Origin: Actinomycetota bacterium
GTDB lineage: Bacteria; Actinomycetota; Actinomycetes; Actinomycetales; Dermatophilaceae
Direction of reading: 5' to 3'
Assembly (NCBI GenBank): GCA_020161845.1
Contig: JAIUNK010000005.1
Location: 105,814 to 169,813 of the forward strand
Length of the DNA: 64,000 nt
Position numbers and translations under genes: made by a program. A model generated the notes under the pieces. The model saw only the letters and a program-made list of their open reading frames with translations, searched no databases and was not told where the DNA came from. Shown in pieces: positions 1 through 64,000 of the stretch. The stretch's first letter is position 1; each line of letters begins with the position of its first letter.

Positions 1-83
1 CCGACCTGCTCGGGAGTCCACCACGAGCCCATCACGTAGCTGGGGACGAGCTGGGTCGTCGCGCGTTCTGCGGTAGCGGTCAT
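1..83 (-). CDS. Start of a PaaZ/PaaN-like aldehyde dehydrogenase (partial, runs off the window)
   Basis: Only the first 27 codons are visible, reading leftward from an ATG at position 83. They include PSYVMGSWWTP, which resembles the N-terminal start of the aldehyde dehydrogenase half of PaaZ/PaaN ring-opening proteins of phenylacetate catabolism. The gene follows a 3-hydroxyacyl-CoA dehydrogenase and a thiolase on the same strand with only a 31-nt gap, which fits a phenylacetate operon. PaaZ hydrolyses oxepin-CoA and oxidises the resulting semialdehyde. The call rests on a short stretch plus context; another aldehyde dehydrogenase or acyl-CoA enzyme is possible. Confidence 0.5.
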   Translation of the reverse strand, partial: MTATAERATTQLVPSYVMGSWWTPEQV

Positions 84-114
84 GCCCGTACCTTTCTGGT
101 CAGTGCGGAAGTGG

Positions 115-969
115 TCACCAGTCGTAGAAGCCCTTGCCGGTCTTGCGCCCGAGCTCCCCGGCCGCGACCTTGTCGCGCAGGATCTGCGGCGGGGCGAAGC
201 GCTCACCCAGCGTCGAGGCGAGGTATTCGGCGATGCCCAGGCGCACGTCCAGACCCACGATGTCGGTGGTCTTCAGCGGCCCGGAGGGGTGCTTGTAGCC
301 CAGCTCCATGGCCAGGTCGATGTCCTTGGCGTCGGCGACGCCCTCCTCCACCATCCGCATCGCCTCCAGGGCCAGGAAGACCCCGAGCCGCGAGGAGGCG
401 AACCCCGGGGAGTTCTTGACGGTGATGGGCGTCTTGCCGATGGCCTCGACCCAGCCCTGCGCGGCGGTGACCAGGTCGGGCGTGGTGGCGGCGCCGACCA
501 CGATCTCGACGAGGGTCGAGGCGGGCACCGGGTTGAAGAAGTGCAGCCCGATGAAGTGCTCCGGGCGCTGCAGGGTGGCCGCCAGGTCGTCCAGCGACAG
601 GGAGGAGGTGTTCGAGGCGAGGTAGGCGCGCTCGCCCAGGACCGATTCCACCAGCTGCAGCGCGGTGGTCTTGAGTTCCAGGTCCTCCGGGACGGCCTCG
701 ACCACGAGGTCGCAGTCGGCGAAGTCGGCGCTGTCCGCGGAGACGGTGGTGCGTTCCAGGGCGACGTCGAAGTTGTCCAGCGAACCGCGCTCCACGGAGC
801 GCAACAGCGCCTTCTCCAGGCTCTGCTCCGCGGAGGTGGCCGTGGCCGAGTCGCGCTCGACGACGACGACCTCGCAGCCGGAGGTGAGGAAGGCGTGCGC
901 GATGCCGATGCCCATGCGGCCGCCGCCGAGGACGCCGACGCGGGCGGGAAGCTGCGCGTGACCCGTCAT
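115..969 (-). CDS. paaH: 3-hydroxyacyl-CoA dehydrogenase (PaaH/FadB2 type)
   Basis: The 284-residue protein oxidises (S)-3-hydroxyacyl-CoA to 3-oxoacyl-CoA with NAD+. The N-terminus carries the dinucleotide-binding glycine motif GVLGGGRMG (about residues 12-20). NTSSLS near 118 and LHFFNPVP near 140 hold the catalytic His region, and the C-terminal half is the helical dimerisation domain ending KTGKGFYDW. The length matches stand-alone enzymes (about 280-290). The ATG at 969 is chosen because AAGGAG lies 11 nt upstream; longer in-frame extension has no family similarity. It sits between a thiolase and a PaaZ-like gene, so the likely substrate is the hydroxyacyl-CoA of the phenylacetate pathway, but a general beta-oxidation role is equally compatible. 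Confidence 0.9.
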   Translation of the reverse strand: MTGHAQLPARVGVLGGGRMGIGIAHAFLTSGCEVVVVERDSATATSAEQSLEKALLRSVERGSLDNFDVALERTTVSADSADFADCDLVVEAVPEDLELKTTALQLVESVLGERAYLASNTSSLSLDDLAATLQRPEHFIGLHFFNPVPASTLVEIVVGAATTPDLVTAAQGWVEAIGKTPITVKNSPGFASSRLGVFLALEAMRMVEEGVADAKDIDLAMELGYKHPSGPLKTTDIVGLDVRLGIAEYLASTLGERFAPPQILRDKVAAGELGRKTGKGFYDW

Positions 970-1087
970 GATCAGCCGTTCTCCTTGTTGTTGGTATCGC
1001 GGGTGCAGGTTGGATCGGGTGGTGCGGGTGGATCCGGCGGTGGCGCGGGCCGAGCTGGGGCGGCCCACGCCGTACGCCGTACGCGGT

Positions 1088-2299
1088 TCAGACCCGCTCG
1101 ACGAGCAGGGCCACGCCCTGACCGACCCCGACGCACATCGTGGCCAGTCCGCGGCGGGCGCCTTCGCGCTCCATTCGACCGAGCAGTGTCACGGTGATCC
1201 GCGAGCCGGACGACCCCAGCGGGTGGCCCTGCGAGATCGCGCCGCCGTCCCGGTTGACGATCTCCGGATCGATCCCCAGTCTGCGCATGCAGGCCAGCGA
1301 CTGGGTCGCGAAGGCCTCGTTGAGTTCGACGGCGCCGATGTCGTCCAGGGACCAGCCCGCCCCCGCCAGCGCCTTCTGGGTGGCCGGCACCGGGCCGATG
1401 CCCATGATCTCGGGGGCGCAACCGGCGGCGGCGCCGCCCGCGATCCGCGCCCGGGGGGTGAGCCCGAGGCGCTCGCAGGCCGCGTCCGAGGCGACCACGA
1501 TCGCCGATGCACCGTCGTTGAGCGAGGAGGAGTTGCCCGCCGTGACGACACCACCGGGCTTGACGACGGGTCGCAGCCCGGCCAGGACCTCCATGGTCGT
1601 GCCGGCCCGGGGACCCTCGTCCTTGGCCACCACGACGTCGCCCTTCTTGCCGGGCACGGTGATGGGGATGATCTCGGCGTCGAGGCGGCCGGCCTCCATC
1701 GCGGCCAGCGACCGCTCGTGGGAGCGCACCGCGAACGCGTCGGCGTCCTCGCGAGTGATGCCGTCGACCGTCGCGACCTCCTCGGCCGTCTCGGGCATCG
1801 AGAAGGTCATCTTGCCGTCCCGGGCCAGGTCGCCCTTGGCGAAGCGCTTGTTGACGAAGCGCCAGCCGATCGAGGTGTCGAACATCTCGCCGGGCTTGGC
1901 GAACGCCTTGTCCGGCTTGGCCAGCACCCACGGGGCCCGGGACATCGACTCGGTGCCGCCGGCCACGACGACATCGGCCGCGCCGGCCTTGATCATGTAG
2001 GAGGCCATCAGGATCGCCGACATGCCGGAGGCACACAGTCGGTTCACCGTGATCCCGGGGACGCTGTCGCCGAATCCGGCCAACAGCCACGCCATCCGGG
2101 CGACATTGCGGTTCTCCTCGCCGGCGCCGTTGGCGTTGCCGAGAATCACCTCCGCGACCAACTCGGGGTCCACGCCGGCGCGCTGAACCGCCTCGCGCAC
2201 GACCGCAGCGGCCAGGTCATCGGGACGGACCGGGGACAGGCCGCCACCGTAACGGCCTACGGGGGTCCGCACGCCACCAACGAGCATTGCTTCGACCAT
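1088..2299 (-). CDS. paaJ: Acetyl-CoA acyltransferase / 3-oxoadipyl-CoA-type thiolase
   Basis: This 403-residue thiolase cleaves 3-oxoacyl-CoA with CoA. The nucleophilic Cys is residue 89 in TVNRLCASGM, the GHPLGSSG block near residue 355 provides the catalytic His, and CVGVGQG near the C-terminus provides the second Cys. ENRNVARMA followed by TVNRLC is the arrangement typical of PcaF/PaaJ 3-oxoadipyl-CoA thiolases. It is the first gene of the leftward cluster, about 120 nt upstream of the dehydrogenase. The ATG at 2299 has a purine-rich site (GAGGAAGAGG) upstream. A fadA-like general thiolase is the alternative. Confidence 0.88.
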   Translation of the reverse strand: MVEAMLVGGVRTPVGRYGGGLSPVRPDDLAAAVVREAVQRAGVDPELVAEVILGNANGAGEENRNVARMAWLLAGFGDSVPGITVNRLCASGMSAILMASYMIKAGAADVVVAGGTESMSRAPWVLAKPDKAFAKPGEMFDTSIGWRFVNKRFAKGDLARDGKMTFSMPETAEEVATVDGITREDADAFAVRSHERSLAAMEAGRLDAEIIPITVPGKKGDVVVAKDEGPRAGTTMEVLAGLRPVVKPGGVVTAGNSSSLNDGASAIVVASDAACERLGLTPRARIAGGAAAGCAPEIMGIGPVPATQKALAGAGWSLDDIGAVELNEAFATQSLACMRRLGIDPEIVNRDGGAISQGHPLGSSGSRITVTLLGRMEREGARRGLATMCVGVGQGVALLVERV

Positions 2300-2444
2300 G
2301 GATCGAGCCTCTTCCTCGTCATCAGGGGGACATCATCAGGGGACAGGAGTCCGGTGCCGGCCTGCCGCGGGGTTGGGCGGCGAGCGCTTGGCTGCTCCCG
2401 CGCCTGGTCACCCCCGGCGGTCGCCGGCGGACGGCGCACGCATT

Positions 2445-2463
2445 ACCGACCGAACGTTCAGCT
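2445..2463. promoter_or_regulatory. Possible PaaR-like operator upstream of the thiolase operon
   Basis: The site ACCGACCGAACGTTCAGCT resembles the ACCG-NN-CG-NN-CGGT core described for TetR-family PaaR in actinobacteria, with one arm imperfect. On the minus strand a TAGTAT hexamer (2470-2465) is immediately upstream, so a bound repressor would cover the start of a transcript running into the thiolase gene about 160 nt away. No paaR gene is in the window. The match is by eye. The rest of 2300-2728 holds no gene apart from a short tandem repeat. Confidence 0.35.
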
Positions 2464-2570
2464 AATACTACACAAGTGGCCCGATTTGGCGACCCCTGGG
2501 AGCGGGCGGATCGGGGCCGTTCACCACGGGTGGCCCGGCTCGGTCGTCGCTACCTCGCCCGAGCCGGTCC

Positions 2571-2625
2571 ATGCCGGGTCCCTGCCGGGCCTATGCCGGG
2601 TTCGTGCCGGGTTCGTGCCGGGGCC
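2571..2625. repeat. 11-bp tandem repeat, five copies
   Basis: Five consecutive 11-bp units with a constant TGCCGGG core lie about 100 nt upstream of deoD. The first three units differ at the edges and the last two are nearly identical. The period is not a multiple of three and no coding frame with family similarity crosses it, so it is a non-coding minisatellite. Confidence 0.8.
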
Positions 2626-2728
2626 CGTAGGCTGCGACGGACACCCGCGTCCGCGCGTTAGCCCCACCGCCGAGGACGCCCGCCGGAGCCCGACCGCCGG
2701 AGCCCGTCCGAACGAGAGAGGACCTTTC

Positions 2729-3439
2729 ATGGCCACCCCGCACATTGCCGCCGAGCCCGGCGACTTCGCTCCCGCGGTCCTGATGCCAGGCGACCCCAAG
2801 CGCGCCCAGCGCATCGCCGAGCAGCTCATGCCCGACGCTCGGCTCGTCACCGATGTGCGCGGGATGCTCGGCTACACCGGCACGGTCGACGGCAAACCGT
2901 TGTCGGTGATGGGTTCGGGGATGGGCATGCCGTCCGCGACGATCTACGCGACGGAGCTGGTCAAGTTCTACGGGGTCGAGCGCATCGTGCGGGTGGGTAC
3001 GACCGGAGGTATCGCGCGCACGGTCGGCGTGGGCGACGTCATCGTCGCGACCGGAGCGCACACCGATTCCTCGATCAACCAGCATCGGCTGCCCGGGCTG
3101 AACTTCTCCGCCGTGGCCAGCTACGAGCTGGTAGCCGCCGCGATGCGCGCGGCCGAGGGGATGTCCGGCGTGCATGTCGGATCCGTGGTGAGCAAGGACC
3201 ATTTCTATTTCGCGAGCCCGTTTGCGGACCTGGAGCTCTACGGGCAGTACGGGATCCTGGGCGTGGAGATGGAGGCCGCCGGCCTGTTCGGGGTGGCCGC
3301 GGAGTTCGGCGCGCAGGCGGTGGCGATCCTGACCGTGAGCGACCATCTGCTCGACGGCAGCTCGGACATGAGCGCGGCCGAGCGGGAGACGCGCTTCGAG
3401 GGCGCGCTCCGGCTGGCGGTGGCCGCGGCGCACTGCTGA
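2729..3439 (+). CDS. deoD: Purine-nucleoside phosphorylase, DeoD type
   Basis: The 236-residue protein phosphorolyses purine (deoxy)nucleosides to base and (deoxy)ribose-1-phosphate in purine salvage. Its length is close to the hexameric bacterial DeoD (about 235-239). Recognisable blocks are the phosphate-binding GDPKRA near residue 19, the GMGMPSA strand, RVGTTGG near 90, the ribose-binding EMEAAG near 180 and the catalytic Asp in TVSDHLL near 204. The ATG at 2729 follows GAGAGAGG with good spacing. It stands alone, about 80 nt before a convergent gene. Confidence 0.93.
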   Translation: MATPHIAAEPGDFAPAVLMPGDPKRAQRIAEQLMPDARLVTDVRGMLGYTGTVDGKPLSVMGSGMGMPSATIYATELVKFYGVERIVRVGTTGGIARTVGVGDVIVATGAHTDSSINQHRLPGLNFSAVASYELVAAAMRAAEGMSGVHVGSVVSKDHFYFASPFADLELYGQYGILGVEMEAAGLFGVAAEFGAQAVAILTVSDHLLDGSSDMSAAERETRFEGALRLAVAAAHC

Positions 3440-3521
3440 GCGCATTTGCTGAGCAGACGGCGCAGGACCTGGCTGAGGACCTGGCCGGCGGTGCCGGCGC
3501 AGGGCGCGGGAATGCCGTTGG

Positions 3522-4469
3522 TCAGGGCGTCGCGGGGATCAGCTCGGCGAGGGTGACGAAGCCGTAGCCGCGGGCCCGCAGGCCCTCGATGATCTGGGGG
3601 AGCGCCGCCGCATCGAGGGTCGAGCGGTCCTGGGGATGCGAGCCCACGTGCATCAGCACGATGCCGCCGGGGCGGGCCTGGTCGAGCACCCGCGTCGCCA
3701 CCGATGCCGCCGAACGTCCACCGGAGGTGCCCTGCCAGCCGAGCGTGTCGGTCGTCCATCGGAACGGCACGTAGCAGCGGTCGTTGACGAGCCTGATCGT
3801 GCGGGCGTCGACCGCACCGCTCGGGAATCGGAAGTACGGCCGGGGATCCTGGCCACTGGCCGTCACGATCGCCGCGCGGGCGTCGTCGAGCTGAGCCCGC
3901 ACCTGGGCATCCGACAGCGTGGGGAACTCGGGATGGCTCATCGAGTGATTCCCGATGGGGTAGGTCGCCGCGACCTGCCGCGCCAGGGCCGGATAGCTCT
4001 GGGCCCATCGGCCGGTGAAGAAGAAGGTCGCCGGCGTGCCGGTGCCGGCCAGGGTGCGCAGGATCGAGTCCACCCCATCGGCGTTGGCGCCGGCGTCGAA
4101 GGTCAGCGCGATCACCTTGCGCGACGAGACGACCGTCACGTCCTGCCCGCGCAGCGCCGTGGGGATGGAGCACGCGCCATCCGGAGCCGGGGCCGGCGCT
4201 CCCGGCGTCCCGGCCGCGGTGTCCCGCCGTGGCCCGGTCGTGCCGTCCGCCCCGCTCGATGCGGTGCTGACCTGAGGAGACGTCGTGGTCACCGCGTCGG
4301 GCGGTGGCGTCCCGGGTGTCTGCAGCGACGGCGTTCCGGATGCTTGCGCCTGCGATGACGGCGACGCGGCGCCCGACGAGCACCCGGCGGTCGCGCCGAC
4401 TGCGGCGACCGCGGCGATCAGTGTGGCTACCAGGGCGGAGCGGGCCCAATCCCCCCGAATGCGGACCAT
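3522..4469 (-). CDS. Secreted lipoprotein with polysaccharide deacetylase (NodB) domain
   Basis: The 315-residue protein begins with a lipoprotein signal (hydrophobic run ending GATAGC), then a Pro/Ser/Thr-rich linker to about residue 105, then a NodB-type carbohydrate esterase 4 domain to the end. The metal-binding motif HSMSHP (H-S-x-x-H) and the arginine/tyrosine motif RPYFRFPSG are present. The first motif reads TFDAG, so the usual second Asp of TFDDG is Ala, as in some actinobacterial homologues; activity may be altered. It probably removes N- or O-acetyl groups from cell-wall glycans outside the membrane. The ATG at 4469 is chosen because it opens the signal peptide. Confidence 0.85.
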   Translation of the reverse strand: MVRIRGDWARSALVATLIAAVAAVGATAGCSSGAASPSSQAQASGTPSLQTPGTPPPDAVTTTSPQVSTASSGADGTTGPRRDTAAGTPGAPAPAPDGACSIPTALRGQDVTVVSSRKVIALTFDAGANADGVDSILRTLAGTGTPATFFFTGRWAQSYPALARQVAATYPIGNHSMSHPEFPTLSDAQVRAQLDDARAAIVTASGQDPRPYFRFPSGAVDARTIRLVNDRCYVPFRWTTDTLGWQGTSGGRSAASVATRVLDQARPGGIVLMHVGSHPQDRSTLDAAALPQIIEGLRARGYGFVTLAELIPATP

Positions 4470-4568
4470 GCTTCCATCGTCTCTTGATCGCCTTCCGGGC
4501 GGTAGGCCCCGAATCGTGATCTGATGCCCCGCGAGGCGCTTGCGCGATCCCGACCCTTGGAGAACCTG

Positions 4569-5051
4569 ATGACACTCCCTAGCATCCCCGCCCCGAAGCG
4601 CTGCGTCCCGACGGGGCGCCGTACCGGCTTGGCCGTCGTCGCGGTTGCCGCCGGCCTCGCGTTGAGCGCCTGCAGTTCCGGCTCGGCGAGCAATACGGCC
4701 AGCTCCGTCGCCAACAGCGCCGGTGCCGCCGCCAGCTCGGCGGCGTCCGCCGCCGCGACCAACGCGAGCTCCGCGGCGACCGGCGCCTCGTCCGCCGCCT
4801 CGAGCGCGCTCGCCGGCTCGACGGCCCAGGACGGCGCGAAGGTCAACGCGAACACGGCCTCCGCGGCCGAGATTGCGGCCGCGCTGGACAAGGCCGGCGT
4901 GGCCAACGCGCAACGCTGGGCGCGGGAGATCGAGGAGTACCGCCCGTACACGGCCGCCGACATGCCCGACAAGCTCGGCAAGGAACTGGGCAAGTACGGC
5001 ATCGACCGGGGCACCCTCGACAAGATCCTGGCCACGCTCAAGGCGTCCTGA
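4569..5051 (+). CDS. Lipoprotein with Ala/Ser-rich spacer and helix-hairpin-helix-like C-terminus
   Basis: The 160-residue product has a signal peptide with lipobox LSAC (Cys at about residue 35), followed by a long Ala/Ser/Asn low-complexity spacer. The C-terminal 65 residues start VNANTASAAEIAAAL, the pattern of helix-hairpin-helix (ComEA-like) domains, and end in a lysine-rich helix. The ATG at 4569 has GGAG 6 nt upstream; a start 45 nt earlier is possible but lacks such a site. The spacer probably extends the domain away from the membrane. Function is unknown. A membrane protein gene begins 2 nt after the stop codon. Confidence 0.7.
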   Translation: MTLPSIPAPKRCVPTGRRTGLAVVAVAAGLALSACSSGSASNTASSVANSAGAAASSAASAAATNASSAATGASSAASSALAGSTAQDGAKVNANTASAAEIAAALDKAGVANAQRWAREIEEYRPYTAADMPDKLGKELGKYGIDRGTLDKILATLKAS

Positions 5052-5052
5052 G

Positions 5053-5577
5053 GTGGCCGACCCGGCCGACCCCGCCGACCCCGCCGACCCGGCCGACCCG
5101 GGCACCTCCGACGCGGCCCTGGTCCGGCGGCTGCGGCGGGCCATCGTGCTGATGGCGGTGCTGATCCTGCTCGGCCTGCTGGCTGAGCTCACCATGCTGC
5201 GGCACTGGAAGGGCCCCCTGCAGCTGGTGCCATGGGGTGTCGCGATGGCGCTGCTGGCCGCCGCGGGTCTGCTGTGGCGCGACGCCACCTCAAGGACGCC
5301 GGTGCTCATCGCCCGCACGCTCGCCGCGGCCAGCGCCGCCGCATCGCTGCTGGGGGTGTGGGAGCACGTGGCCGGCAACCTGGAGACCGCGCCGCTGTCG
5401 GTGGCCTGGGCCAGCCGCTGGGACGCGTTGTCGCCGACCGAGCAGCTATGGCAGGCGGCCACCGGTGGGGCGGGGATCGCGCCGCCGTTGGTCCCGGGCT
5501 TCCTGGCGCTGGTCGGCGTCCTGCTCTGCTGCGCGACGATCGGGCCGCCTCGACGCTCCGGCAGCACCGCGCACTGA
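5053..5577 (+). CDS. Small integral membrane protein, unknown function
   Basis: The 174-residue frame starts at a GTG 2 nt after the preceding lipoprotein gene, so the two are probably translated together. The N-terminus is an ADP repeat encoded by five 9-bp units (5056-5100). Then come about four hydrophobic segments: residues near 30-55, 60-80, 85-105 and 145-165. No known domain was recognised. The neighbouring lipoprotein suggests an envelope role. The start is uncertain because the repeat could be non-coding. Confidence 0.6.
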   Translation: MADPADPADPADPADPGTSDAALVRRLRRAIVLMAVLILLGLLAELTMLRHWKGPLQLVPWGVAMALLAAAGLLWRDATSRTPVLIARTLAAASAAASLLGVWEHVAGNLETAPLSVAWASRWDALSPTEQLWQAATGGAGIAPPLVPGFLALVGVLLCCATIGPPRRSGSTAH

Positions 5578-5684
5578 GGTTTTGCGCGTGTCGACCTCCC
5601 GGTCCCGGTCCCCGTGCCGACAATGTCCACAAGGGGACCGGGTCGTGGGGCCCTGGCATGCCGGGTCAGCGCCGGGAGGAGCAG

Positions 5685-7007
5685 ATGCCGCAGCTATCGC
5701 GCCGAGGCCTGCTGCGCGTCGGCGCCCTCGGCGCCGGGCTGGCCGCCGTGTCCGCCATGTCCGGATGCGCTACGCCGCTGGCAGGCGGAGTGCCCATCGA
5801 CGTCCGGGATCCAGGCTCGCCGGCCACGTCTCGCGACGGCGCATCGCCACCCTCGAGTGCCGCTCCTGAGCCGATCGGCGATGGCTCGACCGCCCGCACC
5901 GGACCGCAGCCGCACCAGCCGACCCCGGCCCGCCTCGACATCGGCACCGTCCCGCCGCAGTTCGTCGTCGTCTCCTGGGACGGAGCCGCGGAGCTGCCGT
6001 CCGGGCTGCTGTCCAGGTTCCGGCGGGTCGCCCAAGAGGTGGGCGGCGCGATGACCCTGTTCCTGTCGGGGATCTATGTCATTCCGGAGGCCCACCAGAA
6101 GGCCTACCGGCCGCCCCGACGGCCGGCGGGGACATCGGACATCTCGTTCCTGACCGAGGCCAGCGTCCGACGGACCATCGTCGGCATCGGCGAGGCGTGG
6201 CGCGAGGGCCACGAGATCGGCACCCACTTCAACGGGCACTTCTGTGGACCGCGCGGAGTCGCAGCCTTCAGCGAGGCCGATTGGCGCGCGGAGATCGACG
6301 AGGCCTACCGGTTGGTGTCGACCTGGCGCAGCATCACCGGCATGACCGATCTGCCGGCGCTGCCGTTCGACTACCGGGCCGAACTGGTCGGGTCCCGGAC
6401 CCCCTGCCTGGAAGGTCGGCGGCGGCTGCTGCCGGTGGCCAAGGAAATGGGTTGGCGCTACGACTCCAGCGGCACCCGCCGCCAGACCTGGCCGGATCGA
6501 GACGAGCACGGCCTGTGGGACGTGTCGATGGCGACGATCCCGCTGGGCCACCGCGAGGTGCTCAGCATGGACTACAACTTCATGGTTCAGTTCTGCAAGG
6601 GCAATCCGTCGGCGGGCACCGCCGCAGAGCGCGCCACCTGGCGCGCCAGGACCCGGGACGCGCTGCTGGCCGGGTTCGACCGGGCGTACGCCGGCAATCG
6701 CGCCCCGCTCATTCTCGGCAACCATTTCGAGCAGTGGAACGGCGGGATCTACATGGATGCCGTCGAGGACGCGATCCGGGAGATGGCCGCCAAGCCGGGC
6801 GTGCGATTCGTCTCGTTCCGGCAGCTCATCGACTGGCTGGAGGCGCAGGATTCGGCCACGCTGGCGGCGCTGCAGCGGCTGGACGTGGGTCGGGCGCCCC
6901 GGGGTGGCTGGGCCGGCCTCGGTGCCGGTCCGGGCGCCGGATCCGCCACCGCACCCTCCGATCAGGCCGGACGCAGCGCCTCGAAGAGCACCACCACCTC
7001 GTCGTAG
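5685..7007 (+). CDS. Tat-exported lipoprotein, polysaccharide-deacetylase-like
   Basis: The 440-residue protein opens with a twin-arginine signal (SRRGLLRVG) followed by a lipobox-like MSGC at about residue 27, so it is probably exported folded and lipid-anchored. After a low-complexity linker, the region from about 95 to 400 resembles the deacetylase fold: VVSWDGA in the position of motif 1, and HEIGTHFNGH giving histidines like motif 2. GGAGGA lies 4 nt upstream of the ATG at 5685, deciding the start. The last dozen codons overlap the 3' end of the convergent acetyltransferase gene by 46 nt. The substrate is unknown. Confidence 0.75.
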   Translation: MPQLSRRGLLRVGALGAGLAAVSAMSGCATPLAGGVPIDVRDPGSPATSRDGASPPSSAAPEPIGDGSTARTGPQPHQPTPARLDIGTVPPQFVVVSWDGAAELPSGLLSRFRRVAQEVGGAMTLFLSGIYVIPEAHQKAYRPPRRPAGTSDISFLTEASVRRTIVGIGEAWREGHEIGTHFNGHFCGPRGVAAFSEADWRAEIDEAYRLVSTWRSITGMTDLPALPFDYRAELVGSRTPCLEGRRRLLPVAKEMGWRYDSSGTRRQTWPDRDEHGLWDVSMATIPLGHREVLSMDYNFMVQFCKGNPSAGTAAERATWRARTRDALLAGFDRAYAGNRAPLILGNHFEQWNGGIYMDAVEDAIREMAAKPGVRFVSFRQLIDWLEAQDSATLAALQRLDVGRAPRGGWAGLGAGPGAGSATAPSDQAGRSASKSTTTSS

Positions 7008-7549
7008 TAATCCCGGCTGATCCCGACCCGGCGCATCCCGATCCGCTCCGCGACCCGTTGCGAGGGCAGGTTCTCCGGATCGGTCACGGCGACGACGCGG
7101 TCCAACCCGTGGGTCAGGCCGTGCGCGAGGACCGCGCGGGAGGCCTCGGCGATGTAGCCGCGCCCCGTGTGCGACGGGTGCGCTCGCCAGCCGATCTCGA
7201 TGTCCCAGGTCTCGCTCGGCCCCGGCAGGATCGCCGGAGGTCGAAGGGCCGGTGACGTCGCGGTGGCCGCGCCCTGGCTGCCGGATGGTGGGATCGGCTT
7301 GAGCATCACCAGGCCCACAACCTGCCCGGCGTCGGGGCCGTCGCGCAGTTCGATGGCCGGGATGCCGAGCAATCCGTCGTCGTAGCCGGCGAACCGGGTC
7401 AACGCCGCCCGGGCGTCATCCTCGGTCGCGCAGACCGCACTCGGGATGAACCGGGCGATCCCAGGATGCCGGTGGATGCCCAGCACCGCGGGCAGGTCGA
7501 CCTCGGTGAAGGGCCGCAGCCGCAGCCGGTCGGTGGTCAGCGTGATCAC
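6962..7549 (-). CDS. GNAT-family N-acetyltransferase (RimJ/RimL-like)
   Basis: This 195-residue protein has the layout of RimJ/RimL-type GNATs: an opening TDRLRLRPFTEVDL strand-helix, a central WDIEIGWRAHPSHTGRGYIAEA block with the acetyl-CoA-binding R/G-x-G-Y loop, and NLPSQRVAERIGMRRVG near the C-terminus. Such enzymes acetylate amines on proteins, antibiotics or metabolites. The GTG at 7549 lies 12 nt after the stop of another GNAT gene, so the pair is likely co-transcribed. The substrate cannot be inferred. Confidence 0.85.
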   Translation of the reverse strand: MITLTTDRLRLRPFTEVDLPAVLGIHRHPGIARFIPSAVCATEDDARAALTRFAGYDDGLLGIPAIELRDGPDAGQVVGLVMLKPIPPSGSQGAATATSPALRPPAILPGPSETWDIEIGWRAHPSHTGRGYIAEASRAVLAHGLTHGLDRVVAVTDPENLPSQRVAERIGMRRVGISRDYYDEVVVLFEALRPA

Positions 7550-7560
7550 GGTCTGGCAGC

Positions 7561-8406
7561 CTACGGGCCGTCCGGGCGGTGCCACTCGTACGGCGTGGTC
7601 GTGCCGACTTTCACCAAGCCCGAGCGCTCCAGGATCGGCCGCGAGTATTCCGTGGAGTCGCTGGTCATCAGGGTCTTGCCGCGGGCCAGGGCCGAGCGGG
7701 CCCGGGCCGCGGTCAGCGCCCGGTAAACACCGCGGCCGCGCCACGATGCGCGGGTGCACCCACCCCAGATCCCGGCGAACTGCGTGCCGGGCTCGGGTTC
7801 GAGACGGCCGGCACAGACGATCTGGTCACCGTATTCCGCGATCCACAGCTCCAGGTCGTCGCGCCCCGTGGCCATCCGCTGCAGCAGGCTCTCCGCCGCC
7901 CCGGGGTAGGAGCGCCCGAACACCTCGTCCTGCATCGCCGTCATCCGGCGTACGTCGTCTGCCGCGGTGATCGTGCGCAGGGTGACGCCGTCGGGCAGCG
8001 GCACGTCGACCGCGAGCAGGGCCGCCTCGCCGACCATGATCGACTCGGGTTCGGCGGGGGTGAAGTCGGCGGCCAGCAGCGCCTCATGGAGCCCGGGCGC
8101 GTGGTCGTGCGCCCGGGTCTTCCACTCCACCTCGGAGATATGCGGGTCGGCCGCGAAGTGGGCGCGGACGCGGTCGACCAGCTCGCGCACGGCCGAGGCA
8201 GGCAACGGCGCGCCGGTCTCGTCGATCAGGCTGCGGTAGGTGACGAAGCCACGGCCCGCGGCGTACTCGGCCGCAACCACCGGGCCGATGAACTCCCAGC
8301 GCAGCGCTCCGGACAGGCTGGTCGGGTCGCGGAGCTGCTCGTCGTAGGCCCGCAGGTAGGTCGCAGCCAGGTCTGCGTCCGGATCGGCGTCGGGGGGTGG
8401 CTGCAT
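7561..8406 (-). CDS. GNAT-family N-acetyltransferase
   Basis: The 281-residue protein has a less conserved N-terminal half and a C-terminal GNAT core, with FAGIWGGCTRASWRGRGVYRAL as the acetyl-CoA loop region around residues 205-226 and TEYSRPILERSGLVKVG after it. The ATG at 8406 is preceded by CATACT (8419-8414) with only 7 nt between, suggesting a leaderless transcript. It is the first gene of a two-gene acetyltransferase unit. The substrate is unknown. Confidence 0.82.
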   Translation of the reverse strand: MQPPPDADPDADLAATYLRAYDEQLRDPTSLSGALRWEFIGPVVAAEYAAGRGFVTYRSLIDETGAPLPASAVRELVDRVRAHFAADPHISEVEWKTRAHDHAPGLHEALLAADFTPAEPESIMVGEAALLAVDVPLPDGVTLRTITAADDVRRMTAMQDEVFGRSYPGAAESLLQRMATGRDDLELWIAEYGDQIVCAGRLEPEPGTQFAGIWGGCTRASWRGRGVYRALTAARARSALARGKTLMTSDSTEYSRPILERSGLVKVGTTTPYEWHRPDGP

Positions 8407-8477
8407 GGCGGCGAGTATGACGGCGGAACCGCAACGGCCTCAAGACATTTCCATCGGTCTCGGCCAGGATGGCGGGC

Positions 8478-8948
8478 ATGGAATCCCTCAGGCATCGCGA
8501 GTCGATCGAGATCAACGCCCCGCCGGAGACCGTGTATGACCTGGTCACGGACGTTTCCCGGACCGGTCAGTGGAGTCCGGTGTGCAAGGAGAGCTGGTAC
8601 AAGGACGGCGGCGGGCCCCGGGTCGGCGCCGTGATCGTCGGCAAGAACGTGACGCCGCAACGGGAGTGGCAGACCGAGTCGGAGGTGGTGGCCGCCGACC
8701 GGCCGCGCGCCTTCGCCTGGGTGGTCAACGGGAACGTGGCGCGGTGGGGTTATGAGTTGGAGCCGCTCGACGACGGGGCGCGGACCCGGCTGACGGAGAG
8801 CTGGGAGGTGCTCCCGAGCGGCGTGGAGTTCTTCTCGCACAAGTACGGCGACGACGCGGGCGCCCAACTGGACGAACGGCGCCGGGCCGCCCTGGAGGGC
8901 ATCCCGGCAACCCTCGCGGCGATCAAAAGGGTCGTGGAGGCGGAATGA
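8478..8948 (+). CDS. SRPBCC-family protein (polyketide cyclase/dehydrase-like)
   Basis: The 156-residue protein matches the START/SRPBCC helix-grip fold: HRESIEINAPPETVYDLVTDVSR opens it, a central W-rich beta sheet follows (FAWVVNGNVARWGYEL), and it ends with a long C-terminal helix. Members bind hydrophobic ligands or act as cyclases and often remain uncharacterised. The ATG at 8478 has AGGA 8 nt upstream; an ATG 9 nt earlier is in frame but has no spaced ribosome site. A near-perfect palindrome follows 2 nt after the stop. Confidence 0.8.
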   Translation: MESLRHRESIEINAPPETVYDLVTDVSRTGQWSPVCKESWYKDGGGPRVGAVIVGKNVTPQREWQTESEVVAADRPRAFAWVVNGNVARWGYELEPLDDGARTRLTESWEVLPSGVEFFSHKYGDDAGAQLDERRRAALEGIPATLAAIKRVVEAE

Positions 8949-8950
8949 GT

Positions 8951-8992
8951 CGTGTCGAGTTCCCCACCGAACTCGGTGGGGAACTCGACACG
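8951..8992. repeat. Palindromic repeat, copy 1 (20-bp perfect arms)
   Basis: The arms are perfect inverted copies of CGTGTCGAGTTCCCCACCGA separated by AC. The copy lies between two convergent genes, so it could act as a two-way terminator. The same palindrome recurs at 16018-16057, 21492-21531 and 23460-23499, one of them between divergent genes, so it is better seen as a dispersed repeat family. Confidence 0.92.
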
Positions 8993-8996
8993 GTCC

Positions 8997-10403
8997 TCAG
9001 GCGCCGCGGCAAACGCCGTCGGCCCGGGCCGCCGCCTCGACCGCGGCCGCCACGGCGGGGGCCACCCGGTGGTCGAACGCGATCGGCACGATGTAGCGGG
9101 GGTGCAGTTCGTCGCCGACGACCTCCGCGATGGCGCGGGCCGCGGCGAGCTTCATGTTCTCGGTGATCTTCGTGGCGCCGGCGTCGAGAGCGCCGCGGAA
9201 GATGCCGGGGAACGCCAGCACGTTGTTGATCTGATTCGGGAAATCGCTACGGCCTGTAGCGATCACGGCGGCGATGTCCTGGATCAACTCCGGCCGGATC
9301 TCCGGGTCGGGGTTGGCCATCGCGAACACCAGCGGGTCCTTGGTCATCGACAACACATCGTCGACCGTGAGCAGATCCGGCCCGGACAGCCCGACGAAGA
9401 CGTCCGCCCCGCGGATCACGTCAGTGATCGTGCCGGCCAGGCGCTCGGGATTGGTGTTCTCCGCGAACCACTGCTTGCTCGCGTTCAGGTCCTCGCGACC
9501 GGTGTGCACGGCGCCCTGCCGGTCGACGCCGATGATGTTGTCCACCCCGGCGGCCATCAGCATCTTGCTGACCGCCACCCCGGCGGCGCCCACACCGGCG
9601 ACCACGATCTTGAGGTTGCCGTGCTTCTTGCCGACGATCTTGAGCGCGTTCTCCAAGCCGGCCACGGTCACGATCGCCGTGCCGTGCTGGTCGTCATGAA
9701 ACACCGGGATGTCCAGGGCCTCGACCAGCCGCGCCTCGATGTCGAACGCCCCCGGGGCGGCGATGTCCTCCAGGTTGATCCCGCCGAACGTCGGCGCCAA
9801 CGCGCGAACGATCTCGACGATGCGATCGGGGTCCTTGGTGTCCAGGCAGATCGGGAAGGCGTCCACCCCGCCGAAGCGCTTGAACAGCTGCGCCTTGCCC
9901 TCCATCACCGGCATCGCGGCGTACGGTCCGATGTCGCCCAGCCCGAGCACCGCGGTGCCGTCCGACACCACCGCGACGGTGTTCTTGCGGATCGTATAGC
10001 GGTGCGAGAGCTCGCGATCCGCCGCGATCGCCGAGCAGACCCGCGCGACGCCGGGGGAGTAGGCCATCGCCAGGTCGTCCATGCCCCGGATCTCCACCGA
10101 GGAGTCCACGGTGATCTTGCCGGCGTCGTGCAGGGCGAAGGTCCGGTCCTCGCAGTGCAGCAGCTCGACACCCTCGACCCGTTCCACGGCCGCCCGGATC
10201 CGGTCCTGGTGGGCCACGTCGGCGCAGTAGACGATCACGTCTTCGGTGAGATACGCCGTCTTGAGTTCGAAGCCCTCGAGGGCGTTGATGTTGCCGCCCG
10301 CCTCGCCGATGGCGACCGCCAGGGCGCCGAGTGTGCCGGGTCGATCGGCCAGCCGGACGCGCAGGCGCAGGGAATAGGCAGGAGAGGGCGACTTCGGTGA
10401 CAT
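8997..10403 (-). CDS. NAD(P)-dependent malic enzyme with N-terminal ACT domain
   Basis: The 468-residue enzyme decarboxylates malate to pyruvate with NAD(P)+. Residues about 10-85 form an ACT domain (LRVRLADRPGTLGALAVAIGEAGGNI), a likely allosteric ligand sensor found on many actinobacterial malic enzymes. The catalytic part has YSPGVARVC, the Lys-containing NTVAVVSDGTAVLGLGDIG, the metal site FHDDQHGTA and the Rossmann motif VVAGVGAAG. The ATG at 10403 is chosen as the family start; a GTG 18 nt upstream is in frame. It converges on the SRPBCC gene across the palindromic repeat. Confidence 0.92.
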   Translation of the reverse strand: MSPKSPSPAYSLRLRVRLADRPGTLGALAVAIGEAGGNINALEGFELKTAYLTEDVIVYCADVAHQDRIRAAVERVEGVELLHCEDRTFALHDAGKITVDSSVEIRGMDDLAMAYSPGVARVCSAIAADRELSHRYTIRKNTVAVVSDGTAVLGLGDIGPYAAMPVMEGKAQLFKRFGGVDAFPICLDTKDPDRIVEIVRALAPTFGGINLEDIAAPGAFDIEARLVEALDIPVFHDDQHGTAIVTVAGLENALKIVGKKHGNLKIVVAGVGAAGVAVSKMLMAAGVDNIIGVDRQGAVHTGREDLNASKQWFAENTNPERLAGTITDVIRGADVFVGLSGPDLLTVDDVLSMTKDPLVFAMANPDPEIRPELIQDIAAVIATGRSDFPNQINNVLAFPGIFRGALDAGATKITENMKLAAARAIAEVVGDELHPRYIVPIAFDHRVAPAVAAAVEAAARADGVCRGA

Positions 10404-10540
10404 GACGCGAAAATATCCCACGTCGTGACGTGCTCGGGACGCGGTCCGGTCGTGGCACCGCGGGCCGTCGCCTCGTGCCGGGGGCGTCGCGTCGCGCTGA
10501 GGGCCGTGCTGACGCGGTGGTCGGCCGCTAGCGTGGCGCG

Positions 10541-11188
10541 ATGGAGATCGACCTGGTGGGCCGCGAGCCGCAGCTGACCGAGGCCTGGACCCGGGTCTGC
10601 GCGGACCTCGCGGGGGTCACCGTCACCGTGGCCGACATCACCGCACTGGACTGCGACGCCGTGCTCTCCCCGGCCAACTCGTTCGGCTTCATGGGCGGCG
10701 GCGTCGATCTGGCCTATGCCCAGGCGTTCGGCCCGCACCTGGAACCCCGGGTGCGAGCGTCGATCGCGGACCGCTGGGGCGGCGAACTCCCGGTCGGCTG
10801 CGCCGAGATCGTCGCGACCGCCCCCAGCCCCGGCGCCGGGTCGATCCCCTGGCTGGTCGTCGCGCCGACCATGCGGGTGCCGCAGCGGATCGCGGGCACC
10901 GTCAACGCCTATCTCGCCGCCCGGGCGGCGCTGCGGCTCATCGCCTTCGGCTGCTTTCCCGGCGATGCCGCGACGTACCGCGAGTACGCCGGGACGCCGA
11001 TCCGCGACGCCGTACGACGCCTGGCCGTCCCCGGCCTGGGCACCGGCACCGGCGCGCTGCCTCCGCTGGTCTGCGCGCGGCAGGTACGCGCGGCGATCGA
11101 GGAGATCCGGGACGACGCGGGCGCCGACGCCGCCCCGCGCGATATGGCCACGGCGCTGGCCCGACATCGCGAGCTTGCCGGCGGCTGA
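10541..11188 (+). CDS. Macro-domain protein (ADP-ribose-binding/processing family)
   Basis: The 215-residue product contains the macro-domain signature: VTVTVADITALDCDAVLSPANSFGFMGGGVD around residues 25-57, with the ADP-ribose-binding Asn and Gly-rich loop, and later VPGLGTGTGALPP as the second ligand loop. Such proteins bind ADP-ribose or O-acetyl-ADP-ribose, and many hydrolyse ADP-ribose from proteins. TAGCGT (10529-10534) lies 6 nt before the ATG, so the transcript is probably leaderless. Neighbours give no pathway link. Confidence 0.85.
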   Translation: MEIDLVGREPQLTEAWTRVCADLAGVTVTVADITALDCDAVLSPANSFGFMGGGVDLAYAQAFGPHLEPRVRASIADRWGGELPVGCAEIVATAPSPGAGSIPWLVVAPTMRVPQRIAGTVNAYLAARAALRLIAFGCFPGDAATYREYAGTPIRDAVRRLAVPGLGTGTGALPPLVCARQVRAAIEEIRDDAGADAAPRDMATALARHRELAGG

Positions 11189-11205
11189 CGGCGGCCCGCT
11201 CGGTG

Positions 11206-12250
11206 TCAGCCGGTCAGGGCCCGCTCCAGGTCGGCCCGCAGGTCGTCGTACGACTCCAGGCCCACCGACAGCCGCAGCACGTCCGGGCCCGGTCGCGCAT
11301 CGGCGGCGACCGGCCGGTGGGTCAGCGCGGCCGGGTGCTGGATCAGGGAATCGACGCCGCCGAGGGAGACCGCGTGCGTGATGAGGCGGACGCGGTCGAC
11401 GACCGCCATGGCCCGGCGCATCCCCGCCTCGGGGCCGCCGGCGACCTGGACCGCGATCATCGCGCCCGGACCCCGCATCTGGCGCCCGACCAGTCCGAGC
11501 GGGTCGCCGTCGGGCAGCCCCGGATACTGCACCCGAGCGACGTTCGGCGCCTCGCTCGCCAGCCACGCGGCCAGGCGCTGCGCGGTCGCCTGCTGGGCGC
11601 CGACCCGCAGCGGGAGGGTCTGCAGGCCGCGGTGCAGGAGGTACGCCGCGAGCGGGTGCACGATCGCGCCCGTGACCGCCCGGACCCGGCGCAGCGCCGC
11701 CGCCCACGCCCCGTCGCAGGCCACCACGTCGCCGTGTCCGCCCAGATATTTCGTGCCGCTGTGCAGCACCAGGGCCGCGCCGTGGGCGGCGGGGTTCTGC
11801 AGGGCCGGCGTGGCGAACGTGTTGTCCGCCAGGACCGGCACCCCGCCCTCGGCCACCGGGCCGCCGGCGGCGGTCACCACCGCCGCGATATCGACGAGTT
11901 GCAGGGTGGGGTTGCCGGGCGTCTCCAGGATGACCAGGCAGGTGTCGGGTCGGATGGCGTCGGCGACCCGCTCCGGTGTGCAGAACGTGGTCTCGGTGCC
12001 CAGCAGGCCGGTGGCCAGAACGTGGTCGGTCCCGCCGTACAGCGGCCGGATCCCGATGACGTGCGATCCCGACCCTGGGCGGCACCTTCTTGGCGGGCGG
12101 CGAGCACGGCGGCGGTGACGGCCGCCATCCCGGAGGAGAAGGCGACGGCCTGGGCGGTGCCCTCCAGCGCGGCCAGCGCGGTCTCGAACCGCGCGACCGT
12201 CGGATTCCACAGCCGCTGGTAGATGAGCCCGCCGGATTGGCCAGATCGGT
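11206..12250 (-). pseudogene. Decayed Cys/Met-metabolism PLP enzyme (cystathionine synthase/sulfhydrylase family)
   Basis: Two adjacent minus-strand frames together encode most of a transsulfuration-family PLP enzyme. The upstream frame gives GLIYQRLWNPTVARFE to AVAFSSGMAAVTAAVLAARQEG. After a one-base frame change near 12065-12100 the downstream frame gives SHVIGIRPLYGGTDHVL, the ADNTFATP block and the PLP-lysine motif LHSGTKYLGGHGD. The first 50-60 residues are missing because a complete hydrolase gene ends only about 40 nt upstream. The gene is therefore both 5'-truncated and frameshifted. An assembly error could explain the frameshift but not the missing start. Confidence 0.8.
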
Positions 12251-12256
12251 GTGGTT

Positions 12257-12298
12257 CGCCGGGTCGGCCTCGCCGGGTCGGCCTCGCGGGGTCAGCCG
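12257..12298. repeat. 14-bp tandem repeat, three copies
   Basis: Two identical copies of CGCCGGGTCGGCCT are followed by a third imperfect copy that runs into the stop codon region of the alpha/beta hydrolase gene (12292-12294). It marks the junction with the truncated PLP-enzyme pseudogene and may have taken part in the deletion. Confidence 0.75.
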
Positions 12299-13239
12299 CC
12301 GGTGAGCCGCCCGCCGGTGATGACGCGGGCGGCATCCGCCAGGGTGCGGCGGGTCTCGGGCACCCAGAGGTCACCGACGTAGGCGTGGTGCGCGCCGGGG
12401 TAGACGGTCAGCCGCGTCGGTGTCCCGGCGGCCTGGGCCTTCGCCGCGAAGCGCTGCACGTCCGGCAGGAAGATGTCGTGATCCCCCTGGTAGAGATGCA
12501 GCGGCGGGAGGCCGCCGAGGTGATCCGACAACGGGCTCACCATCGGATCCGTGAGCTCCCGCGGACCGGCCCAGCACCGCGCCGCGGCGGCCAGGGTCAC
12601 GCAGCGCAGGGTCACGTCGCGGGGCTCCAGGGCCTTGGCGGCCGGATTGGTCATGCTCGCCTCGACCCACGGGAAGAAGAGCACCAGCGCATCGGCCGCC
12701 GGACCGCCCCGATCCCGGCTCCGGATGGCATGCGCGAGCGCGAGCCCGCCACCGGCCGAGTTCCCCGCCACCACGACGCGGCTGCGCGGGTGAGAGAGGT
12801 TGCGCTCGCGGGGTGCGCTCGCGGCCCGGTGAACCCCGTCCATGACCTCGTCGAGCAGCGCCAGCGCCGCGTCCACCTGGTGCTCGGGGGCCAGGCCGTA
12901 GGCGGGGACGGTCAGATTCGCCCCGGTCGTCTCCGCCAACCAGGCCAGCGTCGCCCACTGTCGATCCGACATCGGGAACAGGTAACCACCGCCGTGCAGA
13001 TAGACCAGTTCCGCCCGGGGCCCGGCCGCCGACGCCTGGCGTGGCTCCAGGCGCAGCACGGGGCGCCCCCGCACGACGTACCGCTGCTGGCGATAGCGCC
13101 GCAACAGCCGCCGCGGCGGCGGGGCGCCGGCGCGCGCGGGATCGAGGGCCGCGAGCATCGCCGCCGGGTCGGGATCGTCCTGCGGACGGTTGCGCAGGCG
13201 GGCCCACCCGCGAGCAGCGGTCAAGGCCAGCGACGTCAC
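12292..13239 (-). CDS. Alpha/beta hydrolase of the hormone-sensitive-lipase family
   Basis: The 315-residue protein has the family IV esterase signature: the oxyanion-hole motif YLHGGGYLF (about residue 97), nucleophile elbow [10 protein letters not shown] (Ser near 170), Asp in [11 protein letters not shown] (near 257) and His in PGAHHAYVG (near 288). It probably hydrolyses acyl esters. The GTG at 13239 overlaps the stop of metA by 4 nt (GTGA), implying translational coupling. The physiological substrate is unknown; co-transcription with the homoserine acyltransferase is suggestive but not diagnostic. Confidence 0.85.
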
Positions 13240-14177
13240 TCCTCCACCGGCGCGGCGGGGGCGGGGATGGCGGACAGGTCGTACGGCGTGCGCTGGTAGA
13301 CGTAGTAGTTCAGCCAATTGGAATAGAGCAGGAAGGCGTGCGACCGCCAGGTGACCAGGGGTTTTTGGGTCGGGTCGTCCCCGGGGTAGTAGTTCACCGG
13401 CACCGCGATGTCCAGCCCCCTGGCTACGTCCCGCTCGTATTCGGCGGCCAGGGTGCGCCGCTCGTATTCCGGGTGCCCGGTCACAAACAGCTGCCGCTGA
13501 TCCCGGCTGGTGGCCAGATAGACCCCGGCCCGGTCCGACTCCGCGATGAGCTCGAGCCCGTCCGCGGCCAGGATCGCCTCGCGGGCCACGCCGGTGTGCC
13601 GTGAGTGCGGGGCCGGGAAAACCTCGTCGAACCCCCGCACGATGTGGGCGTGCCGCTGCAACACCCGGTGCTCGAAGACCCCGAACATCTTTTCCGGCAG
13701 CTCGAACTTGGGCACCCCAAAGTGGTGATAGAGCCCGGCCTGGGCGCCCCAGCACGTGTGCAGCGTGGAAAAGACGTGCTCCCGGCTCCACTCCATGATC
13801 TGCACGAGCTCGTCCCAATAGTCGACGTCCTCAAACGCCATCAGCTCCACCGGGGCGCCGGTGATGATCAGGCCGTCGTACTTGTCGTCACGCACCTGAT
13901 CGAAGGTCGTGTAAAACGCCGCCAGGTGCTCCCCGGGAGTGTGCGTCGCCTCGCGCGACCGCATGCGGACCAGCGTGAACTCCACCTGCAGCGGGGAATT
14001 CCCGAGCAAGCGCAGCACCTGCGTCTCGGTGTCCACCTTGGTGGGCATCAGGTTTACCATCGCGATCCGCAGCGGCCGAATGTCCTGGTGCACCGCGCGG
14101 TCCTCCGGCATGACGAAGACGTTTTCCGCATTGAGCGTGGCGCGGGCGGGCAGGTCGCGGGGAATCTTGACGGGCAC
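13236..14177 (-). CDS. metA: Homoserine O-acyltransferase, MetA family (probably acetyl-CoA-using)
   Basis: The 313-residue enzyme acylates homoserine in the first committed step of methionine synthesis. The catalytic Cys is in HTCWGAQA (near 142), and the His/Glu pair is in VTGHPEYE (near 235). In the segment ITGAPVEL the residue matching E. coli position 111 is Glu rather than Gly; in this family Glu there is known to favour acetyl-CoA over succinyl-CoA, so the product is likely O-acetylhomoserine. The GTG at 14177 has GGAGGAG 7 nt upstream, which decides the start. The downstream hydrolase overlaps by 4 nt. Confidence 0.92.
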
Positions 14178-14419
14178 CGACGTACTCCTCCGGCAGGCGA
14201 GGCGAGGCTGGGCCCGGACGGTGCTGCCCGACCGGGCCTGGGAGACACGAGGGTAAGGCGCGCACGGGTTTGCGTGCGGGGCCGTTTCCGATCGTGGGCA
14301 CGCGCTAGCATCGAAGACGTCTCCCTGGGCGTCCCCGCCTCCGATCTGCGGCGCGTCCGTCGGTGCTCGGGGCCACATGGACCTCATGCCGTACACCGCC
14401 GTCCGAGCAGGGAGTACGC

Positions 14420-14716
14420 ATGGGAAAGCACTACAGCGAGGCCTCGCGTCGAACGCAGCGCGGGCTGCATCTCGGCGGTCTCGGGGTGGCGGTGCTCGCC
14501 CTGCTCGGCGGGGTGGTGGCCGGTGGCGGGGTGCCCTGGTTCGTCGTGGCCGTCGTGGCCCTGGTCGGGCTCGCTATCGCGCTCTGGAATCGGCGCCAGC
14601 CCGGCGACGCAGTGGCGCCGCCTGCTCTGCCGTTCGTCGCGTCGGCTTCGCCGGCGCCCCGTCCGCCCGCAGCGGTGCCGCCCGCCGAACCCGTCAAGCG
14701 CCCGGTGTCGTCCTAA
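14420..14716 (+). CDS. Small two-segment membrane protein, unknown
   Basis: The 98-residue product has a charged N-terminus ([15 protein letters not shown]), two hydrophobic segments (about 20-37 and 40-58) separated by a Gly turn, and a Pro/Ala-rich cytoplasmic-looking tail. GGAG lies 5 nt before the ATG. A TAGCAT hexamer at 14307-14312 could be the promoter, giving a leader of about 100 nt. No family was recognised. It is divergent from metA. Confidence 0.65.
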
Positions 14717-14780
14717 CCTCGGCCCGCCCGCGCGACGAGCGGTTTCACCTGCTCATACCCTGGTATCAGGAGGGGCGCGG

Positions 14781-15956
14781 TCAGCGGGTCAGCAGCACCA
14801 GCACCTCGGCGTGGTCGGTGTGCGGGAACATGTCGAACAGCCGCGCGCGGACCGGGCGCAGCGCCGGCATCCGGCGCAGATCCGCGGCCAGGGTCGCCGG
14901 ATTGCAGCTGGAATACAGCACCGTCGACAGCGCTCCGGTGGCGGCGGCGTCCTGCAGTCCGCCCGCGAGCTCGGCGCCGATGCCCCGGCGTGGCGGGTTC
15001 ACGATCACGGTGTCGGCCGCCACCTCGGCCAGGCGCTGCAGCGCGTACCCGGTGGCATCGCCGGCCTCGAAGGTGACGGCCAGGCCCGCCTCGGCCGCTG
15101 ATCGGCGCGCCCCGGCCACCGCCGCCGTCGACACCTCGACCCCTCGCACCGGCACCTGCGCGCCCACCATCCGTGCGGCGTGCAACGCGAATCCCCCTAC
15201 CCCGCAATAGAGGTCGAGGACGGATCGGGGTGCCGAGCCGGCGATCCAGGCCGCCGCCTCGCGGTAGAGCTCGCCCGCGACGGGGGTATTGGTCTGCAGG
15301 AACGCCCCGGGGTGCACGTGCAGCGTCACATCGCCCACCCGCAGGGGCAGCGCCGACTCGGCGGTGATCACCAGCTCCACGTCGCCCTCCGGCACGGCCT
15401 TATGCTCGCTCAGGAGGTTGACGCTGACCACGCGCGGCGCTCGCAGCCCGGCGGCCTGCAGGCTCACGCGCAGCTCGTCCAGTCCGCGCCGGATCTTGCC
15501 GACCTGGCCCTCCGAGCGCAGCACGAACCGGATCATCGCCTCGGGGGCGGGATCGTTCGTCTCGACCAGGTGCAGCTGCTTGAGTTCGCCGGTGCGGCGT
15601 GGCACGTCGTACGGCCTCAGCCCCAGCCGCGCCACGAACTGCCCGAGCACGGGCAGCGCGGCTCGCGCGTACGGCCCGAGAATCCCGCAGCCGCGCAGGT
15701 CCACCCCGGTGCCGTCGGGTCGAAGGATGCCGAAGGTGGGCGCCTCGGGCGTCCCGCCCACCACCATCTTCGTCTTGGCGCGAAATTCCGACTCGGCCGA
15801 CGGGCAGGGATCCTCCCACGTCAGGCCCTGCGCCCCGGGGAGATCGGCGAGGTGCGCGCGGACGGCGGCGTCCTTGGCGGCGAGCTGGTCGGCGTAGGGC
15901 GTCTCGATCCGCGCACACGACCGGCACGCGCCCGCCTCGAAGTACCCGCACCGCAC
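14781..15956 (-). CDS. rlmC: 23S rRNA (uracil-C5)-methyltransferase, RlmC/RumB type
   Basis: The 391-residue SAM-dependent enzyme methylates U747 of 23S rRNA in the RlmC family. The N-terminus MRCGYFEAGACRSC provides the 4Fe-4S cysteines close to the start, as in RlmC rather than RlmD/TrmA which carry a TRAM domain first. The methyltransferase core has VLDLYCGVGGFAL (SAM site, near 240), VIVNPPRRG (near 320) and the catalytic Cys in YSSCNPATLA (near 350). The length matches the family (about 375-395). It is divergent from the response regulator, with a copy of the palindromic repeat between them. Confidence 0.9.
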   Translation of the reverse strand: MRCGYFEAGACRSCARIETPYADQLAAKDAAVRAHLADLPGAQGLTWEDPCPSAESEFRAKTKMVVGGTPEAPTFGILRPDGTGVDLRGCGILGPYARAALPVLGQFVARLGLRPYDVPRRTGELKQLHLVETNDPAPEAMIRFVLRSEGQVGKIRRGLDELRVSLQAAGLRAPRVVSVNLLSEHKAVPEGDVELVITAESALPLRVGDVTLHVHPGAFLQTNTPVAGELYREAAAWIAGSAPRSVLDLYCGVGGFALHAARMVGAQVPVRGVEVSTAAVAGARRSAAEAGLAVTFEAGDATGYALQRLAEVAADTVIVNPPRRGIGAELAGGLQDAAATGALSTVLYSSCNPATLAADLRRMPALRPVRARLFDMFPHTDHAEVLVLLTR

Positions 15957-16017
15957 GCCAACGATTGTCTCGCGGACGTCCGGGGTACGGCGCGCGCGGG
16001 CCCAACCCAGAGGAGTC

Positions 16018-16057
16018 GTGTCGAGTTCCCCACCGAACTCGGGTGGGAACTCGGCAC
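16018..16057. repeat. Palindromic repeat, copy 2 (imperfect) between divergent genes
   Basis: The left arm GTGTCGAGTTCCCCACCGA is intact and the right arm carries three changes (a GT/TG swap and one A to G). It lies between the start of rlmC (leftward) and the response regulator (rightward), where neither gene needs a terminator. This argues against a purely terminator role for the family. Confidence 0.85.
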
Positions 16058-16123
16058 AGCTTCGGCTCGGTCGACGCCTGCGAGGTAGCCTCGACGCAGG
16101 CCGCGCACCCCCGGAGGCGAGTC

Positions 16124-16831
16124 GTGACGACGTACGACGTGCTCTTCGTCGACGACGAGGACGACCTGGCGCGCAGCACCGTCGACTATCTGACCGCCTT
16201 CGGGATCGCCGCGCACAGCGTCGGTACGGCGCAGGACGCGCTGGCCCTCCTGCGCGGCGGCGACCCGGTGCGCCTGCTCCTGCTGGACGTCAACCTGCCG
16301 GGCATGAGCGGTTTCGACCTGTGCCGCCGGCTGCGCGCCGACCCCACGACGCAGGCCCTGCCGATCCTGTTCCTGTCGGCCCGGCGCAGCGACGACGACG
16401 AGATCCTCGCCCTCAGCCTGGGCGGCGACGATTACCTGCGTAAGCCGTTTTCGCTGTCGGTGCTGCTCGCCAAGGTGCGGCGCATCCTGACCCGGCTGGA
16501 GCGGGAGGGCGCCGGCGAGGGCCCGGTCCCGTACGACGACGGCCACCTGCGCTGGGACCCGAATGCCGACCGGTTCTGGGTCGATGGCTCCGAGCTGACC
16601 CTGCCGGCGATGGAACACCGGCTGCTGCGCTACTGCCTGGAGCACCGCGGCAAGGTCCTGACCAAGCGGGAACTCTTCGCCGGGGTCTGGGGGGACGCGA
16701 TCACCGGCGAGGGGACGCTGACGGTGCACGTCCGGCGGTTGCGCACCCGCATCGAACCCGACCCGGACCAGCCGACCTACCTGCGCACCGTGCGGGGTCG
16801 CGGTTACCTCTTCGAGGGACCGATCCCGTGA
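16124..16831 (+). CDS. OmpR-family response regulator
   Basis: The 235-residue protein has a receiver domain (residues 1-120) with acidic pocket VDDEDD, phospho-acceptor Asp in LLLDVNLPG (near 53) and Lys in YLRKPF (near 104). A winged-helix effector domain follows (about 140-232), with RELFAGVWGD and TVHVRRLRTRIE in the recognition region. The GTG at 16124 has GGAGG 7 nt upstream. The partner kinase overlaps by 4 nt. It very likely controls the ABC transporter that follows the kinase. Confidence 0.93.
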   Translation: MTTYDVLFVDDEDDLARSTVDYLTAFGIAAHSVGTAQDALALLRGGDPVRLLLLDVNLPGMSGFDLCRRLRADPTTQALPILFLSARRSDDDEILALSLGGDDYLRKPFSLSVLLAKVRRILTRLEREGAGEGPVPYDDGHLRWDPNADRFWVDGSELTLPAMEHRLLRYCLEHRGKVLTKRELFAGVWGDAITGEGTLTVHVRRLRTRIEPDPDQPTYLRTVRGRGYLFEGPIP

Positions 16832-18114
16832 CCGCACCGCCGGGCCGCACCAGGCGGCTGCGGACCTGGCCGCTGCTGGTGAGCCTGTGGCTGGGCGCGG
16901 CGGTCGGGACCGCCGTCGTCGCCGGTACCGTTGCGAGCCCTCTGCCGACCGTGGACGTGGCGGCCGCGAACGACCTGGTCCGCACCGCCGAGCACACCTG
17001 GCCCGAGCTGGACCGGGCCGCCCTGGACCGGGCCGGGCCGGACTACACGGTGGTCGACGGGCAGGGACGGGTGCTGGCCTCCCGCGGCGCACCGGTGACG
17101 GACCAACTGGCTGCCGTCCGCGCCCGGGCCGCCGCGCTTGACGTGATGCGTGACGGCGCGGTCGTCGGCCGGGTGTTCGTGGCCGATCCGACCGTTGCCG
17201 TGGTGAGCGTGCGGGCGGACCGGATCGCGCGTGTCGCGACCGGGACGATGGCCGCTCTCGCGGTGCTGGCCACGGCCTGGGTGTGGTGGCTGCGGCGCCG
17301 GGTCGTCACCCCCTTCGCGCGCTTGCAGGAGTTTGCAGCCGATGTCGCGGCGGGCCGGCTGGACGCGCCGCTGCAGATGGACCGGTCCCACCTGTTCGGG
17401 GCGTTCAGCGAGAGTTTCGATGTGTTGCGCTCCCAACTCACCCGGGCCCGCGAGGCCGAGCGCGCCGCCACCGACAGCAAACGCACCCTGGTCAGCCAGC
17501 TCGGCCACGACATCAGGACCCCGCTGGCCTCCATCGGCGCTACCGCGGAGCTGCTCGCCGTGGGGGAGGAGGATGCCGTACGTCGGGAGCGGCTGAGCGT
17601 CGTCCTGGCCAAGGTCGCCCAGATCGACGCCCTGGTGGAGGAGCTGTTCGAGGCCAACGCTGAGCAGTTGGAGGCCCTGCCGGTCGAGCCGGAGCCGCAC
17701 CCCGCCGCCGCGCTTGCCGACCTGGTGCGCCGAGCCGATGTGACCGGAATCGTGGCGGCCGTCGAGCTCGCCGAGGCCCTCATCGAGCTGGACCCTCGGC
17801 GTACGCAGCAGGTCTTGGACAACATCCTGGGCAACGCGGCCAAATACGGCGCCCCGCCGGTCACTGTCACCGGCGGCCTCGCCGAAGCCCGGCTCTACGT
17901 GGTGACCATCCGCGACCATGGCCCAGGGGTGGCGACCGACGAGCTGGCCCGGCTCACCGCGCAACGCTTCCGCGGCGCCAAAGCCGCGGGCTCCCCGGGG
18001 TTCGGGCTCGGCCTATTCACCGCGAACTGGCTCATGGAGCGCATGGGTGGCGCGCTGACCTGCCACGTGCTCCCCGGCGGGTTCGCGGTGGTGCTGGAGT
18101 TCCGCTGTGCTTGA
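16828..18114 (+). CDS. Sensor histidine kinase
   Basis: The 428-residue kinase has a transmembrane helix near residues 15-38, an extracytoplasmic domain of about 90 residues, a second helix near 138-157 and a HAMP-like linker. The dimerisation motif QLGHDIRTPLAS holds the phospho-His (near 228), and the ATP-binding domain has DNILGNAAKYG (N box), DHGPGVA and FGLGLF (G boxes). It overlaps the response regulator by GTGA. The sizeable extracytoplasmic domain differs from the short loop of BceS-type kinases, although the transporter downstream is arranged as in peptide-antibiotic sensing and export operons. Confidence 0.92.
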   Translation: MTAPPGRTRRLRTWPLLVSLWLGAAVGTAVVAGTVASPLPTVDVAAANDLVRTAEHTWPELDRAALDRAGPDYTVVDGQGRVLASRGAPVTDQLAAVRARAAALDVMRDGAVVGRVFVADPTVAVVSVRADRIARVATGTMAALAVLATAWVWWLRRRVVTPFARLQEFAADVAAGRLDAPLQMDRSHLFGAFSESFDVLRSQLTRAREAERAATDSKRTLVSQLGHDIRTPLASIGATAELLAVGEEDAVRRERLSVVLAKVAQIDALVEELFEANAEQLEALPVEPEPHPAAALADLVRRADVTGIVAAVELAEALIELDPRRTQQVLDNILGNAAKYGAPPVTVTGGLAEARLYVVTIRDHGPGVATDELARLTAQRFRGAKAAGSPGFGLGLFTANWLMERMGGALTCHVLPGGFAVVLEFRCA

Positions 18115-18144
18115 CCGGTGCTGGCGTTCCGCTGTGCCTGACCG
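18091..18144 (+). repeat. 27-bp tandem duplication across the kinase stop codon
   Basis: The last codons and stop of the histidine kinase (18091-18117) are repeated immediately downstream (18118-18144) with two mismatches, followed by a few bases of a third unit. The duplication does not change the protein because the first stop is intact. It lies about 70 nt before the ABC transporter gene. Confidence 0.85.
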
Positions 18145-18216
18145 GTGCCGGCGAATTAGGCGAGCCGTAGGAATTCGGCAAGGACTTCGTAGCCGGGCCG
18201 TTCCTACCCTCGGAGC

Positions 18217-19062
18217 ATGACCACGATGACCTCGACTCCGGCCGGCCCCGCGAACGCCCCGAACCCCGCGGCCGTGGCCCGGCGCGCCGTCATCAGCACC
18301 GACCGCCTGACCAAGACGTTCTCCCACGCGGGGGTGCAGCAGCACGTGCTGCGCAACCTCGACCTGACCATCTATGCCGGCGACTTCACGGTGATCATGG
18401 GCCCGTCCGGCGCCGGGAAGTCCACTCTGCTGTACGCCCTGTCCGGCATGGACACCCCGACCCTCGGCACGATCACCTTCGACGGTGAGGACATCTCGGG
18501 CTACTCCCCGGACAAGCTCGCCGTCTTCCGGCGCCGCCGCTGCGGGTTCGTGTTCCAACAGATCCATCTGCTCGATGCGCTGTCCCTGCTGGACAACGTC
18601 ATGGCGGTCGGGCTGCTGACGGGACGCCGGGGGGACGTCCGTCGCCGCGCCGCCGACCTCTTCGAGCGGGTCGGCCTCGACGAGGCGACCCGCCGCAAGT
18701 TCCCCGCGATGATCTCCGGGGGTGAGGCGCAGCGCGCCGCCGTGGTGCGCGCCATGATCAACGACCCGGCAGTCCTGTTCGCCGACGAGCCCACCGGACA
18801 GCTGAATTCGGAGTTCGGCCAGCGAGTTCTGGACCTGCTGAGCATGCTGCACGACGACGGCCAGACCGTCGTCATGGTCACCCACGATCTGCGCTCGGCG
18901 CTGCGCGGCAACCGGATCCTCTACCTGCGCGACGGCGCCATCCACGGCGAGCTTGACCTGGGTGTCTACCGCCCGGAGCGGGTCACCGCCGCCCAAGAGC
19001 GGCACGTCCGGCACGTCCGGCACGACCAGCTCACGGGCTTCCTCGCCGAGATGGGCTGGTAA
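18217..19062 (+). CDS. ABC transporter ATP-binding protein (MacB/LolD family)
   Basis: The 281-residue ATPase has Walker A GPSGAGKST (near 70), Q-loop VFQQIH, signature ISGGEAQRAAVVRAM and Walker B VLFADEPTGQ with the switch His in VTHDL. It energises the FtsX-type permease encoded 7 nt downstream, probably exporting or releasing a hydrophobic peptide or drug. Start choice: GGAG at 18212-18215 is well spaced for the ATG at 18226, while a TACCCT hexamer 6 nt before 18217 would give a leaderless start. Both starts are in frame. It follows the two-component genes on the same strand. Confidence 0.92.
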   Translation: MTTMTSTPAGPANAPNPAAVARRAVISTDRLTKTFSHAGVQQHVLRNLDLTIYAGDFTVIMGPSGAGKSTLLYALSGMDTPTLGTITFDGEDISGYSPDKLAVFRRRRCGFVFQQIHLLDALSLLDNVMAVGLLTGRRGDVRRRAADLFERVGLDEATRRKFPAMISGGEAQRAAVVRAMINDPAVLFADEPTGQLNSEFGQRVLDLLSMLHDDGQTVVMVTHDLRSALRGNRILYLRDGAIHGELDLGVYRPERVTAAQERHVRHVRHDQLTGFLAEMGW

Positions 19063-19069
19063 CCCGGCG

Positions 19070-21460
19070 ATGGGGACCGTCCTGCTGCTGGCACGGCGTA
19101 CCGTCCGACGCCAGCGCCTCCAACTCGCCACCACCCTCCTGCTCGTCGCGCTCGCCGCCATGATGATCAACCTCGGCGTCATCGCGGCCACCGACTACCC
19201 GGCCGCCCAGCGGGGCGTCGCCGAGCGGCTGCACACCGCCGACCTGCAGGTGCACGGCGCCGACCGGGCGGCGATCGCCTCGGTGGCCGCGCATCTGCGC
19301 CACGACCCGCGGGTCCAACGCGTCGATGAGCGCGCCGACCGGGAGGCGTGGGGCAGCGTGACCTACAACGGCGGCACCACCCCGACGAACCTGGTGTTCT
19401 TCGTCCCGGATGAGCACACCGACCTCGGCCGTAGCGACATCGTCGAGTCGGCCCAGACCAGCTACGCCGACCCGGTCTGGCTGCCCTATATCTACAAGGT
19501 CGGCGGTGGCTACCGGCTCGGCGACGCCTTCCCCGTGACGATCGGCCAGACCACCCGCACCTTCCGGGTCCAGGGCTTCTTCGAGAACCCCTCCTTCGGG
19601 ATGATGACGATGGGCTACTCGGGTCTGGGGGTGACCCAGGCCCAGCTGGACGCGCTCGGCACCGGTAGCGCCCCGGTGCCCCCGGGCACCGTCCTGGAGG
19701 TGCGGACCGTCCCGGGCGAGCGGGCCGACGCCGTCGCCACTGCGGCGATGGACCAGGTCAAGGCCGAGTACGTCGCCAAGGGGCTGGAACCGCCGCAGAT
19801 CTGGAGCGAGCCCTACGACCTGGTCGAGGTCGCCGCGATGACCGGCGCCCGCATTTACGCCGTCAGCCTCGTCGCCTTCGCGCTCCTGATCGCCCTGGTC
19901 GTCATGGTCGTCGTCCGGTTCGTCATCCGCACCGCCGTTCTGCAGGACATGACCGCGATCGGCACGCTGTCGGCCGGCGGCGTCACGGCCGCCCAGTCGC
20001 TGGCGGGGATCGCGCTGCCGATGGTCGCGACCGCCGCGGCCGGCTCGGCCGTCGGAGTGGCCACGTCGTACGGCGTCCTGCCCGGCCTGCGGGACTCCCT
20101 CATCGCCCAGACCGGCATCCGGTGGTCCCCCGGGGTGAGCCCGCTCGGTGCGGCGGCCGCGATCCTGCTCCTGGTCGTCGCCGCGGCCGTGACCGCCGGG
20201 CTGGCCGCCCGGCAGGTCCGTCGGGTCAGCGCGGTTCAGGCCGTCCGTGGCGGCGAGGACGCGCACAGCTTCCGGCGTACCGTCCTTCCCCTCGCGACGA
20301 CCCGCGGCCACCTCGGCGCGCTGCTCGGCGTCAAGCAGGCGCTGCAGCACGCCTCGCAGAACGCGATGGTCGCGGTGGTCATCGCGCTGGTGACCGTCGC
20401 GGGGATCTTCTCGGCTGCGCTCTACACCGACGTCATCGGCAGCCGGGCGGCGTTCACCCGGATCATGATCGGCGATCTGGCGCCGGTCCAGGTGCAGCTG
20501 GCCAAGAACGGTGCCGGCGTGCCCGAGCCCGCCGCCCGCGCCGACCTGCTCCGCCAGATCGAAGCCACCCCCGGCGTGCGCAAGGCGTTCCCGTTCGACG
20601 TCCGCGGGGCCTCTGCCGGTGGCGTCGCGATCTCGCTCGCGGTCACGCAGGACTTCGGCCGGCAGGATGACAGCTCGATCTATGTGGGGCGAGAGCCCCG
20701 CCACGACAACGAGATCGCCATCGGCGGACGGTTGGCCGAGCGGATCGGCCACGGTGTCGGCGACACGATCTCGGTCGAGGTCGGCGGCGCCCGGCGCGAC
20801 TATCTGGTGACCGGGCTGCTGTCGACGGTCCAGTTCCTGGGGATGAAGGCCGAGCTCACGACGGATGGCTACCGCCGCCTGATCCCCGCGTACCAACCCG
20901 ACTACGTCAACGTCTATCTCAACCCCGGCACGACCGTCGCGCAGTTCCGCGACGCCCTGGCCGCCACCGAAACTCCAGCCGCCCGGTCCCAGATCGCCTC
21001 GGTCGTCGACTCGGCCGATCTGCTGTCCAGCCAGATCGATGTGTACATCGAGATGTGCGGCTACCTCGCCGTGGGCATCCTCGTCGGGACCGCCGTCGTG
21101 ATCTGCCTGGTCATCGGCCTAGTGACCGCGACGATGATCGTGCGGACCCGGCGTTCGCTCGGCGTCCGCAAGGCGTTGGGGTTCACCACGGCCCAGCTCG
21201 TCGGGCAGACGGTGATGACCTATCTGCCCGTCGTCGTGGTGGGGTCGCTGCTGGGCGCGGGGCTGGGGCTGGTGCTCGTCGAGCCCGCGCTCGTGGGGTT
21301 GCTGCGTAGCGCCGGAATCATGGCGCTGTCGTTGACGATCCAGCCGTACGTCGTGGGCGGGCTGGTCCTGGCGATCGTGGTGCTGGCCACGGCCCTGATC
21401 GTGGCGCAGGCCGGTCGGATCCGGCGGATCACGCCCTATCGCCTGTTCCAAGACGCCTGA
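19070..21460 (+). CDS. FtsX-type ABC transporter permease
   Basis: The 796-residue protein has a TM helix near residues 20-40, a large extracytoplasmic MacB-like domain, three helices near 265-400, then a second helix-domain-helices unit with a helix near 425 and the last three helices near 660-790. This is the duplicated arrangement of 8-10-helix FtsX permeases. It starts 7 nt after the ATPase gene stop. The whole set (regulator, kinase, ATPase, permease) looks like one stress-responsive transport unit. The transported substrate is unknown. Confidence 0.9.
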   Translation: MGTVLLLARRTVRRQRLQLATTLLLVALAAMMINLGVIAATDYPAAQRGVAERLHTADLQVHGADRAAIASVAAHLRHDPRVQRVDERADREAWGSVTYNGGTTPTNLVFFVPDEHTDLGRSDIVESAQTSYADPVWLPYIYKVGGGYRLGDAFPVTIGQTTRTFRVQGFFENPSFGMMTMGYSGLGVTQAQLDALGTGSAPVPPGTVLEVRTVPGERADAVATAAMDQVKAEYVAKGLEPPQIWSEPYDLVEVAAMTGARIYAVSLVAFALLIALVVMVVVRFVIRTAVLQDMTAIGTLSAGGVTAAQSLAGIALPMVATAAAGSAVGVATSYGVLPGLRDSLIAQTGIRWSPGVSPLGAAAAILLLVVAAAVTAGLAARQVRRVSAVQAVRGGEDAHSFRRTVLPLATTRGHLGALLGVKQALQHASQNAMVAVVIALVTVAGIFSAALYTDVIGSRAAFTRIMIGDLAPVQVQLAKNGAGVPEPAARADLLRQIEATPGVRKAFPFDVRGASAGGVAISLAVTQDFGRQDDSSIYVGREPRHDNEIAIGGRLAERIGHGVGDTISVEVGGARRDYLVTGLLSTVQFLGMKAELTTDGYRRLIPAYQPDYVNVYLNPGTTVAQFRDALAATETPAARSQIASVVDSADLLSSQIDVYIEMCGYLAVGILVGTAVVICLVIGLVTATMIVRTRRSLGVRKALGFTTAQLVGQTVMTYLPVVVVGSLLGAGLGLVLVEPALVGLLRSAGIMALSLTIQPYVVGGLVLAIVVLATALIVAQAGRIRRITPYRLFQDA

Positions 21461-21491
21461 GCCGAGCCGCGCCCGACGGGGCCACAGAGCT

Positions 21492-21581
21492 GTGTCGAGT
21501 TGGCCACCGAGTTCGGTGGGGAACTCGACACGACTGTGGCCGGTTGCGCCGCTCGGGCTCCCGTCGCCGCGTGGACCGCCC
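21492..21581. repeat. Palindromic repeat, copy 3, with 50-bp conserved right flank
   Basis: A palindrome with outer arms GTGTCGAGTT/AACTCGACAC occupies 21492-21531, with two mismatched positions in the arms. The following 50 bp are largely shared with the copy at 23460-23549, so these two copies form a longer unit of about 90 bp, about nine-tenths identical. It lies between the permease and the convergent PIN toxin gene. Confidence 0.85.
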
Positions 21582-21613
21582 AGGCGCCCGTGCGGTCCCT
21601 GCGTGACGACCGG

Positions 21614-22000
21614 TCAGGGCAGCACCGGCACCCCGTGCTGCCGAGCGCTACCGGCCAGCCGCTGGTCAAAGGTCGCCAGTCGCCCCCCGGAGTCCAATGC
21701 CGCCTGAAGCACGACCGCGTCGGGCATGCGCAGCCCCGAGTTCGCGCGCAACAGCGCAAGATCTATCGGCCGGGAGGGGGCCATCTCGTCGATCCCGTAG
21801 CGGCGCAGTAGCGCCTCGGCCTCGGCGGCCCGGCGAGCCCGGGCTGGCTTGACCAAGGCTTCGGCGAGGGTTAAAGACGGGGTGGCCAGCGCCTGTTCCG
21901 GGGTGTTGGCCAGAATCTGCGCGGCGTTGAGGTGATGAGTGTCGTCGCGGGTGAGCAGCGCGATCAGAACGCTGGCATCGAGGACGATCACGCGGGCCAC
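21614..22000 (-). CDS. vapC: PIN-domain toxin (VapC)
   Basis: The 128-residue protein has the four PIN acidic positions: Asp in VLDASVLIAL, Glu in LTLAEALV, Asp in RMPDAVVLQAA and Asp in ATFDQRLAG. VapC toxins are Mg-dependent ribonucleases that cleave tRNA or rRNA. Its start overlaps the end of the upstream antitoxin by 13 nt, the usual coupled order. It is the first of ten toxin-antitoxin loci in the window. Confidence 0.88.
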   Translation of the reverse strand: MARVIVLDASVLIALLTRDDTHHLNAAQILANTPEQALATPSLTLAEALVKPARARRAAEAEALLRRYGIDEMAPSRPIDLALLRANSGLRMPDAVVLQAALDSGGRLATFDQRLAGSARQHGVPVLP

Positions 22001-22251
22001 TCGTCGCGCAGCCGCTCCCGGTCGCCGGGCTCGAAGCAGTCTTCGAAGCCACCGGACGTCGCCAAGATGTCGGCGAGTCGCTGCTCGTAGGCGGACTCAT
22101 GCCGTTCCTCGACCGCGCGTTTGCCCTCGGCGATCAGCCGGCGCAGCAAGCGAGCCCGCGACTCCTCCGGCCAGGCCTGGGCCGCGACATCCAGGGCAGC
22201 AGCGATCTCGTCGGTCTCGGTCACCATGTGGCGGGGACGCGTCGTGGGCAT
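21988..22251 (-). CDS. Antitoxin of the VapBC pair
   Basis: The 87-residue acidic protein (MPTTRPRHMVTETDEI...) precedes and overlaps the PIN toxin gene. It has a predicted N-terminal helical region with AWPEESRARLLRRLIAEGKR and an acidic C-terminus (EDCFEPGDRERLRDEWPA) suited to block the toxin. The start at 22251 is chosen because TACACT (22262-22257) ends 5 nt upstream, implying a leaderless message. No named antitoxin family was recognised with confidence. Confidence 0.75.
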   Translation of the reverse strand: MPTTRPRHMVTETDEIAAALDVAAQAWPEESRARLLRRLIAEGKRAVEERHESAYEQRLADILATSGGFEDCFEPGDRERLRDEWPA

Positions 22252-22256
22252 TCCAG

Positions 22257-22286
22257 AGTGTAACACCGACTAGCCGCGTGCAACAC
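22257..22286 (-). promoter_or_regulatory. Promoter and paired operator of the 22-kb VapBC module
   Basis: Two small palindromes, GTGTAACAC (22258-22266) and GTGCAACAC (22278-22286), are spaced 20 bp, two helical turns, apart. The first overlaps the -10 hexamer TACACT on the minus strand. This is the geometry expected for autorepression by an antitoxin-toxin complex. Confidence 0.55.
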
Positions 22287-22391
22287 CGGCATGGCGGGCT
22301 CAATGGGCCAAGGCGACCGATCACGCCGGCACAGATCGGCTGTCGATCCACCGCAGCGCGCAGGGCCGTCATCTCGTCCACGACGGCATGT

Positions 22392-22453
22392 TCAACCGAG
22401 TGGTTGACAATGCGTGGATGCTGGCTCTACGTTCTTATCAACCAACCGGTTGA
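22392..22453 (+). promoter_or_regulatory. ArsR promoter with two TCAACC-N4-GGTTGA operators
   Basis: Perfect inverted repeats TCAACC-N4-GGTTGA occur at 22392-22407 and 22438-22453, 46 bp apart. Between them lies a strong promoter: TTGACA (22404-22409), 18-bp spacer and TACGTT (22428-22433). The first operator overlaps the -35 box and the second covers the start of the transcript. They match the dyad-symmetric sites bound by ArsR-family repressors. Confidence 0.75.
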
Positions 22454-22464
22454 GAAAGGTTCGG

Positions 22465-22872
22465 ATGGACGATCGGCTTTCCAAGGCGTTCGCCGCCCTC
22501 GCCGACCCGACGCGACGCGACATCGTCGCGCGGCTCGCGATCGGCGACGCGACGGTCGGGGAGCTGGCCGCGCCGTACGACGTGAGCCTGCAAGCCATCA
22601 GCAAGCACCTCAAAGTGCTCGAGTCGGCCGGCCTGGTCTCCCGCAGCCGCGAGGCCCAGCGCCGCCCGGTGCACCTCGAGGCCGCGCGGCTGGCCGAGAT
22701 GACCGAGTGGATCGAGCGGTACCAGCGGCGAGCGGAGGAGCGGTACGCACGCCTCGACGCCGTCCTCACCGAGCTCGCGCAGCCGGCCGGGTCCGCCGGG
22801 TCGAAACCCGAGATGCACCACCAACCCAGAAACCCCCTGCTACGGCGGGACGATCAAGGAGAGCCACCATGA
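22465..22872 (+). CDS. ArsR-family transcriptional regulator
   Basis: The 135-residue protein has the winged-helix domain FAALADPTRRDIVARLAIGDATVGELA, with the recognition helix in SLQAISKHLKVLESAGLV (about 35-52) and wing SREAQRRPVHLE. No metal-binding cysteines are present, so it is of the non-metal ArsR group commonly paired with SRPBCC genes. The start at 22465 follows AAAGG; the stop overlaps the SRPBCC start by ATGA. Two matching operators lie directly upstream, so autoregulation is very likely. Confidence 0.9.
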   Translation: MDDRLSKAFAALADPTRRDIVARLAIGDATVGELAAPYDVSLQAISKHLKVLESAGLVSRSREAQRRPVHLEAARLAEMTEWIERYQRRAEERYARLDAVLTELAQPAGSAGSKPEMHHQPRNPLLRRDDQGEPP

Positions 22873-23402
22873 CCGAGCAGAGCGCCGCGGCAGCACACCT
22901 GACCACGGACCATCTGACCAAGGCCCGAATCGAGGCCGACCCGACCGTGCCCCTCATCCGCATGACCCGCGACTTCCGGGCCACGCCCGAGCAGCTGCTC
23001 CGGGCCCACACGGACCCCGAGCTCTACGCCCGCTGGGTGGGACCGGCCGACCTCAGCACCCGGATCGACCACTGGGACGCCCGCACGGGCGGAAGCTGGC
23101 GCTTCGTCAACACCCGTGGCGAGGGCGACGCCGCCGAGGAGTACGGCTTCCACGGCTGCTTCCACGAGGTCCGCCCGGACCGGATCGTGCAGACCTTCAC
23201 CTGGGAGGGCATGCCCGACGGGGTGTCGCTGGAGACGCTCACGTTCACCGACCTCGGCGACGGCTGGACCCGGCTGAGTGCCCAGTCGCTGGTCGACTCC
23301 TTCGAGGGCCGTGACGCCTGGCTGCACAGCGGCATGGAGTCCGGCGTCAACGACGGCTACGCGAAGCTCGACGAGCTCCTGGCCCGGGGGACGGCGGCGT
23401 GA
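22869..23402 (+). CDS. SRPBCC-domain (AHSA1-like) protein
   Basis: The 177-residue protein matches the AHSA1/CalC branch of the SRPBCC fold: a start IRMTRDFRATPEQLLRAHTDPELYARWVGP, then GGSWRFVNTRGEG, YGFHGCFHEVRPDRIVQTFTWEG and a C-terminal helix MESGVNDGYAKLDELL. The ArsR-SRPBCC pairing by a 4-nt overlap is widespread; the ArsR probably represses both. The ligand or reaction is unknown. Confidence 0.87.
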   Translation: MTEQSAAAAHLTTDHLTKARIEADPTVPLIRMTRDFRATPEQLLRAHTDPELYARWVGPADLSTRIDHWDARTGGSWRFVNTRGEGDAAEEYGFHGCFHEVRPDRIVQTFTWEGMPDGVSLETLTFTDLGDGWTRLSAQSLVDSFEGRDAWLHSGMESGVNDGYAKLDELLARGTAA

Positions 23403-23459
23403 CCAGGTTGCCGGAGCAGCCCTCGCCTCGGCGGCAGTCACGACGGGGGCGGCAGCGCT

Positions 23460-23549
23460 GTGTCGAGTTACCCACCGAGTTCGGTGGGGAACTCGACACG
23501 ACTCTGGTCGGTTGCCCCGCTCGGGCTCCCGCCGGCGCGCCGACCGCCC
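23460..23549. repeat. Palindromic repeat, copy 4, with conserved right flank reaching the trpB2 promoter
   Basis: The palindrome core is at 23460-23499, followed by a 50-bp flank similar to that of copy 3. The unit ends exactly where the -10 hexamer TACAGT of the next gene begins (23550), so upstream promoter DNA of trpB2 is repeat-derived. Confidence 0.85.
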
Positions 23550-23562
23550 TACAGTGACCCTC

Positions 23563-24873
23563 GTGACTGAGACGACCAAGGTGTTCCTCGGCGAGGCCGA
23601 CATCCCCACGCACTGGTACAACATCGTGGCCGACCTGCCCACGCCGCCCGCGCCACACCTGCACCCCGGCACGAAAGAGCCGATGGCGCCCGAAGACATG
23701 ACGGCGATCTTCCCGATGGGCCTCATCGCGCAGGAGGGGTCGACGGAGCGGTGGATCGAGATCCCCGAGGCGGTCCAGGAGATCTACCGGCTCTGGCGGC
23801 CGTCCCCGCTGCACCGGGCCCGCCGCCTCGAAAAGGCGCTGGGCACGACGGCGCGGATCTACTACAAGTACGAGGGTGAGTCCCCGGTCGGCTCGCACAA
23901 GACGAACTCCGCTGTGCCGCAGGCCTATTACAACAAGGTCGAGGGCAAGACCCGGCTGACGACCGAGACCGGCGCCGGTCAATGGGGCGCGGCCCTGGCC
24001 TTTGCCACCCAGGTCTTCGGGATGAGCTGCGACATCTTCCAGGTGCGCAACACCTTCGAGAACAAGCCCTACCGCAGCCTGCTGATGCGCACCTTCGGCG
24101 CGACCGTCACCCCGTCGCCGTCCGACACGACGCAGGCCGGGCGCGCGTTGCAAGAGCGCTTCCCCGGCACGACCGGGTCGCTCGGCATGGCCATCTCCGA
24201 GGCGATCGAGCTGGCCGTGCAGGACCCGAACGCCTCCTACGCCCTGGGGTCCGTCCTCAACCACGTCGCCCTGCACCAGACCGTCATCGGCCAGGAGGCG
24301 CTCAAGCAGTTGGACGTGTTCGGCGAGCAGATGCCCGACTACCTGTTCGCCTGCGCTGGCGGCGGGTCGAACCTGGCCGGGATCGCCTTCCCGTTCCTGC
24401 GGGAAAACCTGGAGGGCCGCGCGAGCGTGGACATCGTGGCGTGTGAGCCGGCGGCGGCCCCGTCGCTGACCGAAGGCGAGTTCCGCTACGACTTCGGCGA
24501 CTCCTCCGGCACGACGCCGCTGCTGAAGATGTACACCCTCGGCAACGACTTCGTCCCCGACCCCGTGCACGCCGGTGGCCTGCGCTATCACGGGATGGCG
24601 CCGCTGGTCAGCCACGTCTACCACGAGAAGATGATCCGGGCCGTCGCGGTCAAGCAGCGCGAGGCCTTCGAGGCCGGCGTGCTCTTCGCGCGGGCCGAGG
24701 GCATTGTGCCGGCCTCGGAGTCCAACCATGCGATCGCCGGGGCGCTGCGCCAGGCCCGCGCGGCGGCCGAGGACGGGTCCAGCCCGGTGATCCTCATCGG
24801 TGTCTCGGGGTCGGGTCAGCTGGATCTGCCGGCCTACGCGGAGTTCCTGTCCGGCGACATGAGCGACACCTGA
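23563..24873 (+). CDS. trpB: Tryptophan synthase beta-like PLP enzyme (TrpB2)
   Basis: The 436-residue protein is a TrpB2-class enzyme condensing serine (or O-phosphoserine) with indole. The PLP lysine lies in SPVGSHKTNSA (near 108), the substrate motif ETGAGQWG follows, and the phosphate loop CAGGGSN is near 268. The N-terminal extension of about 70 residues and length distinguish it from TrpB1 (about 400). There is no trpA beside it. The GTG at 23563 is preferred because TACAGT ends 7 nt upstream, indicating a leaderless transcript; a GTG 9 nt earlier overlaps that box. Confidence 0.9.
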   Translation: MTETTKVFLGEADIPTHWYNIVADLPTPPAPHLHPGTKEPMAPEDMTAIFPMGLIAQEGSTERWIEIPEAVQEIYRLWRPSPLHRARRLEKALGTTARIYYKYEGESPVGSHKTNSAVPQAYYNKVEGKTRLTTETGAGQWGAALAFATQVFGMSCDIFQVRNTFENKPYRSLLMRTFGATVTPSPSDTTQAGRALQERFPGTTGSLGMAISEAIELAVQDPNASYALGSVLNHVALHQTVIGQEALKQLDVFGEQMPDYLFACAGGGSNLAGIAFPFLRENLEGRASVDIVACEPAAAPSLTEGEFRYDFGDSSGTTPLLKMYTLGNDFVPDPVHAGGLRYHGMAPLVSHVYHEKMIRAVAVKQREAFEAGVLFARAEGIVPASESNHAIAGALRQARAAAEDGSSPVILIGVSGSGQLDLPAYAEFLSGDMSDT

Positions 24874-24937
24874 GCCGACCGACGGCACGGCCACCGTCAA
24901 TCGGCGAGGCGCGGGACGGCGCGCGTCGGTGGGTGGG

Positions 24938-25633
24938 TCAGTCGCGGTCGCGGTCGCGGTCGCGGCGCGGGAGCGGTTGGCAGCGGGCATGCGGTACGGC
25001 GAGCGCCGGGTGCAGCCGCTCCTGTGGTCCCGGCCTCTCGTGGCGGACACCCCCGTCGCTCAGGTCGACCTCCACGTCGATCACGCCAGGCTCCGAGGGG
25101 TGGGTCCGGGTGGGGCCGACGCGCCGCAGCATGGCCAGCGAGGCCGGGTTGTGCGCGGACACCTCGGTCAGCAGATAGGTCACGCCTGGCGGCCGGTGCT
25201 CCACGAGCAGGGGCATCAGCGCGCTCGCGACGCCGCGGCCCTGCCAGTCGTCCTTGACGGTCACCGCGAGATCGGCGGCCTCGGGCAGGTCCTTGTACCG
25301 CAGGATCCGCCCGATCCCGACCGGCTCGGGTCCCTGCGGGGTGGTCACGCCGAGGACGAGCGCGACGTGTTCGACCCCGTCAACGTCGTCGACGAGGTGA
25401 TCGAGCATGGCATTTGTGAGATGCGGCACACTGGCCATGAAACGCAGCCGGCGCGACTGCGGGGACAGCGACTCGTACTCGTGCGCGAGCGTCGAGCGAT
25501 CGTGGGGCCGCAGCGCGCGGACCCAGGCCGCGGTGCCGTCCCGCAGCGTGACAGGCCCGCTGAGCTGCGGCTTCGGGCTGCCTGACGCGGGCTCGGGCGA
25601 CGCAGGCTCGGGTACGGCGGGCTCGTGCGACAT
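24938..25633 (-). CDS. GNAT-family N-acetyltransferase with repetitive termini
   Basis: The 231-residue protein carries a Pro/Glu/Ala repeat at the N-terminus (PEPASPEPAS) and a GNAT core: VTLRDGTAAWVRALRPHDRSTL, FMASVPHLTNAMLDHLVD and the acetyl-CoA loop VKDDWQGRGVASALM. The layout recalls the Pat-type acetyltransferase domain of mycobacteria and relatives, although no cyclic-nucleotide domain is fused. The C-terminus ends RDRDRDRD, encoded by a GTCGCG hexamer array (24941-24964), probably recent slippage. AAGGA lies 9 nt before the ATG at 25633. Confidence 0.82.
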   Translation of the reverse strand: MSHEPAVPEPASPEPASGSPKPQLSGPVTLRDGTAAWVRALRPHDRSTLAHEYESLSPQSRRLRFMASVPHLTNAMLDHLVDDVDGVEHVALVLGVTTPQGPEPVGIGRILRYKDLPEAADLAVTVKDDWQGRGVASALMPLLVEHRPPGVTYLLTEVSAHNPASLAMLRRVGPTRTHPSEPGVIDVEVDLSDGGVRHERPGPQERLHPALAVPHARCQPLPRRDRDRDRD

Positions 25634-25710
25634 CAGGGCCGTCCTTCCGGTGCGTGCCGTCCGGCCCTTGCAGTATCGCCCGAACCCGCCGGGCCCACGC
25701 CGCGATGCCC

Positions 25711-25748
25711 GGCCAGCCATGACCGGCCCGGCCAGCCATGGCCGGCCC
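25711..25748. repeat. 19-bp tandem duplication
   Basis: GGCCAGCCATGACCGGCCC is directly repeated with one mismatch at 25730-25748. It lies in the short gap between the GNAT gene start and the end of ltrA and contains inverted GGCC elements. Confidence 0.75.
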
Positions 25749-25759
25749 GGCGAGGCCGA

Positions 25760-27022
25760 CTACCCCGCGGACGCCCCGCGCTCGGCCAGTCGATCGAGCT
25801 GGTCCCGCTGGTGGCGGTGTCCGAACCACTCATAACCCAGCACCGTCGGCAGCGTCGAGAGCATCAGCACGCCCAGACACAGCGCCGTCGAGAACCCCGC
25901 CCGGGCGAGCAGCACCGACGCCGTCAGGATCGCCGCGGTGCCGGCCAACAACCCGATGTGCCGCACGTCGGCCTCCGGCACGAACCAGGTGTAGACGCCG
26001 AACAGGCCGAGGTAGAAGAGGGCGACCGGCAGGGCCACCGCGCCGATGGCGGTGGCGGCGTCGATCCGCGCCTCACCGGCCAGGACGTAGCCCGCGACGT
26101 GCAGCCCGGCGCCGGTGGCGGCGACGGCCGTGAGCATGATCATGTGTCCGATGCTGAATCCCAGCGAGGCCTCGCGCCGCAGGGTCAGGGCCCGGCCGAA
26201 GTCGACCGTGAAATAGGACCACCAGATCCCGAAGGTCAGCACGATTCCCGCGACGACGACCAGGATCGCGTCCCCGGACCACCCGCCATGCTCGGAGACG
26301 GCGCTGGACAGCGCCGCGACGGTGCCGATCACCCCCTCGCCGAGGGTGATGATGACGAGCAGCGAATAGCGCTCGGCGATGTGGTGCGGATGCCACGGCG
26401 TGCCGTAGCGCCGCTCAAGCCCCATGGGGATGCCGACCTCGACGATCATCAGCACGGCGGCCGCGCCGATGAACACCGCCCACGACGTCCGGGCGACGAG
26501 CAGGACCACCCAGCCGACCTGCACCACCATGACGGTCAGCGCGAAGCGCGTCGCCACCGGCCGATGCGCCGGATCGGCCACCGCCACCCGGATCCACTGG
26601 GCGACCATCGCGACCCGCATCACGACGTACCCGGCCACCATGATCGCGTTGTCCGGGTGCGGGTCGTGCAAGGAGTGGAACAGGGGACTCAGCCCGAGGG
26701 CGAGGATCACGACACCCACCATCTGGACCATCGTGAGCAGCCGATGTAGCCAGTCGTCGGGATCGAATGCCGAGGCGTACCAGCTGAAATTCGTCCACGC
26801 CCAGACGATCGCGAACGCCGCGATGAGGTAGCCCCGGGTGCCCGCCGCGAGGGAACCCTGCGCGATCTCGTGCGCAAACAGCCCGCCGGCCTGCCCGAAG
26901 GCGACCGCGAACGTCAGGTCGTAGAGGAGCTCCAACGGGGTGGCGGTGCGGTGCCGCTCATGGGGATCGCGGCCGCGGACGGGGACCAGGGCGTCCGGGG
27001 CCGCCGCGCTAGGGGTGCTCAC
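25760..27022 (-). CDS. ltrA: Low temperature requirement protein A (LtrA) family membrane protein
   Basis: The 420-residue protein has the LtrA opening ATPLELLYDLTFAVAFGQ (about 25-42) and around ten to twelve hydrophobic segments, with the family motif HIAERYSLLVIITLGEGVIG in the middle. LtrA was named from a Listeria cold-growth mutant; the biochemical role is unknown. The GTG at 27022 is preferred because TACAGT (27035-27030) lies 7 nt upstream, the same layout as trpB2. It is divergent from serC. Confidence 0.88.
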   Translation of the reverse strand: MSTPSAAAPDALVPVRGRDPHERHRTATPLELLYDLTFAVAFGQAGGLFAHEIAQGSLAAGTRGYLIAAFAIVWAWTNFSWYASAFDPDDWLHRLLTMVQMVGVVILALGLSPLFHSLHDPHPDNAIMVAGYVVMRVAMVAQWIRVAVADPAHRPVATRFALTVMVVQVGWVVLLVARTSWAVFIGAAAVLMIVEVGIPMGLERRYGTPWHPHHIAERYSLLVIITLGEGVIGTVAALSSAVSEHGGWSGDAILVVVAGIVLTFGIWWSYFTVDFGRALTLRREASLGFSIGHMIMLTAVAATGAGLHVAGYVLAGEARIDAATAIGAVALPVALFYLGLFGVYTWFVPEADVRHIGLLAGTAAILTASVLLARAGFSTALCLGVLMLSTLPTVLGYEWFGHRHQRDQLDRLAERGASAG

Positions 27023-27130
27023 GGCGGACACTGTACGACGCGCTGTGAGGCCCGTCACGATCGCGATGACCTGCGTCTTGGCAGGCGGCTGCGGCGAATT
27101 GGGCTGCGGGCCGCGTGAAAGAATCGCGCC

Positions 27131-28213
27131 GTGCGCGTCTACAACTTCTCCGCCGGCCCCGCGATGCTCCCGCTGCCCGTTCTGGAGCGGGCCCAGTCCG
27201 AGCTGGTCGACTGGCAGGGCTCCGGAATGTCGGTCACGGAGGTGAGTCACCGCGGCAAGGCCTTCGTCGCCTGCGCCGGCCACGCGGAGCAGATGCTGCG
27301 CACGGTGCTCGGGGTGGGCGACGACTACGCTGTGCTGTTCCTGCAGGGCGGTGCGAGCGGTCAGTTCGCGGCGATCCCGATGAACCTCACCGCGCCGGGC
27401 GATGGCATCGACCTCATCAACACCGGGTCCTGGTCGAAGAAGGCGCTCGCCGAGGCCAAGCGCCAGGAGCTCGACGTCACCGTCGTCGCCGACGAGAAGG
27501 CCTCGAACTACTCAGCCACGCCGGCGCAGGGCTCCTATGCCGTCAGCCCCGGCGCGGCGTACCTGCACTACACCCCCAACGAGACCATCGGCGGCGTCGA
27601 GTTCGGCTACGTCCCGGCCACGGGCGACGTCCCGCTGGTGGCCGACATGTCCTCGACGATCCTGTCGCGGCCCCTCGACGTCGGCCAATTCGGCGTCATC
27701 TATGCCGGGGCGCAGAAGAACATGGGCCCGGCGGGCCTGTGCGTGGTCGTCGTGCGGCGCGATCTGCTCGGCCGGGCCCGGCCGAGCACGCCGTCCATCC
27801 TGGACTGGCAGCAGATGGCCGAGAACGACTCGATGCTCAACACCCCGCCGACCTTCGGGATCTACCTGCTCGGGCTGATCCTGGATTGGGTCGCCGAGAA
27901 CGGCGGCCTGACCGCGATGGGTGAGCGCAACCGGGCGAAGGCGCAGGCGCTGTACGCCGCGATCGACGGCTCGGACTTCTATCGCAATCCCGTGGCGGTC
28001 GACAGCCGCTCGTGGATGAATGTGCCGTTCATTCTGGCGAACCCAGACCTCGACGGCGACTTCCTCGCCCGCGCCGAGGCGGCCGGGCTCACCAACCTCA
28101 AGGGGCACCGGTCCGTCGGCGGGATGCGCGCGAGCATCTACAACGCGATGCCCGCCGAAGGTGTCCAGGCCCTCATCGACTTCATGAAGGAGTTCGAGCG
28201 CACCCGGGCCTGA
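27131..28213 (+). CDS. serC: Phosphoserine aminotransferase
   Basis: The 360-residue PLP enzyme converts 3-phosphohydroxypyruvate and glutamate to phosphoserine. The start VYNFSAGPAMLPLPVLE, the GGAS (LQGGASGQF) phosphate loop near 76, the PLP lysine in YAGAQKNMGPAG (near 198) and the C-terminal HRSVGGMRASIYNAM are all standard. The GTG at 27131 begins the conserved N-terminus. serA follows 21 nt downstream, so the two form a serine-biosynthesis operon. Confidence 0.95.
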   Translation: MRVYNFSAGPAMLPLPVLERAQSELVDWQGSGMSVTEVSHRGKAFVACAGHAEQMLRTVLGVGDDYAVLFLQGGASGQFAAIPMNLTAPGDGIDLINTGSWSKKALAEAKRQELDVTVVADEKASNYSATPAQGSYAVSPGAAYLHYTPNETIGGVEFGYVPATGDVPLVADMSSTILSRPLDVGQFGVIYAGAQKNMGPAGLCVVVVRRDLLGRARPSTPSILDWQQMAENDSMLNTPPTFGIYLLGLILDWVAENGGLTAMGERNRAKAQALYAAIDGSDFYRNPVAVDSRSWMNVPFILANPDLDGDFLARAEAAGLTNLKGHRSVGGMRASIYNAMPAEGVQALIDFMKEFERTRA

Positions 28214-28234
28214 CGGCCCCCGCTCCTGACCGCC

Positions 28235-29419
28235 ATGACTTATCGCATCAAGACCCTCAACGCCATCAGCCCCAGCGGACTGTCGCGGCTGCCGTCGGAC
28301 ACCTACGAGGTCGGCAATGCCGTCGAGGAGCCGCACGCGTTGCTGCTGCGGTCGGCGAGCCTGCACGGCGCGCCGATCCCCGACTCGGTGCTCGCCGTGG
28401 CGCGAGCCGGGGCCGGGACGAACAACATTCCGATCGCGGACTACTCCGCGCGCGGCATCCCGGTGTTCAACACCCCGGGTGCGAACGCCAACGCCGTCAA
28501 GGAACTCGTGCTGGCCGGCGCGCTGATGGGGGCCCGCAATCTGTTCGCGGCGGCGCTGTTCGTGCGCGATCTCGCCGCGGGCGAGGGGGCGATGGACGAG
28601 GCCGAGATGGACCAGGTCGTCGAGGCGAACAAGAAGGCGTACGCCGGGTGGGAGTTGCCGGGTCGCACGCTGGGCGTGGTGGGCCTGGGCGCGATCGGGG
28701 TCCAGGTCGCCAACGCCGGTCTGGCGCTGGGCATGAAAGTGGTGGGCTATGACCCGCAGATCACGGTGCGGCACGCCTGGCAGCTGTCGGCGAGCGTCGA
28801 TCGGGCCGAGTCGATCGACGACGTGTTCCGCGCCGCGGACGTGCTCACCTTGCACCTGCCGCTGATCGAGGCCACGAAGGGCCTGGTCAATACGCAGCGC
28901 CTGGCGATGATGCAGCCCGGGTCGGTGCTGCTCAACTTCGCCCGCGGGGGGATCGTCGACACCGCGGCGGTGGTCGCCTCGCTCGACGCCGGACATCTGC
29001 GCAACTACATCTGCGACTTCCCCGCCCCCGAGTTGAACCGGCACCCGAAGGTGCTGGCCCTGCCGCACCTGGGGGCCTCCACCGCCGAGGCCGAGGACAA
29101 CTGCGCCGCGATGGCCGCCGACGAACTGCGCGACTTCCTGGAGCGCGGCGAGATCAGCAACAGTGTCAACTTCCCCAACGCCCGGCTGCCGCGTTCCGAG
29201 GGGACGACGCGGGTGGTCATCGCCAACAGCAATGTGCCCAACATCGTCGGCCGGGTGACCACGATGGTGGCCGAGTCCGGGCTCAACATCGCCGACATGC
29301 TCAACGCCTCGCGCGGCGACATCGCGGTGACGCTGGTCGACCTCGACAACGGCGTCCCGGCCGATCTGGTCGACCGCATCCGCGGCCTCGACGGCGTGCT
29401 GTCCGCCCGCGTGGTCTAG
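28235..29419 (+). CDS. serA: D-3-phosphoglycerate dehydrogenase with ACT domain
   Basis: The 394-residue enzyme oxidises 3-phosphoglycerate to phosphohydroxypyruvate, the first step of serine synthesis. The NAD site is VVGLGAIGVQVAN (near 148), catalytic Arg in LNFARGGIVD (near 235) and His in LPHLGAST (near 280). A C-terminal ACT domain (about 325-394) matches the short-type SerA subject to serine control. It directly follows serC. The last 4 nt overlap the convergent PIN toxin gene. Confidence 0.93.
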   Translation: MTYRIKTLNAISPSGLSRLPSDTYEVGNAVEEPHALLLRSASLHGAPIPDSVLAVARAGAGTNNIPIADYSARGIPVFNTPGANANAVKELVLAGALMGARNLFAAALFVRDLAAGEGAMDEAEMDQVVEANKKAYAGWELPGRTLGVVGLGAIGVQVANAGLALGMKVVGYDPQITVRHAWQLSASVDRAESIDDVFRAADVLTLHLPLIEATKGLVNTQRLAMMQPGSVLLNFARGGIVDTAAVVASLDAGHLRNYICDFPAPELNRHPKVLALPHLGASTAEAEDNCAAMAADELRDFLERGEISNSVNFPNARLPRSEGTTRVVIANSNVPNIVGRVTTMVAESGLNIADMLNASRGDIAVTLVDLDNGVPADLVDRIRGLDGVLSARVV

Positions 29420-29823
29420 GTCGGTATGCCGCCGGCCGGCAGTGCGCGGGCGACGTCGGTGTGGGTGAAGTCGTCGCCGACGAAGAGGAGCGGTTCCCCG
29501 GTCACGACCGTCAAGGCGTACGCAAAGCAATCGCCATAGGTGAGTCGCGCCGCCGAACCTGATCCTCGCCCGTAACGGCGGTAGGCATGACGGGCGATGC
29601 GGGCCTGATGTTCGGTCACGGGCTCCAGCACCACCTCCAGGGTCTGGAGGATGCGATCGAGTCGCTCCCCGTGGGCCGACGATCGGGCGTCGGCCACGAT
29701 GCACACCTCCAGCCACGTCGCCACGGACATGCGGCACGAAGCATCAGCGGCCGCCGCGAGGACGATGTCGGCCCCGGGTTCGTCCTGGACGATCGCCAAC
29801 AGAGCCGATGAGTCGATGATCAT
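29416..29823 (-). CDS. vapC: PIN-domain toxin (VapC)
   Basis: The 135-residue protein has the PIN acidic residues in MIIDSSALLAI, TWLEVCIV, TYGDCFAYAL and FVGDDFTHTD, a form close to the mycobacterial VapC group with type II ribonuclease activity. It overlaps the antitoxin gene by 4 nt (ATGA). Its end overlaps the end of serA by 4 nt, so the module sits tightly after the serine operon. Confidence 0.92.
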   Translation of the reverse strand: MIIDSSALLAIVQDEPGADIVLAAAADASCRMSVATWLEVCIVADARSSAHGERLDRILQTLEVVLEPVTEHQARIARHAYRRYGRGSGSAARLTYGDCFAYALTVVTGEPLLFVGDDFTHTDVARALPAGGIPT

Positions 29824-30089
29824 CGGGGCAAGCCGGTCGACTCGTCGTACAGGTCGTCCGGAGCCGTGATCTCGGGCGCGTCGTGGCCGGGATCAGCGAC
29901 GTAGAGCGCTACCTGGGCGCGCACCTGATCGATCTTCGCCGCGGTTCGCTGCCCCCGGGGGTCGGCGCCATAGGTCGCCAACAGTCTCTCCAAGGCCTCC
30001 TCGATCGCGCCGGTCTGCGACTTCCCGGTGATCGCCGCTGCCTGTCGGGCCAAGTCGTGAACCCGGGCGTTCTTGATGTTGAGGCTCAT
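29820..30089 (-). CDS. vapB: VapB-type antitoxin (PSK family)
   Basis: The 89-residue protein begins MSLNIKNARVHDLARQAAAITGKSQTGAIEEALERLL, the N-terminal DNA-binding domain of Rv0623-like VapB antitoxins, and has an acidic C-terminal toxin-neutralising tail. TAGAGT (30101-30096) lies 6 nt before the ATG, suggesting a leaderless message, and it abuts a large inverted repeat that is the probable autoregulatory operator. Confidence 0.9.
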   Translation of the reverse strand: MSLNIKNARVHDLARQAAAITGKSQTGAIEEALERLLATYGADPRGQRTAAKIDQVRAQVALYVADPGHDAPEITAPDDLYDESTGLPR

Positions 30090-30095
30090 GGCCGA

Positions 30096-30154
30096 ACTCT
30101 ACCCATCTACCCACTCAGATTGGTAGATGGGTGTATGAGCACTCCACGGAGTGC
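30096..30154 (-). promoter_or_regulatory. vapB promoter with 11-bp inverted-repeat operator
   Basis: Perfect arms ACCCATCTACC (30101-30111) and GGTAGATGGGT (30122-30132) are separated by 10 bp. The left arm starts at the first base of the -10 box TAGAGT. A second smaller inverted repeat, GCACTC-N4-GAGTGC, is at 30139-30154. Both suit antitoxin-complex binding. Confidence 0.65.
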
Positions 30155-30197
30155 GATCCACCCGCGCCGTCTGACCCAACGATCAGGCCAGAAGTAT

Positions 30198-30229
30198 GGC
30201 TACCCAACGGCTAGTTTGTTGGCTATTCT
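30198..30229 (+). promoter_or_regulatory. Promoter of the relBE-type module with three GGCTA direct repeats
   Basis: GGCTA occurs at 30198, 30209 and 30221, one per helical turn. The last copy runs into the -10 box TATTCT (30224-30229), 6 nt before the antitoxin ATG. CCAAC...GTTGG dyads overlap the same stretch. An operator role is inferred from position. Confidence 0.45.
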
Positions 30230-30235
30230 CGGGGT

Positions 30236-30514
30236 ATGCGTAGCGTTTCGTTGTCCGAGGCCAAGGACAAGCTCTCTGGTCTCATCGATGATGTCGACCA
30301 GACCCATGAGATCGTGACGATCACCCGGCACGGGCGCCCGGCTGCAGTACTGATGTCGGCTGACGACCTCGAGTCGCTCCACGAAACGATGTATTGGCTG
30401 AGCCGGACCGGACTTCGGGAGACCATCGCCGAGGCGGAGCAGGCTGTTTCCGTTGGCGACACGGTCACCAGCGCGGAGCTGCGCCGTGAACTCGGGTTGC
30501 CCGACGCGTCGTGA
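30236..30514 (+). CDS. Phd/YefM-family antitoxin
   Basis: The 92-residue protein has the Phd/YefM start MRSVSLSEAKDKLSGLIDDV, followed by VTITRHGRPAAVLMSADDLESL, which forms the DNA-binding and dimerisation domain. The C-terminal tail (RETIAEAEQAVSVGD...) is the toxin-binding part. The toxin gene begins 1 nt after the stop. The ATG is 6 nt from the -10 box, so probably leaderless. Confidence 0.92.
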   Translation: MRSVSLSEAKDKLSGLIDDVDQTHEIVTITRHGRPAAVLMSADDLESLHETMYWLSRTGLRETIAEAEQAVSVGDTVTSAELRRELGLPDAS

Positions 30515-30515
30515 G

Positions 30516-30779
30516 ATGTCGCACCACGTCGAGTGGACTCCGCCGGCCCGTCGTGACATGGCGCGACTGCCCGCCAAAGTCGCCCTGGCGGTGCTCACCT
30601 ATGTGGATCACCGGCTAGCCAGCAACCCGCTCCGGCTGAGCAAGCCCCTCACCGGGGATCTGTCCCACCTGCGCAGCGCCCGAAACGGTGATTACCGGAT
30701 GCTGATAGAGGTCACGCGCAACGACCCGGTAGTGCGGATCGTGCACGTCGATCATCGCGCTCACGCGTACCGGAGGTAG
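30516..30779 (+). CDS. relE: RelE/ParE-family toxin
   Basis: The 87-residue basic protein has the RelE fold pattern: VEWTPPARRDMARLPAKVALAVLTYVDHRL, then NPLRLSKPLTGDLSHLRSARNGDYRMLIEV and VRIVHVDHRAHAYRR at the C-terminus. The conserved Arg and Tyr residues of RelE mRNA interferases are present (GDYRMLIE, HAYR). It is coupled to the Phd/YefM antitoxin gene with a 1-nt gap. Confidence 0.92.
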   Translation: MSHHVEWTPPARRDMARLPAKVALAVLTYVDHRLASNPLRLSKPLTGDLSHLRSARNGDYRMLIEVTRNDPVVRIVHVDHRAHAYRR

Positions 30780-30863
30780 CGATCGCCTCGCCTCAGCTCC
30801 CGGTTCGGCAGGCAGCTCCCTGGGACCGCGCGCGTGCGTACGTGTCTGCACGAGGCGGAGCCG

Positions 30864-32336
30864 TCAGTCGGTCAGCAGGTAGGCCACTGCGTCGGCCGCG
30901 GAGTACGAGCCGTGGCCGTCGCGCAACAGCCTTGCCACCGGCTCGAGGTCGGCGCCGACCGTCACCAACGCCGGCTCGCGGTCGGCGCCCCGGCGCTGCG
31001 GCATGCCACAGGCAGCAAACAGGGCGTTGCACAGGCACACTCGGCCATCCCGATTGGCGGCCCGGCCGCCCTTGCGCAGGTAGACCCCCTCCGGCTCGGC
31101 CGGGCAGCGGTAGTCCACCCGGCCCTCATCGGTGAGATAGGCCGAGCGCAGGAAGCCGAGGTCGCACACGGGCCGACGGGCGGCGACGGCCGCGGGGTCG
31201 GTCCAGGTGCCGGGCAACTCGGCGACCCGGAACGGGAAGCCCGTGGGGGAGACCCGCCAGTCGGCGCGAACCTGCAGGTCATCGTCCATCACCCGGCGCC
31301 TGATTTGGTCTTTCAGGGTGGTCGCCAACCCGGACTCGTCGCTCACGGCGAACACGGTCCCGGCTTGCACCCCGGCGGCACCGAGCGCCAGCGCACGGCG
31401 TACCGCCTGCGGGCTCGCGCACGCCCCGGCCACCCACACCGGCAACCCGAGCGCCACGATCCGGGCGATGTCGACCTCGTCGCGGGCCCCGTAGACCGGC
31501 TGGCCGATCGTGTCGACCGCGCGCGGGCCGCGCGGCGGGGCGTTGTGCCCGCCGGCCAGCGGTCCCTCGACGACGAACCCGTCGGGCCGCCAGCGCGGGT
31601 CGGCGGCCAGCGCTTCCGCCAGGTCCACGGAGGCGACGATGGCCAGCACCTGGGGCATTGACAGCGGGGCCCGGCCGGGGCCGGTCGGGGATGGCGGGAC
31701 GATGTCCTGCGGCTCGAAGACCACCTGCAGGTCGGAGCGGGCCCCGACGATGCGGACGTCGAGGGCGGCGCGCTCGTGCCGGGCCAGGGTGCGCACCAGC
31801 TCCGGGATGTCGGCGGGGTTGCCCGCGCCCACGCAGACGTAGTCGACCCCGGCGAGCAGCGCGCCGTAGCAGGAGGCGGGCAGCGGCAGGTCGATCTTGT
31901 GCAGGTAGTTGATCCCCACCACGCCGTCGTGGCCCTCCTTGGCCAGGAAGACCTCGACGAAGTTGGCGGCGACGGTGAGTTCCTGCAGCGCGCGGGCGGA
32001 GGCGACGGTGTGGCGCAGGACGGGCCGGTACGGCGTGTCGGGGGCGATCCCGCCCTCGACGAAGTAGGTGTCGAGGATGCGCAGCGCGATCTGCGGGTCG
32101 GGGAACGCGGCGAGGGCGCGGCGGACGTGCCCGCCGGGGTCGCCGTCCTGCAACCGCCGGGCGCAGACCACGTCGAGGGCGGTGCCCGAGACGACGCCGA
32201 GCTGCCCGGTGCGCGCCACGGCGCGGGCCAGGGCCCAGCCGGAGATCGCCGTCCCCATCCCGCCCTGCACGATCCGGGGCGGGGTGCCGACGCGCGCCGC
32301 CCTGTCGCTGCGCTGGTCCTCGATGGTGATGCTCAT
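30864..32336 (-). CDS. Nitronate monooxygenase / FMN-dependent PfaD-like oxidoreductase
   Basis: The 490-residue protein belongs to the 2-nitropropane dioxygenase/enoyl-reductase TIM-barrel family. VQGGMGTAISGWALARAVARTG opens the FMN-binding region, VDYVCVGAGNPADIPEL and GPLAGGHNAPPRGP follow, and ALALGAAGVQAGTVFAVSDESG is the phosphate-binding end of the barrel. A C-terminal extension carries Cys-rich CRCPAEPEG and CLCNALFAACG segments, as in longer PfaD-like members. The true substrate is unknown. It is divergent from a PucR-type regulator 126 nt away. Confidence 0.82.
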   Translation of the reverse strand: MSITIEDQRSDRAARVGTPPRIVQGGMGTAISGWALARAVARTGQLGVVSGTALDVVCARRLQDGDPGGHVRRALAAFPDPQIALRILDTYFVEGGIAPDTPYRPVLRHTVASARALQELTVAANFVEVFLAKEGHDGVVGINYLHKIDLPLPASCYGALLAGVDYVCVGAGNPADIPELVRTLARHERAALDVRIVGARSDLQVVFEPQDIVPPSPTGPGRAPLSMPQVLAIVASVDLAEALAADPRWRPDGFVVEGPLAGGHNAPPRGPRAVDTIGQPVYGARDEVDIARIVALGLPVWVAGACASPQAVRRALALGAAGVQAGTVFAVSDESGLATTLKDQIRRRVMDDDLQVRADWRVSPTGFPFRVAELPGTWTDPAAVAARRPVCDLGFLRSAYLTDEGRVDYRCPAEPEGVYLRKGGRAANRDGRVCLCNALFAACGMPQRRGADREPALVTVGADLEPVARLLRDGHGSYSAADAVAYLLTD

Positions 32337-32462
32337 GCCGACCGCCTGGCTTCCGGGTCCTCGCTGGGAGTGTTGATGCTTTGAGTCTGAACCGGATTGA
32401 CGTCCGGTCCTAGCAGCCTGGGCACGGAGTCGCGGCCGTGGAACTATCAGGGGGTGACAACG

Positions 32463-33683
32463 ATGACCGATCGGCCCTGGGCTGGGATCGCCCCGGATAT
32501 GGCCGACGTGCTAAGGCCGGCCCTGGCGACGGCGGTGGATCGCAGCATCGAGAACATCACCCACCGCTACCCGGAACTGGGGGCGGACATCGCGGGCCGG
32601 TACGGCGTGGCGCTTCGCAAGGGCATCGAGGACGCTCTGTCGCGCTTCCTGGACCTGCTCGGCTCGGACCTTCCGCCGCTGGACACCGAGCTGACCGCGT
32701 CGTTCGCGTCGTTCGGCGCTCGAGAGGACCGGCGCGGGCGCAGCCTGGAGACCCTGCTGGCCGCCTATCGGGACGGCGCCCGGGTGGCCTGGCAGGTGTT
32801 CTCGGGTGCGGCGCTGGATCGCGAAGTTTCCCGGGTGGCGCTGGCGACGCTCGCCGAGGCGATCTTCGTCTACATCGACGAGCTGTCCTCGGCCAGCGCG
32901 CTGGGGTTCGCCCAGGCCCAGCTGCGGCATGCCTCCGAGCGGGACCTGGCGCGGCGGGAGCTGGCGAGTGCCCTGCTGGCCGGGGAGGCGGGCACGCACG
33001 CGCCCAGGGTCCGCGAGTTGGCCGGGCGGGCGGGGTGGCGGCTGCCGACCCGTGTCGCGGTGGCCGTGCTGGCGACGCGGGGCGTCGACGCGCGGCCGCC
33101 GATCCTGCACCCGGAGATCCTGGTCGTCGACCGCGGCGACGAGGTGCAGGGGATCATTCCCGACGTGGCGATCCCCGGCCTGGCCCGGCAGTTTGCCTCG
33201 ATCGCCGGTGCCGGGGGCGCCGTCGGCGACTTGCCGATGCGGGTGTTCGTCGGCACCGTGCGGACCCTGGGCGAGGCCCCACTGTCCCTGGCCCACGCCC
33301 AGGCCCTGCGCCGGCTCGCCGACCGCGGCCTCCTGGGCGAAGTCGGGCCGGTGGTGACGGCGGCCCGACACCTCGTCGCGCTGGTGCTGCACGCCGACCG
33401 AAGCCTGGCCGAGCACCTGGTGGCGCAGGAGCTCGCGCCGCTGGAACCGGTGCCACCGGCGCGGCGCGAGATCCTGGCGACCACCCTGCTGTGCTGGCTG
33501 GGTCAGCACGGCGACCGGGCGGCGACGAGCCGGGCCTTGGGCATCCATCCGCAGACGGTCAGCTACCGGCTCGGGGAGCTGCGGCGCCTGTTCGGCGCCG
33601 GCCTGGACGACCCGGCGCGCCGGCTGGCCCTGCACATGGCCCTGGCGGCGGGTCCGCAGGTGGCGGACGATCCCGCCCAGTGA
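32463..33683 (+). CDS. PucR/CdaR-type transcriptional regulator
   Basis: The 406-residue protein has a helical N-terminal RsbRD-like region (about 1-165) and a PucR-type C-terminal helix-turn-helix in TLLCWLGQHGDRAATSRALGIHPQTVSYRLGELRRLFG without a recognised small-molecule domain in between. PucR-type regulators usually activate nearby catabolic or transport genes. GGGGG lies 9 nt before the ATG at 32463. It is divergent from the nitronate monooxygenase and convergent with the tryptophanase operon, so either could be its target. Confidence 0.85.
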   Translation: MTDRPWAGIAPDMADVLRPALATAVDRSIENITHRYPELGADIAGRYGVALRKGIEDALSRFLDLLGSDLPPLDTELTASFASFGAREDRRGRSLETLLAAYRDGARVAWQVFSGAALDREVSRVALATLAEAIFVYIDELSSASALGFAQAQLRHASERDLARRELASALLAGEAGTHAPRVRELAGRAGWRLPTRVAVAVLATRGVDARPPILHPEILVVDRGDEVQGIIPDVAIPGLARQFASIAGAGGAVGDLPMRVFVGTVRTLGEAPLSLAHAQALRRLADRGLLGEVGPVVTAARHLVALVLHADRSLAEHLVAQELAPLEPVPPARREILATTLLCWLGQHGDRAATSRALGIHPQTVSYRLGELRRLFGAGLDDPARRLALHMALAAGPQVADDPAQ

Positions 33684-33720
33684 CGCCCGGGTTTGGGCGC
33701 CACGTGCCGGGCCCGCCGGT

Positions 33721-35184
33721 TCAGTGCCGACCGGGTTCGATTCCGGCGGAGTGCAATTCGGCCGCGTGGGAGTCGGTGTCCGGATCGCCCGCCTGCCGGT
33801 TGCGTGCGGCGTTGCGCACGACGTACCCGATCACGACCACCGCGATCCAGGCGAGCCCGTAGAGCGGGGTGAGCCGGCTGCTTTCTTGCGTCGTCATGAC
33901 GTAGACCACGAACGCCAGGAAGGCGAGCACCAGATAGTTGGCGACCGGGAAGAACGGCATCCGGAAACCCAGTTCGGCCACGCCCTGCGGGCCGATCCGG
34001 CGGCGGAACTTGATCTGGGTGATCAGGATCATCGCCCAGTTGAAAATGCCGGCCATCAGCGCCACCGGCACCAGCGTCGAAAACACCTTGTCCGGCATCG
34101 CGAAGACCAGCACGACGGCCAGCGCGGTGACGGCGGAGGAGACCAGGACCCCGACGTACGGCGCGCCGCTGCGGTTGAGCCGGCCCAACGCCCGGGGGGC
34201 GTCGCCGCGCAGCGCGAGGCTATAAAGCATGCGGCCGTTGCTGTAGAGGCCGGAGTTGTACGCCGAGACGGCCGCGGTGAGCACGACGATGTTGAGGATG
34301 GTCGCGGCGGCGGGAATGCTCAGCTTGTCGAAGATCAGCACAAACGGGCTGTGCTTGTCGTCGAGTTGGTTCCACGGCACCAGCGAGAAAATGACGAACA
34401 GGGCGCCGATGTAGAAGATCAGGATGCGGTAGACGACCTGATTGATGGCCTTCGGGATCGTACGTCGTGGGTCGTCGGCCTCACCGGCGGTGATGCCGAT
34501 CAGTTCCACCCCGCCGAACGCGAACATGACCACGACCAGCGCCGACAGCATGCCCCAGATGCCGGTGGGCATGAACCCACCGTTGCTCCACAGGTTGCTA
34601 ATGCCGTGCGCCCCGCCGCCGCCGACGCCCGCGATGAGAAGGCCGCCGAGGACGATCATGGCGATGATCGCCACCACCTTGATGATGGCGAACCAGAACT
34701 CGAATTCGCCGTAGGCCTTGACGTCGATCAGGTTGATCGCCGTGATGACGACGAGGAAGACCGCCGCCGTGATTCCGGGGTGGATCCCCGGGAACCAATA
34801 GTTGACGTAGATCCCGACCACGGACAGCTCGGCCATCGAGACGAAGATGTAGTTGAACCAGTAGTTCCAGCCGGAGAAGAAGCCAGGGAACCGGCCCCAG
34901 TTTTCGGTCGCGTAATAGCTGAAGGCGCCGGACACCGGGGTGTGCCAGCTCATCTCGCCGAGCGCCCGCATGATCAGGAAGATCGCCAGGCCGCCGATGG
35001 CGTACGTCAACAGCACCGCCGGGCCGGCGAGTTGGGCGCTGCCGGCGGCGCCGTAGAAAAGCCCGGTGCCGATCGCCCCGCCGAGGGCGATCATCTGGAT
35101 GTGCCGGTTTTTGAGGTTGCGGCGCAGCCCGGGCGTGCCAGTGACGGCGTCGTGGTTCTTGGCGAGGTTGGCCTTGATGCTCAT
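33721..35184 (-). CDS. Amino acid permease (APC superfamily, AAT family)
   Basis: The 487-residue protein has 12 hydrophobic segments and the AAT signature NLKNRHIQMIALGGAIGTGLFYG near the N-terminus, with ALGEMSWHTPVSGAFSYYA following. It is a proton-coupled amino acid importer by family. It lies 11 nt downstream of the tryptophanase gene on the same strand, so tryptophan or another aromatic amino acid is the likely cargo, fulfilling the role that TnaB (another family) has in E. coli. AGGGAG is 7 nt before the ATG at 35184. Confidence 0.9.
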   Translation of the reverse strand: MSIKANLAKNHDAVTGTPGLRRNLKNRHIQMIALGGAIGTGLFYGAAGSAQLAGPAVLLTYAIGGLAIFLIMRALGEMSWHTPVSGAFSYYATENWGRFPGFFSGWNYWFNYIFVSMAELSVVGIYVNYWFPGIHPGITAAVFLVVITAINLIDVKAYGEFEFWFAIIKVVAIIAMIVLGGLLIAGVGGGGAHGISNLWSNGGFMPTGIWGMLSALVVVMFAFGGVELIGITAGEADDPRRTIPKAINQVVYRILIFYIGALFVIFSLVPWNQLDDKHSPFVLIFDKLSIPAAATILNIVVLTAAVSAYNSGLYSNGRMLYSLALRGDAPRALGRLNRSGAPYVGVLVSSAVTALAVVLVFAMPDKVFSTLVPVALMAGIFNWAMILITQIKFRRRIGPQGVAELGFRMPFFPVANYLVLAFLAFVVYVMTTQESSRLTPLYGLAWIAVVVIGYVVRNAARNRQAGDPDTDSHAAELHSAGIEPGRH

Positions 35185-35195
35185 GGCGTGGCTCC

Positions 35196-36578
35196 CTACT
35201 CCTGCACCGGGCGCAGCTTGGACGTGAAGTGCCGCAGCACCTTGGGCTCCCAGGTGATCTCGTAGCCGCGGACCTGCTCGGCACGTTGCTTCACCTCGCC
35301 CAGCGCCTGCGCGATGACATCCAGGTGCGACTGGGTGTAGGTGCGGCGCGGGATCGCCAGGCGGGTGAACTCCAGCGGCGCCCGTTGCGGCGCGCCCGTC
35401 TCCGGGTCGCGGTCCATCAGGAAGCTGCCGATGTCGCAAGAGCGGATGCCGGCCTCGACGTACAGCTCGACCGCGAGCGCGTGCCCCGGGAACTGCTGCC
35501 ACGGGATGTGCGGCAGCAGCGCGCCGGCGTCGACGAAGACGGCGTGCCCGCCGGCGGGCCGCTGGTAGGGGACGCCGATCTCATCGAGGCACTCGGCCAG
35601 ATAGCGCGCCTGGCCGGTGCGGTAGCGCAGGTAGTCCTCGTTGAGGCCCTCGCGCAGCCCGACGGCGAGCGCGGCGAGATCGCGGCCGGACAGGCCGCCG
35701 TACGTCACGTAACCCTCCGAGGAGATGACCAGCGACTTCACGTCGGGGACGTGCTCGCCCTCCTCGCGGACGCCGAGCAGGCCGCCCATGTTGGTGATGG
35801 CGTCCTTCTTGGCCGACATCGTGAAGATGTCGGCGTAGGCGAAGAACTCGTGCGTGATCTCCTGGGTGGTCTTGTCGGCGTAGCCGGGCTCGCGCTCCTT
35901 GATGAAGAAGGCGTTCTCGGCGTACCGCGCGGCGTCGATGACCAGCGGGATCTTGTGCCGCCGGGCCACCTCGGCGGTGGCCGCCATGTTCGCCATCGAG
36001 ACCGGCTGGCCGCCGACGGAGTTGTTGGTGATCGTCATGACGATGCCGGCGACATTGGCGACGCCGTACTCCTCGATGTGCCGCTCGAGCGCCGCGACGT
36101 CCATGTTGCCCTTGAACGGCGCCTCGTGGAGGGTGTCCAGGCCCTCGGGGCAGACGCAGTCGATGGCGTGCCCGCCGGCCAGACCCACGTGCGCGCGGGT
36201 CGTGTCGAAGAAGGTGTTGGCGATGACGTACTGCCCCGGGCGCTCGACGAGCACCGGGAAGAGGACCTTTTCGGCCGCGCGGCCCTGGTGCACCGGCTGG
36301 ATCCACTCATAGTCGAAGATCTCGCGCGCCGTGTCGATCAGCTCGTAGTAGCTGCGCCCGCCGGAATAGGACTCGTCGCCGCGCAGCATCGCCGCCCACT
36401 GGGCATCGCTCATCGCGCCGGTGCCCGAGTCGGTCTGCAGGTCGATGTAGACGTCCTCGGCGCGCAGGCCGAACCCGTTGTAGTGGGCGGCGGCGATCTT
36501 GGCGCGCCGCTCCTCCTCGGTGGTGATCCGGATGGGTTCGACCATCTTGATCTTGAAGGGTTCCGGGATGTACTTCAT
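35196..36578 (-). CDS. tnaA: Tryptophanase (tryptophan indole-lyase)
   Basis: The 460-residue PLP enzyme splits tryptophan into indole, pyruvate and ammonia. It shares the start [12 protein letters not shown] and the PLP lysine in [15 protein letters not shown] (near 265). EIGSF-like [14 protein letters not shown] and [12 protein letters not shown] match tryptophanase better than tyrosine phenol-lyase; the His in LRHFT corresponds to tryptophanase, where tyrosine phenol-lyase has Phe. GAGGAC lies 6 nt before the ATG at 36578. A permease follows. No TnaC-like leader peptide was seen, so control is probably transcriptional through the divergent regulator. Confidence 0.92.
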
Positions 36579-36621
36579 CGCGTGTCCTCGTGGGCTGCTC
36601 GCTGTGGGTCTGGATGGCCCC

Positions 36622-36715
36622 AAGCTACTGCCGCATGTTGAGGTCTTCAACGAGTTTGAGAGTGATCTGCCAGACATCCGAACTCTTCAACACCATGTTG
36701 AGTTCTGGATAGCAT
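36622..36715. promoter_or_regulatory. Divergent tnaA/regulator promoters with two GTTGA/TCAAC dyads
   Basis: On the minus strand TTGAAG (36650-36645), a 17-bp spacer and TAGCTT (36627-36622) form the tnaA promoter. On the plus strand TAGCAT (36710-36715) lies 7 nt before the regulator ATG. Two dyads flank the centre: GTTGA-N5-TCAAC at 36637-36651 over the tnaA -35 box and TCAAC-N5-GTTGA at 36687-36701 over the regulator's -35 region, 50 bp apart. Both are candidate binding sites for the YheO-type regulator. Confidence 0.65.
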
Positions 36716-36722
36716 GGCCGGT

Positions 36723-37385
36723 ATGAGCCCTTCCGAGCGGGCCCAGATCTTGGCCATGCTGTCGGCCCTGGTCGAGCCGCTGCACCTGAGCATCCCTGGC
36801 AGCAACGAGGTGGTCCTGCACGACCTGGCGAAGGTGCCGAATTCGATCGTTGCGATCAGCGGCACCGTCACGGGGCGGGGGGTGGGCTCGCCGGCCACGG
36901 ACGCCCTGCTGCGCGCGGTGGCCCACGACGACGTACAGACGACCGTCGCGTATGAGACTCGGCTGCCCGGCGGTCGGGAGCTGCGCTCCAGCACGTTGGT
37001 GTGTCGCGACTCGACCGGCACCCCGGTGGCCGCGCTGTGCCTCAACATCGACGTGACGATGTGGCGCGCCGTGCACCTGCTCGCGACCTCGATGCTGCCG
37101 GCCCAGCCGATCGCGCCGAGCGCCGCCCCCGAGGATGGCGAGGAGTTCGTCAACGACATCGACGAACTGGCCCAGCACCTGCTCAGCCAGGCGATCGCCG
37201 CCGTGCAGGCGCCCGTCGAGCTGATGCAGAAGCGGCACAAGCTGGCCGTCGTCCAGGACCTCAAGGAGCGCGGCTTCTTCATGCTCAAGGAGAGCGTGGA
37301 GACCGCCGCTCAGGCGCTGGGCGTCACCCGGTTCACGATCTACAACTACCTCAACGAGCTGGAGGCCGACTCCCGCGACCGCTGA
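36723..37385 (+). CDS. YheO/DauR-type regulator (PAS-like domain plus HTH_22)
   Basis: The 220-residue protein has an N-terminal YheO PAS-like sensing domain (about 5-115: LHLSIPGSNEVVLHDLAKVPNSIV) and a C-terminal helix-turn-helix in VQDLKERGFFMLKESVETAAQALGVTRFTIYNYL, as in DauR of Pseudomonas. It is divergent from tryptophanase and probably senses tryptophan, indole or a related amino acid. The ATG at 36723 is preferred over one 9 nt upstream because TAGCAT lies 7 nt before it, giving a leaderless start. Confidence 0.87.
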   Translation: MSPSERAQILAMLSALVEPLHLSIPGSNEVVLHDLAKVPNSIVAISGTVTGRGVGSPATDALLRAVAHDDVQTTVAYETRLPGGRELRSSTLVCRDSTGTPVAALCLNIDVTMWRAVHLLATSMLPAQPIAPSAAPEDGEEFVNDIDELAQHLLSQAIAAVQAPVELMQKRHKLAVVQDLKERGFFMLKESVETAAQALGVTRFTIYNYLNELEADSRDR

Positions 37386-37429
37386 AGCCGACCAGCGCGG
37401 CGTGGCGCACATGTGCTACTCATGCGGTC

Positions 37430-37690
37430 ATGGCGACCACAGGTTTGCGGGAGCTCCGCCAGCACGCGAGCGCGCTCATCCGGCGCGCCGAGGCGGGCGA
37501 ACGGATCGTCGTGACCGTTTCCGGTCGCCCCGTCGCCGAAATCGGTCCGGTCAGCAGCCCGCGGCGGTGGCGCCGTGGCGAGGATGTCGAAGCCATCTAC
37601 GTCGAACCGGTCGATGAGCTGTTGGCCCAGGACCTCGCGCGCCCCGACGAACCACTGCGGGATCCCTTCGACGGCGTCGAACTGCCCTGA
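37430..37690 (+). CDS. Phd/YefM-family antitoxin (partner toxin decayed)
   Basis: The 86-residue protein starts MATTGLRELRQHASALIRRAEAGERIVVTVSGRPVAEIGPV, the Phd/YefM DNA-binding domain, and has an acidic tail (ELLAQDLARPDEPLRDPFDGVELP). The downstream PIN gene is broken, so this antitoxin appears to be without an active toxin. TACTCA lies 7 nt before the ATG, again compatible with a leaderless start. It lies after the YheO-type regulator on the same strand. Confidence 0.85.
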   Translation: MATTGLRELRQHASALIRRAEAGERIVVTVSGRPVAEIGPVSSPRRWRRGEDVEAIYVEPVDELLAQDLARPDEPLRDPFDGVELP

Positions 37691-37718
37691 CAGCCGGAAC
37701 TCCCCTGACAGCCGGACC

Positions 37719-37961
37719 GTGACCACCCAAGAGCTGCCGCCCCGATCCTCGACACCAGTGTGCTGATCGAGCGGCCGGGCGGGTTAGCAGCACTACGCGG
37801 AGCTGGCCGCGCTCGTGCGGTCGCACGGACGGCAGCCCCGGGCGCGGCAGTTCGACCTGCTGATTGCGGCAACCGCGGTGGCGCACGACGCGACGCTGCT
37901 CACCCACAACCTGGCCGACTTCGCCGGTCTGGAGTCGTTCGTGCGGGTGGAACGGCCCTGA
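37719..37961 (+). pseudogene. Decayed VapC (PIN) toxin
   Basis: Pieces of a PIN toxin remain in different frames. The GTG at 37719 begins VTTQELPP; a shifted frame gives ILDTSVLIERPGG (the first PIN strand with its Asp). After another shift and loss of roughly 50 residues the end reads YAELAALVRSHGRQ and FDLLIAATAVAHDATLLTHNLADF up to TGA at 37959-37961. The middle of the domain is missing. A short direct repeat of CTGACAGCCGGA lies just upstream. Confidence 0.82.
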
Positions 37962-37972
37962 CCGACGATCGC

Positions 37973-38002
37973 GCATCCGCATCCGCATCCGCATCCGCAT
38001 CC
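37973..38002. repeat. Hexanucleotide GCATCC array, five copies
   Basis: Five perfect GCATCC units form a microsatellite between the decayed vapC and the end of copA. It lies outside any confident coding region. Confidence 0.9.
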
Positions 38003-38025
38003 GCGTTCTCGGGCGACGCGAGCAG

Positions 38026-40452
38026 TCAAGCGGCGTACGTCGGCTGGAAGCCCCGCAGCCGCAGGCTGTTGCTCACCACGAAGACCGACGAGAACGCCAT
38101 CGCGGCTCCCGCGATCATGGGGTTGAGCAGGCCGAATGCAGCCAGCGGGAGGGCGGCCACGTTGTAGGCGAAGGCCCAGAACAGGTTGCCCTTGATCGTG
38201 GCCAGCGTGCGCCGGGCCAGCCGGATCGCGTCCGCGGCGGCCCGCAGGTCGCCCCGGACCAGCGTCAGGTCGGAGGCCTCGATGGCGACGTCGGTGCCGG
38301 TGCCCATCGCCAGCCCCAGGTCCGCCTGCGCGAGCGCCGCCGCGTCGTTGACGCCGTCGCCGACCATCGCGACGACCTTGCCCTGATCCTGAAGCCGCTT
38401 GACGACGTCGACCTTGTCCTGCGGGAGCACTCCGGCGATGACGGTGTCCGCTCCCGGGTCGATCCCCACGGCCGCCGCCACCGTCCGCGCGACGGCCTCG
38501 TTGTCGCCCGTGAGCAGGACCGGGGTCAGGCCGAGTCCGCGCAGCCTAGCGACGGCCTCCGCGGACGTCGGCTTGATCGCGTCCGCGACGACCAGGACAC
38601 CGCGGGCCCGGCCGTCCCAGCCCGCGACGACCGCGGTGTGCCCCTTCTCGGCGGCGGCGGCGAGCGCGGCTGACAGCTCCGCCGGTACGTCGTAGCCGTG
38701 CTCGGCCAGCAGCGCCGGGCGGCCCACGAGCACGTCGTACGTCGTGTCGGCGGTGCTCTCGCCGTCCGAGCCGGCCGAGCCACGCGCCCTCCCGGGCGCG
38801 ACCACCCTGCCGCGGACGCCGAGGCCCGCCAGGTTGGCGAACCCGCTGACCGGCGGCAACGCACCCGCTCGCTCGGCGGCGCCGCGGGCGATGGCCCGGG
38901 CGATGGGGTGCTCGGAGGCGTTTTCGAGCGCCCCGGCCAGCCGCAGCAGCAGGGTGCCGTCCTCGCCAGGCCCGGCCACGACGTCGATCAGCGTCATCTC
39001 GCCGGTGGTGACCGTGCCGGTCTTGTCCAGCACGATCGTGTCGACGCGGCGGGTGGATTCCAGGACCTCGGGGCCCTTGATGAGGATGCCGAGCTGCGCG
39101 CCGCGGCCGGTGCCCACCAGCAGTGCGGTCGGGGTGGCCAGCCCGAGGGCGCAGGGGCAGGCGATGATGAGCACCGCCACGGCGGCAGTGAACGCGGCCG
39201 CGGCCCCGCCGCCGGTGGCCAGCCAGGCCACGAAGGTCACCAGGGCCAACACGATGACGACCGGTACGAAGACTCCCGAGATCCGGTCGGCCAGGCGCTG
39301 CACCTGCGCCTTGCCGTTCTGGGCCTCCTCGACCAGGCGGGCCATCTGCGCCAGCTGGGTGTCCGCTCCCACGCGGCGCGCCTGCACGACCAATCGGCCG
39401 CCCGCGGCGACGGTCGCGCCCACCACCTCCGCGCCGGGTCCCACCTCGACGGGCAGCGACTCACCGGTCACCATCGCGGTGTCGACCGCCGAGGAGCCCT
39501 CGACGACCACGCCGTCGGTGGCGATCTTCTCGCCCGGTCGGACCACGAACCGGTCACCGACGGCGAGGTGGCCGATGGGGATCCGGTCTTCGCGGTCCCG
39601 CCCGTCCTCGCCGGTGCGCAGGACCGCGACGTCCTTGACGCCCAGCTCCAGCAGCGCCCGCAGCGCGGCCCCGGCGCGGCGCTTGGCCCGCGCCTCGAAG
39701 TAGCGACCCGCCAGGATGAACGTCGTGATCCCGGCCGCGGCCTCCAGGTAGATGTTCCCGGCCCCGTCGCCGCGGTGGACGGTGAACTCGAATGCGTGCG
39801 TCATCCCGGGCATCCCGGCCGTGCCCCAGAACAGGGCGTAGACCGACCAGGCGAAAGCCGCCGCGGTGCCCATCGAGACCAGCGTGTCCATCGTCGTCGC
39901 GCCGTGCCGGAGATTGACCAGGGCGGCCCGGTGGAACGGCAGCGCACCCCACACGACGACGGGTGCGGCCAGCGTCAGGGACAGCCATTGCCAATAGGTG
40001 AACTGCAGCGGCGGGATCATCGCCATCGCGATGACCGGCACGGACAGGGCCAGGCTGACAAGGAGCCGCTGCCGCAGGGCGGCGGTCTCGTCGTGGTCCG
40101 GTACGTCGCCGCGCTCGCCGCCGGTGACCGCTTGGGCGGAAGCCGCTGACTCCTGGGGCGCTGCCGCTGCGTCCTGGGGTGCTGCCTGCGGCAAGCGGGC
40201 CGTGTAGCCGGCCTGCTCGACGGTCTCGACCAGGCGCTCGGGCGCGATGGAAGCGGCGTAGCTGACCCGCGCCTTCTCCGTCGCATAGTTCACCGTCGCG
40301 GTCACGCCGTCCAGCTTGTTGAGCTTGCGCTCGATGCGATTCGCGCACGAGGCGCAGGTCATCCCGCCGATCGACAACTCGACCTGGCGGGTGGCATCGG
40401 CGGTGGTGCCGATGGTGCCGTCCTGGGTAGTGCCGTCCTGGGTGGTGCTCAC
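38026..40452 (-). CDS. copA: Copper-exporting P1B-type ATPase
   Basis: The 808-residue pump has one N-terminal heavy-metal domain with the CxxC site in [15 protein letters not shown] (near 30), eight hydrophobic segments, the intramembrane metal motif [15 protein letters not shown], the phosphorylation site [12 protein letters not shown], the HP motif [15 protein letters not shown] and the hinge [10 protein letters not shown]. This set is diagnostic of Cu(I) export ATPases. AGAGGAG is 6 nt before the GTG at 40452. csoR lies 14 nt upstream on the same strand, so expression is copper-induced by relief of CsoR repression. Confidence 0.95.
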
Positions 40453-40466
40453 CGCGTCTCCTCTGC

Positions 40467-40763
40467 TCAGGACCGGACCAGCCGAGCGATGGCCTCGGCG
40501 GCTTCGGCGATCTTGTCCTCGGCCTCCTGCCCGCCGGCGGCGGCCGCGTGCACGACGCAGTGCCCGAGGTGGTCCTCCAGCAGCGCCAGCGAGACGGACT
40601 GCAGCGCCCGGGTCATCGCGGAGATCTGGGTGAGGATGTCGATGCAGTACTTCTCCTCCTCGACCATCCGTTGCAGACCCCTGGCCTGCCCCTCGATGCG
40701 CCTCAGCCGCTTGAGGTAGTCCTGCTTGTGCCGCATGTACCCGGGGTCCGCATGGGCATCCAT
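40467..40763 (-). CDS. csoR: Copper-sensing repressor CsoR
   Basis: The 98-residue all-helical protein (DUF156) has the Cu(I) ligands Cys in [12 protein letters not shown] (near 38), and His and Cys in [11 protein letters not shown] (near 63-67). CsoR tetramers bind DNA when copper-free and let go on Cu(I) binding. The ATG at 40763 is the family start; longer in-frame codons upstream look unrelated. A matching dyad operator lies 53 nt upstream. Confidence 0.94.
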
Positions 40764-40815
40764 CGGTCGACCTCTCCCGGCGGGGTGACAGCCGCCGTAC
40801 CTCCACCCCAACACC

Positions 40816-40832
40816 ATACCCCCGGAGGGTAT
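40816..40832 (-). promoter_or_regulatory. CsoR operator
   Basis: ATACCC-N5-GGGTAT is a perfect dyad of the GC-rich type bound by CsoR. It lies between csoR-copA (leftward) and a rightward toxin-antitoxin pair, 53 nt before csoR. It is expected to autoregulate the copper operon. Confidence 0.75.
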
Positions 40833-40887
40833 TCCCTTGCGGCGGGGAAGGTATCGCCTGGTGAGGCGACAGCCCTACACTGAAGCC

Positions 40888-41118
40888 ATGTCCGAACCCC
40901 GCATCATCGCCGACCATCGCATCATGGGGGGCGTTCCGTGCGTGCGAGGCACTCGTGTCCCGGTTGCGACGATCGTGGGGCTGTTGGCGCAGGGATATAC
41001 GGTGGAGGAAATCCTCGTCCATTACCCCACTCTCGTTTCAGACGACGTCAGGGCTGCCCTGGAGTTTGCGGCGATTGCCGTGGCTGAGCGGCAGGTTCCG
41101 CTGCGCACGTCAGCGTGA
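40888..41118 (+). CDS. DUF433-family antitoxin
   Basis: The 76-residue protein matches DUF433: [55 protein letters not shown], a helix-turn-helix-like fold that pairs with DUF5615 toxins. TACACT (40876-40881) lies 6 nt before the ATG, so probably leaderless. The partner gene overlaps the stop by GTGA. Confidence 0.9.
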
Positions 41119-41501
41119 GGTTCCTGCTCGATGAGTGCCTCAGCCAGCGATTGGGACCCCTGCTCGCGCAAGCTGGGCACGATGTCGGCCACGTCGTCCA
41201 CAGCGACCTCGCAGGTCATAACGATGTCGACGTCCTGGAGGCCGCGCGTCTCCAGGATCGAGTTCTGGTGTCCTCCGACACGGACTTTGGCGAGCTGCTG
41301 GCGATGGGAGGAGCTTCGTTGCCAAGCCTGATCCTGTTCAGGCAGGGCAACCGGGCGCCGGAGCATCAAGCGGAGACATTGTTGGGGAATCTGGTTCAGG
41401 TTTCTGACGACCTGAACCAGGGAGCAATCGTTGTTTTCACGAACGACAACATCCGGATCCGACGGCTGCCCTTCAGCGCTGAGTCGCTACGCGAGGGGTG
41501 A
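41115..41501 (+). CDS. DUF5615 PIN-like toxin
   Basis: The 128-residue protein begins [27 protein letters not shown] and has VLVSSDTDFGELLA, the acidic positions of the DUF5615/Mut7-C branch of the PIN superfamily, predicted ribonucleases. It starts at a GTG overlapping the DUF433 antitoxin stop by 4 nt. DUF433-DUF5615 pairs are recognised as a putative toxin-antitoxin type. Confidence 0.88.
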   Translation: MRFLLDECLSQRLGPLLAQAGHDVGHVVHSDLAGHNDVDVLEAARLQDRVLVSSDTDFGELLAMGGASLPSLILFRQGNRAPEHQAETLLGNLVQVSDDLNQGAIVVFTNDNIRIRRLPFSAESLREG

Positions 41502-41550
41502 CGGGTGAGGCTCGTCGAATGCGCCGCCGACCACCGGCGACCCCATCCGT

Positions 41551-41856
41551 CTAGCCCGGCTCAACGTCGAGCGCCGTCACGTGGGACCGCCGAGAGTGCA
41601 GCACCCGGACGATGAGCAGATCGCCAGCATCGGTGTGCTGGTAGAAGAATCCGTAGGGGAACCGGCGCATGCGCGCTCTGCGGAGCCCATCGAACCCATC
41701 CACGGGCGGGGCTCCGTTGGGGAACATGAGGATCCGCTCGATAACAGCCCCCACGTCGTCGGCGAAACGCGTCCCAAGCTCCGGATCGATCCCGGCGTAG
41801 TGGGAGCACGCTTCGGCCACGTCGCCGGCCGCGTGCCGCGTGAGGACGACCCTCAA
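41551..41856 (-). CDS. RelE/ParE-family toxin
   Basis: The frame encodes RVVLTRHAAGDVAEACSHYAGIDPELGTRFADDV, then RMRRFPYGFFYQHTDAGDLLIVRVLHSRRS, the ParE/RelE fold with the conserved FPY and the late Arg-rich strand. A TTG at 41856 overlapping the antitoxin stop (TTGA) gives a 101-residue product; a GTG at 41892 inside the antitoxin gene is the alternative start (113 residues). It is coupled to a ribbon-helix-helix antitoxin. Confidence 0.82.
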   Translation of the reverse strand: MRVVLTRHAAGDVAEACSHYAGIDPELGTRFADDVGAVIERILMFPNGAPPVDGFDGLRRARMRRFPYGFFYQHTDAGDLLIVRVLHSRRSHVTALDVEPG

Positions 41857-42107
41857 CGGCGGCCAGGGAGACTGGCGCGGACCTCGGACCACTCGCGCAG
41901 CGACGCTGGGTCTTCCTGGGCGGCATCCAGTGCGGCAACGAGAGCCGAACGTTCGTCGTCGTTCGGTCGGTAGGTGGGTTCACCGAAGTGCGTGCGGAGG
42001 GCCTCCTGGATGATCTCCGAACGACTCCGGTGCTCCAGCGTTCGGGCCCGCTCTACCAGCGCGTACAGCTCCTCGGGGAGCGTCACGGCCACTTTGCGTA
42101 CGGCCAT
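41853..42107 (-). CDS. Ribbon-helix-helix antitoxin
   Basis: The 84-residue protein starts MAVRKVAVTLPEELYALVERARTLEHRSRSEIIQEALRTHF, a classic ribbon-helix-helix DNA-binding domain, with an acidic C-terminus. AAGGAGGT precedes the ATG at 42107. A 23-bp inverted repeat containing the promoter -10 box lies 13 nt upstream and is the likely operator. Confidence 0.9.
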   Translation of the reverse strand: MAVRKVAVTLPEELYALVERARTLEHRSRSEIIQEALRTHFGEPTYRPNDDERSALVAALDAAQEDPASLREWSEVRASLPGRR

Positions 42108-42120
42108 CCCCACCTCCTTG

Positions 42121-42143
42121 CAGGTATGACATGATCATACCTG
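42121..42143 (-). promoter_or_regulatory. Operator of the 42-kb RHH/ParE module
   Basis: Perfect arms CAGGTATGA and TCATACCTG are separated by 5 bp. On the minus strand the dyad contains TATGAT (42138-42133), a good -10 box. Binding of the ribbon-helix-helix antitoxin here would block transcription of its own operon. Confidence 0.7.
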
Positions 42144-42177
42144 GAGCACGTCGTGCAGGGCTCGTGGTCCTGCCGCG

Positions 42178-43086
42178 CTACGCTCGCGGCGACCCGGCGC
42201 GGATCTCGATGCCGTTGAGCTGCGCCTGCGCCTTGACGATCGACGGCACGAACTCGTGTCCGTAGCCGAGCGCGTGCGCCAGCGTCAGGCCGGACAGCAC
42301 GCCCTGCCCCACGACGCTGGTCACGCCCTGGTCGCCGGCCAGCCGCACGTAATAGCGCATGTCCTTGCGGGCGTTGTCGAGCTCGAAGCGCATCACGTCG
42401 TAGTCGCCGTCCAGGGTGCGGTCCATCTTGTGCAGGAACGCGCAGTCCAAATGTCCGGCCGCGATGACGTCGACGAGGACGCGCGGGTCCACGCCGGCCT
42501 TGGCGGCGACCGCGAACGACTCGGCCAGCGCGTTGGCCATCGCCTGCACGGCGAAGTTGTTGAGCAGCTTGACCGTGTGGCCCGCGCCGGTGCCGCCGCA
42601 GTGGATGACGTTCGCGCTGTACGTCGACACCAGGGGCAGCACCCGCTCGAACGTGGCGTCGTCGGCCCCGACCAGGGAGTTCAGCGTGCCGGCCGCCGCC
42701 TCTGCGGGGCCCTGGGTGAGGGGCGCGTCGACGTACCGCACGCCCTTGGCCAGCGCCGTCGCGGCGAGCCGCGCGGTCGAGGAGGGCTCGCTGGTGGAGG
42801 CGTCGATGATGACCAGGCCGTCCCGCGGGCGGGTGAGCAGCCCCTTCGGGCCCTGCACGACCGTCTCGACCTGCGGCGAGCCGGTCACGCAGATGATGAC
42901 GACGTCACAGGTCGCGCCGAGTTCGGCCGGGTCGGCCACGCGGCGGGCGCCGAGGGCGTCGAGATCGGCGACCGGGCTGCGGTGCACCGTGTAGGCCAGC
43001 GGATAACCCGCGGCGGCGACATTCTTCGCCATCCCGTGGCCCATCATCCCCGACGCCCCGATGAAGCCCACCGTCATCTGGTTCAT
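42178..43086 (-). CDS. NAD(P)-dependent oxidoreductase of the 3-hydroxyisobutyrate dehydrogenase family
   Basis: The 302-residue enzyme has a Rossmann start TVGFIGASGMMGHGMAKN (the usual GxGxxG reads GASGMMG), DAPLTQGPAEAAAGTL as the substrate loop and the catalytic Lys in AGHTVKLLNNFAV (near 173). The family oxidises beta-hydroxyacids such as 3-hydroxyisobutyrate or tartronate semialdehyde. No neighbouring valine or glycerate pathway gene specifies the substrate. It is divergent from an alpha/beta hydrolase. Confidence 0.87.
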   Translation of the reverse strand: MNQMTVGFIGASGMMGHGMAKNVAAAGYPLAYTVHRSPVADLDALGARRVADPAELGATCDVVIICVTGSPQVETVVQGPKGLLTRPRDGLVIIDASTSEPSSTARLAATALAKGVRYVDAPLTQGPAEAAAGTLNSLVGADDATFERVLPLVSTYSANVIHCGGTGAGHTVKLLNNFAVQAMANALAESFAVAAKAGVDPRVLVDVIAAGHLDCAFLHKMDRTLDGDYDVMRFELDNARKDMRYYVRLAGDQGVTSVVGQGVLSGLTLAHALGYGHEFVPSIVKAQAQLNGIEIRAGSPRA

Positions 43087-43159
43087 GTCACGCTCCCGTC
43101 CCGCGCCGTATCCCCGCGGTGCCCATCATGCCCGCACGCGTCGGACTAGCGTGGGTCGG

Positions 43160-43918
43160 GTGACCGCCCGACCGCTGCTCGTGCTCCTGCCCGGCACCAG
43201 GTTCGACACGAGGGAATGGGACGGCTACGCCGAGCTCGTCCCCGACGCGGATCTGCTGCCGCTGGACCTGCCGGGGCACGGATCGCGGGCGGGGCAGCCG
43301 TATTCGACCGAGGACGCATTGGCCATCGTCGACGCCGCCGTCCGGGGGTCCCTGGCTGGGACCGGGGGTGGTGCCGGGGCTGGGGGTGGTGCCGGGCGGC
43401 CGGTGCTGCTCGCGGGGCACAGCTTGGGTGGGTACGTCGCAGCGGCGTACGCGCACCGCCACCCCACCGCCCTCGCCGCTCTCGTGCTGATCGGCGCCAC
43501 CGCGGATCCCTCCCGGCATCCGGCGCTGGTGCATCTCTATGTCGGGTTCGCCCGGCTGCTCCCCGTGGTCGGCGCCGAGCGGATGGCGTTGGTCGCCAAC
43601 GGGGTGCTGCGTCGCCTCGGGCTCGCGGCGGAGGCGATCCCGGACGCGACGGGGTACGCCGTGACCCCGGCCGCCTGGGCGGCCGTCGTGGAGCAGGCCC
43701 GGGCCGAGCAGCTGCGGGAGGTGGCCTGCCCGGTGTTTCTCGTGGCGGGCCAGTTCGATCAGCTGCGGATCGACATCGGCCGATACGCGCAGGCCTGCCG
43801 CGACGCGCACGTCCGAGTCATCCCGCGCGCCTCCCATCTGGCGCCGTTGACGCACCGGCCGCAGGTCGCGGCCGCCCTGCGCGAGGCGGTCGACGCCGCC
43901 GCCCGACCCGTGGCGTAG
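43160..43918 (+). CDS. Alpha/beta hydrolase
   Basis: The 252-residue protein has LLPGTRFDTREWDG in the oxyanion region, LDLPGHGSRAG, nucleophile elbow LLAGHSLGGYVAA (Ser near 87), an Asp in VAGQFDQLR and His in RASHLAPLTH. A Gly/Ala repeat (residues about 67-80) interrupts the fold just before the nucleophile and is not part of the family. The GTG at 43160 is 7 nt after TAGCGT (43147-43152), indicating a leaderless start. The substrate is unknown. Confidence 0.85.
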   Translation: MTARPLLVLLPGTRFDTREWDGYAELVPDADLLPLDLPGHGSRAGQPYSTEDALAIVDAAVRGSLAGTGGGAGAGGGAGRPVLLAGHSLGGYVAAAYAHRHPTALAALVLIGATADPSRHPALVHLYVGFARLLPVVGAERMALVANGVLRRLGLAAEAIPDATGYAVTPAAWAAVVEQARAEQLREVACPVFLVAGQFDQLRIDIGRYAQACRDAHVRVIPRASHLAPLTHRPQVAAALREAVDAAARPVA

Positions 43919-44038
43919 CTCGCCCACCGGGGGTCCGGGACGCGACCGGTCCGTGCGGAACTCACACATCGGCCCAGCGGTTGGCGATAAGGAGGACACA
44001 GGCGGACGGAAGGGTCCGCAGGTCGATCGGGGGATCAG

Positions 44039-45322
44039 GTGTCGGAGATCGTCGCCGCCAACCAGGACGCAGCGGCCACGGTGGATCAGTCGGCAACGGC
44101 AGCTCGGAGTGGCGAAGCGGCGGGTGGGCCAGCGCCGGCGAAACCGCCGGCCCGGACCGGGCCGTCGACCGCGCCGCTCCGACCCGGGCCGACGCACGCG
44201 CAGCGCAATGTTGCCGTCGACGTGCTGCGGGGGCTCGCGCTGGTCGGGATCATGATGAACCACATCTTCGGGGCTGAGCTGCCCTCGCTGGTGTGGTGGG
44301 ACGTGCACGCCGTCGGGTTCGCGCTGCTCATCGGGGCGGGAGCCGCGTTCGCCGTACCGTCCGCCCGGGTGCCTGACCGCCCCGGCGCCCGACGTACCGC
44401 CGTGCTGCGCGCCTTCGTCCGAGCCATCGTGCTCGGGGCGGCCGGATTCCTGCTAGAGGTCCTGCCCAACGGGGGCGTGGCCGTGATCCTGGTGCGCCTC
44501 GCCGTCATCACGGCGCTGGTGGCGGTCGTGGCGGTGCTGCCCCGCTGGACCATGCCGCCACTGGCCGCACTGCTCCTGCTGGTCACCCCACAGGTTGCCT
44601 GGTGGCTGCAAGCGAACGCGCCGCAGGCCTTCGCGACCACCACCGGCTGGTCGTCCGCCCTCGACGCGGGGGCCTGGATGCGGATGCTGTGGGCGCCGTA
44701 CCATCCCGCCCTGCTGTGGCTCGGCGTCGCCGTCGTGGGCCTGTGGGTGCTGCGCCGGTTCGACCTGGCGCGCCCGTGGCACCTGGTCGCGATCGCCGGA
44801 ATCGGGGCGGTCATGGCGACCAGCGCCTGGGCCTTCGGGCAATGGGCGTGGGAGCGCTGGGGCGCGCCCGAGGGCGCCGACCTGCGCATCCTGGCGATCG
44901 GCGACTTCCCGACCCTGACCACTGATCGGCGCTGGCTGCTCGGCGTCGGGGCCTATCTGCCGTCCACCCCGAGCCTGGTGTTCAGCACGGGGCTCGTCCT
45001 GATGGCTCTGGCGCTGGTCAGTGCGCTGTGCCTGGCGGCGCCGGTGCGGCTGGCGCTGAAGCCGCTGGCGATCGTGGGGGCGATGACGCTGAGCGGGTAC
45101 TTCTGCCACGTGCTGCTGGAGGGCCAGTGGGGGCTCTGGACGGTCGCCGGGCAGACGCCGTGGGGCGCGCCGGTGCCGACCGGCTGGGCCGACCTCGGGC
45201 TGCAGGTGGCGGTGCTCTTCCCGGCGTTGCTGCTGTGGCACCTGCTGCCGGGGCGACTCGGCAAGGGGCCGCTGGAATGGCTGTCCCGGGTCGTCGCCTC
45301 GACGGTGGTCCGCTCGCGCTGA
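44039..45322 (+). CDS. Membrane acyltransferase-like protein (heparan-alpha-glucosaminide N-acetyltransferase/DUF418 group)
   Basis: The 427-residue protein has a Pro/Ala-rich N-terminus of about 55 residues, then RNVAVDVLRGLALVGIMMNHIF, the hallmark opening of the DUF1624/DUF418 membrane acyltransferase-like families, and about ten hydrophobic segments with SGYFCHVLLEGQWG near the end. Such proteins may transfer acyl groups across the membrane to envelope glycans, but none of this is shown here. The GTG at 44039 follows a weak GGATCAGG site. A 21-bp tandem repeat begins at its stop codon. Confidence 0.78.
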   Translation: MSEIVAANQDAAATVDQSATAARSGEAAGGPAPAKPPARTGPSTAPLRPGPTHAQRNVAVDVLRGLALVGIMMNHIFGAELPSLVWWDVHAVGFALLIGAGAAFAVPSARVPDRPGARRTAVLRAFVRAIVLGAAGFLLEVLPNGGVAVILVRLAVITALVAVVAVLPRWTMPPLAALLLLVTPQVAWWLQANAPQAFATTTGWSSALDAGAWMRMLWAPYHPALLWLGVAVVGLWVLRRFDLARPWHLVAIAGIGAVMATSAWAFGQWAWERWGAPEGADLRILAIGDFPTLTTDRRWLLGVGAYLPSTPSLVFSTGLVLMALALVSALCLAAPVRLALKPLAIVGAMTLSGYFCHVLLEGQWGLWTVAGQTPWGAPVPTGWADLGLQVAVLFPALLLWHLLPGRLGKGPLEWLSRVVASTVVRSR

Positions 45323-45403
45323 CGACTCTGTCGCGATAGCCGACGACTCTGTCGCGATAGCCGACGACTCTGTCGCGATAGCCGACGACTCTGTCGCGAT
45401 AGC
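45320..45403. repeat. 21-bp tandem repeat, four copies
   Basis: Four copies of a 21-bp unit built on GACTCTGTCGCGATAGC run head to tail from the stop codon of the membrane acyltransferase gene, with a degenerate fifth copy up to about 45425. Copies two to four are identical. The unit contains the TCGCGA palindrome. There are no unique spacers, so it is not a CRISPR. Confidence 0.92.
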
Positions 45404-45433
45404 CCGAGACTCTGCGACGCTGCAGTCGTCACC

Positions 45434-45446
45434 TAGCATGATGCTA
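45434..45446 (+). promoter_or_regulatory. Operator and -10 box of the 45-kb VapBC module
   Basis: TAGCAT-G-ATGCTA is a perfect dyad whose left arm is the -10 hexamer and whose right arm ends at the first base of the antitoxin ATG. Repressor binding here would cover both promoter and start of a leaderless transcript. Confidence 0.55.
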
Positions 45447-45667
45447 TGCGCACCACTTTGCAGATTGATGATGATGTCTTGAATGATGCACGCCTCATCG
45501 CGGCTACCGAGGGTCGCAGCCTCGGCGCGGTCATCTCGGATCTGGCGCGGCGGTCGCTGGCCCCGGTGGGCCTGCGCACTGGCGGTGCGATCCCCGTGTT
45601 CGACGTGCCGGACGGCGCCCCGACGTTCGGCCCGGGCGAGGTGGCCCGGGCATTGGAGGAGGAGTGA
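45446..45667 (+). CDS. vapB: Ribbon-helix-helix antitoxin (VapB type)
   Basis: The 73-residue protein begins MRTTLQIDDDVLNDARLIAATEGRSLGAVISDLARRSL, a ribbon-helix-helix domain of the VapB2-like group, and has an acidic tail FGPGEVARALEEE. The ATG is 6 nt after TAGCAT. The toxin gene overlaps its stop by GTGA. Confidence 0.92.
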   Translation: MRTTLQIDDDVLNDARLIAATEGRSLGAVISDLARRSLAPVGLRTGGAIPVFDVPDGAPTFGPGEVARALEEE

Positions 45668-46101
45668 CGAGCCGGATAGCTCTGCCGGATGTGAACGTGC
45701 TGGTGGCGCTGGCCTGGCCCAACCACCGCCATCACCAGGCGGCGGTCGGCTGGTTCACCAGGGAGTCCGCGCTGGGGTGGGCGACGACACCGGTGACGGA
45801 GAGTGGGTTCGTGCGGGTGTCGTCGAACCGTCAGGCGTTGCCCGCTGCGACGAGCCCCGTGATCGCGGTCGATCAGCTCCGTCTCCTGTCGGCGCTGCCC
45901 GGCCACGTGTTCTGGCCGGACACCGTCCGCTTCGTCGCCGCCGACGACGTGCTGCCGCGGCTGCGGGGGCATCGCCAGGTCACCGACGCCCATCTGGTGA
46001 CCCTGGCGCGTCACCACGGCGGCGTCCTGGTGACCTTCGACCAGGGGTTGGCCGGATGGGGCGGCGACGTGGTCGCCCTGCTGGAGCCGGACGGACCGTA
46101 G
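45664..46101 (+). CDS. vapC: PIN-domain toxin (VapC)
   Basis: The 145-residue protein has the acidic residues of the PIN fold in ALPDVNVLVALAW, TPVTESGFVR, QVTDAHLVTLA and LVTFDQGLAG, typical of the larger VapC group of actinobacteria. It begins at a GTG overlapping the vapB stop by 4 nt. Predicted ribonuclease toxin. Confidence 0.93.
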   Translation: MTSRIALPDVNVLVALAWPNHRHHQAAVGWFTRESALGWATTPVTESGFVRVSSNRQALPAATSPVIAVDQLRLLSALPGHVFWPDTVRFVAADDVLPRLRGHRQVTDAHLVTLARHHGGVLVTFDQGLAGWGGDVVALLEPDGP

Positions 46102-46142
46102 CCGCCCTGCTGGGGCGCGGGCTGTCTGTTCGGCTACCTCGG

Positions 46143-46577
46143 CTAGCTCGGCGCCGGCAGGAAGGGGTTGTGGACCTCGAGTCCGGCGATGTCCTGGCCG
46201 TGCTGGAGGTCTTCGGTGAGCAGCCGTCGAGCACCGGCCTGTCGGGCGGCGGCCACGATCAGGCTGTCGTAGAAGCCGAAGCCCCACCGACGGTGCGTGT
46301 TCAAGGCGTCGTGGAACAGCGCGGGACTGGGCCAGACCTGGACGAGGGGGAGCAGGACGGCGTCAAGGAACCGGCGGGCCTCGTCGACGCCGAGGGGGAT
46401 GCGCGCCTTGGTGACCACGACATTGAGGAACTCCTGAGCCACCTGGTAGCTCGTGGTCCCGTTACCAGCCGCCAGCGTGTCGCGAATGAGCTGGTCGGCG
46501 ACCTCGCGCTTGGCGGCATCCGTGGTGTCGACGGCGTAGATGAAGATGTTGGTGTCGAGGAAGAGCTCAGCGCTCAT
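46143..46577 (-). CDS. vapC: PIN-domain toxin (VapC)
   Basis: The 144-residue protein has PIN residues in ELFLDTNIFIYAVD, QVAQEFLNVVV, FGFYDSLIVAAA and LLTEDLQHGQ. GAGGAG lies 4 nt before the ATG at 46577; an in-frame start 12 nt upstream is less well placed. It overlaps the upstream antitoxin gene by 11 nt. It is convergent with the adjacent vapBC pair, so two VapBC modules sit tail to tail. Confidence 0.92.
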   Translation of the reverse strand: MSAELFLDTNIFIYAVDTTDAAKREVADQLIRDTLAAGNGTTSYQVAQEFLNVVVTKARIPLGVDEARRFLDAVLLPLVQVWPSPALFHDALNTHRRWGFGFYDSLIVAAARQAGARRLLTEDLQHGQDIAGLEVHNPFLPAPS

Positions 46578-46788
46578 TCCGCTCCTCACGGTTGAGGCGT
46601 CGTCCCACCGTCAGCCGGCCACCTAGCTCGGCCATGACCTCGTCATAGCGCTGCGTCGCCAGGCCCTGCTGGGCGTACGACGCCAGCCACAGCCGGAACT
46701 GCTCATTAAGCGTGGTGCGCTCCACGCGCGCTCTCGTCCGGGCCGCCTCGATGTCGCGCTCGCTTGCGCTCAGAGTGATATTGCGCAC
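46567..46788 (-). CDS. vapB: Antitoxin of the 46-kb VapBC pair (RHH-like)
   Basis: The 73-residue protein VRNITLSASERDIEAARTRARVERTTLNEQFRLWLASY resembles a ribbon-helix-helix domain and is followed by a basic/acidic tail. The GTG at 46788 is chosen because TACACT (46800-46795) is 6 nt upstream, giving a leaderless start. The downstream PIN toxin gene overlaps by 11 nt. Confidence 0.85.
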   Translation of the reverse strand: MRNITLSASERDIEAARTRARVERTTLNEQFRLWLASYAQQGLATQRYDEVMAELGGRLTVGRRLNREERNER

Positions 46789-46851
46789 GAAAATAGTGTA
46801 CGCGAGAATCGTGCACCTGATCGGGTAGGGCGGCCCAGGGCCCACCGCGGA

Positions 46852-48780
46852 TCAGGTCGCGCGGATCAGGTCGGGCCGGATCCGCGGGTTGGACAGCCGC
46901 GCGGTGAGCGTGGTCAGGGCGATAACGCCCACCAGAGCCGCCCCGACGAGCACGAGCGTCGTGTGGCCCGGCACGACGGGCGCCTGCGCCCCCTGCCAGC
47001 CGATCCCCAGGTAGACGTCGCCGAGGGCGCGGCCGAGGGCCAGCGCCAGGCCCGCGCCGAGCACCAACGGCGTACCGGTCTCCCAGGCATGACTGGCCTG
47101 CAACAGGGCCCGCGGCGTCCCCACCAGCTGCAACCCCACCACCTCGGCGCGGCGCTCGCCGAGCCGGTCGCTCAGCGTGATGGCGAACGCCACCAGACCC
47201 ACGATCAGGCCGAACAGCGTCAGGGCCAGCGTGAGGTCGCGCAGCTCGGCGATCCGCCGGGGATCAGTCTCCGGGACGTACTGGCCCACGACGGCGACGC
47301 CTCGCGCGGACAGATACTCCGGCAGCGCACGTCCGACCTGGGCCAAGATCCGGATGGTGTCGTCCTGCACCCCGCGCAGTGTCGCGAGCTGCGGGGTGTC
47401 GGGCGGCAGGACGAGCGGGTCGATGCGTTCCCCCGAGGCGCCCGGGATGAGCAGCTCGGCCGACGGCGTCGAATAGGGCACGGCGGGGTCGTCCGGAGGC
47501 GCGGGCTCGTCGCCGGTGAGCCACGGGCGACGCAGCACGATCTGTTGCTCGAGCGGCGGTTCGGCGCGGCCGGGGACGACCAGACGGTACGGCGTGCCGT
47601 CGACGCACCCGGAGACGCTCGGCATCAGGCTCGTCAGCGCGGCGCAGGTCGCCACGAGGACGGGCCGACAATCCCTGCCCTGGGGATCGCAGGCGGACAG
47701 GGTGCCGTACCGAGCGACCTGGACGACGCCGGGAGCCTCGGCCAGGATGCTGGGGTCGCGATCGACGGCGGCGAGGGCGTCCGGCCGTTGGATATAGAGG
47801 ATCTGCATGGCGGACGCGTCCGGCGGGAGCCAGCGATCGGACAGGCTCTCCTGAGCGGCGACGGTGGCCTGCGCGGCAGTGCCGAGGAAGAGCGCCACCA
47901 CCAGGGTCGCGACGACCCGGGCGGCCGCCGCGGGTTGGGCCTGCATCCGGCGCCCGGCGATCAGTGCGGCGGGGCTTCGAGCCCCCCAGCGCACGAGGGC
48001 GTCCGCCACCAGCCGCACCAGCAGTGGGACAACCACGACGATGCCCACCGCCGTCAGCGCGGTGCCCGCGGCGAACAGCAGCACCGCCTCGGTGCTCCGG
48101 GCTCCGCCGCCCACGTCGTACCGGAGGCGGGCCAGCAGGCACAGTCCGAGCCCCGCTGCGAGTGGCAGCGCGCGCCGCCTGCTGCTGGACGGCGCGCCGC
48201 CTCGACGTACGGACGGGGCGATCGCTGCGCGGGGTCGAGGTCGCACCACCGTGGGCAGCACAGCGACGGCCAGGACGACCGCTGCGATGACCAGCTGGTT
48301 GCCGGCTCTGGGGATCGAGCTCGTGTCGCCGGGCGGCCAGGAGAACGCGCCGATGGAGTTCGGCACGTTCGGCACTTGGCCGGCGGCCCACAGGCCGACC
48401 AGTACGCCAATCGCGGTGGCCACGGTCAGCTCGGTGGCGGCGACCAGGCTTGACCGGCCCGCGGACAGCCCGAGCAGCCGCAACGCGGCGAGGCGGCGCT
48501 CGCGGGCCTCGGCGGCCATCCGGCCCGCGACCGCGACGAGCACGAGCACCGGGACGACCGCGCAGATCACGAGCAGGACCGGCCCGGCCGCGTCGACGAA
48601 GCCGGGGCCGTAGAGCGGCAACGGGGCGAACGTGTGCCCCGCGAACTGCTCCACGAGGAGCAAGGCGGCGGTCGCGACAGCGCTTGCTAGGGCAAGCAGT
48701 ACGCTCCGTCGGCGGGCGCCGTCGCCGCGCCAACCGCTGCCCCAGGCGAGCCGGCCCCCGAGGGCGATGGCGGCCCTCAT
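46852..48780 (-). CDS. FtsX-like ABC transporter permease
   Basis: The 642-residue protein has two sets of hydrophobic segments: about six in the first 300 residues, followed by an extracytoplasmic domain (about 320-500) and three to four helices at the C-terminus, consistent with FtsX-family permeases. It starts by overlapping the ATPase gene stop by 4 nt. The set with PadR upstream looks like a self-regulated drug or peptide exporter. The substrate is unknown. Confidence 0.85.
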   Translation of the reverse strand: MRAAIALGGRLAWGSGWRGDGARRRSVLLALASAVATAALLLVEQFAGHTFAPLPLYGPGFVDAAGPVLLVICAVVPVLVLVAVAGRMAAEARERRLAALRLLGLSAGRSSLVAATELTVATAIGVLVGLWAAGQVPNVPNSIGAFSWPPGDTSSIPRAGNQLVIAAVVLAVAVLPTVVRPRPRAAIAPSVRRGGAPSSSRRRALPLAAGLGLCLLARLRYDVGGGARSTEAVLLFAAGTALTAVGIVVVVPLLVRLVADALVRWGARSPAALIAGRRMQAQPAAAARVVATLVVALFLGTAAQATVAAQESLSDRWLPPDASAMQILYIQRPDALAAVDRDPSILAEAPGVVQVARYGTLSACDPQGRDCRPVLVATCAALTSLMPSVSGCVDGTPYRLVVPGRAEPPLEQQIVLRRPWLTGDEPAPPDDPAVPYSTPSAELLIPGASGERIDPLVLPPDTPQLATLRGVQDDTIRILAQVGRALPEYLSARGVAVVGQYVPETDPRRIAELRDLTLALTLFGLIVGLVAFAITLSDRLGERRAEVVGLQLVGTPRALLQASHAWETGTPLVLGAGLALALGRALGDVYLGIGWQGAQAPVVPGHTTLVLVGAALVGVIALTTLTARLSNPRIRPDLIRAT

Positions 48781-49574
48781 GGCGCAACCTCCCCAGCGCA
48801 GTCCGCGGCGGCGGCGCTCGTGACGCCGTCGCGGATGGTGACGTGCCGGTCCAGGTGGGCCGCCATCCGGTGGTCGTGGGTGACGACGAGCAGCGCCGAG
48901 CCCATCGCGCGGGCGCGGGTGACCAGGATGTCCATGACCTGCTCGGCGTTCACCGAGTCGAGGGAGCCGGTCGGCTCGTCGGCGAGGATGACGGCGGGTC
49001 GGCGCACGAGGGCGCGCGCCACGGCGGCGCGCTGGGCCTGACCGCCCGATACCTCGCCGGCGCGCCGGGTCGCCACGTCGGCGATGCCCAAGGCGGCGAG
49101 CGCCTCCAGGGCCTCCTCGCGCGCGGCGTACCGTCCCGCGCCGGTGAGCCGCAACGGCAGCATGACGTTCTCCAGGAGGGTGAGTTCGCGCACCAGGTCA
49201 CCGAATTGGAAGACCATGCCGAGGTGGGTCAGGCGCAGTCGGCTGCGTTCGGTCTCGTTCAGGGTGTGGAACGGCGTGCCCATCAGGTCGATGGCGCCCT
49301 GGTCCGGGGTGAGGATCCCGGCCAGGCAGTGCAGCAGCGTGGACTTGCCGGACCCGGACGGCCCCATGAGGGCGACGCTGTCGCCGGCCAGGAGCCGAAG
49401 ACTCGCGTCGGCTAGGGCGGGGGTCGGGCCGTAGGTGTAGGCCAGGCCGCGGGCCGCGAGGACCGGGGCGCTGTCCCACCGGCAGGTCGGCGCCAGGGCC
49501 GGCGCCGTGGATCGCGCCGGCGCCTCGGATCGTGCCGGCGCTTCGGTGCGCGCCCACTGGACCCGGCCCGGCAT
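48777..49574 (-). CDS. ABC transporter ATP-binding protein
   Basis: The 265-residue ATPase has an extra N-terminal Ala/Pro-rich stretch of about 35 residues, Walker A GPSGSGKST, Q-loop VFQFGDL, signature VSGGQAQRAAVARAL and Walker B VILADEPTGS with His in VTHDH. The ATG at 49574 overlaps the padR stop by one base (TGATG), implying coupling. It pairs with the FtsX-like permease that follows. Confidence 0.92.
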   Translation of the reverse strand: MPGRVQWARTEAPARSEAPARSTAPALAPTCRWDSAPVLAARGLAYTYGPTPALADASLRLLAGDSVALMGPSGSGKSTLLHCLAGILTPDQGAIDLMGTPFHTLNETERSRLRLTHLGMVFQFGDLVRELTLLENVMLPLRLTGAGRYAAREEALEALAALGIADVATRRAGEVSGGQAQRAAVARALVRRPAVILADEPTGSLDSVNAEQVMDILVTRARAMGSALLVVTHDHRMAAHLDRHVTIRDGVTSAAAADCAGEVAP

Positions 49575-50134
49575 CACCGGGCACCTCGCGGGGCATCCTG
49601 GACGGTGGCTGGTCGCGGCGGTTGGGCTCGGACCGCGGCGAGCCGGGCCGCCGCCTCCTCGATCCAGCGCAGGTCGGCGTCGAGATGGGCCAGTTCGTAG
49701 GTGAGCGCCATGTCCTCCAACGGCAGCGCGCCGTCGCGGGCCCGGGTGAGCTCGCGCATCCGGCGCAGGTGGCTGGCGCGCTGGAGGTCCAGCACCTGGC
49801 CGGCGTCGCGGTCTGACATCAGCGCGACCGAAACGCGGGCGAACAGCGTGCTGGCCGCGAACACACCCGGCGGTTGCGGTTCGTAGACCCAGGCGTCAAG
49901 CACGGTGACTCCCTCGCCGGTGATGCGGTAGCGCTTGCGGTCCGGCCCGTCGCCGGCCTCCACGTCGACCACCTCGGCCCAGCCCTGCCGCTCGAAGCGG
50001 GCCAACGAGGCGTAGACCTGGCCGTACGCGAGGGGCTTGGTGTGGGCGAAGCGCTCGTCGTACTGGCGCTTGAGGGTGTAGCCGTACGCCGGGGCCGGTT
50101 CGAGGAGCCCAAGGAGGGCGTGTGCGGCGGACAT
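49574..50134 (-). CDS. PadR-family transcriptional regulator
   Basis: The 186-residue protein has a PadR winged-helix N-terminus SAAHALLGLLEPAPAYGYTLKRQYDERF with wing DGPDRKRYRITGEG, then a C-terminal helical (Vir_act_alpha_C-like) domain. PadR proteins repress adjacent transporter or catabolic genes. The ATG at 50134 lies 7 nt after TAGAGT (50147-50142), so leaderless. A perfect 14-bp palindrome just upstream is the probable operator. It is the first gene of the ABC operon. Confidence 0.9.
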   Translation of the reverse strand: MSAAHALLGLLEPAPAYGYTLKRQYDERFAHTKPLAYGQVYASLARFERQGWAEVVDVEAGDGPDRKRYRITGEGVTVLDAWVYEPQPPGVFAASTLFARVSVALMSDRDAGQVLDLQRASHLRRMRELTRARDGALPLEDMALTYELAHLDADLRWIEEAAARLAAVRAQPPRPATVQDAPRGAR

Positions 50135-50141
50135 GACCGGC

Positions 50142-50169
50142 ACTCTACACCGTGCGTATACGCACTGTG
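50142..50169 (-). promoter_or_regulatory. padR promoter with GTGCGTATACGCAC operator
   Basis: The 14-bp perfect palindrome GTGCGTATACGCAC occupies 50152-50165 and is flanked by CAC and GTG (outer limits 50148-50169). It lies directly upstream of the -10 box TAGAGT (50147-50142). Position and symmetry suit a PadR dimer site with autoregulation of the operon. Confidence 0.65.
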
Positions 50170-50266
50170 AATAGCTTGTGGTGGCACGGCGGGTTTGTGG
50201 TGGCACAGCGGGTTCGGCTGTCGACTGGACGATTCGCCGCGCCTGGGAACCTGCCTCATACAGCAG

Positions 50267-50295
50267 CTCGGCCGCCCGCGATGCGGGCGGCCGAG
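50267..50295 (-). terminator. Strong hairpin after the lysine-rich micro-gene
   Basis: Perfect 13-bp arms CTCGGCCGCCCGC and GCGGGCGGCCGAG enclose a 3-nt loop, beginning 8 nt after the stop codon of the 16-codon gene. There is no strong U tract, as is common for actinobacterial terminators. Its location supports the micro-gene being a real transcription unit. Confidence 0.75.
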
Positions 50296-50302
50296 CCGGA
50301 AG

Positions 50303-50353
50303 TCACTTCTTCTTGGACTTCTTGTCCTTCTTCTTGGACTTCTTCTTCGCCAT
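50303..50353 (-). CDS. 16-residue lysine-rich peptide
   Basis: A complete small gene encodes MAKKKSKKKDKKSKKK. GGGAGGG lies 7 nt before the ATG, one of the best ribosome sites in the window, and a 13-bp hairpin follows the stop. All lysines except none are AAG, and the composition (11 Lys of 16) is unlike frame noise. A divergent small HTH gene starts 160 nt away with shared dyads between them. The function is unknown; a nucleic-acid-binding or charge-based role is only speculation. Confidence 0.65.
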   Translation of the reverse strand: MAKKKSKKKDKKSKKK

Positions 50354-50410
50354 GTCGTTCCCTCCCATCGGGACTCGCGGCAGTGGAGGCTCACGGCATC
50401 GGAGACTTGT

Positions 50411-50506
50411 GCGTCAACTTCTGCTTGACGCTTGAGGAGAGTCAAACACGGGGACGCAGCGAAGTCAACTATTTCTTGACGCTGCGCCCGGGCCCGCGCG
50501 TAGACT
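50411..50506. promoter_or_regulatory. Divergent control region with two GTCAA-N7-TTGAC dyads
   Basis: GTCAA-N7-TTGAC occurs at 50413-50429 (with GC/GC extending the arms to 50411-50431) and at 50464-50480, 51 bp apart. The second copy contributes TTGACG, 19 bp upstream of TAGACT (50501-50506), the -10 of the HTH gene. The region separates the lysine-rich micro-gene from the HTH gene. The dyads may be operators or mirror-image -35 elements. Confidence 0.55.
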
Positions 50507-50512
50507 CGCGCC

Positions 50513-50782
50513 GTGCGTTCCTCCGACCAGCGGATCCAGCGCGAACTTGCAGCGCTCCAGGAGGCCGATGATCCGCTGGCCCGTCTCGACGCCGCGCGCC
50601 GGCTGCGCGTCCACGCCGAGGCGGTGGAGTCCGAACTGGTCGCCGCGGCCCGCGCCGCCGGGGTGTCCTGGGCGAAGATCGGCAAGCTCTACGGAATGAG
50701 CAAGCAGGGCGCCCAGCAGCGCTTCCGGCCCGCCATCGCCGAGACGCCCCCGGCCGCTGGGGTGGCGGTGCCCCCGCGCTAG
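50513..50782 (+). CDS. Small helical protein with helix-turn-helix
   Basis: The 89-residue protein has a helical, charged N-terminal half and VSWAKIGKLYGMSKQGAQQRF (about 50-70), a helix-turn-helix like those of short actinobacterial DNA-binding proteins. TAGACT lies 6 nt before the GTG, so the message is probably leaderless. It is divergent from the lysine-rich micro-gene and could regulate it. No characterised homologue was recognised. Confidence 0.72.
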   Translation: MRSSDQRIQRELAALQEADDPLARLDAARRLRVHAEAVESELVAAARAAGVSWAKIGKLYGMSKQGAQQRFRPAIAETPPAAGVAVPPR

Positions 50783-51231
50783 GGCGCCGAGTGCCTCAGA
50801 AGGGCGAGGGCGGCCAGGTCGTCGAGGAAGGCCAGGATCACGGCGCGCTCCACGGGGGTGCGGGCCTCGGCCACGTCTCGGACGCTCTCCAGGAGAGGCC
50901 CGAAGCTGGCGATGCCGGAGGCGGCGGCGGCCTCGGTGACCTCGAGGAGGACTCGGCGACGGTCGCCGGGGTCGGCGGTACGCCGCACGAGGCCGCGCCC
51001 TTCCAGGCGGTCGATGACCTGCGTGGTCGAGGCCGAGGCAAGGCCCACCTCGCGACCCAGGGCGCCGGCCGTGGCCGGTTCTGCGGCTCGGCGCAGGTCG
51101 TTGAGGGCGATCAGGGCCCGAATATCGGTGAGGTTCATCCCGTGCTCGCGCGCGAAGGTGGCTCCCTGCGTCGACAGCTGCACGACGGCACGGCGTACCG
51201 CCGTCACGATCTGCCCGGATGACACGTCCAT
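50779..51231 (-). CDS. MarR-family transcriptional regulator
   Basis: The 150-residue protein has the MarR winged helix: MNLTDIRALIALNDLR, TAGALGREVGLASASTTQVIDRLEGRGLVRRTADPGDRRRVLLEVTEAA, with the conserved DRR wing. MarR proteins usually repress a divergent gene until a phenolic or oxidant ligand binds. TAAACT (51244-51239) lies 7 nt before the ATG at 51231. A dyad operator overlaps the region shared with the divergent mycothiol-dependent enzyme. Confidence 0.9.
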   Translation of the reverse strand: MDVSSGQIVTAVRRAVVQLSTQGATFAREHGMNLTDIRALIALNDLRRAAEPATAGALGREVGLASASTTQVIDRLEGRGLVRRTADPGDRRRVLLEVTEAAAASGIASFGPLLESVRDVAEARTPVERAVILAFLDDLAALALLRHSAP

Positions 51232-51238
51232 AGGGGGC

Positions 51239-51279
51239 AGTTTAGTCTCTCGCCGTACGAGATATTCGCGAGGCGAGAG
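51239..51279. promoter_or_regulatory. MarR control region with TCTCG dyads
   Basis: CTCTCGCC (51247-51254) and GGCGAGAG (51272-51279) are perfect inverted arms, and inside them TCTCG-N5-CGAGA (51248-51262) forms a smaller dyad like the TCTCG-type sites of MarR regulators. The -10 box TAAACT of the marR gene and the ribosome site of the divergent gene border it. Confidence 0.55.
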
Positions 51280-51287
51280 GAGTTGCC

Positions 51288-51974
51288 GTGAGCACGGTGG
51301 GTGAGAGCGTCGCCGCCCGTACGGCGTCGAACCGGGTGCGAATCGCGGAGCTGTACGACGAGATCCCGGCGGACCGACTCGGAACGGCGAGCCTGTGTGC
51401 CGGTTGGGACCTCCGCACCCTGCTCGGGCACCTGGTGATGCCGCTGGTGATCCCCCCGGCGCGATTGGTCGGGAGCGCGGTACGGCACGGCTCGGTGCAC
51501 CGCGCGTCCGCGGCATTGGCTGCCGAGCTGGGGAGGCGCCCGGTGTCCGAGCTCACCGCGGTGTTGCGAGAGCGTGCCGCGCGGACGGTATGGGCGCCGG
51601 GGGTCGGCCCGATGGGCCAGTTCGTGGACGGCTGCGTGCATCTGCGCGATGCCGCTCGGCCGCTCGGCGCCGACGTCGATGTGCCGCCGCACGACTGGGC
51701 GCTCGTGTTGTCGTGGCTGCCGACCCGCGCGGCGGGTTTGGGGCATGTGCCCCGCGGTCTGTTGACGGGGCTGTCGTGGCACGCGAGCGACGTGGACTTT
51801 CGGCACGGCTCCGGGCCCGAGGTGTGCGGACCCGCCGAGGTCCTCGCCCTGGCGATGACTGGGCGTGCGGTCGTCGTCCCCGAATTGACGGGGAGCGGCG
51901 TGGCCGAACTCCGCGGGCGACTGACGGCGGCCGGGGCGCCAGGTCACGGGAGGGTGGATCCGGCGGGGGATTGA
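51288..51974 (+). CDS. Mycothiol-dependent maleylpyruvate isomerase-family protein (DinB-like)
   Basis: The 228-residue protein matches the DinB/MDMPI metal-binding fold: ASLCAGWDLRTLLGHLVMP holds a Trp and the first His, VDGCVHLRDAARPLG the next His and GLSWHASDVDFRHGSG a later part. These proteins often use mycothiol in isomerisation or thiol transfer. The GTG at 51288 has GAGAGGAG upstream. It is divergent from marR, so probably repressed by it. Confidence 0.82.
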   Translation: MSTVGESVAARTASNRVRIAELYDEIPADRLGTASLCAGWDLRTLLGHLVMPLVIPPARLVGSAVRHGSVHRASAALAAELGRRPVSELTAVLRERAARTVWAPGVGPMGQFVDGCVHLRDAARPLGADVDVPPHDWALVLSWLPTRAAGLGHVPRGLLTGLSWHASDVDFRHGSGPEVCGPAEVLALAMTGRAVVVPELTGSGVAELRGRLTAAGAPGHGRVDPAGD

Positions 51975-52347
51975 GGCTGGCCCGGCCTGCTGCGGCGCAG
52001 ACCGAGCAGCAGCAGGAGGCCCCAGATCAGGAAGAGGGGGTCCCATAGCCAGGCGTGCCCGATCATGGCGGCGCGGTCTTGCGGGCCGTCACCCAGCAGG
52101 CCGGCCAGCGCGAGGTTGGCGAGCACACAGTTCGCCCCGCCCCAGACCACCAGGACGACGGCGGCCAGCCACGTCACTGCGCGGGTGATAGCCAGGTGCC
52201 ACCGAGCATCCAGTACGCGCTGATCGTCGCGTGCACCAGCCCCGGAATGGCCGCCACCGCGAACCATGGCCGCCCACCGCCACGGACGTCGTACGTCACC
52301 GCCCCCACCGCCCCCGGCCGTGCCCCGCCGGACCCCGTACGTTCCAT
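51944..52347 (-). pseudogene. Decayed DUF3995-type membrane protein
   Basis: From the ATG at 52347 one frame encodes MERTGSGGARPGAVGAV then AAIPGLVHATISAYWMLGGTWL, the DUF3995 opening, and meets a TGA within about 57 codons. A second frame continues with AVTWLAAVVLVVWGGANCVL and HAWLWDPLFLIWGLLLLLGLRR to the stop at 51944. The two halves account for the ends of the family with the middle deleted and the frame changed. It overlaps the end of the preceding convergent gene by 31 nt. Confidence 0.78.
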
Positions 52348-52373
52348 GCCGCCAGGCTCCCAGGCTCACTGGG

Positions 52374-54026
52374 TCAGAACGGTGGTGGGCCGGGGTCGGG
52401 CGGGGGTGTCGAGCCATCGGTGCCGCTGGCGGGCGGTCGGCCGTCCAGCGTCGCGTCGGGGGACTCGCCGGTGTCGGGGTCGCTGTATCGGTGCGGTTCG
52501 GTGGTGTAGCGGCGACCCGTCTGGGTGGACCAGGTCAGGGGGCCGTTGGCATTGGTGACGGCGTTGGCGGTAGTGCCGTCGGCGGTGTCGGCGTCGGCGG
52601 TGGTGGTCATCCCTCCAGGCGCGGTGGCGGGCGACCAGTGGCCGCTCGTGTGGTGGCCGTGGTGGCGGCGGCAGTGCGCGGCGAGGTTGGTGGTGGAGGT
52701 CTCGCCCCCGTCGGCGAACGGTCGCACGTGATCCAGGTCGCCGGTGGTGGCGGGGCTGGTGCAGCCGGGGGCGCGGCAGCGGTGGTCGCGGGCGGTGATG
52801 AACCGAGCCATCGCGGCCGTGGGCCGGTAGCACGGTGTCGACAGTTCGAGGGCCTGGCCGGTGCGGGGGTCGGTGATCAGGCGGGCCCAGACCGAGCCTG
52901 CGCGCACGGCGAGGTCTCGGGTCAGGTCGGCGGGGAGGTAGCCCCAGCCGACCAGTTCGCCAGGCTCGCTGGTGAGGCCGAGCAGGCTGCTGAGGGGAAC
53001 GATGACAGTGGCGTGGGCGTCGGGGAGACCTCCGGGGTAGGCCGCCCGCAGCGCGGCCCCGGTCGTGTCGCCGGTCGTGTCGCCGGTGGTGTGGCTGGCG
53101 TGATCAGGGGCCGGTGGAGTGCACGGTGCGGTGCGACGTGGGGCCGGGTCCGTGGTGTCGCACAGCGCCGGGCTATGACCGTGCAGGAGCAGGTCGAGGC
53201 CGATGTCGGCGCGCAGCTGGGCCAGGGTGCGGGGGTCCCCCGCGTGGCGGAGTCGTCGGGCGAGCCGGTCGAGGCGGTCGTGGGCGGCGGTGACGCGTTC
53301 GGTGCTGCCGCCGATCCCGAGAGTCGCCGTGTCGTCGTCGCCCAGGCGGACGGAGGTGTCGCGGCGGCCGAGGGCTTCGGCGCGGCGAACTCGCCCGGGG
53401 ATGCGCTTCTTGAGTTCCTTGGCGAGGCGATCGGCGATCAGGCGGGGGCTGGGGGTGGTGCCGTCGCGGGTGGGACGCAGTACGGCACTGGCGACGTCGT
53501 TGGCCTGGTCGGCCGGCAGCGGCGTGCAGCCGGTGATGATCGTGCGGGCGCGCCACCAGCCGATCTGCCCAGTGGTCAGCGCAGCCAGCGCGCTCGTGGT
53601 GCGGTCCGGTTCGCGGCGGGCGAGCACGCCGGTTTCGGCGCGGGCGGTGGCATCGCCCCGGGCCAAGCCGGTGGCCAGGCAGATTTCGTCGATGATCGAG
53701 GTGCGGGCGTGAGTCATGGTCTGAGCGCGTTCGGTGGCGGTGGCGCCGTAGTGGTTCAGGTCGGCGCGGGTCCGGTCCTCGCTCCAGGACAGCAGGGCCC
53801 CCGCCGCGGTGACGGAGAGCCGGTCCAGCCAGGCCTTGGCGGCCTCGACCTCGGCCAGCACGGAGATCACCTCGTCGGCGCTGTCGATGTCATCGAGCGC
53901 GATCGTCATCGTGGGCGGCCTGGTGCGACGCAGTTCGCTAAGGCGGGCGCGGACGTCCGGCAGCGAGCCGGGCCGGGTCGCGCACTGCGCCACGGGCAGA
54001 CCCGCGACGATGTTCGGATCGCCCAC
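52374..54026 (-). CDS. DUF222 protein with C-terminal HNH endonuclease domain (13E12 type)
   Basis: The 550-residue protein has a DUF222 domain (about 25-300, with VLAEVEAAKAWLDRLSVTAA and TSIIDEICLATGLARGDATARAE), a variable linker and an HNH domain near 430-475: CRAPGCTSPATTGDLDHV, then TSTTNLAAHCRRHHG. This architecture is repeated many times in actinobacterial genomes and is presumed to cut DNA, though its biology is unknown. The GTG at 54026 follows GGGGGAGG; an ATG 81 nt upstream opens a run without family likeness. The C-terminus is Pro/Asp/Thr-rich. Confidence 0.85.
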   Translation of the reverse strand: MGDPNIVAGLPVAQCATRPGSLPDVRARLSELRRTRPPTMTIALDDIDSADEVISVLAEVEAAKAWLDRLSVTAAGALLSWSEDRTRADLNHYGATATERAQTMTHARTSIIDEICLATGLARGDATARAETGVLARREPDRTTSALAALTTGQIGWWRARTIITGCTPLPADQANDVASAVLRPTRDGTTPSPRLIADRLAKELKKRIPGRVRRAEALGRRDTSVRLGDDDTATLGIGGSTERVTAAHDRLDRLARRLRHAGDPRTLAQLRADIGLDLLLHGHSPALCDTTDPAPRRTAPCTPPAPDHASHTTGDTTGDTTGAALRAAYPGGLPDAHATVIVPLSSLLGLTSEPGELVGWGYLPADLTRDLAVRAGSVWARLITDPRTGQALELSTPCYRPTAAMARFITARDHRCRAPGCTSPATTGDLDHVRPFADGGETSTTNLAAHCRRHHGHHTSGHWSPATAPGGMTTTADADTADGTTANAVTNANGPLTWSTQTGRRYTTEPHRYSDPDTGESPDATLDGRPPASGTDGSTPPPDPGPPPF

Positions 54027-54286
54027 CACACCTCCCCCGTCTTCGCATTCATGTGCTATGTGCACGATATCGCACCGAGGAGAGCAAATGCAATATGCGT
54101 TCGACACAATGACACGAGGTCTCCTGACAGTCAGTCGCCGTCCTGACTCGCGCGGTCGAGCCCCGTCAAACGTGTTGTCACTGGCTGCGACATGCAGACA
54201 GGAGGCCCCTTCGCCACGACGGCGTCCTGACGGGTGACGGCTCTGTTTCCACGGCCAAAGCCTGAATAATTATCACGGATGGGCGC

Positions 54287-55102
54287 TTAGTCGCTGCGCG
54301 CATGAATGGCCGCGATGGTCCGGGCCAGCACCGTGGTCAGCGGCGTCGGCGCCAGACCGAAGCGCTGCTGCGCCGCCGTACTGTCGAGCACGAACGGCCG
54401 CTCGAACTGGTGCCGCGTCTCCCGGAGCGCGCCCAGCAGCGGCACGACCGGGCCGAGGCCGGTGACCACCCCCCGCGGAAGCACGCGCAGCCGGCCCAGC
54501 GGCCGATCGGTGATCGCCTGAACCTGGTCGAGGACGTCCGCCACGGTGACCGGGTCGGCGGTGGGCACATGCCAGGCCCGGCCGTAGTCCGACTCCTGCT
54601 CGCTGCGGGCCAACCGCGCCACCAGCGCGGCCACGTCGCCGTCGTACGTCCAGGAATGCGGCACGTCGCGGCGGCCCATCGGCAGGTACGCCGTGCGACC
54701 GCGCAGCAGCGGCGCCAGGATCATGCCCCCGAGCAGGCTGGAGGACAGCGTCTCCGGGCCGAGGTAGTCGCTGGCGCGCACCTCGACCGCCCGCAGCCGT
54801 CCGGCGCGGTGCCGATCCAGGGCGTCGGCCCACATCCGGGCCCGTACGGCGCCCTTCGGCCCGGTCGGGGCGATGGGGGTCGCCTCGGTCATCGGGGCGG
54901 TGACCTGCCCGTAGAGGTAGAGATTCGACACCGTGACCAGCCGTGCGCCGGCCTCCTCGGCGGCATTCAGGATCGCAGCGGCCAGCGGTGGCCAGTCGCG
55001 CTCCCAGCGCGTATAGGAGGCGGGGTTGACGGCGTTGATCACGCTGGTCGCCCCGCTGACCAACGCCCCGAGCGCGGCCCCATCGCCGACGTCCAGCGCC
55101 AC
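54287..55102 (-). pseudogene. NAD-dependent epimerase/dehydratase missing its NAD-binding start
   Basis: The 271-codon frame aligns with extended short-chain dehydrogenases from about their third strand on: VALDVGDGAALGALVSGATSVINAVNP, LVTVSNLYLYGQV, EVRASDYLGPE and HSWTYDGDVAALV. The N-terminal Rossmann beta-alpha-beta with GxxGxxG is absent; the frame upstream reaches a TGA about 50 nt earlier with no such motif. It is divergent from a TetR gene that also lacks its start. The truncated protein should not bind NAD normally, so it is scored as a pseudogene, but expression of a shortened form is possible. Confidence 0.65.
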
Positions 55103-55158
55103 TCGACGTACCGAACCCGTCGCGGACCCAGGCAGCCCCGCGTCGGTGCCGGGTCAGC

Positions 55159-55791
55159 GTGGGGGCGGCAGCGCTGTCGGTCCGTCAGGTGGCTCGGGAC
55201 CTGGGGATGGCCAGTTCGGCGGTGTACCGCTATGTCGCCAGCCGGGACGACCTGCTGACCAGGCTGATCGTGCAGTCGTACGACGAGCTGGGCGAGCACG
55301 TCGAGCAGGCCGAGGCGGCGGTCGCCCGCGCGGACCTGCGCGATCGGTGGTTCGCGGTGGGGCACGCGACCCGCCGGTGGGCGCTGGCCCATCCGCACGA
55401 CTGGGCGCTGCTCTACGGCTCGCCGGTGCCGGGATACGCCGCGCCCGCCCAGCAGACCATCGGCCCTGGCACCCGGGTCCAGGTGGTGCTGATGAGACTG
55501 CTGGCGGACATCGTGGCGCAGGGTCGAGCAGCGCCAGCGCAGCGGCGACCCCGGCCGGTGCCGGTCCTGGTGGAGTTTGGCGCGGGGGTCGGCGAAGCGC
55601 TCGGCGTCGAGCCGGATGGGGTGCCGGCTGACCTGGCCGTGGCCGGCGTCACGGCGTGGATGATGCTCATCGGGGCTGTGAACAGCGAAGTCTTCGGCTA
55701 TCTCGGCGAGGGCGGTGAAGACGCTGAGGCCGTCGGCGCCGCACTGTTCGACTACACCATCAGTGCCGCCGTGGCCCTGCTGCTGCGGTAG
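55159..55791 (+). pseudogene. TetR-family regulator missing the first helix
   Basis: The frame begins within the usual helix 2 of the TetR domain: GAAALSVRQVARDLGMASSAVYRYVASRDDLLTRLIVQSY, followed by a C-terminal WHG-like domain (YGSPVPGYAAP, GVEPDGVPADLAVAGVTAWMMLIGAVNSEVFGYL). The first 20-25 residues needed for helix 1 are not found in any frame upstream. It lies 57 nt from the similarly truncated divergent epimerase. Translation from the GTG at 55159 is possible, giving 210 residues. Confidence 0.6.
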
Positions 55792-55825
55792 CTGACGACC
55801 GAGGGGCGGCGTGGCCGGCGCGCTG

Positions 55826-56938
55826 TCAGGCGTCGAGTTCGATGGCTGTCGCCACGGCGGTCGACGCCGTGGTTGCTGCGGAACGGTTGGCCTCACCGGT
55901 GCGCCGCTGCGAATCCACCGCGACGTCGGCGAACTTGATGACGTGTTCGCCGCCGTGAGCCACGGCCCGTGCCCACGCCTCGTCCGCCGTCTCCGTCGTC
56001 TTCAGGCCCTCGCGCGGCGCATCGGAGGCGGGCCGGTAGCAGGCCACGACTGCGCAGGTCGCCGCCCATGCGGCGTCGACGGAGGCGAGCGCCAGGTGCT
56101 GTGGGAGTGCGGGCAGGGCACGGGCGACCGCGGCCGGCGCTGTTGCGGCGTGCACGAGCATGGTTGCGTTGCCGTGCGCCCACCGGGGGTAGGCGGCAAT
56201 CGCGGCGTCGCTGATCGCGTGCATCTCCGCGAGCGGATCGGCCGGGTCGTGGGGCGCGCGTACGGCGGCGACGGCGTCGCCCCACCCCGGGGTGTGCGGC
56301 AGTTGGGCCAATCGACTCCGGATCCCGTGCCGCTGGCTCGCGATGCGGGGCACCGTGGCCAGGGCACTTGCTCGATCGAGCTGGCCCGCGGGCGCCAGTG
56401 ACGGGGTGGGTTGCCAGCGGGCGGCCCAGTACGCCAAAGCATGCGCGAGTTCGTGGCGCCGGGGTTCGGTGTCGGCGGCGCGAAGGGCCTGTACGGCGTG
56501 GCCGACGCGAATGACTCCATGGGTGGCGCCCGCGGCGATACCCGGCAACAGGCGAGGCCACCACGTGACGAGCACGTGCTGCCAGGGTTCCTCGGCGACG
56601 GCCCGGAGCATGAACTCGATCCAGTCGCCGCTGCGCACCGGGTCGCCCAGGGGGTCGCGCCAGGCCTCGGAGTCGATGGGGCTGATGCCCCGGGGCCGCT
56701 CGTCGAGCCGCGAGATGTAGCCGTCGCTCCACGAGTGCACGTGGCGCTCGGCTCCGCGGCGGCTCAGAGCTTCGATGACCATCGGGCCATGGTTGCTGAG
56801 CCAGCCTTGGCGTTCGGGTCCGGTCGCGTGAAAGCGCAGCAGTGCCTCGTCGTACGCGCCTTCGCGGGCGCCCTCGGCGGCCGAGGCGTGGGGATCGGTG
56901 GAGCTGGCGGGGTGTTGCGGTGCGCGTGTTTCGGTCAT
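55826..56938 (-). CDS. Questin-oxidase-family protein (DUF4243)
   Basis: The 370-residue protein belongs to the questin oxidase family, named for the fungal enzyme that opens the anthraquinone ring of questin by a Baeyer-Villiger-type reaction. Recognisable stretches include ERQGWLSNHGPMVIEAL, LVTWWPRLLPGIAAGATHGVIRVGHAVQAL, LAHALAYWAARWQ and HVIKFADVAVDS. The promoter is a MerR-type one with a SoxR box in a 19-bp spacer, and the ATG lies 7 nt after the -10 box. With the divergent soxR this suggests a quinone- or redox-cycler-induced oxygenase. The real substrate is unknown. Confidence 0.82.
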   Translation of the reverse strand: MTETRAPQHPASSTDPHASAAEGAREGAYDEALLRFHATGPERQGWLSNHGPMVIEALSRRGAERHVHSWSDGYISRLDERPRGISPIDSEAWRDPLGDPVRSGDWIEFMLRAVAEEPWQHVLVTWWPRLLPGIAAGATHGVIRVGHAVQALRAADTEPRRHELAHALAYWAARWQPTPSLAPAGQLDRASALATVPRIASQRHGIRSRLAQLPHTPGWGDAVAAVRAPHDPADPLAEMHAISDAAIAAYPRWAHGNATMLVHAATAPAAVARALPALPQHLALASVDAAWAATCAVVACYRPASDAPREGLKTTETADEAWARAVAHGGEHVIKFADVAVDSQRRTGEANRSAATTASTAVATAIELDA

Positions 56939-56945
56939 GCTGGTT

Positions 56946-56976
56946 ATCCAATGATGTCAAGTGGACTTGAGGTCAA
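56946..56976 (-). promoter_or_regulatory. SoxR-dependent promoter with 19-bp spacer
   Basis: On the minus strand TTGACC (56976-56971), a 19-bp spacer and TTGGAT (56951-56946) lead to the ATG at 56938 after 7 nt. The spacer contains TCAAGT-GG-ACTTGA (56957-56970), matching the SoxR box CCTCAAGT-N2-ACTTGAGG well. The lengthened spacer with a central dyad is the hallmark of MerR-family activation. Confidence 0.8.
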
Positions 56977-57435
56977 GTGTCTCTTAACGCACGGGATCTG
57001 CTCTCGATCGGAGAGGTCGCACGCCGCGCCGGCATCGCCCCGTCGGCGCTGCGCCACTACGAGTCCCTCGGCCTGATCGCGAGCCACCGCACGGCGGGGG
57101 ACCGGCGCCGCTACGAGCGCAGCGTGTTGCGCCGAATCGCCACGATCCGGGCGGGGCAGCGAGTGGGCCTGTCCCTGGACGAGATTCGCGCGACGTTCGC
57201 GGGGCTCGAACCCCATCAGGCCCCCACGCGCCAGCAGTGGCGGCGGATTTCGGCGCGCTGGCAGCCGGCGCTGACGCAGCGGATTCGCGAGCTCGAGCAG
57301 GTCCGGGACAACCTGTCGAACTGCGTCGGCTGTGGCTGCCTGTCGATGCGTCAGTGCGCGCTGTTCAACCCCGACGACGGGCTCGCGGCTTCAGGCCGGG
57401 CCGGCGCCCGTCGGCTCTTCCCCAGCGACGACTGA
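56977..57435 (+). CDS. soxR: Redox-sensitive transcriptional activator SoxR
   Basis: The 152-residue MerR-family protein has the winged helix LLSIGEVARRAGIAPSALRHYESLGLIASHRTAGDRRRYERS and a dimerisation coil. The 2Fe-2S cluster motif is CVGCGCLSMRQC (C-x2-C-x-C-x5-C), exactly the SoxR arrangement. SoxR is activated when redox-cycling compounds oxidise the cluster. The GTG at 56977 is the earliest reasonable start and abuts the SoxR box. It is divergent from the questin-oxidase-like gene. Confidence 0.94.
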   Translation: MSLNARDLLSIGEVARRAGIAPSALRHYESLGLIASHRTAGDRRRYERSVLRRIATIRAGQRVGLSLDEIRATFAGLEPHQAPTRQQWRRISARWQPALTQRIRELEQVRDNLSNCVGCGCLSMRQCALFNPDDGLAASGRAGARRLFPSDD

Positions 57436-57511
57436 GCGAGGCCAGCCCCGCCGTACAGTCGCTTGCGCTGGTCGCGCGGGATTGACGCGACCGAGGGCTA
57501 CCGGTCCTGTC

Positions 57512-58534
57512 TCAAAGCCGGCGGTAGCGGTCCGCCAGGTTGGGGTCGCTCAGCCACCACGGCTGGTCCGCCGCCGGTGTGCCCTGGTCGGCGTCCGCCC
57601 CGTCGAGCGGGAGCGGCTGTTCAGGCGATGACGCCACGCCAGGGGCTGGAGCGTCGACGCCCGGCCGCCGAATCGCGGTCTGGGCCTGGGCGGCACGCCG
57701 GGCATCGTCGTCGGCGTCCGCGAGCCGGGTCTGCACCGCATCGACCCGCATCCACGCCACCACCGCCCCGAACAGCACTGGCAATCCCACCGCCTCGGCG
57801 ACGCAGAGCAAGATCGCCCCGGCCAGGGCCTGGTCGGCCATCACCTTCGCCGACGAAGTCTCGATCGCCGGGCGCCACAGGGGGCTGGCGGCGGTCATGA
57901 TCACGATGCCGGCGATGGCATCCGCGACGCCATCCAGCGCCGCCAGCCCCACCCGGACGGGCGGAGTACACCACCGCGGCAGCAGCTCGGCCGCCTCCCC
58001 GAGCAGCGGCAGCACGAACGACACCCCCACGGCGAGCAGGATGAGGTAGGTCGCCTCCCGGGACGCAGCGGAGTCCACCGTCGCCTGGTACCACCCGGTC
58101 AGGAACAGCGCGAGGGTGACCGTGGCGGCCATCACGGCGCTGAAACCCGGGTACGCCGCGATCCGCAAGACAGGTGAGCGCAGCGCGGCGGCCAACGCAG
58201 CACGGACGCGCGGCGCCTCGACGGCCTGGATGAGGGTCACCGGCCGACCCAGCGCCAGGCCCGTAGGTGCCACCGCGACGAGGAGGGCCGCCTGCCACGC
58301 CCCCGCCTGCAGGCTGACTCGCCGCAGCTCGCCGAGACCGGAACAGGTGGCGACGAGCACGGGCAGTACGCCGGCCACGACGTACAACACGGCGTCGATG
58401 ACCCGCGCCCGGTGGCCCGCGGCCCGGGCGGATCGCCACGCCCAGGCGTAGCCGACCAGCAAGGCGATCGTCGCGATCAGGCCCGTCGGGGAGAACGCCG
58501 GCGTGGCCACCGCCGACCAGGTGAGCGCGTCCAC
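57512..58534 (-). CDS. CtaG-like (Caa3_CtaG) membrane protein lacking the usual histidines
   Basis: The 340-residue protein has eight to nine hydrophobic segments and a hydrophilic tail ending QPWWLSDPNLADRYRR. The arrangement APTGLALGRPVTL, LRSPVLRIAAYPGF and DQALAGAILLCVAEAVGLPVLFGAVVAWMRVD follows actinobacterial CtaG cytochrome oxidase assembly proteins. However, the His-rich QH and H-x-HF motifs expected in the central helices are replaced (for example LQAGAWQAA), so copper handling is doubtful. TAGCGT (58547-58542) lies 7 nt before the GTG. Family assignment is by pattern and moderately sure. Confidence 0.62.
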   Translation of the reverse strand: MDALTWSAVATPAFSPTGLIATIALLVGYAWAWRSARAAGHRARVIDAVLYVVAGVLPVLVATCSGLGELRRVSLQAGAWQAALLVAVAPTGLALGRPVTLIQAVEAPRVRAALAAALRSPVLRIAAYPGFSAVMAATVTLALFLTGWYQATVDSAASREATYLILLAVGVSFVLPLLGEAAELLPRWCTPPVRVGLAALDGVADAIAGIVIMTAASPLWRPAIETSSAKVMADQALAGAILLCVAEAVGLPVLFGAVVAWMRVDAVQTRLADADDDARRAAQAQTAIRRPGVDAPAPGVASSPEQPLPLDGADADQGTPAADQPWWLSDPNLADRYRRL

Positions 58535-58620
58535 GCTTCGGACGCTAGCACCGGACCTGAAGCTGACCTGGCCCAGCGCGCGACGAAGAACAGAGGCGAC
58601 GCGTCAGCGCAGCGCGCATC

Positions 58621-59361
58621 TCATGACGAGAGCAGGACGAACGCGAGAGGTACGCCGTTGGCCAGCGCGTGCGCGAGGAACCCCGGCAGAAAATTGCCCG
58701 TACGTCGATAGAGCAGCGTGAGGATCACCGAGAAGGTGACGAATCCGGGGATGAGCAGGAGCTGATCTGGGTGCCCGTCGAGCCAGCCCACGACGACATG
58801 CTGCAGGGCGAACACCAGCCCCGTCGCCACGTGTGCGACAGGCACGTTGACGCGTTCGAGCAGGCGGAACAGGCCGTACCGGTAGCTCACTTCCTCCTCG
58901 AAGGGGCCCACGACGACGAAGAGAAGGTATAGCCAGGGTTGCGCGCGAAGCTGCTCCATCCCGCCGGCGGTGTTGAGGTTGGTCAGGGGTACGCCGAGTG
59001 CCGCCCCGATCATGGGCTGAAGGATGCCCTGCACCAGCACATTGGCCAGGGCGACTAGGACGACGAAGGTGACGAGTCCGGTCGCCACGATCCGGCCCGG
59101 CCGTCGCGCCGAACCGCGGAAGGCGTCACCGATCGGTCGCCAGAGCAGCGGCAGGAGCACGATCCACAGCGGCAGCGCGAAGGGCAGCAGCCGGAACCAC
59201 ATCAGCAGCATCAGCACCCAGAACACGCCGACGCACCAGGCCTCCCAGCGGCCGAAGCGTTCGTCGTATCCCCGCCCAGCCTCGCCGTACCACCGCCGCA
59301 CCCTGCCCCGGCTGTCCCACCGTCGCACCCGGCCCCCGCCGGCGCGCCCGCGACCACCCAT
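58621..59361 (-). CDS. CPBP-family intramembrane glutamic endopeptidase
   Basis: The 246-residue protein has a basic Gly/Arg N-terminus and about seven hydrophobic segments. The CPBP (Abi/Rce1) motifs are visible: EEEVSYRYGLF (E-E-x3-R, near 155), a His in VFALQHVVVG (near 180) and HALAN near the C-terminus. Such proteases process prenylated proteins or bacteriocin-related peptides. TACGGT (59374-59369) lies 7 nt before the ATG at 59361, which sets the start 45 nt downstream of a longer in-frame start. Confidence 0.85.
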   Translation of the reverse strand: MGGRGRAGGGRVRRWDSRGRVRRWYGEAGRGYDERFGRWEAWCVGVFWVLMLLMWFRLLPFALPLWIVLLPLLWRPIGDAFRGSARRPGRIVATGLVTFVVLVALANVLVQGILQPMIGAALGVPLTNLNTAGGMEQLRAQPWLYLLFVVVGPFEEEVSYRYGLFRLLERVNVPVAHVATGLVFALQHVVVGWLDGHPDQLLLIPGFVTFSVILTLLYRRTGNFLPGFLAHALANGVPLAFVLLSS

Positions 59362-59481
59362 AACAGCGACCGTACAGCGCCGCCCCGCACACCGGTCAGT
59401 TCCCACCTGACAAGGGCCGATCGCCTGGTCTCGCCCGGGCGTACCCGCCGGAGGCTGGTCAGGAGGTTCTAGCGGGGCCTT

Positions 59482-59871
59482 TCACTGGCCGACGGGCCAG
59501 TGGGTCACCTCGATCTCGGTCATCGGGAAGTCCTTGGGGTTGCCGGTGGCCAGGGGCGCTCCGGCCCTAACGCAGGCCGCAGCGATCAGGCAGTCGGCCT
59601 GCCACAGGGTGCGTCCGCGATTCGCGTAGTCGCGGCGCCAGCGGCCGGCCAACCACGCGTCCTGTGTCGTGATCGGCAACACCACCAGGCCGTCGATGAG
59701 CGTTTCGGCAGCGCCGCGCTCCGCCTCGCGCAGGCCACGGACGATCTCCTCGACGTTGATGACCGTGGTCGCCGGGGTGATATCGCGTTCGAGGAGGGCC
59801 TAAACGCGACTCACCGCCGGGCGTCCGCGCAAGTAGTCGATGAGAACGGTCGTGTCCAGGATCTGGAGCAC
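59482..59871 (-). pseudogene. VapC (PIN) toxin with an in-frame nonsense codon
   Basis: From the GTG at 59871 the frame reads VLQILDTTVLIDYLRGRPAV to a TAG at 59802-59800, then continues in the same frame with ALLERDITPATTVINVEEIV, LVVLPITTQDAW, WQADCLIAAACV and ATGNPKDFP to the stop at 59482. All four PIN acidic positions are present, so a single CAG-to-TAG change would explain the break. No intact antitoxin gene lies upstream, only a short open stretch ending at 59874. Confidence 0.85.
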
Positions 59872-59961
59872 GATCAGCCGCCGCGCCGCTGGTCGCCGTG
59901 GCGACCCGACCGCACCCAGGCCGCTGGGTCGCAGTCCATGACGACCGCAGTGAATCCCTCG

Positions 59962-60009
59962 TTAACTGCGGCGAAAGGCGCTGCGGGCACCGCCTTTTGC
60001 CGCAGTTAA
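59962..60009. repeat. Large inverted repeat with 19-bp arms
   Basis: Arms TTAACTGCGGCGAAAGGCG (59962-59980) and its reverse complement (59991-60009) match except at one position and enclose 10 bp. A related smaller dyad, CGGCAAA-N4-TTTGCCG, is at 60086-60103. They occupy the stretch 59872-60179, which otherwise has no recognisable gene. Confidence 0.8.
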
Positions 60010-60179
60010 TCCTCGGCAGAGCCAGCCCGCCGCTGCGTTGCCCGCCGGTGATGCTGTCGCCCGGCGTTAGCCGACGACCGCCGTACGGCAAAACCCTTTG
60101 CCGCACGCGCTGGCGGCATCGCATCATGGCCTGGCCGGGCCCTACTGCCCGGCCCCGCCAGAGCAAAGGAGAGGTGACA

Positions 60180-60283
60180 TGACGCAACCCGTTGTCGGCC
60201 TGACCACGGCCGTCCCCGATCCTTCTCTGTCCTGGAGTTCTCGTGCCTTCAGCAGCTCGGCGGCCCCGGCGCCGCTCCCGTAA
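60180..60283 (+). CDS. 34-residue small ORF overlapping the RIO kinase start
   Basis: AAAGGAGAGGTGAC precedes the ATG at 60180 and is one of the strongest ribosome sites in the window. The product, MTQPVVGLTTAVPDPSLS and a Ser/Ala/Pro-rich end, stops at 60283, 41 nt inside the RIO kinase gene in another frame. It may be a leader peptide controlling kinase translation or a small protein. No homologue is recognised. Confidence 0.5.
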
Positions 60284-61211
60284 CACCGATCGATTCGACG
60301 ACCCCGTCGAGGCGTTTGGCGCCGACGACACGGCGTACGACGAATCCCACAACTTCGCGATCGCCGCGCCGCCCGCACCGACCGGCGAGTCACCCGCCGC
60401 CGCGGCGTTCGTCGGCGATTACCAGCCGTACGACGACCTGGGCGAGGGTCAGCGGTGGTCCTCCTGGGACGACCTGGAGGCCCTGTGCAGGGGGCCGGAA
60501 CCGCGGCCGCACTGGTTGGTGACCTCCTCCGGGGCGATCGACACCGACCTGGGCATCCTCAAGACCGGCAAGGAAGCGGACGTTTACCTGGTCGAGCGCC
60601 GCGACCCGCACCTGCGCGACGCGGTCGTGATGGCGGCCAAGCGGTACCGCGACGCCCAGCACACCAACTTCCGACGCTCGGCCAGCTATGCCGAGGGCCG
60701 CAGCGTCAAGCGCAGCCGTGACCAACGCGCCTTGGCGACCAACACCTCGTGGGGCCGGACGGTGGCCTCCATGGAGTGGGCCAACGCCGAGTGGAACGCG
60801 CTGCGCCGGGCCTGGCAGATCGGGCTGCCGGTGCCCTACCCGGTGCAGATCGACGGCACCGAACTGATGATGGAGTGGATCAGCCATGACGGGCAGACCG
60901 CGCCGCGGCTGGCCCAGACTCGGCCGGACGAGGCCCTGCTGGCCGACTACTTCGAGCAGTTGCGCGAGGCCATGGCGATCCTCGCCCAAGACGGCTGGGT
61001 GCACGGGGACCTGTCGCCGTACAACATCCTCGCCGCCGGTCCCCGGTTGGTCATCATCGACCTGCCGCAGATCCTCAGCCTGACCGGGCATGACCGCGGC
61101 TTCGAGTACCTGCGGCGCGATTGCACCAATGTCTGCCGCTGGTTCACTGCTCGGGGGCTCGCGGCCGATCCGGAGGAGCTGTACGACGACCTGCTGCGGC
61201 ACGCGTTCTGA
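60243..61211 (+). CDS. RIO1-type serine/threonine kinase
   Basis: The 322-residue protein has the RIO kinase core after an N-terminal low-complexity stretch of about 60 residues: ILKTGKEADVYLVE (ATP loop, near 107), Lys in VVMAAKRYRDAQHTNFRR, catalytic loop WVHGDLSPYNIL (near 255) and metal site LVIIDLPQ (Asp near 271). Bacterial RIO kinases are scarcely characterised; archaeal and eukaryotic ones act in ribosome maturation. GGAG lies 7 nt before the GTG at 60243. A small ORF overlaps the start. Confidence 0.92.
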   Translation: MPSAARRPRRRSRNTDRFDDPVEAFGADDTAYDESHNFAIAAPPAPTGESPAAAAFVGDYQPYDDLGEGQRWSSWDDLEALCRGPEPRPHWLVTSSGAIDTDLGILKTGKEADVYLVERRDPHLRDAVVMAAKRYRDAQHTNFRRSASYAEGRSVKRSRDQRALATNTSWGRTVASMEWANAEWNALRRAWQIGLPVPYPVQIDGTELMMEWISHDGQTAPRLAQTRPDEALLADYFEQLREAMAILAQDGWVHGDLSPYNILAAGPRLVIIDLPQILSLTGHDRGFEYLRRDCTNVCRWFTARGLAADPEELYDDLLRHAF

Positions 61212-61278
61212 GCTGCGGCTCGCAGCGGGGCAGCCAGTGCGAGTGGCAGGACCGACCGCGGCGTGGGTGTAGCGCAGG

Positions 61279-61339
61279 GAAATCTGGAGTTTCCTGGGGG
61301 GAGACCTAGCATTCCCCGGCATGGAATCTGGAGTTTCCC
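61279..61339 (+). repeat. Twin GGAAATCTGGAGTTTCC-like elements upstream of the metallopeptidase
   Basis: GGAAATCTGGAGTTTCC at 61279-61295 recurs with one base missing as GGAATCTGGAGTTTCC at 61324-61339. Each is a dyad with GGAA/TTTCC ends. Between them TAGCAT (61307-61312) lies 8 nt before an ATG that opens an 11-codon frame ending at 61356. Promoter and operator roles are guesses. Confidence 0.5.
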
Positions 61340-61498
61340 GGGTTCCGGGACGCTAGTCCTGCGGCTATTCCGGCAGCTCGACCTCCTTCTGCCCGCCGGT
61401 CGACCTCTCCAGCGCTCGTGGCGAGTGATGAACACGGGATCACTCGGATTTGTCATGATGGGGCGGTCACGATCACCTCGGGCGGCAGGGGGCCGACC

Positions 61499-62257
61499 AT
61501 GCGCAGGCGTTGGGTCCGGTGGCTCGCACTCACTTTCGGGGTACTGATCCTGCTGGCTGTCGCCTCGTTCATCCCCACGTTGTGGCTGCGCGACCCTGGC
61601 ATGACCGAGGTTCGCGGCGAGTACGTGACGCTCTACCGCGGCTCGCAGGGGCAGGCGGCGCTGGACGTGCTGCAGCGGGCGGACGGCGATGCGGCTCGGC
61701 TGATCCAGCGGCTGGAGCTGTCGGGCCGGCCGGAGGTAAGTGTCTACGTTTACGACTCGCAGTACGTCATGGCGAGCCATAAGTACGGGTGGCTGGTGCC
61801 GCTGATCGGACTGGACTGGTACATCGGGGACAACCGCGGCACGAACGTGCTGCTCACCTCGCCGGCCCGGCCGGGGGCGGCCCATGACTACGCCACGGTC
61901 CGTGACGCCGTCTCGCACGAGCTGGTGCACGCCTACGTCTCGACGATGAACCCTGATGTCCGCCTGTGGCTCACGGAGGGCATGGCACTGCACCTGACCA
62001 ACGGCAAGCCGCTGCCGCCGGGGTACGCCGGCGGCCACTATCTGCCGACATTCGAGCAGACCCAGACCGGCAACCCGATCGAGTTCAACGAGATCGGGGG
62101 CTACGACCTGGCCCACACCTACATTGCGTACGTCGAGCGCATGCACGGCTGGGAGAAGGTGCTCAAGCTGGTCCGGACGGGCGATTATCAGGGCTCGCTC
62201 GGGGTGGGAGAAAAGGAGGTGTACGACGCCTGGACCGCGGACCTGACGCATCGTTGA
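61499..62257 (+). CDS. Membrane-anchored zinc metallopeptidase (gluzincin, peptidase MA-like)
   Basis: The 252-residue protein has an N-terminal TM helix (about 8-28) and a periplasm-side domain with the zinc motif SHELVHAY (H-E-x-x-H, near 142) and a third ligand Glu in WLTEGMALHL (near 160). It ends with helices around LAHTYIAYVERMHGWEKVLKLV. The layout fits the small MA-like family with an unknown substrate. The ATG at 61499 follows GGCAGGGGG; a start 81 nt upstream is less likely because the TM helix would be displaced. Confidence 0.82.
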   Translation: MRRRWVRWLALTFGVLILLAVASFIPTLWLRDPGMTEVRGEYVTLYRGSQGQAALDVLQRADGDAARLIQRLELSGRPEVSVYVYDSQYVMASHKYGWLVPLIGLDWYIGDNRGTNVLLTSPARPGAAHDYATVRDAVSHELVHAYVSTMNPDVRLWLTEGMALHLTNGKPLPPGYAGGHYLPTFEQTQTGNPIEFNEIGGYDLAHTYIAYVERMHGWEKVLKLVRTGDYQGSLGVGEKEVYDAWTADLTHR

Positions 62258-62308
62258 GGCCTGGAACGTTGCCTGTGGCGCCCTCGGCCCGAAGTGCGGG
62301 TCTGGCCC

Positions 62309-62719
62309 TCAGCGGGGTTCATCCTCGGGCGGGGAAAACACCTCACAACGGAGGCCGTGGGCGCGGGCGAGACGCCGATCGCAGGTGGCCAGCGGCGCGC
62401 CGATGGCTTCGGCGAGCGCGACGTACCAGCCGTCGTACGTGGTGACGGCCGACCGCAGGGCGATGATGCGCTTGGCGAATGGGGCGTAGGGGTACAGCTC
62501 GACGGGGAGGGAGGCTAGATCGGCGTGGGCGAGCAACGCGACGTCGCGGCTGATGTTTCCGTTGAGTTCAGCGCGTCGAAGGACATTGGCGCATTCCGCG
62601 GGCATCAGGTGCGGGGCGACCAGGCCGCCTCCGCCGAGGAGATTCAGCGCCCACGAGCCCCGGGCGGAGTTCTCGACGAGCGCGGCGGCGACCGTGGAGG
62701 CGTCGATGACGAGCGTCAC
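62309..62719 (-). CDS. vapC: PIN-domain toxin (VapC)
   Basis: The 136-residue protein shows PIN residues in TLVIDASTVAAALV, LMPAECANVLRR, TTYDGWYVALAE and LATCDRRLARA. It overlaps the upstream antitoxin gene by 4 nt (ATGA-type). Predicted ribonuclease toxin, the tenth TA locus of the window. Confidence 0.93.
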   Translation of the reverse strand: MTLVIDASTVAAALVENSARGSWALNLLGGGGLVAPHLMPAECANVLRRAELNGNISRDVALLAHADLASLPVELYPYAPFAKRIIALRSAVTTYDGWYVALAEAIGAPLATCDRRLARAHGLRCEVFSPPEDEPR

Positions 62720-62961
62720 GGGAGCTCCGCATCGCGCAATGCGAGGTCGCCGAGCCGGCCGCCGCCCGTCGCGGCCTTGCGGGCGCGCACCTGGGCGGCC
62801 CAGTCGTCAGGTTCGGGGCGCGAGGCCCATTCGACCAGGTGGCCGCGGACATACTCCTGGAGCGACCGGCCGGACCGTGCCGCCCGCCCGCTGATCTCGT
62901 CCAGCACCGCCGTGGGGATGTCCCGCACGGTCAGCGCCTTGGTTGCTGAGACGCCTGTCAT
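62716..62961 (-). CDS. vapB: VapB-type antitoxin (FitA-like ribbon-helix-helix)
   Basis: The 81-residue protein has KALTVRDIPTAVLDEISGRAARSGRSLQEYVRGHLVEWA, the FitA-like ribbon-helix-helix domain, and an acidic C-terminal tail. TATTAT (62973-62968), close to consensus, lies 6 nt before the ATG at 62961, so the message is probably leaderless. The frame continues far upstream but without family likeness. The toxin gene follows with overlap. Confidence 0.9.
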   Translation of the reverse strand: MTGVSATKALTVRDIPTAVLDEISGRAARSGRSLQEYVRGHLVEWASRPEPDDWAAQVRARKAATGGGRLGDLALRDAELP

Positions 62962-63035
62962 GCCTGCATAATAGCAGCGCCGCTGCCGGTGCGTCATCTG
63001 CTGAGAGGGCCCCGCGCGGATCGCCTCGATGAGCC

Positions 63036-63240
63036 TCACCCGAAAAGGCCAAGACTGAGCACGGCCAGCGTCATCGCGAGGGTCGCGCACGCCGCGCCCG
63101 CAAGGGCGAGACGGCCCAGCCGCCACCCGACGCCCGCGGCGCGACACCGCTGCAGCCATAGGAGGGTGGCGAGGGAACCCCAGGGGGTGATGATCGAGCC
63201 GGCGTTCGTGCCGATTAGGGCGGCCAAGGGGATGTTGCGC
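63036..63240 (-). pseudogene. C-terminal remnant of an SLC13/ArsB-type permease
   Basis: The frame gives ALIGTNAGSIITPWGSLATLLWLQRCRAAG and two hydrophobic stretches to the stop at 63036. The GTNAG/ITPWGSLATLLW block is the conserved late loop of SLC13/ArsB-like ion transporters, of which the first 350 or more residues are missing. It lies near an insertion sequence. The following stretch to 63680 holds no recognised gene. Confidence 0.68.
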
Positions 63241-63681
63241 CTCGCAGTTGAGGTGGTCGAGCGGCAGAAAGGTCAGAAATACATTCTTCATATCCCGCAC
63301 CGTCAGATGCGCCTGATGGATGGAGCGATGGTCGCCGCTGAGCCCGCAGGTTTCGGCTCGCTGCTTGGCGCCTACCTTGACGAAGAATAGATACCGTCCT
63401 AGTCCGATCCGCCCCGCCTCACGGCCATAATCCGGTGCGCATGTTCCTTTACGGGCGGGCTGATCCGGACGCAATCGCGGACCTTTTTGTTAAGACGGAA
63501 GTGGTGTAGGTCGCGGCGATTCCTGTCCGAGCTCTAGGTCGATGAACTGCGGCTGTACAGGATGCCGAGATCATCTTCGTCTCGCTTTCTTGTCCAGATC
63601 TTCAGGCCGGCGATGGCAGGGGCAGTTCATTCTGGGGTTGTCGGCGTGGCGGCGTGACGACACGCCGGTGTGGGTGTAAGG

Positions 63682-63752
63682 GCAGGCATGACGGTCGCGG
63701 GATCGTAGTGAGTGTCAACGTCACCCGAGCCCATGGAGGTCGTCATGCCTGC
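63682..63752 (+). promoter_or_regulatory. 12-bp inverted repeat pairing with the transposase start codon
   Basis: GCAGGCATGACG (63682-63693) is the exact reverse complement of CGTCATGCCTGC (63741-63752), which contains the transposase ATG. In an RNA starting before 63682 the arms would pair and hide the start codon and part of its ribosome site. Confidence 0.6.
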
Positions 63753-64000
63753 GTTCGTATCGTCTCTCGTTGCGGGGCGCTCGCCAAGCCTGGCGCCGGT
63801 GATCGCTGAGGAGATCCCCGAACTCGTTCAGGTGCTGTCCGTGTTGCCTGATCCCCGTCGTGCGCAGGGCCGGCGGTATCGGTTTCGCGGCTGTATTGAC
63901 GGCATTGATCGCGGCGGCCTGTGCGGGGGTGACCTCCTACGCTGCGGCCGCCCAGTGGATCGCTGACCTGCCCCGATCGGTCTTGTCGCGGATCGGGATA
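63745..64000 (+). mobile_element. ISAs1-family transposase, 5' part with frameshift (runs off the window)
   Basis: From the ATG at 63745 (GGAGGT upstream) the frame encodes MPAFVSSLVAGRSPS and IPELVQVLSVLPDPRRAQGRRYRF, the ISAs1 transposase N-terminus. Near 63885 the likeness moves to another frame, FAAVLTALIAAACAGVTSYAAAAQWIADLP, which stays open to the window end. The element is therefore frameshifted here, or contains a sequencing error or programmed shift. The IS terminal repeat and right end cannot be seen. Confidence 0.75.

Follow-up and report, generated by a model that had tools for sequence, protein, structure and literature searches.

The locus raises the question whether a palindrome between two divergent genes, soxR and the questin oxidase-like gene here called Q, is the operator through which SoxR switches on Q, and what reaction Q would then catalyse. 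Direct reading of the window (the whole 64-kb stretch of DNA analysed) gave, on the minus strand, the layout that the initial annotation had described, TTGACC, 19 bp, TTGGAT, 7 nt and ATG, arranged around TCAAGTccACTTGA. The −35 hexamer TTGACC (56976..56971, minus strand) abuts the start codon of soxR on the opposite strand; the 19-bp spacer (56970..56952, minus strand) has the length typical of the MerR family, a layout shared by homologous loci; the −10-like hexamer TTGGAT (56951..56946, minus strand) stands 7 nt (56945..56939) before the Q start codon ATG (56938..56936, minus strand), and its distance to the start codon is kept in homologues. The putative SoxR box, TCAAGT-GG-ACTTGA (TCAAGTGGACTTGA on the plus strand, 56957-56970), lies inside the spacer as had been claimed, but is not exactly centred there: 7 bp separate the −35 hexamer from the middle of the box, which is thus off mid-spacer. 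In this distance it resembles other MerR-family sites (CueR, MerR and relatives, 7–8 bp; PMC5045206, in part). The geometry is that expected of a SoxR-activated promoter, i.e., a palindromic box overlapping a 19–20 bp spacer with its centre 7–8 bp from the −35.

The gene soxR (56977..57435, plus strand; 152 aa; GTG start at 56977 chosen from the ORF list, directly abutting the −35) encodes a product that matched the equivalog model TIGR01950 with 180.8 bits (cut-off 116.9; E 1.1e-53). The structure 2zhg (E. coli SoxR) was aligned to residues 6–147 (E 6.7e-36). The [2Fe-2S] motif C-x2-C-x-C-x5-C is intact, all four cluster cysteines being kept, and a genuine soxR next to Q, as annotated, is thereby confirmed; motif definition and signals, redox-active small molecules, are given in PMC4146615 (in part). 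A second SoxR of the same genome (L034, contig C49:30498-30923, outside the window) is 54% identical to that of the window; immediately upstream of its start stands CTCAAGTCCAGGTGAG, apparently the remnant of a box, with TAGACT and ATG next in line, and this protein may control its own gene. Downstream of the window soxR follow genes of a CtaG-like membrane protein (57512-58534), an Rce1-like protease (58621-59406) and a RIO-type kinase (60243-61211); none of the three had a counterpart beside the pair in the eight Q records compared.

The box is scarce. At up to two mismatches, 0.20 matches were expected in the window (shuffles) and one was found, exact; the exact box has a single copy in the genome of 4,392,256 bases vs 0.013 expected (base composition of the window). 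A search of the own genome with −35 plus box (≤2 mismatches) returned just the Q site and its own reverse reading; at three mismatches four more rows appeared. The mismatch-free site TTGACNTCAAGYNNRCTTGA occurred once per genome, at Q, in 4/4 window-type genomes searched (own, G432, G411, G335; 3.9–4.4 Mb; four of the five known, the L037 genome being left out). Metallococcus carri (G439) has its mismatch-free site at Q too, and two sites with one mismatch elsewhere, one of them beside soxR. Nocardioides psychrotolerans (G459) does not fit the pattern of one site at Q: it has no mismatch-free site, its Q site carries two mismatches and three sites elsewhere carry one.

Scanning of GTDB genomes with a Q profile gave at least 510 relatives among 594 pattern matches, and the best 80 (L037–L116) were kept. 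Using the pattern TTGACnTCAA-N6-TTGA (2 substitutions allowed; same strand, 20–140 nt upstream of the aligned Q start), a MerR-type element was found upstream of Q in 40 of these best 80 of at least 510, vs 0.10 expected. The expectation was derived from the 21 other matches, which were spread over 993,360 bases (both strands), and is an overestimate, since several of the 21 overlap Q elements read in reverse and those of L068, L078 and L101 lie just outside the interval near Q. Related loci are not independent trials, and on the Q tree the element is clumped: 20/20 rows of one group, 19/26 of the window's group, 2/35 of two other groups, plus L069. A chance match of the box was rejected on the single exact genomic copy and on these counts. 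A lack of conservation of box or 19-bp spacer in homologous loci, which had been named as the case against SoxR control, was not observed: the general MerR-type element stands in 40/80 loci, and the layout recurs in the pair loci described below; −35 TTGACC recurs in L037, L038, L039, L040 and L123.

The first in-frame start codon lies 37–38 nt from the first −35 base in 35 of the 40 loci with the element and 34 nt from it in three (none in two). With a spacing of 37–38 nt the transcript would be expected to start at the start codon, suggesting a leaderless Q mRNA.

The other 40 loci (17 Streptomyces, 10 Nonomuraea or other Streptosporangiales, 13 others) had no element in the preset interval and no adjacent soxR, and SoxR control of the whole Q family was therefore rejected. 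Outside the 80, a mismatch-free element was present in L005, and none was found within 300 nt in L004 (L041 genome), L006, L007, L008, L162, L164 and L165. Metallococcus carri (L003, same DNA as L038) has TTGACC-19-TTGGCT-7-ATG with half-sites CCTCAAGC and GCTTGAGG; its soxR is on a contig other than that of Q. Elements at Q in Micromonospora are more degenerate (TCAAGC..GGTTCA, TGAACC..GGTTCA), and the Micromonosporaceae element might serve a MerR protein other than SoxR. With a looser pattern, candidate elements (e.g., TTGAGT-TGAAGTgcACTTCAACT before a start codon) were seen near soxR in 22 of the loci fetched, many of them Micromonosporaceae. In the soxR neighbourhoods L133–L159, mainly of Micromonosporaceae, TGAAGT..CTTCA commonly takes the place of TCAAGT..ACTTGA in the candidate elements. 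Many of these lie in promoters of the form TTGAGT-19-CAGGCT or GAGGCT, the ATG following after 6 nt, and the SoxR operator may have drifted here.

A search of actinobacteria for soxR adjacent to DUF4243-type genes, proposed with the annotation, found the pair in L037, L039, L040, L069 and L123. Among the best 80 of at least 510 relatives, soxR is divergent from Q in four: L037 (Nocardioidaceae MAG), L039 (Nanopelagicales MAG), L040 (Actinomycetota MAG) and L069 (Nocardioides psychrotolerans). When 394 genomes of the class were searched for close SoxR proteins (E up to 1e-47), nine genomes had one, own included, and the pair was present in three further loci, of which L124 is the same DNA as L039, L126 the same as L040, and L123 is new. 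Distinct window-type pair loci thus number five (window, L037, L039, L040, L123), and L069 carries a SoxR of another branch. Comparison of window frames of at least 120 codons (48000-64000) with eight Q records, three of which hold merely 1.5 kb each side, revealed no third conserved gene around the pair; the conserved unit is two genes, since the sole matches were frames overlapping soxR and Q. No reductase gene was found linked to the pair. L041 (Phycicoccus MAG) and L101 (Kineosporia) belong to the window's Q group, yet have no soxR beside Q; L042 showed a weak partial MerR-like match beside Q and nothing stronger. L125 (G155:C1:255788-256225) encodes a SoxR 62% identical to the cassette type, without Q; its divergent gene, MBL-fold or rubredoxin-like by eye, is preceded by TTGACC-TCAAGTGCACATGAAGTTT-CACACT.

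A SoxR (E up to 1e-25) was found in 47/48 Q genomes reached (50 of the 80 loci submitted, L054 absent, two in one genome), the exception being the L041 genome, also without the element. This was rejected as proof of linkage and counts as weak evidence, since soxR is widespread, being present in all 55 Streptomyces species surveyed (PMC4146615, in part), and large actinobacterial genomes dominate the set; the other large genera among the Q genomes probably carry soxR commonly as well. A survey of 396 genomes of the phylum with the Pfam model (E 1e-8) gave one match and is silent on spread, since the PF14027 model detects the Q subfamily poorly.

In a tree of SoxR proteins (39 rows, 37 different) the window, L037, L123, L039/L124 and L040/L126 form one clade (99/93); the second SoxR (L034) groups with SoxRs of congeners, and that of L069 is on a separate branch. 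At least two label changes are needed on this tree, read most simply as two separate soxR/Q pairings. A quickly built tree of Q proteins (83 rows) has one group of seven rows (SH-aLRT 95), made up of the five window-type loci, L041 and L101; Q of L069 joins another long branch, its placement being unsure. The pair is accessory here, since Q was present in 4/58 genomes of the relatives search (own counted) and absent from three congeners searched; this fits horizontal acquisition without proving it. For an empty-site comparison, a gene neighbouring the pair was sought in the three congeners and not found.

Q (55826..56938, minus strand; 370 aa) stands alone by layout, being convergent with a TetR-type gene that ends at 55791. 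It was assigned to PF14027 (questin oxidase-like; ring-cleaving dioxygenase fold) by Pfam, AlphaFold2, Foldseek and profile searches. The Pfam score is marginal (27.3 bits, cut-off 27; 22 and below the cut-off in a six-frame genome-wide search), and the assignment is backed by fold and profile evidence. For the AlphaFold2 model the window Q was aligned with 43 of the 80 loci (44 sequences in all); mean pLDDT is 90.8 and pTM 0.89. The six best Foldseek matches in the PDB are PaD (8z4q, 8z4r), AflY (8yxs, a non-haem iron dioxygenase so named in the profile search results) and BTG13 (7y3w-y), with E 9.7e-7 to 3.2e-4, TMq 0.66–0.69 and prob 1.00, followed by a seventh at E 0.78. Identity to the solved fungal relatives is 11–15%, and single-sequence PDB searches with Q and with one Rhizobium relative gave no match. 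Of the narrower profiles, A1 reached PaD at no better than E 0.42 and A2 reached AflY at 0.017, without PaD; the broader nine-member profile A3, including two Rhizobium relatives, matched PaD at E 1.1e-9 and AflY at 9.3e-4.

In the A3 alignment H140, H263, T266, H332 and K335 are each matched by the same kind of residue in PaD. The histidines invariant over the nine diverse members are exactly H50, H140, H263 and H332, and the alignment of 44 sequences keeps them without exception, together with H147 and K335; among the nine, the K335 position is Lys in 7/7 actinobacterial rows and Ser in 2/2 Rhizobium rows. BTG13 binds its iron through four histidines and a carboxylated lysine. The titles of Hou (2022) and Deng (2024) describe the enzyme as non-haem iron-dependent. 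PDB titles include BTG13 mutants H58F and T299V, which by order alone would fit H50 and T266. From the model and these residues, Q is likely a dioxygenase of the PaD/AflY/BTG13 class. The annotation's quinone-degrading oxygenase holds as far as the predicted fold and the conserved histidines go, but characterised relatives cleave a hydroquinone delivered by a separate reductase and not the quinone: in the geodin pathway questin is first reduced by GedF to its hydroquinone, the form that GedK cleaves with O2, and the product keeps both oxygen atoms (PMC9890505, in part; a comparable account is in PMC8902786, in part). GedK is described as cofactor-free (PMC9890505, in part).

Two further members of the family were recorded. 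In L068 (6001-7083, Salinispora pacifica) a Q-matching stretch has one in-frame stop, which may mean a broken gene or an alignment extending beyond the true start. In L008 (Rhizobium leguminosarum plasmid NZ_CP071631.1, 118696-123211) a PF14027 gene stands in a row with genes of an FAD oxidoreductase, an amidohydrolase and an 8-oxoguanine deaminase; Ser at its K335 position hints at a different metal site or substrate.

Taken together, the locus is probably, at rather better than even odds, a unit of two genes, sensor and effector, in which SoxR serves as the dedicated switch of a single dioxygenase that opens hydroquinone rings. Regulation of Q by SoxR is very likely; a quinone substrate and a defence role of Q are plausible. 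SoxR would bind the box in the divergent Q promoter, whose −35 and −10 hexamers are spaced too widely; a redox-cycling aromatic compound (e.g., a quinone) would oxidise its [2Fe-2S] cluster, and oxidised SoxR would remodel the 19-bp spacer, allowing RNA polymerase to start a Q transcript on the ATG or directly beside it. The hydroquinone would come from reductases of the cell, perhaps those that also drive the cycling of the compound, and Q, as a dioxygenase of non-haem-iron type, would cleave the hydroquinone ring with O2, breaking the cycle and eliminating the inducer. All of these functional steps are inferred, from DNA binding and activation by SoxR to the nature of the inducer, the iron and substrate of Q and its role in detoxification. 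This reading is favoured by the genuine SoxR, the recurrent pair, the single mismatch-free site in four genomes, the promoter geometry, the predicted fold and the invariant histidines; against it stand the 40/80 loci without the element, L041 and L101 without soxR, the misfit of G459, Ser for K335 in Rhizobium, the degenerate element of Micromonosporaceae, the low identity to solved enzymes, the failure of single sequences and narrower profiles to reach PaD significantly, the lack of a linked reductase gene, and the description of GedK as cofactor-free (PMC9890505, in part) but of BTG13 as iron-dependent. Of the quinone sensor and degrader first annotated, SoxR control of Q is well supported by comparison (box and spacer kept); characterised relatives act on the hydroquinone, and quinone sensing by this SoxR is putative.

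SoxR might also control a Q that tailors a compound made by the cell itself, in biosynthesis or self-processing and not in defence. This is unlikely but has precedent, as SoxR targets answer self-made antibiotics in S. coelicolor and P. aeruginosa (PMC4146615, in part), and the Streptomyces sp. NBC_01471 plasmid NZ_CP109451.1 (L164, 450535-454248) offers a biosynthetic-looking setting: acyltransferase and sugar-binding-domain genes, then a PF14027-like gene (34% identical), with an annotated soxR convergent downstream, though no MerR-type element stands within 300 nt of the PF14027-like gene. It is opposed by the lack of a third gene conserved beside the pair in the eight records (three with merely 1.5 kb each side) and by the size of the four window-type genomes searched, 3.9–4.4 Mb. 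Six Q genomes were also searched for cyclases of aromatic polyketides, but no control gave a match, and the search weighs on neither side.

It is likewise rather unlikely that the substrate under SoxR control is no quinone or hydroquinone at all, the family name misleading and the link being one of general redox stress. Identity of only 11–15% to the solved fungal enzymes would allow it, as would the Rhizobium member among amidohydrolase and 8-oxoguanine deaminase genes, suggesting varied substrates; yet the predicted fold, four invariant histidines and the HxxT and HxxK motifs match ring-cleaving enzymes, and SoxR signals are redox-active small molecules (PMC4146615, in part). That the pair is an accident of gene order, the box regulating soxR itself or nothing, is very improbable: the box does stand directly upstream of the soxR start too, and about 13 percent of surveyed Streptomyces soxR genes have a potential box of their own (PMC4146615, in part), but loci without a neighbouring soxR still have the −35 in the same orientation and at the same distance from the Q start codon.

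The favoured reading, a SoxR switch for one ring-cleaving dioxygenase, can be set beside known systems. Dioxygenases controlled by MhqR, YodB and QsrR are not known to share the fold of Q. These regulators of Bacillus and Staphylococcus are quinone-responsive and govern detoxifying ring-cleavage dioxygenases as proposed here, but they are MarR-type or MarR/DUF24 repressors, and their dioxygenases are thiol-dependent (PMC6798810, in part); the soxR/Q unit looks like a comparable but unrelated answer. The Streptomyces sp. NBC_01294 plasmid NZ_CP108424.1 (L165, 219708-223391) carries a MarR regulator, a divergent PF14027-like gene and an alpha/beta hydrolase, with a Tn3 transposase beside them. 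In its three kinds of function this set corresponds to staphylococcal mhqRED (PMC6798810, in part), the dioxygenase being a different one.

In S. coelicolor and P. aeruginosa a SoxR of the same family directly activates, through a promoter site, a few genes of transporters or of redox enzymes that modify small molecules; the six of S. coelicolor encode a quinone oxidoreductase, a monooxygenase, an epimerase/dehydratase, a flavoprotein reductase, an oxidoreductase and an ABC transporter (PMC4146615, in part). Those regulons comprise several scattered genes, with no PF14027 member listed there, whereas here soxR adjoins its target and the four window-type genomes have one mismatch-free site each. 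The annotation's view that such a function is not usually assigned to SoxR targets stands in part: PF14027 is missing from the S. coelicolor regulon as given there, but SoxR activation of small-molecule-modifying redox enzymes was already known. The fungal enzymes GedK, BTG13, AflY and PaD share with Q the predicted fold, the family, the invariant histidines and the HxxT/HxxK motifs; GedK and related enzymes are encoded in biosynthetic clusters, where they act after a reductase (PMC9890505, in part), whereas Q is a lone gene with a redox sensor. SoxR and questin were not found together in the literature searched, which mostly excluded subscription journals; the DUF4243 papers listed are mainly on fungi, and no assigned role of a bacterial PF14027 protein was found there.

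A broader proposal is possible, though somewhat doubtful: the pair may be a mobile, self-contained quinone-defence module of actinobacteria, in which a dedicated one-target SoxR and a leaderless mRNA would deliver a four-histidine dioxygenase that cleaves the hydroquinones of redox-cycling aromatics, an unrelated counterpart of the Firmicutes MhqR/QsrR systems, possibly directed against anthracycline- or angucycline-type antibiotics of neighbours. With one sensor, one site and one enzyme, the unit would be easily rebuilt in a laboratory strain, with uses in quinone sensing and as a source of enzymes opening polycyclic quinones. If the favoured reading is true, ring-cleaving dioxygenases would join the SoxR targets as a new kind, and PF14027 proteins of bacteria would gain a physiological setting and a testable class of inducers.
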